DNA of 44,232 nucleotides from Rubrivivax sp. GTDB taxonomy: Bacteria > Pseudomonadota > Gammaproteobacteria > Burkholderiales > Burkholderiaceae_C. Below, piece after piece: positions 1-44,232 of this stretch. Where the stretch lies: positions 1-44,232 of the forward strand of contig JAEUPE010000008.1 in the NCBI GenBank assembly GCA_016790435.1, read 5' to 3'. Numbering within the stretch: the stretch's first letter is position 1; each line of letters starts with the position of its first letter. Made by a program: the position numbers and the translations under genes. Below the pieces are notes generated by a model. It saw only the letters and a list, made by a program, of their open reading frames with translations, ran no database searches and was not told the origin of the DNA.

Positions 1-50
1 CGCCTCCCCGACGACCCCAGGGCGGCCCTGCCAAGCGCAGTGCCGGTGCA

Positions 51-138
51 GGAAAGGTGGCAGAGTGGTCGAATGCGCCGGACTCGAAATCCGGTGTACG
101 GTTTTACCGTACCGAGGGTTCGAATCCCTCCCTTTCCG
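51..138 (+). tRNA. tRNA-Ser (anticodon CGA)
   Basis: The sequence folds as a class II tRNA with a long variable arm. The 7-bp acceptor stem pairs GGAAAGG (51-57) with CCTTTCC (131-137). The anticodon loop carries CGA at 85-87, which reads UCG serine codons. The T-arm has the standard GGTTCGAATCC core at 117-127. The discriminator base is G138, followed by CCG rather than a complete encoded CCA. The integrase gene starts about 190 bp downstream, so the 3' end of this tRNA is the likely chromosomal attachment site of the island. Confidence 0.96.
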
Positions 139-140
139 CC
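112..140 (+). other. candidate attL (tRNA 3' end)
   Basis: P4-type integrases next to a tRNA usually recombine at the T-arm and acceptor 3' end, which the island then restores as a direct repeat at its far end. I see no second copy of this stretch in the window, so the matching attR should lie beyond the right edge or has been lost. The site is inferred from context only. Confidence 0.4.
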
Positions 141-328
141 GGGACACTCCCTCCCCAAGGTGCACGTGAGTGCAGCGAAGGTGCAGCGGAAAGTGGCCCA
201 AGTCGTTGAATTGACGACGGATTCTTCCCCTCGCACACTCGCTCAGGCGCACTGACAGTGCATCAACGTGCGCCGGCCTCGCGCCTCGATTTCGGGGGAT
301 GGCTGGGGGACAGAGCGGGGGATCGGGA

Positions 329-1660
329 ATGGCGAAGAACGCGCGGCGCAGCGCTGCGAATTTGCATCGGCTGACAGCGAGGCAAGTGCATCAAGCAGGC
401 GAGGGCGACCACGCAGATGGTGGTGGCCTGGTGCTCAGGGTCCGTGCTGAGTCTGCCTCCTGGGTGCTGCGCTTCACGGCGCCGAGCGGACGCCGGCGTG
501 AGATGGGCCTCGGCGCGTGCACGCGCGGCAGCCTTGCTCACGTCGGCGCGAGCATCATCGCCGCACGGCGTCAGGCGCACGAGGCCCGCGACGCCGTGTT
601 GCGCGGGCAGGATCCGATCGAGCTGCGCGACGCGCGCCGCGCTGCGGCCACCGAGGTCGACCAAGCCCGCAAGGCCGAGCTCAGTCGGCAGCGATGGACG
701 CTGTGTCGCTGTGCGCGTGAATTCCACGAGCGTGTCATCGAGCCCACGAGAACGCCGAAGCATGCGGCGCAGTGGATCGCCTCGCTTGAGAACCACATGC
801 CTGCATCGTTGTGGCGGCATCCGATCGACAAGATCGAGCCGCCTGAGCTGCTGCAGGCGCTCCTGGCCATCAAGCCGCACGAGCGGGCCCGCAACTTGGC
901 GGGCGGTGCCAAGGTCGCAGAAACCGTCTCGCGAATCCGCCAGCGCCTTGATGCCGTGTTCGAGGATGCGATCTTCCACCGCCGGTGCACGAAGAACCCG
1001 GCCGCCGCGGTGCGCCGCAAGATGCGCGAAACGATGCCGCGCAAGGAAGCGGGACAGTTTGCCGCGCTCCCTTACAAGGAAGCCCCGGCGCTGCTGGCAC
1101 GCCTGCGCGAAGCGCAGGGAACGGCTGCGCGATGCCTCGAGTTCGCCGTGCTGACGGCAGCGCGGACGAGCGAGGCTCTCGGCGCTGAGTGGGGCGAGAT
1201 CGACCTTGAGGCCCGCACGTGGCTCGTGCCGGCCGATCGGATGAAGGCCAGCGGCAAGATGCAGGCCGAGGCCCACCTCGTGCACCTGTCGTCGCGCGCG
1301 GTGGACTTGTTGCGCGGGCAGCTCGGCCAGCATCACCGGCTCGTGTTCCCATCGACGATCAAGGAGGACGCGCAGCAGTCGAACATGGCCATGCTCGCGG
1401 CGCTTGATCGGCTCGGTGTGCGCGACCGAACAACCGTGCACGGGCTCTGCCGCGCAACCTTCAGTACTTGGGCCTACGAGACCGCAGCGGCGCGGCCCGA
1501 CGTCATCGAAGCGTGCCTTGCGCATCGCGAAGGCGACAAGGTCAAAGCAGCGTACAACCGCGCGCAGTTTAACGATGAGCGGCGAGCGCTGATTGCCGCA
1601 TGGGCGGACTACCTGAGACTGGACTCAGCGAGCCAATTTGCACCGCTGAAGGCGGCTTGA
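329..1660 (+). CDS. tyrosine-recombinase integrase (P4 type)
   Basis: This 443-aa site-specific recombinase would insert and excise the island at the adjacent tRNA-Ser. The N-terminal ~90 residues match the arm-binding domain of P4-type integrases (a GGGLVLRV stretch followed by WVLRF). The C-terminal catalytic domain shows the expected tetrad: Arg279 in AARTSEA, His371 and Arg375 in HGLCR, His399 in LAHRE and the nucleophile Tyr409 in AAYNRAQF. The ATG at 329 is preferred because a GGGGGATCGGG stretch lies just upstream and the protein then begins MAKNARRS; an earlier in-frame ATG at 299 adds only ten low-complexity residues. The frame appears intact. Confidence 0.93.
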   Translation: MAKNARRSAANLHRLTARQVHQAGEGDHADGGGLVLRVRAESASWVLRFTAPSGRRREMGLGACTRGSLAHVGASIIAARRQAHEARDAVLRGQDPIELRDARRAAATEVDQARKAELSRQRWTLCRCAREFHERVIEPTRTPKHAAQWIASLENHMPASLWRHPIDKIEPPELLQALLAIKPHERARNLAGGAKVAETVSRIRQRLDAVFEDAIFHRRCTKNPAAAVRRKMRETMPRKEAGQFAALPYKEAPALLARLREAQGTAARCLEFAVLTAARTSEALGAEWGEIDLEARTWLVPADRMKASGKMQAEAHLVHLSSRAVDLLRGQLGQHHRLVFPSTIKEDAQQSNMAMLAALDRLGVRDRTTVHGLCRATFSTWAYETAAARPDVIEACLAHREGDKVKAAYNRAQFNDERRALIAAWADYLRLDSASQFAPLKAA

Positions 1661-1692
1661 GCGCGGCTGGGGCAAGAGAGGTAGGTGTGGAG

Positions 1693-2391
1693 ATGGCGAA
1701 GAGGATCAACCTTCAACAGCAGACGGCAGCCCGACCGGTCCCGAAACTCTTTGACCTCGATACGCTGCAGATCGAGACCTACCTTGACAGTGACCCTTCA
1801 CCGCCGCCTTCGTCCAGTGATCGCCCAAATCGCTTGGTGGCGTTGTTCGAGTCCGAGCCTTTGTCCAGTGATCGCCTAGAGCGCTTGGTGACGTTGTTCG
1901 AGACGGAGGCGCGCTCGCGTTCACGGGTTGCGCGCCCGACGCCGTCTGAGTGGCCGGCCGACGACACCCCTGGTGCCGCAGAGGCGCAGGCGGCCGTGGT
2001 GCGCCAAGAGGAGATCATCGACGCTTCCCGTCGCGCACTGGCGCACATCCGTCAGTTGCGCCGCGCAATTGAAGCTCGTGATGCGGAGCGGGCCGCGGCA
2101 GTCGCAATGCTCCTTGTTTGCGACATGCTGCACGGCGGCTTCGTGCTACGTGCAGACGCCAATGAGAGTTTCGTGAGGCGGACGCGCAAGAGCAAGGCAG
2201 AGGCGGCCTCGAAGCCGAGGAAGGTAGACGAGGCGAAACGAGCTCTCATCAAGCGGACTTTCGCGGCGAAAGACGGCGCACATGGGGCTCTGAAGGAGAC
2301 TGCCCGACGTGCCAACGTAAGTACGACAACGGCTTCCCGAGTCCTTGTGGAGGAGGGCTTGAAAGGGCCGGCAAGGAGAAATCGCAAGTAG
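1693..2391 (+). CDS. putative DNA-binding protein with C-terminal HTH
   Basis: This 232-aa protein of unknown role directly follows the integrase. The last ~50 residues look like a helix-turn-helix: KETARRANVSTTTASRVL is a typical pair of helices, preceded by a Lys/Arg-rich segment. The middle (about residues 95-150) is Ala/Glu/Arg-rich and probably helical. Residues about 40-73 hold two copies of a 17-residue unit starting SSDR, encoded by a 51-bp tandem duplication. The ATG at 1693 has a purine-rich GAGAGG upstream; an earlier in-frame ATG at 1600 would lie inside the integrase gene. A role as element regulator or replication accessory is inference. Confidence 0.6.
   Translation: MAKRINLQQQTAARPVPKLFDLDTLQIETYLDSDPSPPPSSSDRPNRLVALFESEPLSSDRLERLVTLFETEARSRSRVARPTPSEWPADDTPGAAEAQAAVVRQEEIIDASRRALAHIRQLRRAIEARDAERAAAVAMLLVCDMLHGGFVLRADANESFVRRTRKSKAEAASKPRKVDEAKRALIKRTFAAKDGAHGALKETARRANVSTTTASRVLVEEGLKGPARRNRK
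1812..1913 (+). repeat. 51-bp in-frame tandem duplication
   Basis: Two copies of a 51-bp unit beginning GTCCAGTGATCGCC start at 1812 and 1863. They are nearly identical for about the first 40 bp and diverge toward the end. The unit is exactly 17 codons, so the reading frame of the HTH gene is kept. It looks like a recent replication-slippage duplication. Confidence 0.8.
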
Positions 2392-2462
2392 CGACGCTGT
2401 TTGTCGCTCCTCACATAAGGTGTCACTGAGCCGCCGTTTCGTGCGGCGAGCAGGTGGCAGCG

Positions 2463-2753
2463 ATGAGTGGTGAAGCGACGAACCCGGGCGTGACTCGCCC
2501 ACTGCTGACAGAGGCGAACTTTCGAGCCGCGCTCGGTGGCATGTCCGAGCGCAAGTTCAAGGCGCTGCGCGCGCAGGGCGTGATACCGCAGCCACTCGAG
2601 CTGGGTCCGCGGGTGGCCCGGTGGACGCACGAGGACTACCTGGAAACGGTGGCGCGGCTGCCGCGCCGCGCGCCGACTCCTGAGCCGGCAACGCTGGGCG
2701 AGGCCAGGCGTGCGCGCATCGAGCGCATGAAGGCGTGTGGGGCGCCATCTTGA
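2463..2753 (+). CDS. small HTH/AlpA-like protein
   Basis: A 96-aa protein with the residue pattern of a MerR/AlpA-type winged helix: TEANFRAALGGMSERKFKALRAQGVIP, then PRVARWTHEDYLETVARLP. Such proteins act as excisionase or transcriptional activator in P4-like satellites, and the position between integrase and primase-like genes fits. The ATG at 2463 is preferred over the ATG at 2454 because AGGTGG lies about 7 nt upstream. The 3' end overlaps the small reading frame starting at 2735. The family assignment comes from pattern recognition and is not certain. Confidence 0.55.
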   Translation: MSGEATNPGVTRPLLTEANFRAALGGMSERKFKALRAQGVIPQPLELGPRVARWTHEDYLETVARLPRRAPTPEPATLGEARRARIERMKACGAPS

Positions 2754-2953
2754 CCGTGGGGCCGCTTCAGGTGCCGGCGCGCACTGGCTCGAGGGCCGAC
2801 TTCGGCCGCGTTGCGCGCGCAACGCTCTCCGGGGACGAGCTGCGGCGCCTTGCGGATGGTCGCCGGCTCGCGTCGTGCTGGGCTTTCGCCGAAGTGCTGC
2901 CCGACGATGCCGCGTGCGCTGCATGGGTCGATCGCGTCGAGGCGCCGAAGTGA
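2735..2953 (+). CDS. small protein upstream of the CHC2 gene
   Basis: A reading frame of at most 72 aa beginning with GTG at 2735; TTG 2750 or GTG 2756 are alternative starts. It ends RVEAPK with its TGA at 2951-2953, sharing one base with the ATG of the next gene (TGATG), which suggests coupled translation. The C-terminal half (DELRRLADGRRLASCWAFAEVL, residues about 33-54) looks like ordinary helical protein. I do not recognise the family. It fills what would otherwise be a gap inside a closely packed operon. Confidence 0.45.
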   Translation: MWGAILTVGPLQVPARTGSRADFGRVARATLSGDELRRLADGRRLASCWAFAEVLPDDAACAAWVDRVEAPK

Positions 2954-3414
2954 TGTTCAACCGCGACCACCTGCCCGACGCGGGGTCGTACTTCGAGGCT
3001 GCTGGCCTGCGGCTTGTAGGCCGCGGCGCCTGGCGAACTACCAAGTGCGAGTTCCACGACGGCAGCGACTCCATGCGTGCCAACGTCAGAACCGGCGCAT
3101 GGGTTTGCATGGCCTGCGGTGTCAAGGGCGGCGACGTGTTGGCCTATCACATGCAGCGCTACGGACTGGACTTCGTGGCTGCCGCCCGGGCCCTGGGCGC
3201 CTATGTAGACGACGGCAAGCCCAGCACCCCTCGCGACCGGCCGCGCAGATTCTCGGCCCGCGATGCGCTCGAGGTGATCGGCCCCGAGCTCGGGGTCTGC
3301 GTCGTGGTGGTCAACGACGCGCGCCGTGGCATCGCTCCGAATGAACGCGACTGGACACGTTTCCTTGACGCTGCCGGCCGGATCGAAGCGATCGCAGCTG
3401 AGGCGCGCAAATGA
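2953..3414 (+). CDS. CHC2-type zinc-finger protein (primase-like)
   Basis: A 153-aa protein with the zinc-binding signature of bacterial and phage primases: Cys32-x2-His35, then Cys52-x2-Cys55, within KCEFHDG and WVCMACG. In DnaG-like proteins this finger recognises single-stranded template DNA. The Gly-rich run after the second pair (VKGGDVLAYHMQRYGLDF) is also typical of CHC2 domains. There is no TOPRIM catalytic domain, so this is a stand-alone finger, as often found beside DUF3987 proteins in integrated elements. The ATG at 2953 is set by the TGATG overlap with the upstream frame. The stop overlaps the next start (ATGA). Confidence 0.8.
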   Translation: MFNRDHLPDAGSYFEAAGLRLVGRGAWRTTKCEFHDGSDSMRANVRTGAWVCMACGVKGGDVLAYHMQRYGLDFVAAARALGAYVDDGKPSTPRDRPRRFSARDALEVIGPELGVCVVVVNDARRGIAPNERDWTRFLDAAGRIEAIAAEARK

Positions 3415-4814
3415 GCGCGGCGCCAAACTTCCGCGCTGCTGATGCTGCACGCTCGCGCATCGACGAAGCGCTGGATTGGCCAGTGGCCCGCGACCTGCCG
3501 GAGGTGGCATCCGACAAGCCCGACGCCTTCCCGTTCGCTGCGCTCGGTCCGATCCTTGGCGCGGCCGCCGCGGTAATCGCTGATTTGGTTCAGGCGCCTG
3601 ATGCCCTCGCTGCGGGCAGCACATTGGCAGCAGCTGCAGCCGCGGTGCAGCCGCACGCTGACGTGATGATGCCGCACGGACAGGCTGCTCCGCTGTCGTT
3701 GTTCATTGCCACGAGCGCCGAAAGCGGCGACCGTAAGTCCGCCACCGACGCGGTGGCGTGCGCCCCGATCGAAGCGCAGCGGCGCCGCGAGGCACGTGCC
3801 CACGCGCTGGTCGTTGCGGAGCACAAGGGCCGGCCCAAAGGCGAGGCGGACGAGCTCCCGCCAGCCCGTTCGCCGATCGTGTCGAGGGCCACGATCGAAG
3901 GCCTGCATCATCTGCTTCGTTCTCAAGCGAGCGTCGGACTGTTCAGCACCGAGGGGGCCGAGCTGGTGGGCGGGCACTCTATGCGGGAGGAGCGCCGTTC
4001 GGCGGGCATTGCATGGCTGCTGAAGGCATGGGGCGCCGAGACGCTGGATGCGCTCACTCGCGGTGATGGGCATTCGGTGCTCATCGGCCGACGCGTCAGC
4101 TTGCATGTGCTGCTGCAGCCGATCATCCTTCGCAGCCTCCTGGCCGACCCGCTGGCTCAAGGGCAAGGCTTGATTGCGCGATGCCTTGTCGCGGCTCCTG
4201 CCACCCTCGCGGGCCGGCGCCTGTTCCGCGATGACGCGATCCTTGTATCCGAAAGGCCCGAGGTGCGGCGGTATCACGATCGCCTAGCCGAGCTGTTGAG
4301 CATGCCGGTGCAGGCGTTGGGCGACGGCAGCGAGCTGAACCCGCGCCGTCTCGTGCTCGCGCCGGAAGCCAGGGCCTTGTGGGTCGAGTTCTATGACGAA
4401 ACCGAACGCCAGCAGGCCGAAGGCGCATCACTCGCGGGCGCTCGGGCCTGGGCATCCAAGTTCGGCGAGCACGCCGCCCGGATCGCCGGGATCGTCACGG
4501 TCATCGGCCAACCCGACGCGCAGGAAGTCACCGGCGAAGCAATGAACGGTGCGATCGAGGTCGCGGCGTTCTACCTCGGCGAGCATGTGCGGCTGATGGG
4601 CGGATCGATGCGGCAGCAGCACGCGAATCGGCTTCACCTGCTGCTCGAATGGATGCGCGGCCGCGGCCTGCTGGTAGGGCACGCCGACGTGCTGCAGCGC
4701 AGCCCAAATCAGGTGCGCACACTGAAGGCTGAGGGCATCGGCCGGCTGTTGAACGAGCTGGCCGACCTCGGCCAGATCCGGCGCGTCGGCGATCGGTGGG
4801 AGGTTCGGCCGTGA
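3411..4814 (+). CDS. DUF3987 protein (element replication/helicase-like)
   Basis: A 467-aa protein of the DUF3987 type, common in integrative elements and prophages next to CHC2 primase-like genes. Residues 98-110 hold the family's degenerate P-loop, FIATSAESGDRKS, with the Lys-Ser pair of Walker A but an altered glycine pattern. The rest is mainly helical, with a C-terminal part (residues about 405-465) that reads like a winged helix ending QIRRVGDRWEVRP. Its exact activity is not established; a role in element replication is inferred from neighbours. It overlaps the CHC2 gene by ATGA and the following gene by GTGA. Confidence 0.8.
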   Translation: MSAAPNFRAADAARSRIDEALDWPVARDLPEVASDKPDAFPFAALGPILGAAAAVIADLVQAPDALAAGSTLAAAAAAVQPHADVMMPHGQAAPLSLFIATSAESGDRKSATDAVACAPIEAQRRREARAHALVVAEHKGRPKGEADELPPARSPIVSRATIEGLHHLLRSQASVGLFSTEGAELVGGHSMREERRSAGIAWLLKAWGAETLDALTRGDGHSVLIGRRVSLHVLLQPIILRSLLADPLAQGQGLIARCLVAAPATLAGRRLFRDDAILVSERPEVRRYHDRLAELLSMPVQALGDGSELNPRRLVLAPEARALWVEFYDETERQQAEGASLAGARAWASKFGEHAARIAGIVTVIGQPDAQEVTGEAMNGAIEVAAFYLGEHVRLMGGSMRQQHANRLHLLLEWMRGRGLLVGHADVLQRSPNQVRTLKAEGIGRLLNELADLGQIRRVGDRWEVRP

Positions 4815-5224
4815 TCCCGCTACTAGACCTGGCCGCGATCAAGGCGCGCGCAGCCGCGCGACTGGCCCCTAGGCCTGCTAGCGCTGCTAACTTGCTAAGC
4901 GCAGGGGGGCAGATTAGCAACTTAGCGGCGGTAGCAACGCCTGAAATGCCGCAAGAGCCACCGAAGGGCAGCCCTACTCACATGTGCCGACGCGAAACGG
5001 CCGTGTTCGACCGTCTGCTGGCGTGGGGTTGGCCGCCCGCACGCGCGGCCGAGGTAGCCGCCCGCTTGGCCGCCCGGGATGTTGATGACACGCGCCGGAC
5101 ATGCAGCGAGTGCCGGCACTTCAGGCCCGGGCTCTGCCGCAACCACCACCGTGCGCGGCTGCAATCGCCCGAAGTCAGCCGCGCACTGGCAGGGTTGCCC
5201 CAGCACTGCGAGGGCTTCGAGTGA
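4811..5224 (+). CDS. small Cys-rich protein ending the replication operon
   Basis: A 137-aa protein starting at the GTG that overlaps the upstream TGA (GTGA at 4811-4814). The C-terminal third has a potential metal site: CSECRHF, then a Cys in GLCRNHHRA, and a final Cys near the end (QHCEGFE). The middle (DRLLAWGWPPARAAEVAARL) reads as two helices. Short proteins with this C-terminal Cys cluster occur at the end of DUF3987 operons in Burkholderiales elements, but I do not know a function. A strong hairpin follows 11 bp after the stop codon. Confidence 0.6.
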   Translation: MIPLLDLAAIKARAAARLAPRPASAANLLSAGGQISNLAAVATPEMPQEPPKGSPTHMCRRETAVFDRLLAWGWPPARAAEVAARLAARDVDDTRRTCSECRHFRPGLCRNHHRARLQSPEVSRALAGLPQHCEGFE

Positions 5225-5916
5225 TGCGTTCGCCCTCACGGCTCGCTGGCCGAACCGATGGCGAGCCGTGAGCGGGCCTGGACCGGTCCATCGCCGACAG
5301 GCACTCACGAATGCGACAGCGCGCAGACAACCCATTGGTGGTACGCGCCTCAACTCATCTGTGCGGGCGAAGAAAACGTACCACTGCGTTCATGTGCAAG
5401 GGGGAAGAATGTGTTTGGTGATAAGGAGTTGTTTCCGCGCCCTCCGCGAACGGGCTGGGCGCGCAGGCTCCCGAACCTCAAGCTTTGCTGGTGGCAGAGC
5501 GGTGCTATGAGCGTGTAGCGTTCACGTGTGCGCGGGCAGCGCTGCAGTCGAACGGCTTGGCGCGCACCGGGCGATCGCCGTCGATGCCCGCGACGGGCGC
5601 GGAGGACGACGGGTTGCTGGCTGCCATGCGTGCCCTTGCCTGGCGTGCAGCTCTACTGGAGCGGGCCCTGCTCGCGAGCTCGCTGGGTATGGGTTTGGCG
5701 GAGTGGTCCTCCGCCAACGCCAGCCCCCGCTGGGCATCACGGCGTTGCACAGCGGCCAGCCCCACTGCGAGTCCGCCACAGGCGGCGCCGCGAATGAGCT
5801 GCGAGATCTGGCAAGCCCGCCCTGTTGCCGGCCCGGGGTGGGGCCCCACAGGCCCCCCGGGGGGGAGGGCAGATCGACCGCGCCCCCCTGACTGGTCAAG
5901 GGGCCCCGTCGACTTG
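5225..5916. other. gene-poor stretch of about 690 bp
   Basis: After the hairpin I see no convincing gene. The best candidate is a minus-strand frame around 5505-5820 containing GAACGGLAVGLAAVQRRDAQRG, which could be a small exported protein lying just downstream of the 41-aa gene, but no clear start or ribosome-binding site supports it. The 5835-5930 part is very GC-rich: a 12-bp palindrome of six C then six G lies at 5853-5864, and an imperfect dyad CCCTGAC/GTCAAGGG lies near 5886-5903. These may terminate the minus-strand operon. Confidence 0.5.
5235..5272 (+). terminator. hairpin after the integrase/replication block
   Basis: A perfect 12-bp inverted repeat: CTCACGGCTCGC at 5235-5246 and GCGAGCCGTGAG at 5261-5272, with a 14-nt loop. 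It begins 11 bp after the stop of the last gene of the plus-strand operon. No T-run follows, so it may act as a weak or processing hairpin rather than a canonical Rho-independent terminator. Confidence 0.6.
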
Positions 5917-6042
5917 TCAATGTCCCAGGAAGTGGTGTGGGTCCATAGGTTCGCCGCAGGACGCGGAGGAGATGGCGAGGACTCCGAGCCCGAGGATGGA
6001 CACGGTCCGGCCCATCCATGGCACGCGAGCCCCGTCTGTCAT
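5917..6042 (-). CDS. 41-aa membrane or lipoprotein-like peptide
   Basis: The start codon (ATG, 6042-6040) overlaps the stop of the upstream 281-aa gene as ATGA, which argues for coupled translation. The peptide has a short N-terminus, a hydrophobic stretch SILGLGVLAISSAS at about residues 14-27, and then Cys29 followed by a polar tail ending HHFLGH. That layout resembles a tiny lipoprotein or single-pass peptide, although the lipobox lacks the usual Leu at -3. Function unknown. It is the third gene of the minus-strand operon that diverges from the XRE regulator. Confidence 0.45.
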   Translation of the reverse strand: MTDGARVPWMGRTVSILGLGVLAISSASCGEPMDPHHFLGH

Positions 6043-6884
6043 GCATTCGATTGCGGGCGCTCCCTTGCCGTCAGGTTCGTGGGCATCGGGAACAACGGGG
6101 ACCAATCTGGTCGGCCGCACCGCCTGCCTCGCTCGGACCGCACAAGCCAGTAGCAGGTGTGCGCTACGTGAGCCGCAACGTGCGTGGGAACTTTGGCCAG
6201 GAATGCCTCGACCTGGGACCGGAGGTCATCGGGCGCGCCCGCGAGTCGTCGCCCGCGCCGTGCGGCATCGACCAGCAAGCCGTCCGCACAGCATTGCTCG
6301 AGCACGATGGCCGCCGGGGGGAACGAGCACATCTCGAAGAACCAACGCTCGAACGACTCCTCAAAGGTCTGGTCTGCTTCGAGGGCGGGCTCATGGACGA
6401 GCAACTCGTCCGGCACCTCAGCCGAGTCGGCGACCGAGTAGTCGCCAGCTGAGAAGTACTCGACTGCCTCCAGTTCCTCAGTCCATGCTTCGCTCTGGAC
6501 ATCGGTTGGGACCGGAAGCAGCACATCCTCGGGCTCGCAGGCCAACATCAGGGCGAGTTCCTGGACCTCCGGCCGCGTCAGCCTGAAGTCGCCTTGGGCG
6601 ATCAGCAGCGCTTCCTGAGCGGTGGGCACCGCGCACAGGCCCTCGCGCAGTTGCCAGTGCCGCTGCTGCAATACCTCGACGGCCAGGCACTCATGGTGAA
6701 GCGGCGCTGTTTCGAGGTACGCCAGCACGGCCTTGCCGGTTCTGCCCTCGGAGATCATGCCCTCCCGCAGTCGGTCCCTCTCCAGCGCCATCTCTTCTGT
6801 GCTCATGGCGAACAGGCGCCTCCACGCGGGATGAACCGCGTTCTGGGCCGCCTCGTTCCAGTAGCGGGTCGCGATCCCTAGCAT
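6039..6884 (-). CDS. hypothetical protein, 281 aa
   Basis: I do not recognise this protein. It begins MLGIATRYWNEAA, is mainly helical, and has an unusually acidic centre (residues about 125-185, rich in Glu, Asp and Ala, including DQTFEESFERWFFEM) with a basic C-terminus. There are no membrane segments or nucleotide-binding motifs. Its start overlaps the upstream 147-aa gene by 7 bp and its stop overlaps the downstream 41-aa gene, so the three form one translational unit. The acidic composition could suit a protein inhibitor or DNA-mimic, but that is speculation. Confidence 0.65.
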   Translation of the reverse strand: MLGIATRYWNEAAQNAVHPAWRRLFAMSTEEMALERDRLREGMISEGRTGKAVLAYLETAPLHHECLAVEVLQQRHWQLREGLCAVPTAQEALLIAQGDFRLTRPEVQELALMLACEPEDVLLPVPTDVQSEAWTEELEAVEYFSAGDYSVADSAEVPDELLVHEPALEADQTFEESFERWFFEMCSFPPAAIVLEQCCADGLLVDAARRGRRLAGAPDDLRSQVEAFLAKVPTHVAAHVAHTCYWLVRSERGRRCGRPDWSPLFPMPTNLTARERPQSNA

Positions 6885-7318
6885 GCCGCCTCTCCGTTCA
6901 GCGATCCCGAAGTCGGCTTAGACACTGGTCGAGGCCTGATGCTTTGATACAGCCCCAGCAATACGGCAACGCTGAGTTGCTCGCCCACCTGCTTCTCGGT
7001 TCGCCGGGCATATGTCGCCAGCACCCATCGGGTTGCACTGCGGAATCGCTGCTGCGGCGCGGCTCTGAACGCTTCGGCGTACAGCAGGGCAAGCATCGCG
7101 ATCTCCTGCGGCAGCGTCTCCACCCCAGGCGAAGGCTTCATCGGCGGCGCGCTCATGATGTGAGCGATGCGCGCAGCCAGCTCCATCCGTCTGCCGCCGC
7201 TCTTCGTTCGCACGCGCCGCTGCTCAAAGTCGGAGTCTGGTGGGACCTCCGAGGGCAGGGCATCCGGTGCGCCGGTCGGCCCGTCATCCGGCCGGTCCGA
7301 TTGGTTGGGATTACCCAT
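6878..7318 (-). CDS. hypothetical protein, 147 aa
   Basis: First gene of the minus-strand operon. The ATG at 7318 is chosen because GGGAG lies about 6 nt upstream and the longer frame adds only low-complexity sequence. Residues 1-45 are polar and probably disordered (Pro, Asp, Ser-rich). Residues about 50-125 form an alpha-helical domain (AARIAHIMSAPP, then IAMLALLYAEAFRAAP and KQVGEQLSVAVLLGLYQ). I do not recognise the family. Divergence from an XRE-type gene suggests shared transcriptional control. Confidence 0.6.
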   Translation of the reverse strand: MGNPNQSDRPDDGPTGAPDALPSEVPPDSDFEQRRVRTKSGGRRMELAARIAHIMSAPPMKPSPGVETLPQEIAMLALLYAEAFRAAPQQRFRSATRWVLATYARRTEKQVGEQLSVAVLLGLYQSIRPRPVSKPTSGSLNGEAAC

Positions 7319-7467
7319 CAACGCTCCCAAGCCAGCGGCGGTTATTGGGCTGTTCGCCTCGCAGGGGGCCCGGGGGCAAGACTCCAGACCCTGCGACCTG
7401 CGCGACATCGGTCTGCCCAATATATCGGGAAGACTAGCTACCGCGAACCTCGGAGATTCCGCACCAT
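7319..7467. promoter_or_regulatory. divergent control region beside the XRE gene
   Basis: These 149 bp separate the minus-strand operon from the XRE-type regulator and must hold promoters for both. A short AT-rich patch, CAATATATCGG near 7419-7429, stands out in otherwise GC-rich DNA and could be a -10 or operator. The hexamer AAGACT occurs twice (about 7378 and 7429). I cannot assign a defined operator. Confidence 0.4.
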
Positions 7468-7728
7468 ATGGTGGGAAGGACCTCCGGCGACTACGAACTG
7501 CCCTTCGGCGCTGCCTTGCGTCGGGTGCGGTTGGCCGCAGGGATGTCGCAGGAGAGACTCGCCCTGGAGGCAGGCGTGCAGCGCAACTTCATCTCCCTCA
7601 TCGAGACAGGCCAGAACCAGCCCACCATTGGCACCATCTACAAGTTGGCGCGTGCCCTTGGGATGAAAGCGTCAGAGTTGGTGGCAGCGGCTGAGTCAAG
7701 GCCCCACCGCGATCCAAGCCGGCGTTAG
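7468..7728 (+). CDS. XRE-family regulator, controller-protein-like
   Basis: An 86-aa Cro/C1-type helix-turn-helix protein. Residues about 13-70 carry the full fold: LRRVRLAAGMSQERLALEAG, then VQRNFISLIETGQNQPTIGTIYKLARALGM. The pattern (GMSQE..LA...G..RNFIS.IE.GQ..PT) and the size match controller proteins of restriction-modification systems as well as small phage-type repressors. It lies upstream of the helicase and type I restriction block and diverges from an unknown operon. It could delay restriction after entry to a new host, or regulate only its divergent neighbour; context does not decide. The ribosome-binding site is weak. Confidence 0.85.
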   Translation: MVGRTSGDYELPFGAALRRVRLAAGMSQERLALEAGVQRNFISLIETGQNQPTIGTIYKLARALGMKASELVAAAESRPHRDPSRR

Positions 7729-7921
7729 TCTCCATTGCCGCGATCTGCGTCGCCAGAGGCGGCCAGCTCGAGCCGCGACCTGCACTGCGAACTAGGGCTA
7801 ACCCGAACACTGCATGCCCACCACGGTACTCCGCCTTCGAAAGCTGCTTGCGGCGTCGTGCATCGTGGCGCGTTCGTCCTGCGGGGCGTCTTTAGACGAA
7901 CGTTGCTTCAGGGCATAGAAC

Positions 7922-10900
7922 ATGGCCGACGCAGCATCGGAAGGGGGAGCCCCGTATCAGGCGGACGATGCCGCCGCACTTGCCGGCGAGCTCTTCGCCG
8001 GCAACCTCACTGTTGCCGAGGTGCTAGCGAAGCTCAGGACCAGGTTGCTGGACCTGACGATGCGCAACCGACTCCTGAACTACAGGCACCCGCGGGGCCG
8101 CTCCCTTCAGTTCACGGACAACCCCGACATCGACGACCTGTATGAGCGCCTCGACGAAGGCAAGGCGGTCCGTCTCGCCTACGTTCCAGACCCGCCGGCG
8201 GAGCGGTACGTAGAGGGCAAGAAGCCTGAAGCTCGGATCTTCGCTGCCGAACGGGGCATCGGCACCTCTGCGGACATTGGAGCAGGCGCGGGTGGACTTG
8301 CTCGGGGTTTGCAGGTACTGCAGTACCCCGCCGACCTTGAGCGGATGGCCCGCAAGATCTCCTCTGAGGCACGCACCGTTGTCGAAGAGACGGGCACGAA
8401 CATGCTCTACCTCATGTTCGGTTTCCTCGAGTACTACGACCGCGAGGACTCCGAGAGCCCTGCGCTCGCGCCCCTGCTCTCGATGCCGATCAACCTGGCT
8501 CGCGGTCCGCTCGACTCAGAGTCGCGCACGTACACCTACGAGGTCACCTACTCGGGCGAAGACATCCTCGAGAACTTCACCCTGCGAGAGAAGCTGCGGC
8601 AGCACCATCTGGTGCTGCCGGACCTGAGCGAAGAGGACTCGCCACGCTTCTACCTCAACAAGATCAAGGCTGCCATTGCCAAGCAGCCGAAGTGGGCGGT
8701 CCGATGGCGGCTATCGCTTGGCTTCCTGTCGTTCGGAAAGCTCGCGATCTGGGCGGATCTCGATCCAGCGAAGTCCGAGAACCTTCTCAAGAGCGAGTTG
8801 CTGCGCAACATCATCGAGGGCGGCCGCAGCGGTTCATCCGAGGCGTTCCATGCCGAGGACTACGACATCGATCGTCACGACGATGGCGAACTCCCGCTGA
8901 TCTACGACGCCGACTCGTCGCAGCACAGCGCCATCATCGACGTGAAGGCCGGCAAGAACCTGGTCATCAACGGGCCGCCGGGGACCGGCAAGTCCCAGAC
9001 CATCACGAACATCATTGCCACCGCGATCGCAGCTCGCAAGAAGGTGTTGTTCGTCTCGGAGAAGCTGGCCGCGCTCGAGGTGGTGAAGCAGCGGCTGGAG
9101 AAGGCCGGCCTCGGTGACTTCTGCCTGGAGGTGCACAGCCACAAGACGCAGAAGAAGCAGCTTCTGGAAGGCGTCGCACAGCGCATGGCCGGGCGCTACC
9201 AGCGGCCAGCCGGCTACGCGCAGCAGCTTCAGGTGCTGCGGGACAGGCGGAATGCGCTCAACAGCTACGCCGAGCTTCTGGGCAGCCGCATCGGCAATCG
9301 GCTGGACCTGACGGTCCATCAGGTGTTCTGGACCACCGAGCGCCGCAGGCTGGCCCTCGGCCCCTTGGCGAGTGAACTGGCCGGGCTCGGCGCCTCAGGA
9401 GCGCCCGAGTGGACGTCAGAAGAGGTCGAGCGTCGCCGCCGGACGGTTGCGGACATCGCCGGGGCGATGAAGGAACTGGGCGGCCTGCCCAAGGACAGCC
9501 CGTGGCTGGGCTTCGCGCCGAGTCTGCTCATCGGCGACGACGAACTGCCCGTCCTGCGCATCATCGATCAGGCCCTCGTCCAGGCCCGCCGACTGGGAAG
9601 CGCCGCTGCCAACCTGCAGGCCATGCTTGGCACCGCTCCGTGGTCCGTGAAAGAGCTGGCCGGCGCCGCCGATCTGGTGGGAACACTGCAGGCTGGCACA
9701 CCGGCCAACGGCAACCTGCTTGAGAGCATGTTCGCGGGCGGCTTGAACGACACCAGCGGAGCTGCCAGCGACGTGGCCCGGCTGACGTCCATGCTGGCGC
9801 AAGTGCGGCGTCTGCAAGCGCTGGCGCAAGACTCGCTCGCCGAGCCTGGGCCGCAAGACTCCGCTTCATTCCAGGCTCATGCATCGGCTGCAAGGCGCGT
9901 CCTCAGCGAAGACGGCTTGTTGATGACGCCGGCCGAGATCGGCGAGAGAACATCTCGTGCGCTCGAAGCACTCGCCAACCTTCGTCGTTCGATCGCCGAT
10001 CACGACACCAAGATTCCTCGCGACGCTGGCGGACTTCTCGCTGAGCTCGAGGTTGCCTGCCAGGACCCAGCCAGCCCGGCATGGGCTGGACAGACATGCA
10101 CCGATCTTCGTGACGCCATCAACCGAACCTTGACTACGGCGGGCGAAGTCGAGGCGGGGCTCACCGAAGTCGAGGACCTCCTGCGCTCCCGGAATGTCCC
10201 CTTCGGCGGGCACGTCGATGACCTCAGAGGATTGATCGACGGGCGGGCATTTCCTGATCTGGTGTCTGGAGCCGCGCCTTCCGTGGCAACGATTCAGCGC
10301 CTGCGTGTCCTCGCTGACGGTGGCTTGCACGACTGGAGCGCCGAGCGATTCGCATCGACCGCTCGCGAACTCGGTGAGTCGCTAGCGGTCGCGCGATCGA
10401 GCTCCGATGAGTTGGGGGACTTCTTCGCGCGACTCGGAGTCCCGGTGTCAACCAGCCGGTCCGGACTGGAGGGGCTCGAGGTGCTTCTCGCAGCGGTCGA
10501 AGCCGCGCCGAGAGATCTCCTCGCCATGCGTGCACAGGGTCTCGAGCGCGCTGACTTTGCCGACGTTGCCATCCGGGCCGAGGACACGCTCAAGAACCTC
10601 AACTACCGAAGCTCGAAGATCACGGAGGCGTTCGACCTCGACGCGATGCCCGACGACGAGGCCCTGCGCTCCCATCTGCGAGTCTTCCGCCGCGGCGACA
10701 GTGCCTTCAACTTCCTGCGCTCCGACTGGCGTCAAGCGAAAGCTGCGTTCAACGGGTGCAGCCGAAAGAAGGCCAAGTTCACCGCCAGTGCCATGGCCGA
10801 TCGATTCAGCGCCGTCCTTTCGTGGAGGAAGGCCGTTGCGGAGTTCAGTGGCAGCGAGCAGTTCCGCTCGACCTTCGGTCCGCTGTTCGACGGCACGCGC

Positions 10901-13900
10901 ACCGACTTCCGCAAAGTCCGCCGCCTCCATTCGTGGCTGCGCACTTCCGCTTCGAACCTGCTCGCTACGGACCTCGGGCCACACGTCAATCTGGCCTCGA
11001 TCCCCGAGGCCCAGTTGAATCTGCTGGCGAGCAACGTTCCCCGGGTACGTGGCTGGATTGCGCACATCCAGAAGTTCACGACGATGGCCGACAAGCTACC
11101 CGGCCTCAAGCCAGACCCGGCGGGCAAACGCAGAGTGGAGGACTTGTTCTCGGCTGCATCCGGTCATGCGCAGGAACTAGAGGACGCCGCTGCGCAGCTC
11201 CGGGGCCTGGTTCGACCTTCGGTCACTGTTCAACGTGCCCTCGAGGTCCTTGAACTGCACCGTGGCATCGTCGAACGTGGCGACAGCATCAAGGCGCTCA
11301 TCGCGGCGCCGGCGCGGTTGGCGGAGGCGGCCGCGGATCTTGGCCTGACGCGCTCGGAATCGGCCTATCGGCAGCTCAGCTCAGCCACCTCGGAAGTGTT
11401 GAAGGCCGCCGCCGCCAGGCAGAAACTCGTCGAGAGTTTGTCCAACGGGCTGGGCAGCGAGATCAGTCCGAAGGCGAGTGTCGCGGTGCTGAAGGCCCTT
11501 GTGGCCCTACGCCAGATCACCGAGCAGTTTCTCAGCGGCAGCGATGTGCCGATACAAGGCTCGCTGCTCGGCCTTCTCGATGCACGTGCAGAGCAGTTGA
11601 AGAACTCGCAATCCCTCTCGGCCTATCTGCTGCCGCGAGTCAAGCCGTCCGTCTCGGTGCAAACCGCCGTTGCAGCGATCCAGGCCTCACTGGACGCGGT
11701 TGCGTTCCTAGCCAATCTTCAGAATGACCAGAGCTTCGTTGCGCGCTTCGGCTCCCATCTGAAGGGTGCCGATACGGACGAAGCAGCGTTGCATGCGTGC
11801 CTGCAATGGGCAAAGGCCGTGGAGGCAATGGCCGCCAGATTGCCAAGCTCGGCGGCCGAGAGACTGCTCAAGCGCGATGTGTCGACCGTGGCGTCGCAGA
11901 TGGCAGGCGAGCTCAAGGTTGCCTCCGAGGCGGCAGCCGAGTACGCGCAATCCCTTGAGAAGCTCGAAGGTTGGGGTCCTTTGGATCAGCGGGTGTGGCG
12001 AGACACCCCCCTGCCGTCGGATGCGGTGAAGCGCCTGCATCGAGCCCGAGAGGCTGCCAGCACCCTGGTTCCTTGGTCCAAGTACCTTGCCGCCAAAGCG
12101 GAATCGCATGACCTGGGGTTGTCCGGCATCGTCGAGTTGGCCGAACAAGGCAGGCTGGGCTCCGACGTGCTGCCTACGGCCTTCGAGTACGTGCTGTTTC
12201 GAACGCTGTCTCGAGGCATCCTCACCGCGCATCGAGACCTTGCCCGCTTCACTGGTGCCGGGCATGAAAGCCTGCGAGCCGAGTTCGCCGAGATCGACAG
12301 GCAGGTCATCAAGCTCAACGGTGCCGTGTATGCAGCGCAGGTGGAGAAGGAGGCGAAACCGCTGCCAGGGGTGGGCGCGGGCCGCGTCGGAGACTTGACT
12401 GAGATGGCGCTGCTGCTGAAGGAGGCCAGCAAGCAGAAGCGGCACATCCCCATCCGCCAGCTCCTCAAGCGTGCTGGGCGCTCGATCCAGGAACTAAAGC
12501 CCTGCTTCATGATGGGCCCGCTGTCCGTGGCCCAGTACCTCGAGCAAGGTCATCTGGAGTTCGACCTCCTGGTCATGGACGAGGCCTCGCAGCTCCGCCC
12601 GGAGGATGCGCTCGGCGCGGTGGCGCGCAGCAAGCAATTGGTCGTCGTGGGTGACCCCAAGCAGTTGCCACCCACGAACTTCTTCGATCGCCTGATGGAG
12701 AGCGACGACGAAGATCCGGACGATGCGCCGGCAGTCGTCGATGGCGTGGAGAGCATCCTAGGCATCAGCGAGCACTTGTTCAGGCCGGTTCGAACCTTGC
12801 GCTGGCACTACCGGTCCCGCCATGAATCGCTGATCGCCTTCTCGAACACGCGGTTCTATGACCGCCGGCTTGTCGTCTTCCCATCGCCCCACCGGCGCAA
12901 CAAGCGGCTGGGCGTGAACTACCGGTACGTCGGTGAAGGTGTCTACCAGGACCGACGCAACGTTCCGGAAGCGCAGCGCGTGGTCAACGCAGTCGTCGAG
13001 CACATGTGCGAATGCCCTGACGAGTCGCTGGGGGTGGTCACCCTCAATCAGACCCAGCGAGAGTTGATCGAAGACCTGCTGGACAAGGCGTCACGCGACA
13101 TCGCCGGCGTGGCCACCTACCTCGAGAAGCACGAGAAGGCCGGCTGGAAGTTCTTCGTCAAGAACCTTGAGAACGTTCAGGGCGATGAGCGCGACGTTAT
13201 CTTCGTCTCGACCACGTTCGGCAAGCCGCCGGGGTCCAGCGCGGTTCGGCAAACCTTCGGCCCGATCAATCGGCCGGACGGGTGGAGGCGCTTGAACGTC
13301 CTGTTCACCAGGGCACGCCGCCGCCTGGACCTCTTCACGTCGATGCTGCCTTCGGATGTGCTTGTCGATGAGCGAGCGTCGTTGGGTCGCCGAGCGTTAA
13401 AGGAGTACCTCGAGTACGCCAAATCGGGCGTCCTGCCGGGAGCCGGCCCGATCTCCACCGGGAGAGAGCCTGACAGCGACTTCGAGATCGCGGTGGCCGA
13501 AGCACTGCGGCAGCACAACTACGAGGTGGAACCGCAGGTCGGCGTTGCGGGGTACTTCATCGACCTGGGCGTTCGCCATCCCCATCGCAAGGGCGACTAT
13601 CTGGCCGCCATCGAGTGCGATGGCGCCACCTATCACAGCAGCTTGTCGGCCCGCGATCGGGATCGGATTCGGCAGGAGATCCTCGAGTCTTTGGGTTGGC
13701 GTGGCCGGATCTTCCGTGTGTGGTCGACCGACTGGTTTGCCGATCCGCGGGGTCAGACGCAGAAGCTCGTCGGCCTGCTGAAGAGGCGCCTGGAACAGGA
13801 CAATGCTGAGGGGTTCGAGCAGTACGAAGACGATCCTTCGTCCGATGACGAGCCCGAGGTGCTGGACCCTGTACCTGGCGACGTTCCGAACGGCCTACCT

Positions 13901-14206
13901 GCGACGGCCGACGGCAGTGCGGCGGTCGAAAGGACGCATGCCAGCGACGCCAAGCCAGTGGCCTTTATCGACATCGGAGACCGGGTGACCTACCAGGTGA
14001 TGGACGACCCGTCCGAGCGCCACACCGTACACATCGTGGATAGCCCCAGCAACGCGAGGCTCGGACTGCTGAACCACGAGACGCCCGTCGCACAAGCGAT
14101 GCTCGGGCTGTGTGAGGGCGACGAGGGTTCCCTTCGAGTGCGGGGCCAGCCGGCACGGACGCTTCGCATCCTCAAGGTCGAACGCCTGCAAACCACGGCT
14201 CACTAG
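7922..14206 (+). CDS. giant DUF4011 superfamily-1 helicase with C-terminal nuclease
   Basis: A 2094-aa multidomain protein of a kind found in defence islands. Residues about 35-110 (TRLLDLTMRNRLLNY) match the DUF4011 N-terminus. A split SF1 helicase (AAA_11/AAA_12 type) follows: Walker A GPPGTGKS at 351-358, then about 1200 mostly helical residues, Walker B MDEAS with Asp1553-Glu1554, motif III GDPKQLPP, and motifs V/VI near residues 1745-1810 (NVQGDERDVIF, LNVLFTRARRRLDLF). Residues about 1855-1945 form a PD-(D/E)XK nuclease of the MTES_1575/DUF559 type with Asp1881 and Glu1898-Cys-Asp1900. The last ~65 residues (SNARLGLLNHETPVAQAMLG) resemble the GreA/GreB C-terminal domain. It probably unwinds and cuts foreign nucleic acid. 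hsdM starts 18 bp downstream. Confidence 0.88.
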   Translation: MADAASEGGAPYQADDAAALAGELFAGNLTVAEVLAKLRTRLLDLTMRNRLLNYRHPRGRSLQFTDNPDIDDLYERLDEGKAVRLAYVPDPPAERYVEGKKPEARIFAAERGIGTSADIGAGAGGLARGLQVLQYPADLERMARKISSEARTVVEETGTNMLYLMFGFLEYYDREDSESPALAPLLSMPINLARGPLDSESRTYTYEVTYSGEDILENFTLREKLRQHHLVLPDLSEEDSPRFYLNKIKAAIAKQPKWAVRWRLSLGFLSFGKLAIWADLDPAKSENLLKSELLRNIIEGGRSGSSEAFHAEDYDIDRHDDGELPLIYDADSSQHSAIIDVKAGKNLVINGPPGTGKSQTITNIIATAIAARKKVLFVSEKLAALEVVKQRLEKAGLGDFCLEVHSHKTQKKQLLEGVAQRMAGRYQRPAGYAQQLQVLRDRRNALNSYAELLGSRIGNRLDLTVHQVFWTTERRRLALGPLASELAGLGASGAPEWTSEEVERRRRTVADIAGAMKELGGLPKDSPWLGFAPSLLIGDDELPVLRIIDQALVQARRLGSAAANLQAMLGTAPWSVKELAGAADLVGTLQAGTPANGNLLESMFAGGLNDTSGAASDVARLTSMLAQVRRLQALAQDSLAEPGPQDSASFQAHASAARRVLSEDGLLMTPAEIGERTSRALEALANLRRSIADHDTKIPRDAGGLLAELEVACQDPASPAWAGQTCTDLRDAINRTLTTAGEVEAGLTEVEDLLRSRNVPFGGHVDDLRGLIDGRAFPDLVSGAAPSVATIQRLRVLADGGLHDWSAERFASTARELGESLAVARSSSDELGDFFARLGVPVSTSRSGLEGLEVLLAAVEAAPRDLLAMRAQGLERADFADVAIRAEDTLKNLNYRSSKITEAFDLDAMPDDEALRSHLRVFRRGDSAFNFLRSDWRQAKAAFNGCSRKKAKFTASAMADRFSAVLSWRKAVAEFSGSEQFRSTFGPLFDGTRTDFRKVRRLHSWLRTSASNLLATDLGPHVNLASIPEAQLNLLASNVPRVRGWIAHIQKFTTMADKLPGLKPDPAGKRRVEDLFSAASGHAQELEDAAAQLRGLVRPSVTVQRALEVLELHRGIVERGDSIKALIAAPARLAEAAADLGLTRSESAYRQLSSATSEVLKAAAARQKLVESLSNGLGSEISPKASVAVLKALVALRQITEQFLSGSDVPIQGSLLGLLDARAEQLKNSQSLSAYLLPRVKPSVSVQTAVAAIQASLDAVAFLANLQNDQSFVARFGSHLKGADTDEAALHACLQWAKAVEAMAARLPSSAAERLLKRDVSTVASQMAGELKVASEAAAEYAQSLEKLEGWGPLDQRVWRDTPLPSDAVKRLHRAREAASTLVPWSKYLAAKAESHDLGLSGIVELAEQGRLGSDVLPTAFEYVLFRTLSRGILTAHRDLARFTGAGHESLRAEFAEIDRQVIKLNGAVYAAQVEKEAKPLPGVGAGRVGDLTEMALLLKEASKQKRHIPIRQLLKRAGRSIQELKPCFMMGPLSVAQYLEQGHLEFDLLVMDEASQLRPEDALGAVARSKQLVVVGDPKQLPPTNFFDRLMESDDEDPDDAPAVVDGVESILGISEHLFRPVRTLRWHYRSRHESLIAFSNTRFYDRRLVVFPSPHRRNKRLGVNYRYVGEGVYQDRRNVPEAQRVVNAVVEHMCECPDESLGVVTLNQTQRELIEDLLDKASRDIAGVATYLEKHEKAGWKFFVKNLENVQGDERDVIFVSTTFGKPPGSSAVRQTFGPINRPDGWRRLNVLFTRARRRLDLFTSMLPSDVLVDERASLGRRALKEYLEYAKSGVLPGAGPISTGREPDSDFEIAVAEALRQHNYEVEPQVGVAGYFIDLGVRHPHRKGDYLAAIECDGATYHSSLSARDRDRIRQEILESLGWRGRIFRVWSTDWFADPRGQTQKLVGLLKRRLEQDNAEGFEQYEDDPSSDDEPEVLDPVPGDVPNGLPATADGSAAVERTHASDAKPVAFIDIGDRVTYQVMDDPSERHTVHIVDSPSNARLGLLNHETPVAQAMLGLCEGDEGSLRVRGQPARTLRILKVERLQTTAH

Positions 14207-14224
14207 GCAGGACAACGAACCTGA

Positions 14225-15829
14225 ATGAACCAAGACCTAAAGAAGACCCTCTGGGCTGCCGCCGACAAGCTGCGCAGCAGCATGGACGCCGCCGAGTACA
14301 AGCACATCGTCCTCGGCCTCATCTTCCTCAAGTACATCTCCGACGCCTTCGACGAGCGCCGGGTGCAGCTCCTTGCCGCGTTCAAGGACGAGGCGGGCGA
14401 CCTCCACCTGCCCGACGCGGCCGACCACGCCGGCGCGCTGGAGGAACGCGACTACTACACGATGGCCAGCGTCTTCTGGGTGCCGGCGCCGGCGCGCTGG
14501 GAGGCCATCCGCGCCCTGGCCAAGCAGGCCGACATCGGCGTGCGCATCGACGCTGCGCTGGAGGCCATCGAGGCCGACAACCCTCGCCTGAAGGGCATCC
14601 TCGACAAGCGCTTCGGCCGCACCCAGCTCGAGCCCGGCAAGCTCGGCGAGCTGGTGGACTTGGTCGCCACCATTGGCTTCGCCGGTGGCGATGGGCATGG
14701 CGGCCAGGGCGGCCACCGTGCCAAGGACCTGCTCGGCGAGGTCTACGAGTACTTCCTCGGCCAGTTCGCCAGCGCCGAGGGGAAGAAGGGCGGCCAGTTC
14801 TACACGCCGGCCAGCGTGGTGAAGGTGCTGGTGGAGGTGCTGGCGCCGCACCACGGTCGCGTCTACGACCCCTGCTGCGGCAGCGGCGGCATGTTCGTGC
14901 AGAGCGAGAAGTTCATCGAGGCGCACGGCGGCAAGGTCGAAGACATCAGCATCTACGGCCAGGAGGCCAACCCCACCACCTGGCGTCTGGTGGCGATGAA
15001 CCTGGCCATCCGCGGCTTCGCTGCCGACCTGGGCAAGGAGCCGGCCGACACCTTCCACCGCGACCAGCACCCCGACCTGCGCGCCGACTATGTGCTGGCC
15101 AACCCGCCCTTCAACATCAGCGACTGGGGCGGCGAGCGCCTGGCCGAAGACAAGCGCTGGATGCACGGTGCGCCACCGTCTGGCAACGCCAATTACGCCT
15201 GGCTGCAACACATCCTGCATCACATGAGCCCGCGCGGCCAAGCTGGCGTGGTGCTGGCCAACGGCAGCATGAGCAGCAACCAGAACAACGAAGGCACCAT
15301 CCGCAAGGCCATGGTGGACGCTGACGTGGTGGACGTGATGGTGGCGCTGCCGCCGCAGCTCTTCATCAACACGCAGATCCCGGCGTGCCTGTGGTTCCTG
15401 GCCAAGGACAAGCGCGGCGCGGCGGGCGGCGGCAAGGGGCGCGACCGGCGCGGCGAGGTGCTCTTCATCGACGCGCGCAAGCTCGGCCGCATGGACACGC
15501 GCGTGAACCGCGTCTTCGATGACGAGGACGTGGCCCGCGTGGCCACCACCGTGCACCGCTGGCGCGGTGACGGCGAGGCCGGCGCCGGCGGACCCTATGC
15601 CGACGTGCCCGGTTTCTGCCGCGCCGTGAAGCTGGCCGAGATCGCCGAGCACGGCCACGTGCTGACGCCCGGGCGCTACGTGGGCGCCGAGGCGGCCGAG
15701 GACGACGACGAGGTCTTCAACGAGAAGATGGAACGGCTGACGGCGCTGCTGGCGGAGCAGATGGCGAAGGGGGCGGAGCTGGATACGGCGATTCGGCAGA
15801 GGTTGGGGGCCATTGGCTATGCCGTGTGA
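14225..15829 (+). CDS. hsdM: type I restriction-modification methyltransferase subunit M
   Basis: A 534-aa N6-adenine methyltransferase subunit that modifies the sequence selected by HsdS and also forms part of the restriction complex. The N-terminal helical domain ([30 protein letters not shown]) is typical. The catalytic domain shows the SAM-binding motif [10 protein letters not shown] at 215-224 after QFYTPASVV, and the adenine-specific NPPF at 293-296. Length is normal for HsdM. The gene follows the helicase by 18 bp and overlaps hsdS by 11 bp, so they are probably cotranscribed. Third-position GC is very high, more so than in hsdS. Confidence 0.97.
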
Positions 15830-17075
15830 TGACGCCGACTTGGCTCTCGGCCAACTGGTCACACTCGTTCGAGGCAACACCTACAAGAGCGCCCTCCTGG
15901 GGAATCCAGGTCCGGTGTTGCTAGGCTTGGCTTCCATCCAGAGAGACGGCGGGTTCAGGGGCGACTCCCTCAGGACCTATGGGGGTGAGTCCGCTGAGAA
16001 GTTGCTTATGCGACCCGGAGACCTGTACGTGTCGCTCAAGGACGTAACACAATCCGGCGACCTGCTTGGTGCAGTCGCAAGGGTTCCGTTATCTGTGCCT
16101 CTCGGGCGGCTCACTCAAGACACGGTCAAGCTGCAGTTCGACTTTGCGAAGTACCCACCCGATCTGCTGTACTGGACGCTGCGGAGCCCCGAGTACCGAG
16201 CCTATTGCCGCGAGAGGGCAATCGGTACGACGAACCTCTCGCTCTCACGAGATGACTTCTTGGCCTTCGAACTGCCTGCGGCGACCGCAAACCGTCTCGA
16301 ACTGGTGGCGCTTCTGGAGACGCTTGAGCGACGCATCGATCTCCTTCGCCAAACCAACGCCACGCTCGAATCCATCGCCCAAGCCCTGTTCAAGAGCTGG
16401 TTCATTGACTTCGACCCGGTGCGCGCCAAGGCCGAGGGCCGCGAGCCCGAAGGCATGGACGCCGCCACCGCGGCGCTGTTCCCCGCCGAGTTTCAGGAGT
16501 CGGCACTGGGGTTGATTCCGAAGGGGTGGCGTGTCGGGCTTGTGGAGGACTTGCTTCTGCTGCAACGGGGCTTCGATCTTCCCGCTACCAAGCGGCGCGA
16601 AGGTGCGTACCCTGTGCTTGCGGCCAGCGGCCCTAGTGGCACCCACGACGAGGCGATGGTCAGAGGCCCTGGGGTCACGACGGGGAGAAGCGGCGTCATC
16701 GGTGGTGTCCACTTCGTTCACGGTGACTACTGGCCCTTGAACACGTCGCTGTGGGTCAAGGAGTTCAAGGTGGCATCGCCAGAGTGGGCCTATCAGTTCT
16801 TGCGCACACTGGATCTCCGGCGACTGAACGCAGGATCTGCCGTACCGACTCTCAACAGAAACCATGTGCATGCGCAGCCAGCCGTCATTCCTCCTGTCGG
16901 CCTGGTGATCGCGTACACCAAAGTTGGCACTGCGATGCTGAGGCGCGAACAGGGCAACGAGATCTGCGCCGACTCGTTGCGGGATCTGAGGGATGTGCTC
17001 TTGCCTCGCCTCATCTCAGGCAAGCTCCGCCTCTCCGAGGCCGAGGGGTTTGCCTCTCAGGCAGCACACGCCTGA
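15819..17075 (+). CDS. hsdS: type I restriction-modification specificity subunit S
   Basis: A 418-aa protein with two target-recognition domains that determine the DNA sequence bound by the type I complex. The first recognition domain covers about residues 5-155, followed by a coiled-coil spacer ([32 protein letters not shown]) at about 165-200. The second lies at about 225-370 after the typical linker [10 protein letters not shown], with a shorter C-terminal helix. ATG 15819 is preferred over TTG 15813; GGGGG lies upstream and the start overlaps the hsdM stop. Base composition is lower in GC than in hsdM and hsdR, as expected if the recognition domains were exchanged recently. Confidence 0.95.
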
Positions 17076-17266
17076 CCGTCCACCTCACACGGCCGATCCT
17101 ATGAAGTGCCCCTTAGTCTCCGAGCTACTCCTTTGGCGGACCGGAGATTCGTGAACATCGACTCAAGCCCTTGTTTGCCGGAGTGCGCCCCCGGGTACCG
17201 GGCCTTCTGAATTGCGGCAAGCTGTGTTGTTCTGAGCCTGACTAACGACGTTGAGGGAGCCGCCGC

Positions 17267-19150
17267 GTGACCATCCTCCAGCAGTCCAGCAGGGCCCAAG
17301 ACCGCAACTTGGGCACTTGGTACGTCCAAATTCAGGCCGGCACGCTGAAGCTGCCGAGATTCCAGCGCTTCGAGGCGTGGGACCGCTGGCGCGTCGTAGG
17401 CTTCCTCAACACGGTCATCCGCAACCTCCCGGTCGGCATCACCCTGTTGCTGCAGGTCGGGGACAAGGAACAGTTCATCTCGCGGTACATCGCCACCGCA
17501 CCCGAGTCGAACGCTCGCGTCACCGAGCATCTGCTCGACGGCCAGCAGCGCCTGACGGCCTTCTGGCGTGCCGTGCACAACAACTACGAGAGCGAAACCT
17601 ACTTCATCTACCTGCCCGAGTTCGACACACATGCCGATGACGGCATCGAGTACGACGAGATGACGGTTCACTGCCAGCCGCGCTGGGTCAAGAAGAAGGA
17701 CCCGACCGTGCGCTATCCGGTGTGGGCCGACACGCCCGCGCGCTGCCTTGAGCGCGGTCTGGTGCCAGTGGATCTCCTGTGCCCGGGTGACCACGGCCCG
17801 CGGGTTGAGAAGTGGATTGCCGATGCGACGGCCGCACAGGAGCCCGAAGAGGGCGCGCCAGACGCGTTGAAGCACTATCGGGAACTGGAGAGGCGGCGGC
17901 AGGACTTGCGAAGCACGATCACCGCGCTGCGCGAACGAGTCACGCACTTCAACTTGCCGTTCCTATCGCTCCCGGTCGGCACGACGGCCGACGTTGCGTT
18001 GCGCGTGTTCGTCAACATGAACACCAACAGCAAGCCGCTGTCGATGTACGACCTGACGGTGGCCAAGGTGGAAGGTGTGGCCGGTGCGTCGCTGCATGCT
18101 TTGCAGGAGAAGACGGAGGCCGCGCACGTCGAACTGAGCCACTATGGTGACCTCTCGCTGACGCTGCTGAATACGGCGGCGCTACTGCAGAACAGGATGC
18201 CGAACCAGGGGGGTGTCGCCGCGATGGACATGACCGCCCTTGTGAACGCATGGCCTCGCGTGGAGCGTGGGCTGGTGCGCGCCGCGAACTTCATGGCCCG
18301 GCAGCACATCTATGACGAAGAGCGCCTGCCGTCGGCGCCTGTCGTAGCTGTCATCGCGGCTTGCCTGGACAAGGTGCCGGAGGACGGGGACGCGCTCGGG
18401 CGGGCGGAGCAGTTGCTGCGGGCCTACATGTGGTCCGCGTTCTTCACGACACGATACGAGGGTGCGGCGGCCACCCGCGCGTACCAGGACTTCAAGGCGC
18501 TCGTCGAACTGCTGGAGCGCCCTCAGTTGTCGCCGATCGACTACGTGCACGTGCCGGGGCTCGACCGCGTGGACTACCCGCTGCCCACCGCGGAGCAGTT
18601 GATCCGCGCCGGATGGCCGAAGGGCATGGATCGGCTCGCACGCGCGGTGCTCGCGGTGAACCTGCACTTCGGGGCATTGGACTTCGCCGACGGCCACCCG
18701 GTTTCCTACGACTCGTTGAGACGGAGGGAGTACCACCATGTATTCCCGGATGCGCTGTTGCAGGAGGCGGAGATTGAAAGCTTCCTAGCGTTGAACTGCG
18801 CGTTGGTGACTTGGCGAACCAACCGCAGCATCGGAAGGAAGGACCCGCTCGCCTACCTCAAGGACCGTGTGGAGTGGAGCGACGAGCAGACGGTCCGGCA
18901 GCGCCTGCGCACGCATCTCTTGGACTACGAAGCCCTGTCGAAGGCGACCTACGAGGAGAGCGGCAAGCCTTTGGAGGGCGAGGCCTTGAAGGTACGACTG
19001 CGGGCCGACTTCGAATCCTTCCTGGAGAAGCGCGCGGTCATCGTTGCAGCGGCTGCCGAGCATCTGGCGGATGGGCGACTGCCGACTCTGGAGCAGGTGT
19101 TCCCCAATTCCCAGAGCAATCATTCGCCGGCAATCGCAACAGCTGCCTGA
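17267..19150 (+). CDS. GmrSD-like DUF262/DUF1524 protein
   Basis: A 627-aa protein with the two hallmarks of GmrSD/BrxU-type modification-dependent endonucleases. The N-terminal DUF262 (ParB/Srx-like) domain has the [11 protein letters not shown] motif at residues 89-99, which in this family binds nucleotide. The C-terminal part has a HNH-type DUF1524 signature, YHHVFP at residues 489-494. In characterised relatives such proteins cut phage DNA with modified cytosines. The start is the GTG at 17267 with GAGGGAG 8 nt upstream. It lies between hsdS and hsdR, 191 bp after hsdS and 7 bp before hsdR, so it travels inside the type I operon. Confidence 0.85.
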
Positions 19151-19157
19151 GTGCTCC

Positions 19158-22100
19158 ATGGCCGGCAAGGGGATCTCTGAAGACGACGTCGAGCAGGCGG
19201 CGCTTCAGTGGCTGACTGGTCTGGGCTGGGCCACCGCCTACGGCCCCGAAATCTCGCCGGCTGACGCCAAGACGCCCGGCACAGATAGGGGCACTCACCG
19301 CGAAGTGGCACTCGCTGGCCGCCTGCGCGAGGCGATCGCACGGCTGAACCCGCAGGTGCCCACCGCCGCGCGCGATGACGCGCTGCGCCGCGTGGTGAAC
19401 CCCAACGTGCCCGGGCTCGTCAACGCCAACCGTCAGTTGCACCGCTGGCTGGTGGACGGGGTGCCGGTGGAGTTCCAGAAGGGCAGCGAGACGCGCGGCG
19501 ACCGCGTTCGGTTGATCGATTTCGCCGACGTGGCCGCAAACGATTGGCTTGCCGTCAACCAGTTCACCGTGCAGGGCCCGAAGCTCACGCGGCGGCCCGA
19601 CCTGGTGCTGTTCATCAACGGCCTGCCGCTGGTGGTGGTGGAGCTCAAGAACCCGGGACAGGAAGAGGCCGACATTTGGTCGGCCTGGAACCAGCTCCAG
19701 GCTTACCAGCAGGACATCCCAGACCTCTTCCAGGCCAACGCGCTACTGGTCATCAGCGACGGCATCCAGGCGCGCTTGGGCTCGCTCGCCAGCGACCGCG
19801 AGCGCTTCATGGCCTGGCGCACCATCGACGGCGTAGCCACCGACCCGCTGGGCGCGATGCGCGAGCTGGAGACGCTGACGCTCGGGCTCTTCCAGCGCGG
19901 GCTACTGCTGGAGTATCTGCGCCACTACATCTTGTTCGAGGACGATGGCCGGCTCATCAAGAAGGTGGCGGGCTACCACCAGTTCCACGCCGTGCGCGCA
20001 GTGGTGCAGAGCGTGCTCAAGGCGTCGGCGCCCGGTGGATCGCGCAAGGGTGGCGTGGTGTGGCACACCCAGGGGGCCGGCAAAAGCATCGAGATGACCT
20101 GCCTGGCCGGCGCGCTGATGGCGCACCCGGGCATGGGCAACCCGACGTTGGTGGTGGTGACAGACCGCAACGACCTGGACAACCAGCTCTTCGGTGTGTT
20201 TGCCGGCGCCAGCGAGATGCTGCGCGAGACGCCAGCGCGGGCCGACACCCGGCCGGAGCTGCGCCGGCTGCTGGCCAACCGGCCCTCGGGTGGCATCATC
20301 TTCACGACGATCCAGAAGTTCACGCCGGGCGAGGACGAGGACACGTTTCCCACACTCTCCGACCGGCGCAACATCGTCGTCATCTGCGACGAAGCGCACC
20401 GCAGCCAGTACGGCTTCGAGGCCACGATGCCCAAGCTGCAAAAGCAGATGCGGGCAGCGCGTGGAACGGCCGCGGCCAACGAGCCGCAGGCCCTGGCGGT
20501 GGCGGAGCCGCCGGCGACAGGCAGCCCGGTGGCCAAGCTGCGCGATGTGCGCTACGGCTATGCCCAGCACCTGCGCGACGCGCTGCCCGGTGCCACGTTC
20601 GTGGCCTTCACAGGCACGCCGGTGAGCCTGGACGACCGCGACACGCGCGCAGTGTTCGGCGACTACGTGCATATCTACGACATCGAGCAGGCGGTGCGCG
20701 ACGGCGCCACCGTGCCCATCTACTACGAGAGCCGGCTGGCCAAGCTGGAGCTGAAGGACGCCGACATCGGCCTGCTCGACAGCGAGGTCGAAGAGCTGAC
20801 CGAAGACGAGGAGGGCGATGCGGCCAAAGTGGCCCGGCTGCGCCGCTGGGCCGCGCTGGAGCAGATCGTCGGCGCGCCGCCGCGCATCCAGAAGGTGGCG
20901 GCCGACATCGTGTCGCACTTCGAGAACCGGCTCTCGGCCATGGACGGCAAGGCGATGGTGGTGGCGATGAGTCGCGAGATCTGCGTGCACCTCTACAACG
21001 CCATCGTCGCGCTGCGCCCCGACTGGCACAGCGAAGACCCCGCGCAGGGCGCCATCAAGGTCGTGATGACGGGCTCGGCCTCCGACAAGGTGCTGCTCAA
21101 GCCGCACATCTACCCGAAGGAGGTGCGCAAGCGCCTGGAGACGCGGTTCAAGGACCCGAACGACCCGTTCAAGCTGGTCATCGTGCGCGACATGTGGCTC
21201 ACCGGCTTCGACGCGCCGTGCCTGCACACGATGTACGTGGACAAGCCCATGCGCGGCCACAACCTGATGCAAGCCATCGCGCGCGTGAACCGGGTCTTCA
21301 AGGACAAGCCCGGTGGCCTGGTGGTGGACTACATCGGCATCGCCAACGAGCTGAAGGCGGCGCTGGCCGACTACACCCAGGCCCATGGCCGCGGCAAGCC
21401 GACCATCGACGCGCACGAGGCGCTGGCCGTGCTGCTGGAGCGGATGGACGTGCTGCACGACATGCTGCACGGCGTGGACTACACCGAGTTCCGAGCCAAG
21501 GCGTGGCAGCTTCTGCCGGCCGTGGCCAACCACGTGCTGGGCCTGGACGAAGGCAAGAAGCGCTTTGCCGACACGGTGCTGGCTGCAAGCAAGGCATTCG
21601 CGCTGTGCTGCACCCTGGACGAGGCGCTGGCGCATCGGGACGAGCTGGCCTTCCTGCAGGCCGTGAGGGCGGCGCTCACCAAGCACGCAGGCACCGACAA
21701 GAAGCTCACCGACGAGCAGAAGGAGCACGCGCTCAGGCAGATCATCAGCCGCGCCGTGGTGAGCGACGAGGTCATCGACATCTTCTCGGCCGCGGGCCTC
21801 AAGCGGCCGGACATCGGCGTGCTTTCCGACGAGTTCCTCGAAGACGTGCGCCACATGAAGGAGCGCAACCTCGCTGTCGAGCTGCTGGAGCGGCTGCTGA
21901 AGGGCGAGATCAAGTCACGCTTCAAGACCAACGTGGTGCAGACGGCCAAGTTCTCCGAGCTGCTCCAGCAGAGCCTGACGCGCTACCGCAACCGCGCCAT
22001 CGAGACGGCCCAGGTCATCGAAGAGCTGATCGAGATGGCCAAGAAGTTCCAGGAGGCCGCTGAGCGCGGCGAGAGCCTGGGCCTGAGACACGACGAGCTG

Positions 22101-22370
22101 GCCTTCTACGACGCCTTGGCCACCAACGAGGCGGCGGTGCGCGAGCTGGGCGATGCGACGCTGAAGAAGATCGCCGTCGAGCTGACGGTGAGCCTGCGCA
22201 AGAGCGTCACCGTGGACTGGGCCAAGCGCGACACGGTGCGCGCCAAGCTGCGGGTGATGGTGAAGACCCTGCTCCGACGCTACAAGTACCCGCCGGACAA
22301 GCAGGAAGAGGCGACGGAGACGGTGCTGCGGCAGGCGGAGACGTTGTCGGCGGAGTGGGTGGCGGGTTGA
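19158..22370 (+). CDS. hsdR: type I restriction endonuclease subunit R
   Basis: A 1070-aa restriction subunit that translocates DNA and cleaves at a distance when the HsdS site is unmethylated. The N-terminal PD-(D/E)XK nuclease shows [19 protein letters not shown] at residues about 146-165. The SF2 motor has Walker A HTQGAGKS (Lys309), the DEAH box at 411-414, motif III AFTGTP, and motif [10 protein letters not shown] near residue 708. A C-terminal helical domain follows. The ATG at 19158 is chosen because the earlier in-frame ATG (19044) lies deep inside the upstream gene. Length is typical for the family and the frame is intact. Confidence 0.97.
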
Positions 22371-22385
22371 GAGGGAGGAACAGGT

Positions 22386-23258
22386 ATGCGTACTCACGGC
22401 ACTGATGGGGCTTCACGGCACGATGTGCGCGAAGTGCTCTTTCGCACAATGGTGTCGATTGCCTTGTCTGTCGACGAGGAAGGGTCGGAGTACGGGGCAA
22501 CGCTTCTCGATTTGTTGACGAACGCTCCCTTCGATCTGCCTGCCGTTGGGCAGCGGTTCCCGGTGGCGGAGTGGGAGGAGGTCCTGGACCGCACGGAGTT
22601 CGGGCGGGCCGCGGAGATGATGTCCGCGGACGAGATCGACCGACTGGCGGTGAGCGAGATGTGTCGGAGGCGCCTTCTGTCCGACCGAGGCGACCTCGTC
22701 GTCGAGACTGAAGTCATCCTGCGGGTCAACGGTTCTCTGGGGCCGAGCCAGGAGCGTCAGTTGGAGCACGCCAGGGATGACGTGGAGCGTGAAGCCGAGC
22801 GCTTCAACTCGCTGGCGGCGCTCTTCGCAAAGACGGTTCGTGGGCTCGGCCGTGAGGCCCACAGCACCTGCGAAACCCAGATTCTGGGCGCGCTGCGGCT
22901 TGAGAGGTTCGGCGTCGAGGACGGCGAGTACCGGCCGAGAGACGGACTCGAACAGTTGGGCACCATGCGGCTGCTGGGCCACGAGCCCTGGGACCACGTC
23001 GTGCCGACAGTGCGGCACGTTGTCGATGGCTTGAGCGCTGGGCAGAAGCTGGCGCTGTGGTTCAACTGGACGGAGCCGGAACCGGACGCGATCCGCAGCA
23101 TCGTCGAGAGGTTTGTCGAGAGCGGTGAGCCGGTGGTCGGTGTCCGAGACCTGGGTGAGCTGATCGACGACCTGGTGGGCGGTGCGAACCGCGCTGTCTC
23201 GGAGACTGCGGATCGCTTGAAGCAGCGCTCCGAGTCTGGCGAGATCCCCGAAGACTGA
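22386..23258 (+). CDS. hypothetical protein downstream of hsdR
   Basis: A 290-aa soluble protein I do not recognise. It has a strong ribosome-binding site (GAGGGAGGAACAG) and starts 15 bp after the hsdR stop, so it belongs to the same operon. The first ~60 residues are mixed; residues about 115-150 (RQLEHARDDVEREAERFNSLAALFAK) look like a coiled coil, and the C-terminus is helical (IDDLVGGANRAVSETADRLKQ). There are no catalytic signatures. A structural or regulatory accessory of the restriction locus is possible but not shown. Confidence 0.7.
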   Translation: MRTHGTDGASRHDVREVLFRTMVSIALSVDEEGSEYGATLLDLLTNAPFDLPAVGQRFPVAEWEEVLDRTEFGRAAEMMSADEIDRLAVSEMCRRRLLSDRGDLVVETEVILRVNGSLGPSQERQLEHARDDVEREAERFNSLAALFAKTVRGLGREAHSTCETQILGALRLERFGVEDGEYRPRDGLEQLGTMRLLGHEPWDHVVPTVRHVVDGLSAGQKLALWFNWTEPEPDAIRSIVERFVESGEPVVGVRDLGELIDDLVGGANRAVSETADRLKQRSESGEIPED

Positions 23259-23327
23259 GGCGCAGACGAAGGTGCGCATGCCTGCCGCCAGGGAGGGTGC
23301 ACGCTCGCGCTATGGCAACGGCCGCTG

Positions 23328-25664
23328 CTAGCACCGAGCCATCCCAAGCGTGACGACGCGACAGGCGGCCTTCCCGCCTTCGCGCGCAATGTGTTCGGCT
23401 CCCTTGCCGAGCGCCTGCCCAGCCTGTTCGAGGGCTTTGGCTACCTTCTGCGCTTCCTTCAAGGCACCCTCGACCAAGCGAACTTGCGCATCCAGGACTT
23501 GCAGATGCACGTTGACAACGTCCGCGACGACGCTGTTGGGACCGATTTCTACCCCCAGGTTCTTGGCCAGCTTCCGGAACTCGTTGTTTGGCCCGAAGCA
23601 GTGCGAGTCACCGAACTTCTTCCCTCGACAGCCCATGAACTCCTTGATGGCCAACTGGCCGCCTGCGCAGATGGCAAAGCTAGTTGGCTCACCGCCAGTG
23701 GATGCTGCGCACTGGAGAGCGATGCGCTGCTCGGGGGACAACTTATCACCAGCAGAGCAGACCGCCGTGCCGAAGGGATCGCCGCCGGACTGGACCATGC
23801 ACATGGCGACCTTGCCGCCATCTCCTGGGATCTTGTCGCCCACCATGCAGACACCCAGTTTCGTGGCGTTTCCCTGACTCTTCTCGGCGCAGCCGATCGC
23901 CTTCTGGGCGTCAGGGGGCAGCTTGTTGCCGGCTGCGCAGAGCGCAGCGCTCCGCCAATCGGACTCCTTCTTCATGCACGCCACCGCCGTTGCCACCTCG
24001 GGCGCCGCCTGCTTCAGCAGGCAGTCCGAGACTGCCTCGCGGGATGCTGGTCGCCCCGAACCGCCGTTCGCGCACTCGACCAGTCGGCGGGACGCTGGTG
24101 GCAGGCTTGCCGCTGTCGCGCACAGGGCCAGCGCCTTGGAATCTGCGGAGTGAGTCTTAAGGCATCGCGCTTGCGCCGCCGCCAGGTCTCCTAGACTGGC
24201 CACAGCCAGGCACTGTTCGAACACAGCGCCATCCGGCTTGTATGGGGGCCTTCTAAGTCTCTCGATGCACTCGAGCGTCGACCGCTCTCGTTGCCCGAGC
24301 CGCTTCTTCATTACGCACATGGCCGTGACGTCGTGCGAGGGCATTTGCCGGTCGCCTGCGCACTCCTTGACGGCAGCTTCAACCTGCTCGATCGAGCCAA
24401 GTCGCATTCGCGCGAACGCGTTGACCTCCGCGAGCTTCGACATCGCCTGCGGCGAACCGATCGCCAGGATGTCCATCAACATCGTCTTGCCGCTCGACGG
24501 CCAACAACGACCATCGGTCAAGCAGGCGGCCAGCTCGGGCGCAGTCACCTGGTATCCGGCGCATGCCCCGACCTGTTCCGCGGAGATCGCACCACGCAGG
24601 CGCGCGCACTCATGAAGTCGCGTTCGCGCGATCTCGTCTGAAACGGACTTCAGGACGCCCTTACCGTCCTGAGGCAGGCGACTGATGGCGAATGGGGGGC
24701 TCTTGATGACGTCGGCGATCGCCAGCGCGCTACGCTGCGACAACTCGATCAACTCAGGGACTGTCGTGCTGACCTCGAAGCCGGTCCTGCGGGCCTGCTC
24801 GACCAAGCGCTCGAACCTGCGTGTCGCCTCCTCGACGCTGGGCTCCTTCGGCCATCCGCCCGGCGACGGCCGGACCATCTTGTCAGACTGGGCCGTCAGC
24901 TGAACCGCGCCGGCGCCAGTGCGCCCGACCTGAAGTACCTGGGGAGTGGAGACGGCCATGGCGTTGGACCTGCGGAGCCAGTCGCGGTACTTCGAGTAGC
25001 GGTCAAACGACAGGTTGTCGGGCCTGTGCGCGTAGTTTGGAATCTGGCAGCCTGTCCTTGGCTCGCAGGGCAAGTCGACGATGGCGAGGCGGAATCGTGA
25101 GCCATCGACGCCGTGGGTGCGCCACGTAGACGCCATCAGGCGCTCGTAGGCCAGACTGGCTTCCAGGAGACGGGTCTGGACATCGTCCGCGATTGCCGAT
25201 GCAACTGCCTGCAGGATCTTCTTGGGCTCGGCTCCTGGCTTCCTCACCGCCGCAGCGAACTGATCGTCACCGGCGACGATCGAGAAGTCCAAGCCCTGTC
25301 GGAGCGTCGCCTCGACCTGCTTGACGACCGCGTGATGCCTCGCTCGTATGGCGGCCTCGGCGGTGTCGGTCATGGCCTCCTCGCCGGGGCCAACAACCAC
25401 GAGGGTCAGGCGTCGGCCGACGTGCTCGTTGCGCTCGTTTAGTCCGGTGGCGACCGTGGCCAGGCCGTACTCGAACCAGACTCGGGCCCTGAGGCATGCC
25501 GTTGCTGCCTCTTGGCCGCGGCCCTTGGCACAGGCCGCTCGTTCTTGTGCCGTGGTTGTGCTTGGAGCTTGTGCTAGTGCCAAGTGGCAATAGGCGGTGA
25601 GCGTCAGCAGAGCGCCAAGGGCCACCACGCGTAGTCTTCGGGTTGTTGTTTGTGCACGCGCCAT
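23328..25664 (-). CDS. secreted Cys-repeat protein, 778 aa
   Basis: The first ~31 residues form a clear signal peptide: a basic start (MARAQTTTRRLR), a hydrophobic core (VVALGALLTLTAYCHLAL) and an AQA cleavage site. The mature part begins with a mixed domain (about 60-190, including LTLVVVGPGEEA). From about residue 370 it runs through a series of 35-40-residue units with paired Cys, such as LCAAGNKLPPDAQKAIGCA and VCSAGDKLSPEQRIALQCA. The C-terminus is a helical stretch ending VTLGMARC. The ATG at 25664 has AGGGGAG upstream. Function unknown; a periplasmic or surface-exposed disulfide-rich protein is likely. It is divergent from the DUF5675-like gene. Confidence 0.75.
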   Translation of the reverse strand: MARAQTTTRRLRVVALGALLTLTAYCHLALAQAPSTTTAQERAACAKGRGQEAATACLRARVWFEYGLATVATGLNERNEHVGRRLTLVVVGPGEEAMTDTAEAAIRARHHAVVKQVEATLRQGLDFSIVAGDDQFAAAVRKPGAEPKKILQAVASAIADDVQTRLLEASLAYERLMASTWRTHGVDGSRFRLAIVDLPCEPRTGCQIPNYAHRPDNLSFDRYSKYRDWLRRSNAMAVSTPQVLQVGRTGAGAVQLTAQSDKMVRPSPGGWPKEPSVEEATRRFERLVEQARRTGFEVSTTVPELIELSQRSALAIADVIKSPPFAISRLPQDGKGVLKSVSDEIARTRLHECARLRGAISAEQVGACAGYQVTAPELAACLTDGRCWPSSGKTMLMDILAIGSPQAMSKLAEVNAFARMRLGSIEQVEAAVKECAGDRQMPSHDVTAMCVMKKRLGQRERSTLECIERLRRPPYKPDGAVFEQCLAVASLGDLAAAQARCLKTHSADSKALALCATAASLPPASRRLVECANGGSGRPASREAVSDCLLKQAAPEVATAVACMKKESDWRSAALCAAGNKLPPDAQKAIGCAEKSQGNATKLGVCMVGDKIPGDGGKVAMCMVQSGGDPFGTAVCSAGDKLSPEQRIALQCAASTGGEPTSFAICAGGQLAIKEFMGCRGKKFGDSHCFGPNNEFRKLAKNLGVEIGPNSVVADVVNVHLQVLDAQVRLVEGALKEAQKVAKALEQAGQALGKGAEHIAREGGKAACRVVTLGMARC

Positions 25665-25857
25665 GGTTCGACTCCCCTGGGTACCGCCGCATCGAGGCGG
25701 CGCTGGCCGCAGGATTCTGTGACCCTGCCAGGGCCCGCTCAAGCGGGCGCAACCCAGGGATTCGCGAAGGCGTCCCTCAGAGTGTCGACGCCAGGGCGTT
25801 GGCCGGGGGTGGATCGACCTAGAGTGGCAACCATCGCGGTGGAGATGGAGGCGCGAG

Positions 25858-26376
25858 ATGGATCGAAGTCGTCGTGTCTGGCTGGTCGGGGTTGTCGGCG
25901 CTCCCCTGATGGAGCGAAGTCGAGCGCAGGTTGCGCGGGTCGGTCTGCGCCTCGTGCGCCGGGTCGGTTGGCAACAGATGATGGGTCGGAATCGATGCGT
26001 CATCGGTGACCTCTATCGGAGTGATCCAAGCTTCCCGATCGCAGACTTGGGCACCAAGTTGTCGAACGCTCTTGAACTGGCTTATCGCAACAACCTCAAC
26101 GAGATCAGCTCTATACCTGTCGGCGACTACGAAGGCTTTGTTCGGACGGATGGGCCCAGGGGTTGGAGGCTAGAGCTCAAGGGAACGGCGCCTCGAAACA
26201 ACGTTCAGGTCCACGTGGGCAACCGGACCTCGGAAACCTTGGGCTGCATCCTGCCAGGCACGGGTGAAAGCTCGGACGCGGCCTGCTCGATCACGGGAAG
26301 CAGGGAGGCGATGGAGCGACTGAGAGGTGCCATCGGGACGGGTCCGGCTCAGCGGGTCGTGTTGCGCATTCAGTAG
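25858..26376 (+). CDS. DUF5675-like protein
   Basis: A 172-aa protein whose C-terminal ~130 residues match the pattern of DUF5675: CVIGDLY near the start of the domain, a PVGDYEGF stretch, then WRLELKGT and NVQVHVGNRTSETLGCILPG, ending with SITGSREAMERLRG. DUF5675 proteins occur in phages and polymorphic-toxin or peptidoglycan-related contexts, but their activity is not defined. The ATG at 25858 has GGAGG about 7 nt upstream; an in-frame ATG at 25909 is an alternative. It faces away from the Cys-repeat gene, so the 193-bp interval 25665-25857 probably holds promoters for both. Confidence 0.65.
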   Translation: MDRSRRVWLVGVVGAPLMERSRAQVARVGLRLVRRVGWQQMMGRNRCVIGDLYRSDPSFPIADLGTKLSNALELAYRNNLNEISSIPVGDYEGFVRTDGPRGWRLELKGTAPRNNVQVHVGNRTSETLGCILPGTGESSDAACSITGSREAMERLRGAIGTGPAQRVVLRIQ

Positions 26377-26602
26377 CCCCTAAGCTTGTGCGATCGGTCC
26401 AATGCGCGGCAGGTTCGCGCGAACCGGCTGGTGTACTTGAACCTTGGTGAGTTGCAGCGAGATTCGATAGGCCTCGGGCCACGCGGCCGGCAGGTGTAAG
26501 GTGGTGGACGGTCTGCCGGACGGCTGACCCGAGCCGTTTCGAACGGAACTTGTCGCCGGGGCGCTGACAGACGACCTCTCTGTCAGTGTTGCCAGTGCGT
26601 GG

Positions 26603-29299
26603 CTACACGTCCGCCGCAATTCGCCGCACCAGCGCACGCAGCGTCCGACGGTCGGAGAGGCTGTCGACCTTGCCGATCAGCTCGTCGCGCAAGGCGGCGC
26701 CCATCGCACCCAGTTCGCGCAGGCTTTGAGCGCCTTCGGCGGCCAGACGGCGGCAGGTCGAGGCCTCCAGCAGGTTGTCGTCGAATCGCAGATGTGGAAG
26801 GAAAGCGCCGCGCTGCGCAGCCTCGTTGGATGGTTCCTCTGGGCCGCCGGCGCTCGGTGCAGCCATGCCGATCGGCTCGAGGGGCGCCGCGGGTGCATCC
26901 GCCGGCAGCCGCGTCTGCATCACGAACGCCGGTGAAGGCACATTGCCGATCTTGATCCTCGCCATGGCGGTGTGGTCAGGCAGCGTCATCAGGTCCTGCG
27001 GGGTGTAGTGCGGCGCGATGTACTGCGCCAGTGCCTCGGCGTCGGCGCAAGACACGCGGAACATCACCTTGGAGCCTGTATTGGCCAGCAGCGAGTCGCG
27101 CAACTCGCGCGGGACCTGACCGAGTTCCTGGTGTGCCACCGTCAATGCCACGCCGTACTTCCGGGCCTCGGCCAGCATGGCTCCGATCGAGTCGTTGGTG
27201 AAGTTCTGGAACTCGTCGATGTAGACGTGGAACGGCGTGCGGCTCGCAGCCGGCATGTCGGCGCGCGAGGTTGCGGCGGCGAAGAGCTGACCGGTGAGCA
27301 GCATGCCGAGGAAGTGCGTGTCCAGCTCGCTCAGGAGACCCTTGGAGAGGTTGACGAGCAGGATCTTCTTCTGGTCCATCGCGGCGCGCAGGTCGACGGT
27401 GGTTCGCGGCTGTCCCACCACACTGCGTACCAGTGCGTTCTGCGTGAACTCGGTGAACTTGTTGACGATGTAGGGGGCGATCGACTGCAGGCTCGAGTCG
27501 CCCGTGGCGGGCCCGGCGATGCCGCGCCAGAACTCCCGCACGCTCTCGTCGGTGCAGTTCTGAAGCAGGTAGGCGCGGTAGGCGGAGTCCGAGAACACGC
27601 GCGGCACGTCCAGCAGGGTGGGGCACCTGTGCGGGTCGGCCAGGGTGAGAGCGACCGCGTTGCGCTGGTACATGAAGAACATCGGTCCCATGGACTCGGG
27701 CACCGATCCGTACAGGCGTTGCTGGATCTTCGTCAGGTGCTGGATGATGAAGTTGCGTTCAAGGTCCGGCCTCTGTGTCTTCAGCTCCAGCAGGTTCAGC
27801 CCCGGGGGATGGTCGAAGTCCGTGAAGTCCATGAGCACGACGTCCTCCCGGCGCTCCGCCGGCACGCGGGCCAGCACTTCGCGATGCAGGTCGCCGTGCG
27901 GGTCGAGTAGCGCCACGCCGTGGCCGGCCTCGATGTCCTGGCCGATCATGTTCAGCAGCAGCGTGGACTTGCCGGTGCCCGTGGCACCGATCACATAACA
28001 GTGTTGCGCACGGTCGGCCGCGCCCAGGCGAACGGGCTCGTCCGCGAATGTGGTGGGAATGCTTCCCAGCAGCGTGCCGGTGGCCGGCGTGCGCAGGCGC
28101 ACCTCGCCGAAGTGCCGTCGCAGCCCCAGGCGTCCCAGGCTGGCCGGGCTTGGAAGGAGTGGAGGCAGCGGTCCGTCCGCGGGCAGGTAGCTCGAGAAGT
28201 CCAGGTCTTCGATCCGCGTGCCCTGCGCGCCCTGGCAGAGCGAGAAGGCGCGCCCTTGCATGATCTCGGCCGCGACCGGTCGCAGCAGCGTCTCGGGCAG
28301 AGGCCCGGCGCTCCGTACCGAGACCTGCATGTCCACGCCGACAGGGCGGGCCAGCCACTGGCGCATCCAGGCGTGAACGGCGGCCAGATCCTGCATGGAC
28401 GGCAAGGTGGGCTTCACGCCGGCGCCAACGACTCGCACACGTGCGAGATCGAGGTTGGACAGACGGTCGAGGAGGCCGGCCAGCGTGCGTTCCTGCTCCG
28501 GGCCGAGCGCCCGGCCGATCCACTCGATGCGCAGCTCCATCTCATGCGGTGCGGCCATGAGCCCTGCCACCACGCTGTCGAGGAAGGTCTGCTGCGCCGT
28601 GGGTGCCATGGGCAGCAACGCCCGGTCGTGGTCGCCAGCCACGGCCATGAAGCCCGCCTGGCCGTTGGCGCCGGCGCCGACCTCCAGGTGCGCGGGCACC
28701 ACCCGCACTGCAAACGCTCGCTCGATGGCATGGTTCCGACTCCGTTTGCCAGAGCCCGTGTGTTCGTCATCCGCAGCCCGAAATCCGTACTGCGGGCAGC
28801 CCACGGCAAGGGCTGTCACCACCTCTGCGCGCAATCGCCCGGCGAGCGCGAGGGCACTTGCCTTTGAACTCGCGGCCGACGTGCCCTCCACGCCGACGCG
28901 GTAGCAGGGCCGGCCCAGCTCGTCGCGCTCCATGGCGTGCACGACGGCCAGGCGCTGCCCCGGGCCAATGGTGCCCAGCAGAGCGGAGAGCGCCCGTTGG
29001 CGCGCCGCGTCGCCTGCGGCGATGGCCTCGTTGTGCTGCAGCCGCCTCTCGTCGGGCGTGATGGCAGCCGCGGCCACGGTCTGCAGGGCCAGCCGGAAGC
29101 TGCGAACATGGATGCCCGCCGGCGGGGCGCCGAACGGGTCCGAGCTCCCGGCAAACTGCTCGTGCCGGCACAGCGGCGCGGCAGGGGCCACGACGGCCTC
29201 CGTCCCTTGCAATGCGATCGTCGTCGGCTTGCCTTCAAGCAGGCGAGCCTCGCCCGTGCCGCAGCCGCCGGCTACCGCCTTCTCGAGGGTTTTGCGCAT
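26603..29299 (-). CDS. HerA/VirD4-type P-loop ATPase
   Basis: An 898-aa protein whose C-terminal half is a FtsK/HerA-superfamily motor related to VirD4/TraG-type coupling proteins and DUF87 ATPases. Walker A is GATGTGKST at 438-446; Walker B is VYIDEFQNF with Asp695-Glu696. A segment with VAHQELGQVPRELRDSLLANTGSK (residues about 728-751) is typical of hexameric DNA-translocating ATPases of this group. The first ~400 residues are a mixed domain I do not recognise, with no transmembrane helices. No relaxase or type IV secretion genes are nearby, so conjugation is unlikely; a DNA-pumping defence role beside the CARF gene is inference. Confidence 0.85.
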   Translation of the reverse strand: MRKTLEKAVAGGCGTGEARLLEGKPTTIALQGTEAVVAPAAPLCRHEQFAGSSDPFGAPPAGIHVRSFRLALQTVAAAAITPDERRLQHNEAIAAGDAARQRALSALLGTIGPGQRLAVVHAMERDELGRPCYRVGVEGTSAASSKASALALAGRLRAEVVTALAVGCPQYGFRAADDEHTGSGKRSRNHAIERAFAVRVVPAHLEVGAGANGQAGFMAVAGDHDRALLPMAPTAQQTFLDSVVAGLMAAPHEMELRIEWIGRALGPEQERTLAGLLDRLSNLDLARVRVVGAGVKPTLPSMQDLAAVHAWMRQWLARPVGVDMQVSVRSAGPLPETLLRPVAAEIMQGRAFSLCQGAQGTRIEDLDFSSYLPADGPLPPLLPSPASLGRLGLRRHFGEVRLRTPATGTLLGSIPTTFADEPVRLGAADRAQHCYVIGATGTGKSTLLLNMIGQDIEAGHGVALLDPHGDLHREVLARVPAERREDVVLMDFTDFDHPPGLNLLELKTQRPDLERNFIIQHLTKIQQRLYGSVPESMGPMFFMYQRNAVALTLADPHRCPTLLDVPRVFSDSAYRAYLLQNCTDESVREFWRGIAGPATGDSSLQSIAPYIVNKFTEFTQNALVRSVVGQPRTTVDLRAAMDQKKILLVNLSKGLLSELDTHFLGMLLTGQLFAAATSRADMPAASRTPFHVYIDEFQNFTNDSIGAMLAEARKYGVALTVAHQELGQVPRELRDSLLANTGSKVMFRVSCADAEALAQYIAPHYTPQDLMTLPDHTAMARIKIGNVPSPAFVMQTRLPADAPAAPLEPIGMAAPSAGGPEEPSNEAAQRGAFLPHLRFDDNLLEASTCRRLAAEGAQSLRELGAMGAALRDELIGKVDSLSDRRTLRALVRRIAADV

Positions 29300-29418
29300 G
29301 TGCTGGCCTCCCGTGCCGTTGGACCGTGTCGCACCGCTGAAGCGGCGAGCGCACTGTGTCCGGCCGAGGGCAGCCGGTGGGGTGTGGCAGAACTGCGAAA
29401 GGGGGCCGAGCCAGTGTG

Positions 29419-30552
29419 TCAGCGGGCGGTGGTTGCGCGCTCGAGCCTAATGGCCTCGGCCGGCAGCATCAGCGCATGCTCGAGCGCCTTCGAGCGGCCT
29501 CGACCTTGCGGCCCGTAGATTCGCGTGGCGGGTCCGCCGAGCTTCTTCTTGAGCTCGTTGCTCAATCGGTTGATGGCGTCCTGGTATGCCTTCGGCGTGA
29601 ACTGGCCCTCATTGGCGCCAAGGTACGCGGCCTCGGCGTCGTACTTCGTCCCGACACCCGCCACCAGCCGGTAGATCTCCAGGAAGTCGCGCCGAATGAT
29701 TTGTGCATCCATGGCCGGGCGAATCCACGGTTCGCCGCGCATGGCCTGCTGCGCGAGCAGCCAATACAGCGCGAACGACTTGGCTGCCAGGTCGAACTTG
29801 AGGCCGCCTGCGATCTCCACCTCCACGGGGCACATGTTGCGGCCGGGGGGCCGCGGGGCGATGCGCAGCACCACGCTCGGGCTGACCAGCATGCCGTCGA
29901 CGACCGCCACGAGCTCGGTGAAGGAACCCTTGGAGATCAACGGCGCCGGCAGCAGCGAGCGCAGGCGGATGAAGCTCACCGGCGCCAGGTCGATGCGCGC
30001 GCGCGCCGTGTCCGCCGGCCCGCCGCGCAGTTGCAGAATCTGGGGGGGGCGCGGTGGAAAGAAGAACTCGGGCGCGGACTCGAAAGGCTCGTTCACCAGC
30101 ACGTGCGACATGCGGTCTTGCGGCCGACCCAGCAGCGATGCGCAGGTGCCCAGGTAGTAGCCCATGGTTTTGCGGCCGCCGGCAATGGAGAAGTGGATGG
30201 CGGCATCGTCTTTCGCGGTCAGCTCGCGCACCACCTGCAGGATGCTGTCGGCGGCCGCGTCGTTGTGTGCCGCCGTGCGCAGGTCGTCCAGGGGGCCCTC
30301 GGGGCCTTGGATCAGGTGCAACCGCACCTTCGGCATCGGCAAGGCATGTTGCTCGCACAGGCGTGCCAGCTGGTTGGCACGTTCGTCGATGAACATCAGA
30401 CGCACCGCCTCGGCACCGCGCGTGGTGGTGACCACGTGCACTTCGTCGGGAACGAATCGCTCTCCAGCGCCGGAAGTGGCCAGGCTGAAGAGCGTCTCCG
30501 TCACCACCTGCGGCGAAAGGCCGGTGGCGCAGAGCAGGATGCGGCGGGGCAT
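29419..30552 (-). CDS. CARF-domain protein, NE0113 family (copy 1)
   Basis: A 377-aa protein. Residues 1-175 match the NE0113 CRISPR-associated family: the opening RRILLCATGLSPQVVTETL, a central EVHVVTT strand, and the SIAGGRKTM motif at 122-130, then LLGRPQD..SHVLV and PEFFFPPRP. CARF domains bind cyclic oligoadenylates or related ligands. The C-terminal ~200 residues end in a region (QDAINRLSNELKKKLGG, then RIYGPQGRGRSK) that reads like a winged helix, so the protein may be a ligand-controlled transcription factor; that part is inference. The ATG at 30552 has AAGGAG 9 nt upstream. No cas genes adjoin it. Confidence 0.87.
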   Translation of the reverse strand: MPRRILLCATGLSPQVVTETLFSLATSGAGERFVPDEVHVVTTTRGAEAVRLMFIDERANQLARLCEQHALPMPKVRLHLIQGPEGPLDDLRTAAHNDAAADSILQVVRELTAKDDAAIHFSIAGGRKTMGYYLGTCASLLGRPQDRMSHVLVNEPFESAPEFFFPPRPPQILQLRGGPADTARARIDLAPVSFIRLRSLLPAPLISKGSFTELVAVVDGMLVSPSVVLRIAPRPPGRNMCPVEVEIAGGLKFDLAAKSFALYWLLAQQAMRGEPWIRPAMDAQIIRRDFLEIYRLVAGVGTKYDAEAAYLGANEGQFTPKAYQDAINRLSNELKKKLGGPATRIYGPQGRGRSKALEHALMLPAEAIRLERATTAR

Positions 30553-31067
30553 GGTTGTGCACTCCTTGGGGCATGACGATCGCCATCGGCGCGGGCGCAA
30601 GCTTCGCACGAGGGGCCTGCACCGGGCCCAACTCGCAGAACTGCACTGGCGCCTCGCCCACCGAGCCACTGTACGACCCTGTCGGAGATTGTCGCCCGGG
30701 CCAATCCGGTGCGTTCGGCGCCGACACAGCATTGGCGCGCCTTTCCGGCCGATCCGGGGTCGCCAAGGCGAGATGCCGGGTGACAAACCAGGCCCGCGCC
30801 GATTTCGCCCCGGAAAGCGAGTGCTGGCGCGGTTCAGAGTGATATGGGTGCCGCGGCACCTCAGGCCTTCGGGCCTTGCGACGGCGACACACCAGCCGAT
30901 CTGCATGTATGGTGCCGCGGCACGTCTGGCCCTCGGGCCTTTCGCCATTCGCCCGACCTCCTTGACGCAGTGCGGGAAGCCGGGCCGCGTTTCTTCCGGC
31001 CACTTCACGTGCCGCCAGGCCGGCCGGACCGAGCATTCAAGGAAGCCGCTTCACGGGAGGTAAGCCC
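30553..31067. other. 515-bp intergenic region with palindromic repeats
   Basis: This stretch lies between two divergent genes, the first CARF gene (minus) and the zinc-ribbon gene (plus), and should contain promoters for both. No reading frame in it looks like a real protein. Its notable content is a pair of near-identical 33-bp palindromic repeats at 30848-30880 and 30912-30944, annotated separately. I see nothing else I can name. Confidence 0.6.
30848..30944. repeat. two 33-bp palindromic repeats, 64-bp period
   Basis: Copies at 30848-30880 and 30912-30944 match at 29 of 33 positions. Each starts with the perfect 12-bp palindrome GTGCCGCGGCAC and continues with a dyad of the form GGCC-TTCG/CTCG-GGCC. 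They lie about 300 bp upstream of the first CARF gene and 124-220 bp upstream of the zinc-ribbon gene. Paired operators for a dimeric DNA-binding protein, or two members of a REP-like repeat family, are the main options. Confidence 0.8.
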
Positions 31068-31241
31068 ATGTCCCAGCGCAAGGACTGCAAGGAGTGCAAG
31101 GGAACGGGCGGCGCGCCCTGCCCCAAGTGTCATGGACGCGGCGTCGTCTATGGTCCCCTCGGTGGCTCCAAGCCCTGCAAGCACTGCGGCGGCCACGGCA
31201 AGGTCCGCTGCAACGTGTGCGGGGGCGGGGGCAAGCTCTAG
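31068..31241 (+). CDS. 57-aa DnaJ-type zinc-ribbon protein
   Basis: A small gene with an ideal ribosome-binding site (GGGAGG 8 nt before the ATG). The peptide contains four CxxC pairs arranged as two zinc sites: Cys7/Cys10, Cys18/Cys21, Cys38/Cys41 and Cys49/Cys52, most followed by the Gly-x-Gly pattern of the DnaJ cysteine-rich domain (CKECKGTGG, CPKCHGRG, CKHCGGHG, CNVCGGGG). In DnaJ this module binds unfolded protein; stand-alone copies may act as zinc-dependent adaptors or thiol chaperones. It diverges from the first CARF gene and converges on the GAP1-like gene with 54 bp between stops. It is easy to miss because of its size. Confidence 0.85.
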   Translation: MSQRKDCKECKGTGGAPCPKCHGRGVVYGPLGGSKPCKHCGGHGKVRCNVCGGGGKL

Positions 31242-31278
31242 GCTCGGCCCAGGCGCTCGCCTCGCCCGGCCGGCCCCG

Positions 31279-31294
31279 CCCGCCTCAAGGCGGG
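31279..31294. terminator. short hairpin between convergent genes
   Basis: CCCGCC (31279-31284) and GGCGGG (31289-31294) form a 6-bp stem with the loop TCAA, followed by TTCAGT. It sits between the stop of the zinc-ribbon gene and the stop of the convergent GAP1-like gene and could serve both strands. The U-tract is poor. Confidence 0.45.
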
Positions 31295-31295
31295 T

Positions 31296-32909
31296 TCAGT
31301 CTCTCGTCGGAAGTTGGCGGTGCACCAGAAGCCGCGCCGCGGCCGCATGAGCGGCGGGCGAGTCCGAGCCAGCCTTCGACGCGGCAAGCACGGCGTCGGC
31401 GAAGGCCTCCTCGAGCAAGTCGTCGGGGAACTGCAGCGTGCACATCCTCTCGCCGGTGTGCAAGACCTCCGGAAGCAGCCGCTCGGGCAGGGGCACGGGC
31501 ACGGTCGTGGCGGTCGTTCGTGACCGCTGTGCCGTCTGGCGCAGCACGTCCGCCACGGTGCGCTGGCGCGCGAGCTTCTGCACTTGGCCTCGCAGCCAGC
31601 CCGCTGACCCCGCGGCCGGCTGGCGCGCCGGGCGGGCCAGCGCCCGCGCCAGCACATCGGGGTGCCTGGCCGCCCATACGGCCAGCAGCTCACCCAGCAG
31701 CGCCCAGGCCACGGCCGCGAACCGGGTGCGAGGCGCCTTCGGCTGTGGACTGCCCCAAAGCGCGCCCAACCATGTCTGCGGGTCGAACAGCGAGCCGTGC
31801 GCGGCCTCTCGCACCGGCATCGCGCGCAGTGCCTCGGCAAGCGCCGCCGCTACGAGCACCACGGCGAGTGGCTCCTCGGCACGGTCGAGCCGCGCAGCAA
31901 GATGCGGCAGCCGCGTCGCAGCCTCGCGGCGCGCGGGCGGCGGCAGGGCGTCGATGAGGCGCGCCAGCCGCGGCGGGCTGGGCGCCACGCCGGCCGAAAG
32001 GCCCGGCTCAAACCATCGTGCGAGGTTCTCGCGCCCCATCGGCAGCGAGCCCGGGCACAACCAGTCGCAGGCCGCGTCGCTGAGCATGGTGCGCAGCAAC
32101 AGCGCGTGCTCGAACTGCGAGATGTCGCACTCCGCCTCGGCAGCGCAACGTTCCCACAACCCACGAGCAGCCAGGTCGGCGCCCAGCGCATGCGGCAGCG
32201 CGGTGCGTCGGAACCACGCCGCGGCCAGCCCATCGAGCGCCCCGGGCACGGCCGCCCCCGCGGGCGCGGGCCTGGACTGCGGTTCGCTCGCGGCAGCCTG
32301 AAGGGCTGCCCCGGTGCTGGCGATGAACAGGCCCGGGCGACCGGGCCGCGAGCCAGGCAGCAGGCCGGCGCCCACCGCGGTGCGGCGTGCCACCGCTGGG
32401 GGCAGCAGCGCGACGAGGCCGAGGGCTTCGGCCCACGACGCTTCCCCCTCGGCCATCGCCACCGTTGCTTGGTCGTCCAGCAGCCGGGCCCAGGCGCGGG
32501 CCACCCAGGCAGGGGCCGCACCATGCGCGAACGCGCCGGTCCGAGGCCAGCGTTCGGTCGATCGCCGCGCGCTGGCCTCACGGTCGCCGGCTTCGGGGAA
32601 GGGCGGCACCAGGTCGAGCAGGTGCTCGTGGGCGCCCGGCTCCAGGGCCTCGGCCCAGGGCACCACGGCGCAGGCGGTCTCGCGAAACCGGTCGCCCGCC
32701 GGGCGCACGGAGACGCGGCTGCGGAACGCGAGTAACGCCAACGGCTGCCCCTCGGCATGAACGGGCGTTACCACCTGCGCCTCGCGATCGACGGCCAGTT
32801 TCCAGCGGCCCACTTCGTCGAGGCAGGGAGACTCCAGCGCGCGCCTTTCACCCTCGCGGAATAGGATGTCGTAGCCGGCCGGGCCGTAACCCCAGAGGAA
32901 GCGGTGCAC
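31296..32909 (-). CDS. GAP1-like GTPase-associated protein
   Basis: A 537-aa protein at the end of the GTPase operon. The opening VHRFLWGYGPAGYDILF resembles the N-terminal signature of GAP1 (GTPase-associated protein 1) families, which comparative genomics places beside membrane GTPases in predicted conflict systems. The rest is Ala/Arg/Leu-rich and helical, with WARLLDDQATVAMAEGEASWAEALGLVALL at about residues 115-145 in short pieces and no catalytic motif. The start is uncertain: GTG 32909 immediately precedes the conserved HRFLWGY but has no good ribosome-binding site, and the upstream frame is Arg/Pro-rich noise. It begins 76 bp after the GTPase stop. Confidence 0.6.
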   Translation of the reverse strand: MHRFLWGYGPAGYDILFREGERRALESPCLDEVGRWKLAVDREAQVVTPVHAEGQPLALLAFRSRVSVRPAGDRFRETACAVVPWAEALEPGAHEHLLDLVPPFPEAGDREASARRSTERWPRTGAFAHGAAPAWVARAWARLLDDQATVAMAEGEASWAEALGLVALLPPAVARRTAVGAGLLPGSRPGRPGLFIASTGAALQAAASEPQSRPAPAGAAVPGALDGLAAAWFRRTALPHALGADLAARGLWERCAAEAECDISQFEHALLLRTMLSDAACDWLCPGSLPMGRENLARWFEPGLSAGVAPSPPRLARLIDALPPPARREAATRLPHLAARLDRAEEPLAVVLVAAALAEALRAMPVREAAHGSLFDPQTWLGALWGSPQPKAPRTRFAAVAWALLGELLAVWAARHPDVLARALARPARQPAAGSAGWLRGQVQKLARQRTVADVLRQTAQRSRTTATTVPVPLPERLLPEVLHTGERMCTLQFPDDLLEEAFADAVLAASKAGSDSPAAHAAAARLLVHRQLPTRD

Positions 32910-32985
32910 GGTGGATGCCGGGTTCGGCTGCCGGTTGCGTGGCGAGGCGGCGGGCGGGAGGGCGGAGGGCGACGCCGGGATCTTC

Positions 32986-35505
32986 CTAGCGCGTCGCCAC
33001 CGGGTTGCCCTGAGGCGCCGAGCCCGCCTCGGCGGCTGCCGCGCAACCGTAGGTTGCCTCGAAGTTGCGCGCCACCTCGGGAGATGGCGCGAAGGCCGGG
33101 CCCAGGCGGCAGCGCAACTTCGCTGCCGCAACGCGGGTGGTGGCGGCCTCCGGCGCATCGTGCGCCGCTTCGAACACCCCGAACGCCGCATTGAGCCGGC
33201 GCAGCAGCGCCGGATGGTCCGGGCCCTGCGGCAGGCGCAGCAGGGTCACCGCCGCGGCCACCTCGCACCCTGCGCTCTGGGGCGTCCTCACCTCGCCCGC
33301 GGCCATCAACAGCGTCAGCGCCACCCTCGCCCGGTGTGTTGCCGCGGTGTCGGTTTGCAGCGGGTCGGTCTCCATCGGCTCGCGCCAGGGCACGGCCACG
33401 GCCGGGGGCGCATACATCGCCGGCGCCTCCATCAGGGCACAGGCCGCTTCCGCCACCCGCTTCAGCGGCAGCACCGGCAGGCGCTGCGGCAGCGTGCGCG
33501 GTTTGGGCATGCCGACGCGCCGCCCCCACTCGGCAACCACCCACTCGCGGCGCACCCACTCGCTCACCTCCGGCCACGCGCCGTCGCCCGCGTTGCGCAA
33601 TGCGGTCAAGCGGTCTTCGAACGAACCGGGGCCCAGCAAGCGCAGCATGAGCAGGTGTGCCGGGTTGGCGCGGACGGCCTTGCCCAGGCACTGCGAGAAC
33701 TCCTCCGGCGTCGCGGCCCGCGCGGCCAGGTTGGCGAAGGTGTGGGCATCGGGCCTGGGCGCGCGCAGCAGTTGCGCCTCGAGACCCCTGCCACGGCTGC
33801 AGGCCACCTCCTCGGCGCACGGAGAGGTTGGCGGCTGCGGCAGGCCCTGCGGCAGGCCCTCCGGGAAGCCCAGCGCGGCATCGGCCCGGTAGCACAGCTG
33901 CAGTTCGGGCGGCAGCCGCTCGCCCTCGCGGCCGCATGGCGCCGCCGGGGCCCTCCAGCCACCGGCCTCGCGCGCTCGCGCCCACTCGTTGAGGCAGGCG
34001 GAGGCTCCTCTCGCGCCGTTCAGCAGCCGCAACAGGTCGATGAACTCTTGCCGCTCGCTGCCCGTGATGCCTTCGGCCAGCTTGGCCACCTCGGCCATCG
34101 GCTGCCCCTCGGCCAAGGCCTGCACGGCCTTCAGGGCCTGCACCTCGCCGGCGCCATCGGCGGGGAACCACGGCATGGGCCCCGGGAAGGTTCCGGGGCG
34201 CCCGCCGGAACGTGCCGCCGCTTCGTAGCGCGCGGCGCTGAACTCGGCCGGCGCGGCGGCACCACGTGCCAGCTCCACTTGCGCCGCCAGGCCCATCAAC
34301 TGCGGCCGCCGGGGCGGCATCGCGTCCAGCATGGCGCGGCCACAGGCGGCGACCAGCGGCGCGATGAGGTCCAGCCGCTGCCGGAACGGCACCGTCGTCG
34401 CATTGCGGGCGATCACCTCCACGCAATCGCAGCGCTCATCGGGCTGGCTCAGGTTCGAGCAGGCGCTCACGGCCCAGGGCGCGGGCAGCCAGCCCGGGGC
34501 ATATCTCGATACGGTCATGAACAGGCCGAGACCGACCACCAAGAGGGCTGCCAGCGTGGCGACTGCCATGTGCAGCAGCCGCTGGTCGCGGGCAACGCGC
34601 TGACGCTCACTTTCGATCCGATCGGCCACGCGCTGGCGTGCGCCCTCGATCTGATCGGCCACCCACAACAACCCGGCCCCCGTGTTGGATCCGGGCAGGC
34701 GGCTCGGCGGGCGCGCGCCCTGGTTGCTGACGGGCACGCATCGGAACTCGGCCCCGGGCGCGGCGTCGCGCACGCGGTCGAGCCAGGTGAAGGTCGAGTT
34801 CGCCAGTTGGTCCAGGCCGGCGTAGATGCGCTCGCGCGAGTTCAACGCGTTGCCACGCATCGACGACGAGCTGCCCGAGCTCAGCGCGACGTGCAGCTCG
34901 CGAAGGCGGGGCAGGTCCGCGTCTCGCCAGCGCACCAGGTCCACGAACCCGATCTGCACGACCACCACCGGGGCAGGCGTGTCGGCATCAAGCAGCCGTT
35001 GCCGGACGAAGCCTTGCACCAGCTCGAGCACCTGGCGCAGCTGTTCCACGGCCTGGCCTTCGCCGAGCTCCCGGCCACGGTCGGCGACCAGCTGCCTGCG
35101 GTCCTCGATGCAACCAAACTCGTCTTCATCGGTGGGTGGCACGGCAAAGGCGATGACGCCTGCCACGCGCGGCCTGATCGCCAGCAGTTGCTCGCGCATG
35201 CGTCCCGCACCCGTGGTCTCGTTCGGATCGCTGACGAGTCGTTGCTCCAGGATCTCGCCCGGCACGTCGAACACGCGAAACCGCGCCTGGTCGATCTCCA
35301 CGAGGTACTCGGTGAGTTCGTGGCTGCGAAAGGCCAGCACGCCTTGGTGGACGACGGACACGAACTCGCTGCCGTCGCCCCGCCGCCAGAGCCTGAACTG
35401 CGCCGCCCACGATGCGAGCGTCTGCGACTTGCCGGACTGGCGCGCCCCCAGCAGCAGGATGGCCGGAAGCGCGGCCACTTCGGCAGAAGAAAGCGCCAGC
35501 GTCAC
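32986..35505 (-). CDS. membrane-anchored P-loop GTPase, 839 aa
   Basis: The N-terminal domain has G1 at 20-27 (GARQSGKS) and a G3-like FDVPGE at 79-84, arranged as in TRAFAC-type GTPases of bacterial conflict systems. A canonical NKxD is absent; VVVQIGFVDL at 181-190 may be a diverged G4. A basic coiled segment (about 286-310) precedes one transmembrane helix at about 313-333 (AVATLAALLVVGLGLFM). The remaining ~500 residues are helical with several Cys and lie on the other side of the membrane or as a second domain. It starts at a GTG overlapping the radical-SAM stop (GTGA), so translation is coupled. Confidence 0.75.
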   Translation of the reverse strand: MTLALSSAEVAALPAILLLGARQSGKSQTLASWAAQFRLWRRGDGSEFVSVVHQGVLAFRSHELTEYLVEIDQARFRVFDVPGEILEQRLVSDPNETTGAGRMREQLLAIRPRVAGVIAFAVPPTDEDEFGCIEDRRQLVADRGRELGEGQAVEQLRQVLELVQGFVRQRLLDADTPAPVVVVQIGFVDLVRWRDADLPRLRELHVALSSGSSSSMRGNALNSRERIYAGLDQLANSTFTWLDRVRDAAPGAEFRCVPVSNQGARPPSRLPGSNTGAGLLWVADQIEGARQRVADRIESERQRVARDQRLLHMAVATLAALLVVGLGLFMTVSRYAPGWLPAPWAVSACSNLSQPDERCDCVEVIARNATTVPFRQRLDLIAPLVAACGRAMLDAMPPRRPQLMGLAAQVELARGAAAPAEFSAARYEAAARSGGRPGTFPGPMPWFPADGAGEVQALKAVQALAEGQPMAEVAKLAEGITGSERQEFIDLLRLLNGARGASACLNEWARAREAGGWRAPAAPCGREGERLPPELQLCYRADAALGFPEGLPQGLPQPPTSPCAEEVACSRGRGLEAQLLRAPRPDAHTFANLAARAATPEEFSQCLGKAVRANPAHLLMLRLLGPGSFEDRLTALRNAGDGAWPEVSEWVRREWVVAEWGRRVGMPKPRTLPQRLPVLPLKRVAEAACALMEAPAMYAPPAVAVPWREPMETDPLQTDTAATHRARVALTLLMAAGEVRTPQSAGCEVAAAVTLLRLPQGPDHPALLRRLNAAFGVFEAAHDAPEAATTRVAAAKLRCRLGPAFAPSPEVARNFEATYGCAAAAEAGSAPQGNPVATR

Positions 35506-36110
35506 GTGCGGCCCTCATTCGCACCGGCCGCGCAAGGTTGAAGCAGGCGTGCAATGTCCTTGAGCGCGAAGCCGGAGACCACGCCGCCGGCGCCGTCGCC
35601 GAGCCACTCACCGCGCGGCAAGCCCTCGATCTCGTCGGGCCGGATTCGGGCGGACAGGAAATGCAGCCTCTGATTGGCCGACCCGCGCAGCGGCAGCGTC
35701 GTGGGCTGGTCCCGCAGAAATCGGCCGTCGACCAGCAGGTCCGTCTCGCGCAGCAGCGCCTCGGCGTGGGGTCGGGCGCCGCGCTCGATCTCCTCGAGCG
35801 TGAAGCCGGAGAACGTGATGACGTCGGCGCCCAACGCACGTACCTCGCGGCTGATCGCCGCGAGCGCCAGTGCCTGCTCGAACGGCTCGCCGCCGCTGAG
35901 CGTCAGGCCGCGCAGGCCCGGCTTGCTCTTGAACCAGGCCAGCACGCTGTCCACCGTGGCCAGGCGCCGCGGCTCCGGCGCCCAGGTGCGGGCGTTGTGG
36001 CAGCCCTTGCAATGCAGCGAACAGCCCTGCACCCACAGCACGGCCCGCGCCCCGGGCCCGTTGGCCAGGGAGTGCCCAGCCGTGGCAGCGAGGTTGAGGA
36101 GCAGGCTCAT
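35502..36110 (-). CDS. radical-SAM activase-like protein
   Basis: A 202-aa protein of the single-cluster radical-SAM group that includes NrdG and PflA. The [4Fe-4S] motif is complete: Cys30-x3-Cys34-x2-Cys37 in QGCSLHCKGCHN. The SAM-binding TLSGGEPFEQ follows at about residues 69-78, and IERGARPH and SARIRPDE are placed as expected. Such enzymes use SAM to make a 5'-deoxyadenosyl radical and usually generate a glycyl radical on a partner, but no glycyl-radical enzyme is visible nearby. It overlaps its neighbours by 4 bp on both sides (ATGA and GTGA), which ties it firmly to the AAA+/GTPase operon. Confidence 0.88.
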   Translation of the reverse strand: MSLLLNLAATAGHSLANGPGARAVLWVQGCSLHCKGCHNARTWAPEPRRLATVDSVLAWFKSKPGLRGLTLSGGEPFEQALALAAISREVRALGADVITFSGFTLEEIERGARPHAEALLRETDLLVDGRFLRDQPTTLPLRGSANQRLHFLSARIRPDEIEGLPRGEWLGDGAGGVVSGFALKDIARLLQPCAAGANEGRT

Positions 36111-37357
36111 TGCTGGAGCTTGGGCCTTGGCCGCACAGGCGCTGCGGTGGGGCCGAGCGTGGCGGCGGGGGTCCGGCCCGACGCCTCGCGTGGCGCACGA
36201 GCCAAGGTCAGTTCCCTGCCCTCGTCGAAGATGCGTAACTCCACGCCCTGCGTGCGCAATTGCTCTGCGATCTGGTGCAAGCCGCCGTCCATGCAGGCCG
36301 GCCCGTCGAAGTTCTGCGGTCCCAGGAACTCGAGTGTGGTGTCGACGTCACCCTGTTCTAGCGATTGCGCAATCGCCTCGCTGAGGGCGAACTTCTCGCC
36401 ATGCTCGTCGGAGATGCTGGTGACCCAATGCGAGGCCTGCCTCTCGGGCTCCACCACCTCGAAGCCCCGGGCGCGCGCGGCAGCCATCACCAGGCGCACC
36501 CGCTGCTCGGCACGGGCGTCCACGAAGCGTTCCAGCTCGCGCAGCGCGGGGGCGGCCGACAGCCAGTCTCCCCGCGTGAGAGCTTGCCGCAGGGCGCTCA
36601 GCGATTCGGCAAAGCCGGGGCGCCAGGCCTCCAGCAACGGCCGGCGGTCCGGCTTGTTCCAGGTGTCCAGCCCGCGCATCAGCGCCTGCCGGCGCACGTG
36701 CAACCGCTCCTCGAGCGAGGCCGGTCGAAGGTCGGCGATCGCACGCTCGGTACGCGTGGCCGCTTCCAGCGTCGGCCGGGCGAGAAACCGCCCGACCTCG
36801 GTCCGGGCACGCTCGACGTCGTCGCCCCACGAAACCTGTGCGGCCTCGCAGGCCTCCAGGAACGCCATGCCATCGCGGGCACGCTTCAACACCGCCAAAT
36901 AGCTCTCGACGGCCGACCCGGCAGACAGTGATTGCGCCAGGGCCGCACGCAGGTCCTCGTCGGACTGCACTCTCGGCATCGCCGCCACGGCACCGGCCCG
37001 CCCGCGCTCACCGAGGGACCTCAGGGTCTGCACGGCATGCGCGAGCAGGGCGTCGCGCTCTTCAGCCGCCTGGCGCAGGCCGTCGATGTCGCTGGCCTGG
37101 AGCTGCGCCAGCCCGCCGCGCTGGCGCCCCAGTTCTGCCAGGGCGTACCCGGCGACGGCCTCGAAGCCCGCATCGCACAGCGCCTTCCACTGCTTCTCCA
37201 GTGCCGCCGCGCTCTCCAGGAAGCGCTTCTCTGCGGCCAGGCGCAGTTGCTCCCGACGCCGTTCCTCGGCCAGGCGCGCCGCCACGGCCGCGCGCCGCAG
37301 CGCCTCGGCCATGGCTTCCACGTTGTCCTGCAGGTTTCCGTCTTGTCTTCCGCTCAT
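36107..37357 (-). CDS. helical/coiled-coil protein, 416 aa
   Basis: An almost entirely alpha-helical protein with an Arg/Glu/Ala-rich N-terminus (residues 15-60, AEALRRAAVAARLAEERRRE) that should form a coiled coil. The middle repeats long helices (VGRFLARPTLEAATRTERA, RRQALMRGLDTW). A small domain follows at about 310-385 (WVTSISDEHGEKFALSEAI, GVELRIFDEGREL). The tail is Pro/Arg-rich. I do not recognise a family. It overlaps the AAA+ gene upstream and the radical-SAM gene downstream by ATGA, so it is probably a structural partner or adaptor of the complex. Confidence 0.7.
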   Translation of the reverse strand: MSGRQDGNLQDNVEAMAEALRRAAVAARLAEERRREQLRLAAEKRFLESAAALEKQWKALCDAGFEAVAGYALAELGRQRGGLAQLQASDIDGLRQAAEERDALLAHAVQTLRSLGERGRAGAVAAMPRVQSDEDLRAALAQSLSAGSAVESYLAVLKRARDGMAFLEACEAAQVSWGDDVERARTEVGRFLARPTLEAATRTERAIADLRPASLEERLHVRRQALMRGLDTWNKPDRRPLLEAWRPGFAESLSALRQALTRGDWLSAAPALRELERFVDARAEQRVRLVMAAARARGFEVVEPERQASHWVTSISDEHGEKFALSEAIAQSLEQGDVDTTLEFLGPQNFDGPACMDGGLHQIAEQLRTQGVELRIFDEGRELTLARAPREASGRTPAATLGPTAAPVRPRPKLQQ

Positions 37358-38928
37358 CGCGCTGTCTCTTCAGCTGTGTCGCTCACCAAACGGTAGCCAC
37401 CACTCTTCATCTTCTCTTCGTACATCGCCCAGAGGTTCCGTCCTTCCTCGCGCTGCTTCAGCGGCACGACGCAAGGCTTGGCGGCGAGGATGCTGTCCGG
37501 CGTCAGCGTGCGGGCCCTGACGCCCACCTTGTAGGCCGCCTCGACGAGCAACTGGTGCAGCTCCGCGCCGGTGAACTCGTGGGTCTCGCGCACGATGAGC
37601 GCCCGCACCTCGGCAAGGATCTCCAGCTTCAGCTTCTTCGCCAGCGCGTCCACGATCTCCCCTCGCTCGCCCTCTGTGGGCAACGACACGATGTAGTTCG
37701 CGTCGAAGCGACCCGAGCGCGTGAGCTCGGGCGGGATGGCGTCGGCCTTGTTGCAGGTGGCGACAACGAAGACCGGGGCCTTGCGGTCCGCCAGCCAGCG
37801 CAGCAGCTGGCCCACCAGCCGGGTCATCACGCCGGAGCTGTCGCCGCCCTGGCCGCCCGCGATGTCCTTTTCCACCTCGTCCATCAGCACCACCACGGGT
37901 GCGGCCGCCTCGAGCGTGGCCAGCGCCATGCGGAAGTTGGCCTCGGAGGCACCGACCCAACGCTCCTGCACCTGCCCGAGGTTCAGGCCGATCAGCGGCA
38001 TGCCCAGCCGCTGCGCGATCCAGCGCGCCGTGTACGACTTGCCGCACCCCGGGAAGCCGAGGAACAGCACCCCCCGAGGCCGAAGCTCCGGGCGCTCGGT
38101 CGTCTCGAAGAACGGCCGGCGCTCGTCGAACCAGCGCTGGAAGGCGCCGAACCCGCCAAGATCCAGGGGCTCGTCGGTGGACAGGATCTCCAGGACCCCG
38201 GTCTTGCGGATCTCTTCCTTCTTGATGCGGTCAATCATCACGCGCGGGTCTTCAGACTGCTGGCCGAACGACGGGGGAAGCTCCAGCCGCCGCACGATGT
38301 CGCGCACCGCAAGCAGGGGCAGCCCTGCCACGCGGCCGGCAAACGAGCCGGTGTCCATGCCGCTGCGGCGCAGCGCAGGCTCCAACCCCGGCTCGTCCTG
38401 AAGTGCCCCGATCAGCGTCTGCTGGTTGGGCGGCTGCAGCACGGTGGATTGCACATAGCCGCCCAGGCCCGCCGGCGGCGACCAGCCGAACCCGGTCATC
38501 AACAGGCATCGCCGCAACGCGTTGCCCGGCCCCGGCACCCAGGTCTCGTGCAGGTCCTTCAACAGCCGGATGAAGCGCAGCGTCGCGTCCGGCGACCCCT
38601 CGTGCCCCTGGCCGGCACCCACGGCATCGCGCGCCACGAGCAGCAGGTTGCAGTCGAACTGGCGCCGGTTCGCCGGTTCGCGCAGGCGCACGAGCATCTG
38701 CTCGAAGGTGGGCACGTCCTGCGCGCTGAACACCTGCGATCCGCGACCGCCCTCGAACTTCACGAGCCCGGTCGTGCAGGTCCACGAGAAGTAGGTGACG
38801 TCCGGCAGCGAGTCGACGAGGTCGAAGGCCTCGTCGCGCACGCGCTCGTCCTCGGATGACTCGCAGTAGATCAGCGGGCTGCCGGCACCCAGGCTTTCCC
38901 TGAGGAACGATGCGAAGTCCTGGCTCAT
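37354..38928 (-). CDS. Ycf46-like AAA+ ATPase
   Basis: A 524-aa classical AAA+ ATPase. Residues 1-215 form an N-terminal domain of the Ycf46 type (SPLIYCESSEDERV near the start). The AAA module follows: Walker A GFPGCGKS at 291-298, Walker B VVLMDE at 346-351, sensor-1 ATCNKAD at 390-396 and arginines Arg404/Arg407 in ELTRSGRFD. It would remodel a protein partner using ATP. It starts 1 bp after the stop of the 198-aa gene and ends with an ATGA overlap onto the helical protein, so it sits in the centre of a tightly coupled operon. No protease domain is attached, unlike FtsH. Confidence 0.9.
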   Translation of the reverse strand: MSQDFASFLRESLGAGSPLIYCESSEDERVRDEAFDLVDSLPDVTYFSWTCTTGLVKFEGGRGSQVFSAQDVPTFEQMLVRLREPANRRQFDCNLLLVARDAVGAGQGHEGSPDATLRFIRLLKDLHETWVPGPGNALRRCLLMTGFGWSPPAGLGGYVQSTVLQPPNQQTLIGALQDEPGLEPALRRSGMDTGSFAGRVAGLPLLAVRDIVRRLELPPSFGQQSEDPRVMIDRIKKEEIRKTGVLEILSTDEPLDLGGFGAFQRWFDERRPFFETTERPELRPRGVLFLGFPGCGKSYTARWIAQRLGMPLIGLNLGQVQERWVGASEANFRMALATLEAAAPVVVLMDEVEKDIAGGQGGDSSGVMTRLVGQLLRWLADRKAPVFVVATCNKADAIPPELTRSGRFDANYIVSLPTEGERGEIVDALAKKLKLEILAEVRALIVRETHEFTGAELHQLLVEAAYKVGVRARTLTPDSILAAKPCVVPLKQREEGRNLWAMYEEKMKSGGYRLVSDTAEETAR

Positions 38929-38929
38929 G

Positions 38930-39526
38930 TCAACGCCTTCCCTTCCTCAAGCTGCGCGGCACGGCGATGTCGGGCACCTCGCCGGAGGGGGCGTCGCTCT
39001 TCGCCGCGGCCGCAGCCGCCTCCCCTTGGCGTCTGACGCCAAGTGGCTCCGTGATCGGGTCGACCTCGGTGGTCTCCGCAGGCGCCGGCTCCGGAGCCGG
39101 CCCCGTCGCCGTGCCGGGCCGGGGTCGAGGGCCTGGGGCGGCCCTCACTGTCTGCAGCGGCGCGAGCTGCTGGTAGGCGAACAGGAATTCGGAGGTGTCG
39201 TCGAGTGGCCCCCTGGGTATCGTTCCGCCGGCCAGCAGCGCGGTGGCGTTCGCGGCCAGCCAGTCGCACAGCTGCTTTTCCAGCAGGTCCCTGTCAGCCG
39301 TGTTCAACCGCGCTCCATCGGAGGTGGCGAACAGGCAGGACGCGACGCGCCTCGCCTTGGCCTCGACCGTGCCGTTGACGTAGTCGACACGCAGCAGCAC
39401 GTCGCGCCGCATCGGACCGCCCGCCGGCTCGATGAGGCGAATGACGAGCGGCGCGTCGTTGCGCTCGGCCCGCACCTTGTCGAAGGCGACCCCGTCCACC
39501 TGCCGAGTATCTCTGCGCGGTGCCAT
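38930..39526 (-). CDS. hypothetical protein opening the AAA+ operon
   Basis: A 198-aa protein starting at ATG 39526 (MAPRRDTRQVDGVAF), with a G-rich stretch just upstream. Residues about 5-115 look like a compact alpha/beta domain (APLVIRLIEP, RRDVLLRVDYVNGTVEAKARRV, EKQLCDWLAANATALLAGG). Residues about 120-198 are Pro/Ala/Glu-rich, probably disordered, ending PRSLRKGRR. No known motif is visible. It is 1 bp from the AAA+ start, so it is probably a substrate, adaptor or regulator for that ATPase. Confidence 0.65.
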   Translation of the reverse strand: MAPRRDTRQVDGVAFDKVRAERNDAPLVIRLIEPAGGPMRRDVLLRVDYVNGTVEAKARRVASCLFATSDGARLNTADRDLLEKQLCDWLAANATALLAGGTIPRGPLDDTSEFLFAYQQLAPLQTVRAAPGPRPRPGTATGPAPEPAPAETTEVDPITEPLGVRRQGEAAAAAAKSDAPSGEVPDIAVPRSLRKGRR

Positions 39527-39868
39527 GCCCCCTGCCCCCCATTGCTGGCCGCGGTCCTCTCTCGGGGCCAGCATAGGAGAACCGAGCCGGAACGTCCATC
39601 TCCCGGCGGACCAGTCACGGTGCTTGTCGTGCATCTTGGGGGCTCCTGCGATGGACTGCACTCTGGCGCTGGTGCGCTCGTCCGGGGTGGACCGCAGATC
39701 TGCGGAGTTCCGAAGACTGCTGGCCGGTTGACGAAGCCCATGCTTGCGCCGGCAATCTGTCTCCACACCGGACCTGGTGCCTGCGGCGGAGGGGGCGAAA
39801 GTGCGGCGCCTCGGCCGACACCCGCTGGCTTGTGTTCCTCGCGGCGCCGGTCAGGATCAGGCTGCCTG

Positions 39869-40276
39869 ATGGGACCCGACATCACCCACAACGACGCGTC
39901 ACCCCTAAAGGCGGTCGTCGGCCAGCGCATCCAGTTCTTCGGATCGGCACAGGGTCTGGCCGCTGGGGTCACGGTGGCCTCGCAGGCCTGGACGAGCGGC
40001 GGCATAGCCGCCGGTCGGCACGACGTGACGCGCCCCACGCTTCAGCGTCCGCAGACCAGGACCAACGCGCCGACGGTCACCTTCCACTGGATCGCGCCGC
40101 GCAGCCCTTCACGCACTGTCGCGGTTCGGGACACCACTTCCGCGCCATGGTTCGCACGCGTCTTCGACGACCGCGCTTCGCCGTTCCAGAAGTCCCTCGC
40201 ATTCCCTCAGTGGACGCGCGTCGTGAAACACCGCGAGCTGGGTTGCAGCATTCGATCGATCGAAGCAGGGAAATGA
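39869..40276 (+). pseudogene. possible remnant of an Ig-like repeat protein
   Basis: The frame reads MGPDITHNDASPLKAVVGQR, then a pattern typical of surface Ig-like or polymorphic-toxin N-terminal domains: a VVGQRIQFFG start, GVTVASQAWT, and VTFHWIAPR. After about residue 85 the match fades (TSAPWFARVFDD onward), as if frameshifted or truncated. There is no good ribosome-binding site. It may be a fragment left by insertion of the neighbouring CARF genes, or a short unrecognised protein. Confidence 0.3.
40251..40264. promoter_or_regulatory. 14-bp perfect palindrome
   Basis: TTCGATCGATCGAA is self-complementary and stands just upstream of the ATGA junction at 40273. It shares the TCGAT core with the dyad upstream of the second CARF gene (41595-41614). 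A binding role is only suggested by symmetry. Confidence 0.3.
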
Positions 40277-40352
40277 GCGAGCTCATCCAGACCCTGGTAC
40301 TCGGTTCCATGGTGTCCGCCACCGTCGGGACTCAACTGCCCACAGACTCGCC

Positions 40353-41537
40353 CTACACGAACCGGATCAACCCCGCGTCCAGATTCATCAACCCATACTG
40401 CCCGTCGCGCGTGCCACGCGCACTGGGCCCAGCGATCAGCAGGCGCTGGGCGGTCGCCTCACCCAGGGCGCTGCGCAGCTTGGCATTGATGTAGGAAACG
40501 CGCGACTTGAACTCGTCCTTGAACTCGTCGAGCCGGCGCGATGGCGGCTTGTACTGCACATCGGTCAGGCGGGCGAACACCCGGCGCAGGTCCGCCTCGT
40601 GGATGCCGATGTTGCGCGTGGGGTCCTTGTCGACGCGCACGAAGCCCGGCGCCACCAGGCCGGGCTCGGCCAGATGCCGCTGGCGCCGTTCCGCGAGGTA
40701 GGCGTACCACGCCATCTCCATGGGCTCCAGCGTCACCACGGCGCTGCCGACGCGCACCGTGCGCGTGGCCATCGACAGCACCACCGGTTGGGGCAGCAGG
40801 TCCTGCTCGGCCTGCGCCACAAGCTGCTCGTAGCTCAGCCGCGATTCGAGGATCTTGCTGCGCATGCCCGCCGCAAAGCGCAGCAGCGGCACCCGGGCAA
40901 GCCGGACCAACGCGTCGTGAGCTGCGTACTTGCGGCCATCGCGCAGCGTCAGCTCGGTCGGTTGGCGCGGCGGATAAAAGAACTCGGGGTGCCCTTCCAG
41001 CTCGCTCGGCACGAGCACGTGCGAGATCTGGTCCTGCGGGCGGCCCAGCAGCGAGATGGCCGAGCACAGCAGCGCGCCCATCGTCTTCCGCCCCCCGGCG
41101 ATGGAGGCATGGATGGCGCAATGGGGGTCGTTCACCAGCGGCGCGATCACCCTCAGGATGGCGTTGCCCGTGGCGGCACTGTCCTCGGGGTCGTCGATGT
41201 CGTCCAGCGGTTGCCCGGGGTCGTCTGCCCTGCAGATGACGTGGATCCACCTCGGGCGCCCTTCGGCATCGACCGAGGTGCCATCGAAGGCGATCGACGC
41301 CCCCGGCAGGTACTCGGCCACCAGGCGATGGAAGTGGCCGCGCACGGGGTCGAGCAGCTTTGCGCGGGCGTCCTCCGCGCCCAGTGCCGTGGTGATGACA
41401 TGGATCTCCGTCGGCACCCAGCGCGGCTTGGCACGAACGGCCAGCGCGAACAGCGTCTCCGTCAGGATCTGCGGGTTGCGGCCCAGCACGCACACGAGGG
41501 CGCGGCGTGAGAACTCCGTTGGTTCGGTGTTGGACAT
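40353..41537 (-). CDS. CARF-domain protein, NE0113 family (copy 2)
   Basis: A 394-aa paralogue of the CARF protein encoded at 29419-30552. It shares the opening (RRALVCVLGRNPQILTETLF), EIHVITT, the SIAGGRKTM motif at 145-153, LLGRPQD..SHVLV and PEFFYPPRQP. The linker between strand and motif is longer (GRPRWIHVICRADDPGQPLD). The C-terminal ~190 residues differ in detail but keep the same layout, ending with a helix (FKSRVSYINAKLRSALGE) and a short wing-like segment, consistent with a winged helix. The ATG at 41537 has GGAGGG upstream. Two diverged copies bracketing one operon suggest different ligands or opposing regulatory roles. Confidence 0.87.
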   Translation of the reverse strand: MSNTEPTEFSRRALVCVLGRNPQILTETLFALAVRAKPRWVPTEIHVITTALGAEDARAKLLDPVRGHFHRLVAEYLPGASIAFDGTSVDAEGRPRWIHVICRADDPGQPLDDIDDPEDSAATGNAILRVIAPLVNDPHCAIHASIAGGRKTMGALLCSAISLLGRPQDQISHVLVPSELEGHPEFFYPPRQPTELTLRDGRKYAAHDALVRLARVPLLRFAAGMRSKILESRLSYEQLVAQAEQDLLPQPVVLSMATRTVRVGSAVVTLEPMEMAWYAYLAERRQRHLAEPGLVAPGFVRVDKDPTRNIGIHEADLRRVFARLTDVQYKPPSRRLDEFKDEFKSRVSYINAKLRSALGEATAQRLLIAGPSARGTRDGQYGLMNLDAGLIRFV

Positions 41538-41594
41538 GGCCCCCTCCGTCACTTCCGCAGAGTCTATGGCCCGCGCGCGAGCGCTTGCGCCACC

Positions 41595-41614
41595 GAATCG
41601 ACAGCACTCGATTC
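41595..41614. promoter_or_regulatory. inverted repeat upstream of the second CARF gene
   Basis: GAATCGA (41595-41601) and TCGATTC (41608-41614) are perfect inverted 7-mers separated by six bases. The centre is about 67 bp upstream of the CARF start codon, a usual place for an operator. Autoregulation by a CARF-winged-helix protein is a reasonable guess only. Confidence 0.4.
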
Positions 41615-41658
41615 CCGCCCCGCGGCTGTGCGGGCGGCCACGCCGCGTCACGCGCCGT

Positions 41659-41961
41659 TTACGAACGCCGGATGCGCCCGCCGGCACCCTGCCAGCGCCG
41701 CCCGGCCGTGACCACCGCGCCACTGCGGCTCACGACGACGTACACGCCGCGGTAGTGGTCGTCGACGTAGCCCGGGCGGAGGCCGAGTTCGTCCTGCAGG
41801 CGTTGCGCGGCGCGCCGCGTCACCAGGTGCAGCACGCTGCCGTCGACCTGCACGAAGCGGTCGCCGTACAAGGTTGCGGCGCGCAGGCCGGCCTGCCCGA
41901 TGCGGCGTTGCTCCACTCGGGCACGCGCATGGTGGGTCATGAAGAGAGGCTGCTGGCTCAT
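41659..41961 (-). CDS. DUF4258-like small protein
   Basis: A 100-aa protein beginning MSQQPLFMTHHARARVEQRR. The HARARVEQRRIGQAGLRAATLYG opening is the signature of DUF4258-type proteins, related to the RelE/BrnT-like toxin fold, followed by a beta-rich part (RFVQVDGSVLHLVTRRAA, YRGVYVVVSRSGAVVTAGRRW). The ATG at 41961 is chosen because AAGGA lies 8-10 nt upstream; the longer frame is low-complexity. No obvious antitoxin follows. It lies upstream of the second CARF gene on the same strand and diverges from the Csx16 operon. Confidence 0.65.
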   Translation of the reverse strand: MSQQPLFMTHHARARVEQRRIGQAGLRAATLYGDRFVQVDGSVLHLVTRRAAQRLQDELGLRPGYVDDHYRGVYVVVSRSGAVVTAGRRWQGAGGRIRRS

Positions 41962-42133
41962 GGCGAGGTTCCTTTCGTTGGGGAAGGGGACTCTCGCCTC
42001 GGAACATGCGCCGCGCCCCGGGTTGTCATCGTTGGCGGGCCCGCGCCGGACCGCAACGTTGGGATGTGACGGTCTCGCGCTGCCTGCCGGCACACAGTGA
42101 CGGTCTCTCGACGATCAAGGACAGGAGACCTCC

Positions 42134-42481
42134 ATGGAAGCCCTTGGCACGCCCCCGCAAGCAGCGCATGAAGAAGAGACGCCGCAGACGCCTGCGCCCT
42201 CGCGCGACTGGCCGGCGCTGATGGACGCGCGGCTGCGCCTGGCGATGACCGTGTTCGCCCACGGCTGCCCGGCCGAACCGGAAGAGGCGCGCGACTACAT
42301 CGGGCAGAAGGTGCAGTGGCTGGCTCGCGAGTTCGACCTGCGGGAGTGGAGCGAGCGTCACTTCGGCCAGGCCCGGGACCCGGAGAAGACGGCAGCCAGC
42401 GTGCTTGCCCTCATGGCGCTGGCATCGTCGTTCGGGCGAGCGGTCACCGACGCCAACCCCGGCGCCCGGCTGCAGCAGTAG
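42134..42481 (+). CDS. hypothetical protein, 115 aa, upstream of csx16
   Basis: I do not recognise this protein. It has a good ribosome-binding site (AGGAGA about 7 nt before the ATG). The first ~25 residues are Pro/Glu-rich and probably disordered; the rest is helical (WPALMDARLRLAMTVFAHG, QKVQWLAREFDLREWSERHFG, KTAASVLALMALASSFGRAV). It ends 13 bp before the csx16 start, so the two are probably cotranscribed. A helical partner or regulator of the Csx16 module is possible. Confidence 0.65.
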   Translation: MEALGTPPQAAHEEETPQTPAPSRDWPALMDARLRLAMTVFAHGCPAEPEEARDYIGQKVQWLAREFDLREWSERHFGQARDPEKTAASVLALMALASSFGRAVTDANPGARLQQ

Positions 42482-42494
42482 CGAGGGGCTCCCC

Positions 42495-42830
42495 ATGCGC
42501 ACCCTCGACACCCGCGTCTTCCTGGTCACGCGACACCACGGCGCGCAGGACTGGCTTCGCCTGCGGCTGCGCGGGCTGCAGCCGATCCTCAAGACCCACC
42601 TCGATGACCTCGACGAGATCCGCCCCGGCGACATGGTGTGCGGCGTGCTGCCGCTCAGCCTGGCGGCAACGCTGTGCCGGCATGGCGTGGTCGTGATCTG
42701 CATCGATGTCGACGTGCCCGAGGCGCTGCGCGGCCAGGAACTGGACGCGTGCACGCTCGACCGCCTCGGCGCCCGCCTGACGCGCTATGAGGTCAGTGCC
42801 TGCCCGTGGACCGAAGGCAATCAGGCGTGA
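42495..42830 (+). CDS. csx16: CRISPR-associated protein Csx16
   Basis: A 111-aa protein with the Csx16 (VVA1548 family) signature: FLVTRHHGAQDWL at residues about 9-21, a GDMVCGVLPLSLAATLC strand-helix unit at about 53-69, and DVPEALRGQELDA at about 77-89. Csx16 is found with type III CRISPR ancillary genes, and related small proteins have been proposed or reported as ring nucleases that degrade cyclic oligoadenylate. ATG 42495 has GAGGGG upstream and gives the usual family length. Its presence next to CARF genes with no cas genes in view points to signal turnover. Confidence 0.9.
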   Translation: MRTLDTRVFLVTRHHGAQDWLRLRLRGLQPILKTHLDDLDEIRPGDMVCGVLPLSLAATLCRHGVVVICIDVDVPEALRGQELDACTLDRLGARLTRYEVSACPWTEGNQA

Positions 42831-42874
42831 TGCGGCCAGCCGCGCGCCCGTGATCGCCGGTGAGCAACAGGCCG

Positions 42875-44232
42875 TCAGTCATCCGCCTGGGCCGTGGCCT
42901 CCAAGCCAGCCTTCGCATCCTCCGGTGGCGCGAAGCGCCGCATAAGCGACTCCAGCGTCTCTTCGAAGCTCGGGCACTCGAAGACCTCGTCCTGGTACGT
43001 ATAGCGCCGCGGCTGCCCCGACCAGGTGAAAGGCAGGTGGTTGCGGTTCTGCGCCAGCACCTTCTGCCGCGTCTGGTGGGCAGTTTCGAACCAGGGCGCA
43101 TCCGCCTTCGCCGTGGGAAGCAGGCTGCACACCCACATCTCGGCCAGCGCGGACACGGCTCGCCCCTGCACGGCCGTTCGCGCGTCCAGGTCCTTGTTGT
43201 CGATCGTGCCTGCCTTGCACTCGATGTTGAGCAGCAGGGCGTTCTTCAACACCAGCAGCACGTCGTACTCGGCAGCCGCATGCTCCGGGCGGCGCGACGC
43301 GGCGACGCTCACCTTCATCCAGACTTCGCTGACCGCGGCAGCCCACGGCGGATGGCGATCCAACGCGTCGAGAACCCTGGCGGCGGCGGCCGCCTCGAGT
43401 CGGTTGCCCAACGGCTTGACGACACGGTTCTCGCCCGGGTGCTGAAGTGCCAGCTCCGCCTGGCGCAGCAACCCGATGGCGGCGCCGAAGAGGGCAGACT
43501 GCTCCTTGCTGCCCATGTGCGCATGCGCGCCGAGATGCTGTGCGGCCGCGGCCAGCGTCGTGTCGAAAGCCCCGAGCAGCCTCTGCGCGTCGTCGTCGTG
43601 GAGTTGGCCCTTCTGCTCCACGCGGCGCAGTACCCGCTGCGCCTCCTGGGCGTGATGCGTGATGTCGCCGCCAAGCGCCACGAGGTCGGCAAAGGCCCGG
43701 TGCAGCTCGGGCGTGTCCAGGTTCTCGGCGTCGAGCAGCTGCGCAACCCAGGTGCCTCGGGCCCCCTGAATCATCGAGCGCACCGTCTCGCGGACCGTAC
43801 GGTTCCAGCGTTGCAGGGCGTTGGCCAGTGCGGAGCCCGCTTCGCCCCTCAGCGACCGGATCTGGCCGAGCTTGATGCGATCCGCATCCAGCCGCTCGCG
43901 GCGCTCCATCTTCACGTAGCGCTCGTAGTCCGCGGCCACCGACTCCAGGTCGTCGAACGAAGCGTCCGATCCCGGGTCGCCGATACCCGCGCCGCTGCGC
44001 CACAGGCATCGGTGCTCTCGCGACCCGCGCCAGAACTCATGGCCCGTGAAAGCCAGCAGCTGCGGCAGCTCCAGCGGGGCGCTGAAGGCCTCGACGCTGG
44101 CAACCAGGCGCCGGTCGGTGGGTGCACGCACGACCGTCGGCACCGGGGTCTCGCCGTACAGCACCTCGTCCAGCACGCCTTCGAGCGCCTCTTCCACGGC
44201 GCGCGACATCGGCTTGAGGCCACCGTTGGCCA
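42875..44232 (-). CDS. Can/Card1-like CARF nuclease, 5' end beyond window
   Basis: The frame stays open to the right edge, so the N-terminus is missing. The last visible residues upstream of an internal ATG (44209) read ANGGLKPMSRAVEEAL, which resembles the CARF core motif GGTKxMs of DUF1887-type proteins. Numbering from that internal Met, the C-terminal part has a complete PD-(D/E)XK nuclease: Glu272 in GNRLEAAAA, Asp316 in EYDVLL, and Glu330-Cys-Lys332 in NIECKAG. This layout matches Can2/Card1 effectors, which cut DNA or RNA when cyclic tetra-adenylate binds. The ~260 residues between are helical and longer than in Card1. It converges on csx16. Confidence 0.75.
   Translation of the reverse strand, partial: ANGGLKPMSRAVEEALEGVLDEVLYGETPVPTVVRAPTDRRLVASVEAFSAPLELPQLLAFTGHEFWRGSREHRCLWRSGAGIGDPGSDASFDDLESVAADYERYVKMERRERLDADRIKLGQIRSLRGEAGSALANALQRWNRTVRETVRSMIQGARGTWVAQLLDAENLDTPELHRAFADLVALGGDITHHAQEAQRVLRRVEQKGQLHDDDAQRLLGAFDTTLAAAAQHLGAHAHMGSKEQSALFGAAIGLLRQAELALQHPGENRVVKPLGNRLEAAAAARVLDALDRHPPWAAAVSEVWMKVSVAASRRPEHAAAEYDVLLVLKNALLLNIECKAGTIDNKDLDARTAVQGRAVSALAEMWVCSLLPTAKADAPWFETAHQTRQKVLAQNRNHLPFTWSGQPRRYTYQDEVFECPSFEETLESLMRRFAPPEDAKAGLEATAQADD

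Follow-up and report, generated by a model that had tools for sequence, protein, structure and literature searches.

An AAA+/radical-SAM operon bracketed by two NE0113-type CARF genes next to a type III-D CRISPR locus in Rubrivivax sp.

On the minus strand of a Rubrivivax sp. contig, two CARF genes, CARF1 and CARF2, bracket six further minus-strand genes, which run in the order 198-aa protein, AAA+ ATPase, helical protein, radical-SAM protein, P-loop protein and 537-aa protein (Table 1). This arrangement raises the question of whether the CARF pair and the operon form one signalling system, as the first-pass annotation of the 44,232-nucleotide stretch analysed here (the window) had proposed, or whether each belongs to a different machine. 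The layout described in that annotation was confirmed: both CARF proteins are of the NE0113 type, and five of the six intervening genes are tightly joined, by a 1-bp gap between the 198-aa and AAA+ genes and then by three 4-nt overlaps, with a 76-bp gap between the P-loop and 537-aa genes. CARF2 lies 826 bp from the 198-aa gene, and CARF1 lies 743 bp from the 537-aa gene. The codon-position GC of the CARF and operon genes is compatible with coding (GC3 0.85-0.91), the weakest signal being that of the 537-aa gene (GC2 0.59). Overall GC is 70.8% from 29.3 to 44.2 kb of the window, against 65.8% in its first 28 kb. The region is a defence island, on which GmrSD-type and DUF4011/MTES_1575 genes are also found.

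Table 1. Features of the CARF/operon region and the right end of the window.
Feature	Position	Strand	Evidence
CARF1, NE0113-type CARF protein	29419..30552	-	TIGR02584 6.5e-62; PADLOC CARF5 7.1e-88
57-aa CxxCxGxG zinc-finger-like ORF (DnaJ-type by eye)	31068..31241	+	translation; between 537-aa gene and CARF1
537-aa orphan protein	31296..32909	-	no Pfam family (E<=10)
839-aa P-loop protein	32986..35505	-	GxxxxGKS and DxxGE motifs; GTPase by motif only
Radical-SAM protein, NrdG-type activase group	35502..36110	-	Fer4_12 3.5e-32; NrdG 1.6e-30, under NrdG cut-off
416-aa helical protein	36107..37357	-	ORF; no relevant Pfam
AAA+ ATPase	37354..38928	-	PF00004 4.9e-26
198-aa orphan, first gene of operon	38930..39526	-	ORF; no match at E<=0.01 in 270 non-own loci
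CARF2, NE0113-type CARF protein	40353..41537	-	TIGR02584 1.5e-55
100-aa protein, weak DUF4258	41659..41961	-	E 0.052, under cut-off
115-aa protein upstream of Csx16	42134..42481	+	ORF
Csx16 ring nuclease family	42495..42830	+	PF09652 1.8e-21; TIGR02620 8.8e-18
Csx16-CARF-PD-(D/E)XK protein, C-terminal two thirds	42875..44232	-	PADLOC CARF_PDDEXK 3.6e-5

The right end of the window shares 48 exact bases, found once in each contig, with a 10-kb contig of the same MAG (C212), and a single 666-aa open frame runs across the overlap; the evidence for the join is this overlap and the unbroken frame rather than sequencing reads. The GC content of C212 (70.3%) is similar to that of the window from 29.3 kb onward. 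C212 encodes a Cas10 (profile match 8e-56; palm2 1.6e-7) in which the GGDD motif is present, a III-D Cas5 (8.5e-18) and two III-D Cas7 proteins (2.4e-52 and 3e-33). It also supplies the N-terminal part of the CARF-PD-(D/E)XK protein, which matches Csx16 (4.6e-27) and positions 2-101 of the 364 in the CARF_PDDEXK profile (E 2.6e-7). An 18-mer repeat scan found no CRISPR array in the window or in C212, both of which are cut contigs. Cas10 with GGDD nearby, CARF proteins and a ring nuclease are all features of a type III CRISPR locus that signals through cyclic oligoadenylate (cOA). The type III-D genes, Csx16 and the 57-aa CxxCxGxG ORF do not appear in the first-pass account, whose view did not extend to C212.

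Since a type III-D locus adjoins them, the CARF genes are more nearly explained as its ancillaries than as parts of a CARF-operon system. We consider it probable, with some reservation, that the CARF pair, Csx16 and the Csx16-CARF-PD-(D/E)XK protein constitute the cOA arm of the III-D locus on C212, and that the operon is a separate, divergent conflict cassette. Cas10 would sense invader RNA and produce cOA, probably cA4; the direct effector would be the CARF-PD-(D/E)XK nuclease, to judge from its family, and the signal would be destroyed by the nuclease's own Csx16 domain together with the stand-alone Csx16. Type III-D systems with cOA ancillaries (Can2/Card1, Csx16, CARF-HTH) share with this locus the Cas10 GGDD motif, III-D Cas5 and Cas7, Csx16, CARF-PD-(D/E)XK and an NE0113 CARF protein. 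The window differs from them in having two NE0113 paralogues with an AAA+/radical-SAM operon between them, and in carrying a Csx16 domain at the N-terminus of the CARF nuclease.

CARF1 and CARF2 are 40% identical across 251 aa and probably sense the CRISPR alarm signal. Searched against the PDB, the NE0113 family profile matched the Cad1 CARF domain (best E 0.0026). Furthermore, six of the 11 PDB profile matches are response-regulator DNA-binding chains, weakly matched by the C-terminus at profile positions 240-308 (E 0.14-1.3); these are KdpE, RstA and one more, all of which we take to be OmpR-type. No HTH Pfam reached its cut-off in the 24 NE0113 members scanned, and the NCBIfam name for the family (TIGR02584) is ring nuclease. 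Passages of PMC4012209 predict that NE0113 is a transcription regulator. CARF1 possibly combines a CARF domain with an OmpR-like winged helix, and both proteins are perhaps CARF–winged-helix regulators that would act on transcription.

Because two predicted regulators bracket the cassette, its control by cOA through the CARF proteins is possible. A fuller version of this idea makes the operon a cOA-induced effector module of the III-D system, in which the CARF–winged-helix pair would bind the Cas10 signal and switch the operon promoter on (or off), so that the signal would switch an AAA+/radical-SAM/P-loop dormancy machine. The position of the operon between two predicted cOA-responsive regulators, near a Cas10 with GGDD, speaks for such a module, and Csa3, a CARF-HTH protein described in passages of PMC9704534 as a cOA-responsive regulator, offers a precedent. 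However, operator-like sequences common to the intergenic regions scored no higher than those in 12 shuffles, and the CARF-operon pairing was seen in no other sampled genome. We regard the effector module as an unlikely reading, though one to be kept in mind.

Orthologues of the exact operon were absent from everything searched, and the linkage was therefore probed only via distant relatives of the AAA+ and radical-SAM genes. In other genomes, 36 stretches with an NE0113 CARF gene gave no match (E<=0.05) to the radical-SAM, helical, P-loop or 537-aa gene, and the one AAA match among these stretches was 54 residues long. Conversely, the window CARF proteins were matched in 0 of 80 genome loci with such an AAA+ gene and in 0 of 107 plasmid and viral stretches. 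A homologous III-D locus in the same genus (L230; Cas10 40.5%, Csx10 37%, Cas7 52% over 98 aa) possesses Csx16 and an NE0113 CARF gene; the cassette is absent from the 19.4 kb read there, and a match to the P-loop protein is absent from that genome. Another locus with III-D homologues and an NE0113 CARF gene (L246) has neither Csx16 nor the cassette.

These results bear most directly on the proposal of one dedicated system, in which the CARF proteins would sense cyclic oligonucleotides and directly trigger an AAA+/radical-SAM/GTPase machine. The shared strand, the CARF genes on both sides and the tight operon fit that proposal, as does the presence of two CARF genes here, when 24 of the 31 class genomes having NE0113 (this one included among the 31) show a single match. 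Yet the linkage, whose rarity in other genomes the first-pass annotation had named as grounds for refutation, was not found in the other genomes sampled. In L230 and L246 the part of the III-D locus that was read holds a CARF gene and lacks the operon, and in the window the CARF genes stand well apart from the operon at both ends. The dedicated system is thus distinctly unlikely.

What, then, is the operon? The first-pass label Ycf46-like for its ATPase is supported as far as AAA+; the protein aligns along most of its length, at 27-28% identity, with plasmid AAA+ proteins that adjoin DUF1257/DUF2997 genes. The radical-SAM protein retains CxxxCxxC in alignment. The 839-aa protein had been called a GTPase, a label supported by two motifs (GARQSGKS at residue 20, DVPGE at residue 80); NKxD is absent, and with a threshold as loose as E 10 Pfam returned no GTPase family for the full protein or for residues 1-335. 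DO-GTPase models (PF19975/PF19993) likewise gave nothing in this protein at E up to 10, and PF19993 was not matched anywhere on the window contig. A search with the protein itself gave one chance-like match among 99 relatives, while 398 further genomes from the order gave no match. The protein has one hydrophobic stretch, near residue 314. For the 537-aa protein the label GAP1-like was not sustained: the GAP1-M profile has no match on the window contig, and only position fits GAP1. Its single-sequence structure model is unusable (pLDDT 37.8). The P-loop, 537-aa, 198-aa and helical proteins had no match at E<=0.01 among 6152 ORFs from 270 non-own loci.

In its C-terminal part the helical protein may resemble the helical partners present in other AAA+/radical-SAM cassettes. 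Its C-terminal 150 aa match a profile of eight cassette partners at E 0.42, a score reached by one of 2000 shuffles; the full-length protein reaches only E 3.2 and was not picked up by a profile built from five plasmid helical partners at full length. It ranks top on the window with a DUF2997-like profile, at E 0.2.

Such cassettes recur. Radical SAM occurs <=5 kb from AAA+ in 35 of the 80 AAA+ genome loci, on the same strand in 34 of these 35, compared with 0/36 in the contrast set of CARF stretches. Of the 47 loci with >=4 kb on each side, only 17 have the radical SAM. It lies 5' of AAA+ in 32 of the 35, whereas in the window it is 3'. A P-loop and DxxGE ORF was found in 1/80 genome loci and 1/96 viral loci, neither resembling the window protein. 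The likeness of the operon to NTPase-centred conflict cassettes, noted in the first pass, held up. In L284, from one other genus of the class, a radical SAM of the same subfamily is followed by a DO-GTPase2 protein (PF19993, 37.3 bits, above cut-off) and a 596-aa protein without a GAP1 Pfam match, the same order as in the window; none of the window P-loop, 537-aa and helical proteins is significantly similar in sequence to its L284 counterpart. In L280, the FtsH-ternary domains fvmX5 and fvmX6 adjoin a radical SAM of the window's subfamily, which elsewhere adjoins DO-GTPase, FtsH-ternary domains or a Mokosh-like (MkoA-like) helicase/PIN. The operon has the appearance of a divergent version of a cassette that recurs with AAA+, helical and radical-SAM genes, a membership that rests on two genes and the layout because four operon proteins are unmatched in the loci searched, L284 included.

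Comparison with described systems places the operon near several of them. The GTPase-centric (DO-GTPase/GAP1) conflict systems of Kaur et al. 2020 (PMC7159879) similarly pair a GxxxxGKS and DxxGE protein with a following ~540-aa protein; the window proteins match no DO-GTPase or GAP1 model, and a second GTPase and zinc-ribbon, FNIII or GASH Pfam matches are missing. FtsH ternary (MoxR-vWA) systems that include radical SAM, from the same paper, share AAA+ and the radical-SAM subfamily, but fvmX, MoxR and vWA Pfam models were unmatched among the window proteins scanned. In plasmid cassettes (L014-L017, L019), helical, ClpB-like AAA and radical-SAM genes are adjacent, as in the window, and the radical SAM is 33-44% identical to the window's; they differ in the AAA_2 clade of their ATPase and in that a helicase and PIN replace the window's P-loop and 537-aa proteins, the family tests covering L014 only. 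Finally, the AAA+/DUF2997/DUF1257/radical-SAM module seen in bacteria as well as on plasmids and viral contigs has the same AAA+ family and, no more than a few kb away, radical SAM, though mostly on the opposite side, and with small DUF2997/DUF1257 proteins where the window has the 416-aa helical protein.

This last module suggests that the operon might be not defence at all, but a housekeeping-like module inserted here by chance. The set is common among the sampled loci, a DUF2997-like ORF being found in 41 of the 80 AAA+ loci; it also occurs in a viral contig (L036), and in L282 and L283 radical SAM adjoins such an AAA+ amid ordinary genes. Against this, other relatives of the radical SAM lie in the conflict-type cassettes described above, and the window island carries the GmrSD-type and DUF4011/MTES_1575 genes. 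We regard a housekeeping role as improbable. In a conflict cassette, the reading we prefer, the helical protein would serve as scaffold for a complex on which the AAA+ ATPase acts as remodeller; the radical-SAM enzyme would act on a partner, either modifying or activating it, and gating of the output would fall to the P-loop protein, which is probably anchored in the membrane.

We know of no trigger for NTPase-centred conflict machines. Should cOA control the cassette, type III CRISPR signalling would reach such machines and give a direct handle on their role; if it is an effector module, the target of a CRISPR second messenger would be not one nuclease but a whole machine for protein remodelling and radical chemistry. 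Within the cOA arm, the N-terminal Csx16 domain on the CARF-PD-(D/E)XK effector makes a self-limiting nuclease plausible. Even without cOA control, the comparisons suggest a recurring core of AAA+, helical and radical-SAM genes whose partners vary: helicase/PIN, DO-GTPase or FtsH ternary elsewhere, a P-loop/orphan pair in the window.

The window, which is the entire contig C135 of a draft genome of 302 contigs (80.8% complete and taken as metagenome-assembled), ends in 48 bases that form the start of a second contig of this genome, C212, in reverse complement, in a match that is exact and occurs once per contig. A single 666-aa frame spans this overlap: its C212 part carries a Csx16 match and matches the first 100 positions of a CARF_PDDEXK model, and the remainder, in the window, matches the nuclease end of that model group. 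C212 furthermore carries genes for Cas10 (with the GGDD motif), III-D Cas5 and III-D Cas7, and its G+C content of 70.3% can be set beside 70.8% in the right part and 65.8% in the first 28 kb of the window. On purely assembly evidence, C212 is taken as the physical neighbor of the window. The Csx16-CARF-PD-(D/E)XK fusion is possibly a self-limiting nuclease.

Positions of features in the window and in the loci compared with it
Sequence	Positions	Strand	Feature	Remark
Window	51-140		tRNA-Ser	
Window	299-1660		tyrosine integrase	follows tRNA-Ser
Window	7922-23258		2094-aa DUF4011 helicase with MTES_1575 nuclease and GreA/B-like end; GmrSD-type protein; putative type I restriction genes	restriction genes by eye
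Window	30552-29419	-	CARF1	
Window	31068-31241	+	57-aa CxxCxGxG zinc-finger-like ORF	DnaJ-type by eye; tail-to-tail with 537-aa gene
Window	41537-40353	-	CARF2	
Window and L269	42875-44232 and 9542-10232		Csx16 fused N-terminally to CARF-PD-(D/E)XK protein	runs across two contigs, the L269 part being on C212
L269	7149-9090		weak vWA match (E 0.0006); putative membrane protein	membrane protein by eye; adjoining III-D genes
L230	from near 10.3 kb		repeat array of III-D locus	same-genus relative
L045	3770-4072		Csx16 match	viral contig; near AAA+ gene
L284	6680-16954		helical, HEAT, ClpB-like AAA, FGE-like, radical SAM, DO-GTPase2 and 596-aa proteins	another genus of the class

The gene list, order, strand and overlaps that the first-pass annotation gave for the right part of the window are correct, family matches identify CARF1 and CARF2 as NE0113-type, and the AAA+ and radical-SAM identities in the operon between them are certain. 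For the 839-aa P-loop protein, the GTPase label stands on two motifs only, and membership of the DO-GTPases was rejected after family searches. The GAP1-like label for the 537-aa protein was likewise rejected, as searches of both the protein and the contig gave the resemblance no support. The DO-GTPase/GAP1 comparison is drawn from Kaur et al. 2020 (PMC7159879).

Of 369 genomes of the class, 31 have NE0113 genes, as do 3 of 60 in the genus; both counts include the genome of the window. The 36 CARF stretches fetched represent 38 of the 40 non-own matches, two weak ones being left out (G353, E 7.4e-10; G298:C65, E 1.4e-7); several are short contigs with flanks partly unseen, and L239 and L264 overlap. 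The window CARF proteins were matched in all 36 and Csx16 in 7. The radical-SAM, helical, P-loop and 537-aa proteins were matched in none (E up to 0.05, some flanks being short), and an AAA match arose in one, over 54 residues at E 0.006. Homologues of the C212 Cas10, Cas5 and Cas7 occur in two, L230 (same genus) and L246; the cassette is absent from the stretches read of both, each of which holds an NE0113 CARF gene together with the III-D homologues. A FastTree phylogeny, shown without support values, places CARF2 with the L230 protein. Among the L230 ORFs, some resemble by eye Cas2 and a reverse transcriptase-Cas1 fusion.

At the N-terminal end of a 24-sequence NE0113 profile the match is to the Cad1 CARF domain; the C-terminal end has weak matches to six DNA-binding chains of response regulators. 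No HTH Pfam family scored over its cut-off in these proteins, and the intergenic regions held no operator-like sequence beyond that found in shuffles. The family is named ring nuclease in NCBIfam, and its members were predicted to be transcription regulators by Makarova et al. 2014 (PMC4012209).

The 80 AAA+ genome loci are a subset, among the matches listed, of at least 587 stretches in the genome-contig scan. Among these listed matches, a radical SAM gene lies within 5 kb of the AAA+ gene in 35 of 80, on the same strand in 34 of those 35, and a DUF2997-like ORF occurs in 41 of 80; where at least 4 kb was present on each side (n=47), radical SAM was found in 17. Radical SAM lies 5' of AAA+ in 32 of the 35 listed loci, the reverse of the window. 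The window CARF proteins appeared in none of the 80 listed loci, nor in any of 107 plasmid and viral stretches, among which some viral loci overlap (L020/L057 and L040/L041). The full-length AAA+ protein had no match at E up to 1e-60 in 368 other class genomes, and single-protein scans of viral contigs with it and with the P-loop protein found no relatives. The Csx16 match on L045, a viral contig, is plausibly a phage ring-nuclease anti-CRISPR; the locus was set aside, since the ring nuclease was judged to be the phage's own and the nearby AAA+ gene to be unrelated.

A radical-SAM profile search of 311 other class genomes returned five strong relatives (L280-L284), and at E up to 1e-38 it returned none among 383 others of a phylum sample. 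In L282 and L283 the gene adjoins an AAA+ related to that of the window, in L280 it adjoins fvmX5 and fvmX6, and in L281 it sits at the edge of the contig, where no partner of that kind is visible. In L284, radical SAM is followed by a DO-GTPase2 protein and then a 596-aa protein, the same order as in the window, although none of the window's P-loop, 537-aa and helical proteins is significantly similar to its L284 counterpart. Five plasmids with radical-SAM relatives carry helicase/PIN/helical/ClpB-like AAA/radical SAM cassettes. This arrangement (L014, L015, L016, L017 and L019) recurs in Polaromonas, Leisingera, Acinetobacter, Moellerella and Photobacterium, and its helical protein ends in a DUF2997-like region, most clearly so in L016 and L019. 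In L014, the one plasmid cassette tested, the helicase is a strong match to MkoA and the PIN protein a weak one to MkoB; as this resemblance is the plasmid's and not that of the window genes, Mokosh membership of the window was rejected. Rhizobium and Caballeronia plasmids (L285, L286) encode consecutively an AAA-type protein, radical SAM and proteins of ~2100 and ~450 aa.

The P-loop, 537-aa, helical and 198-aa proteins had no match among 6152 ORFs of 270 loci. The P-loop protein was likewise unmatched across 398 further genomes of the order, and tblastn of plasmids gave no match for the P-loop, helical and 537-aa proteins or for the L284 DO-GTPase. A weak P-loop-protein match in G025, a genome of the same genus (E 1e-4, 75 residues), was set aside as lying on a phage-like contig. 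Single-sequence AlphaFold2 predictions for the P-loop protein and the 537-aa protein were rejected (mean pLDDT 46.6 and 37.8). The C-terminus of the helical protein weakly resembles its cassette counterparts (E 0.42, a score reached by 1 of 2000 shuffles; full length E 3.2), and it was missed by a profile built from five full-length helical proteins of plasmids. Because the other operon proteins have weak matches or none, assignment of the window to the cassette class draws on two genes and the layout.

The tRNA-Ser gene and the integrase, followed in the left half by GmrSD-type and DUF4011/MTES_1575 genes, suggest that the window is an integrated defense island. No description of a CARF/AAA+/radical-SAM/GTPase locus was found in the literature searched, a body of accessible text that omits most subscription journals, and the main text of PMC11229360 makes no mention of GTPase, AAA or radical SAM. 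We class the locus as ancillary to type III-D CRISPR-Cas, its CARF genes enclosing a divergent AAA+/helical/radical-SAM cassette.

Gene content, order, contig overlap and domain matches are observed, and from them we infer how the system would work. Cas10 would make cyclic oligoadenylate, probably cA4; the ring-nuclease activity of one tested Csx16 is specific for cA4 (PMC12409355), and Can2/Card1 is activated by cA4 (PMC9704534). Since the HD domain is rare in III-D Cas10 (3%; PMC11229360), III-D may act mainly via cOA signaling. The CARF-PD-(D/E)XK protein would then be the direct effector, held in check by its own Csx16 domain, and the two CARF-wHTH candidates would tune nearby transcription. 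In FtsH ternary systems, radical SAM is suggested to modify a peptide effector (Kaur et al. 2020, PMC7159879); extended to the window, such peptide modification may have the 198-aa protein as its substrate.
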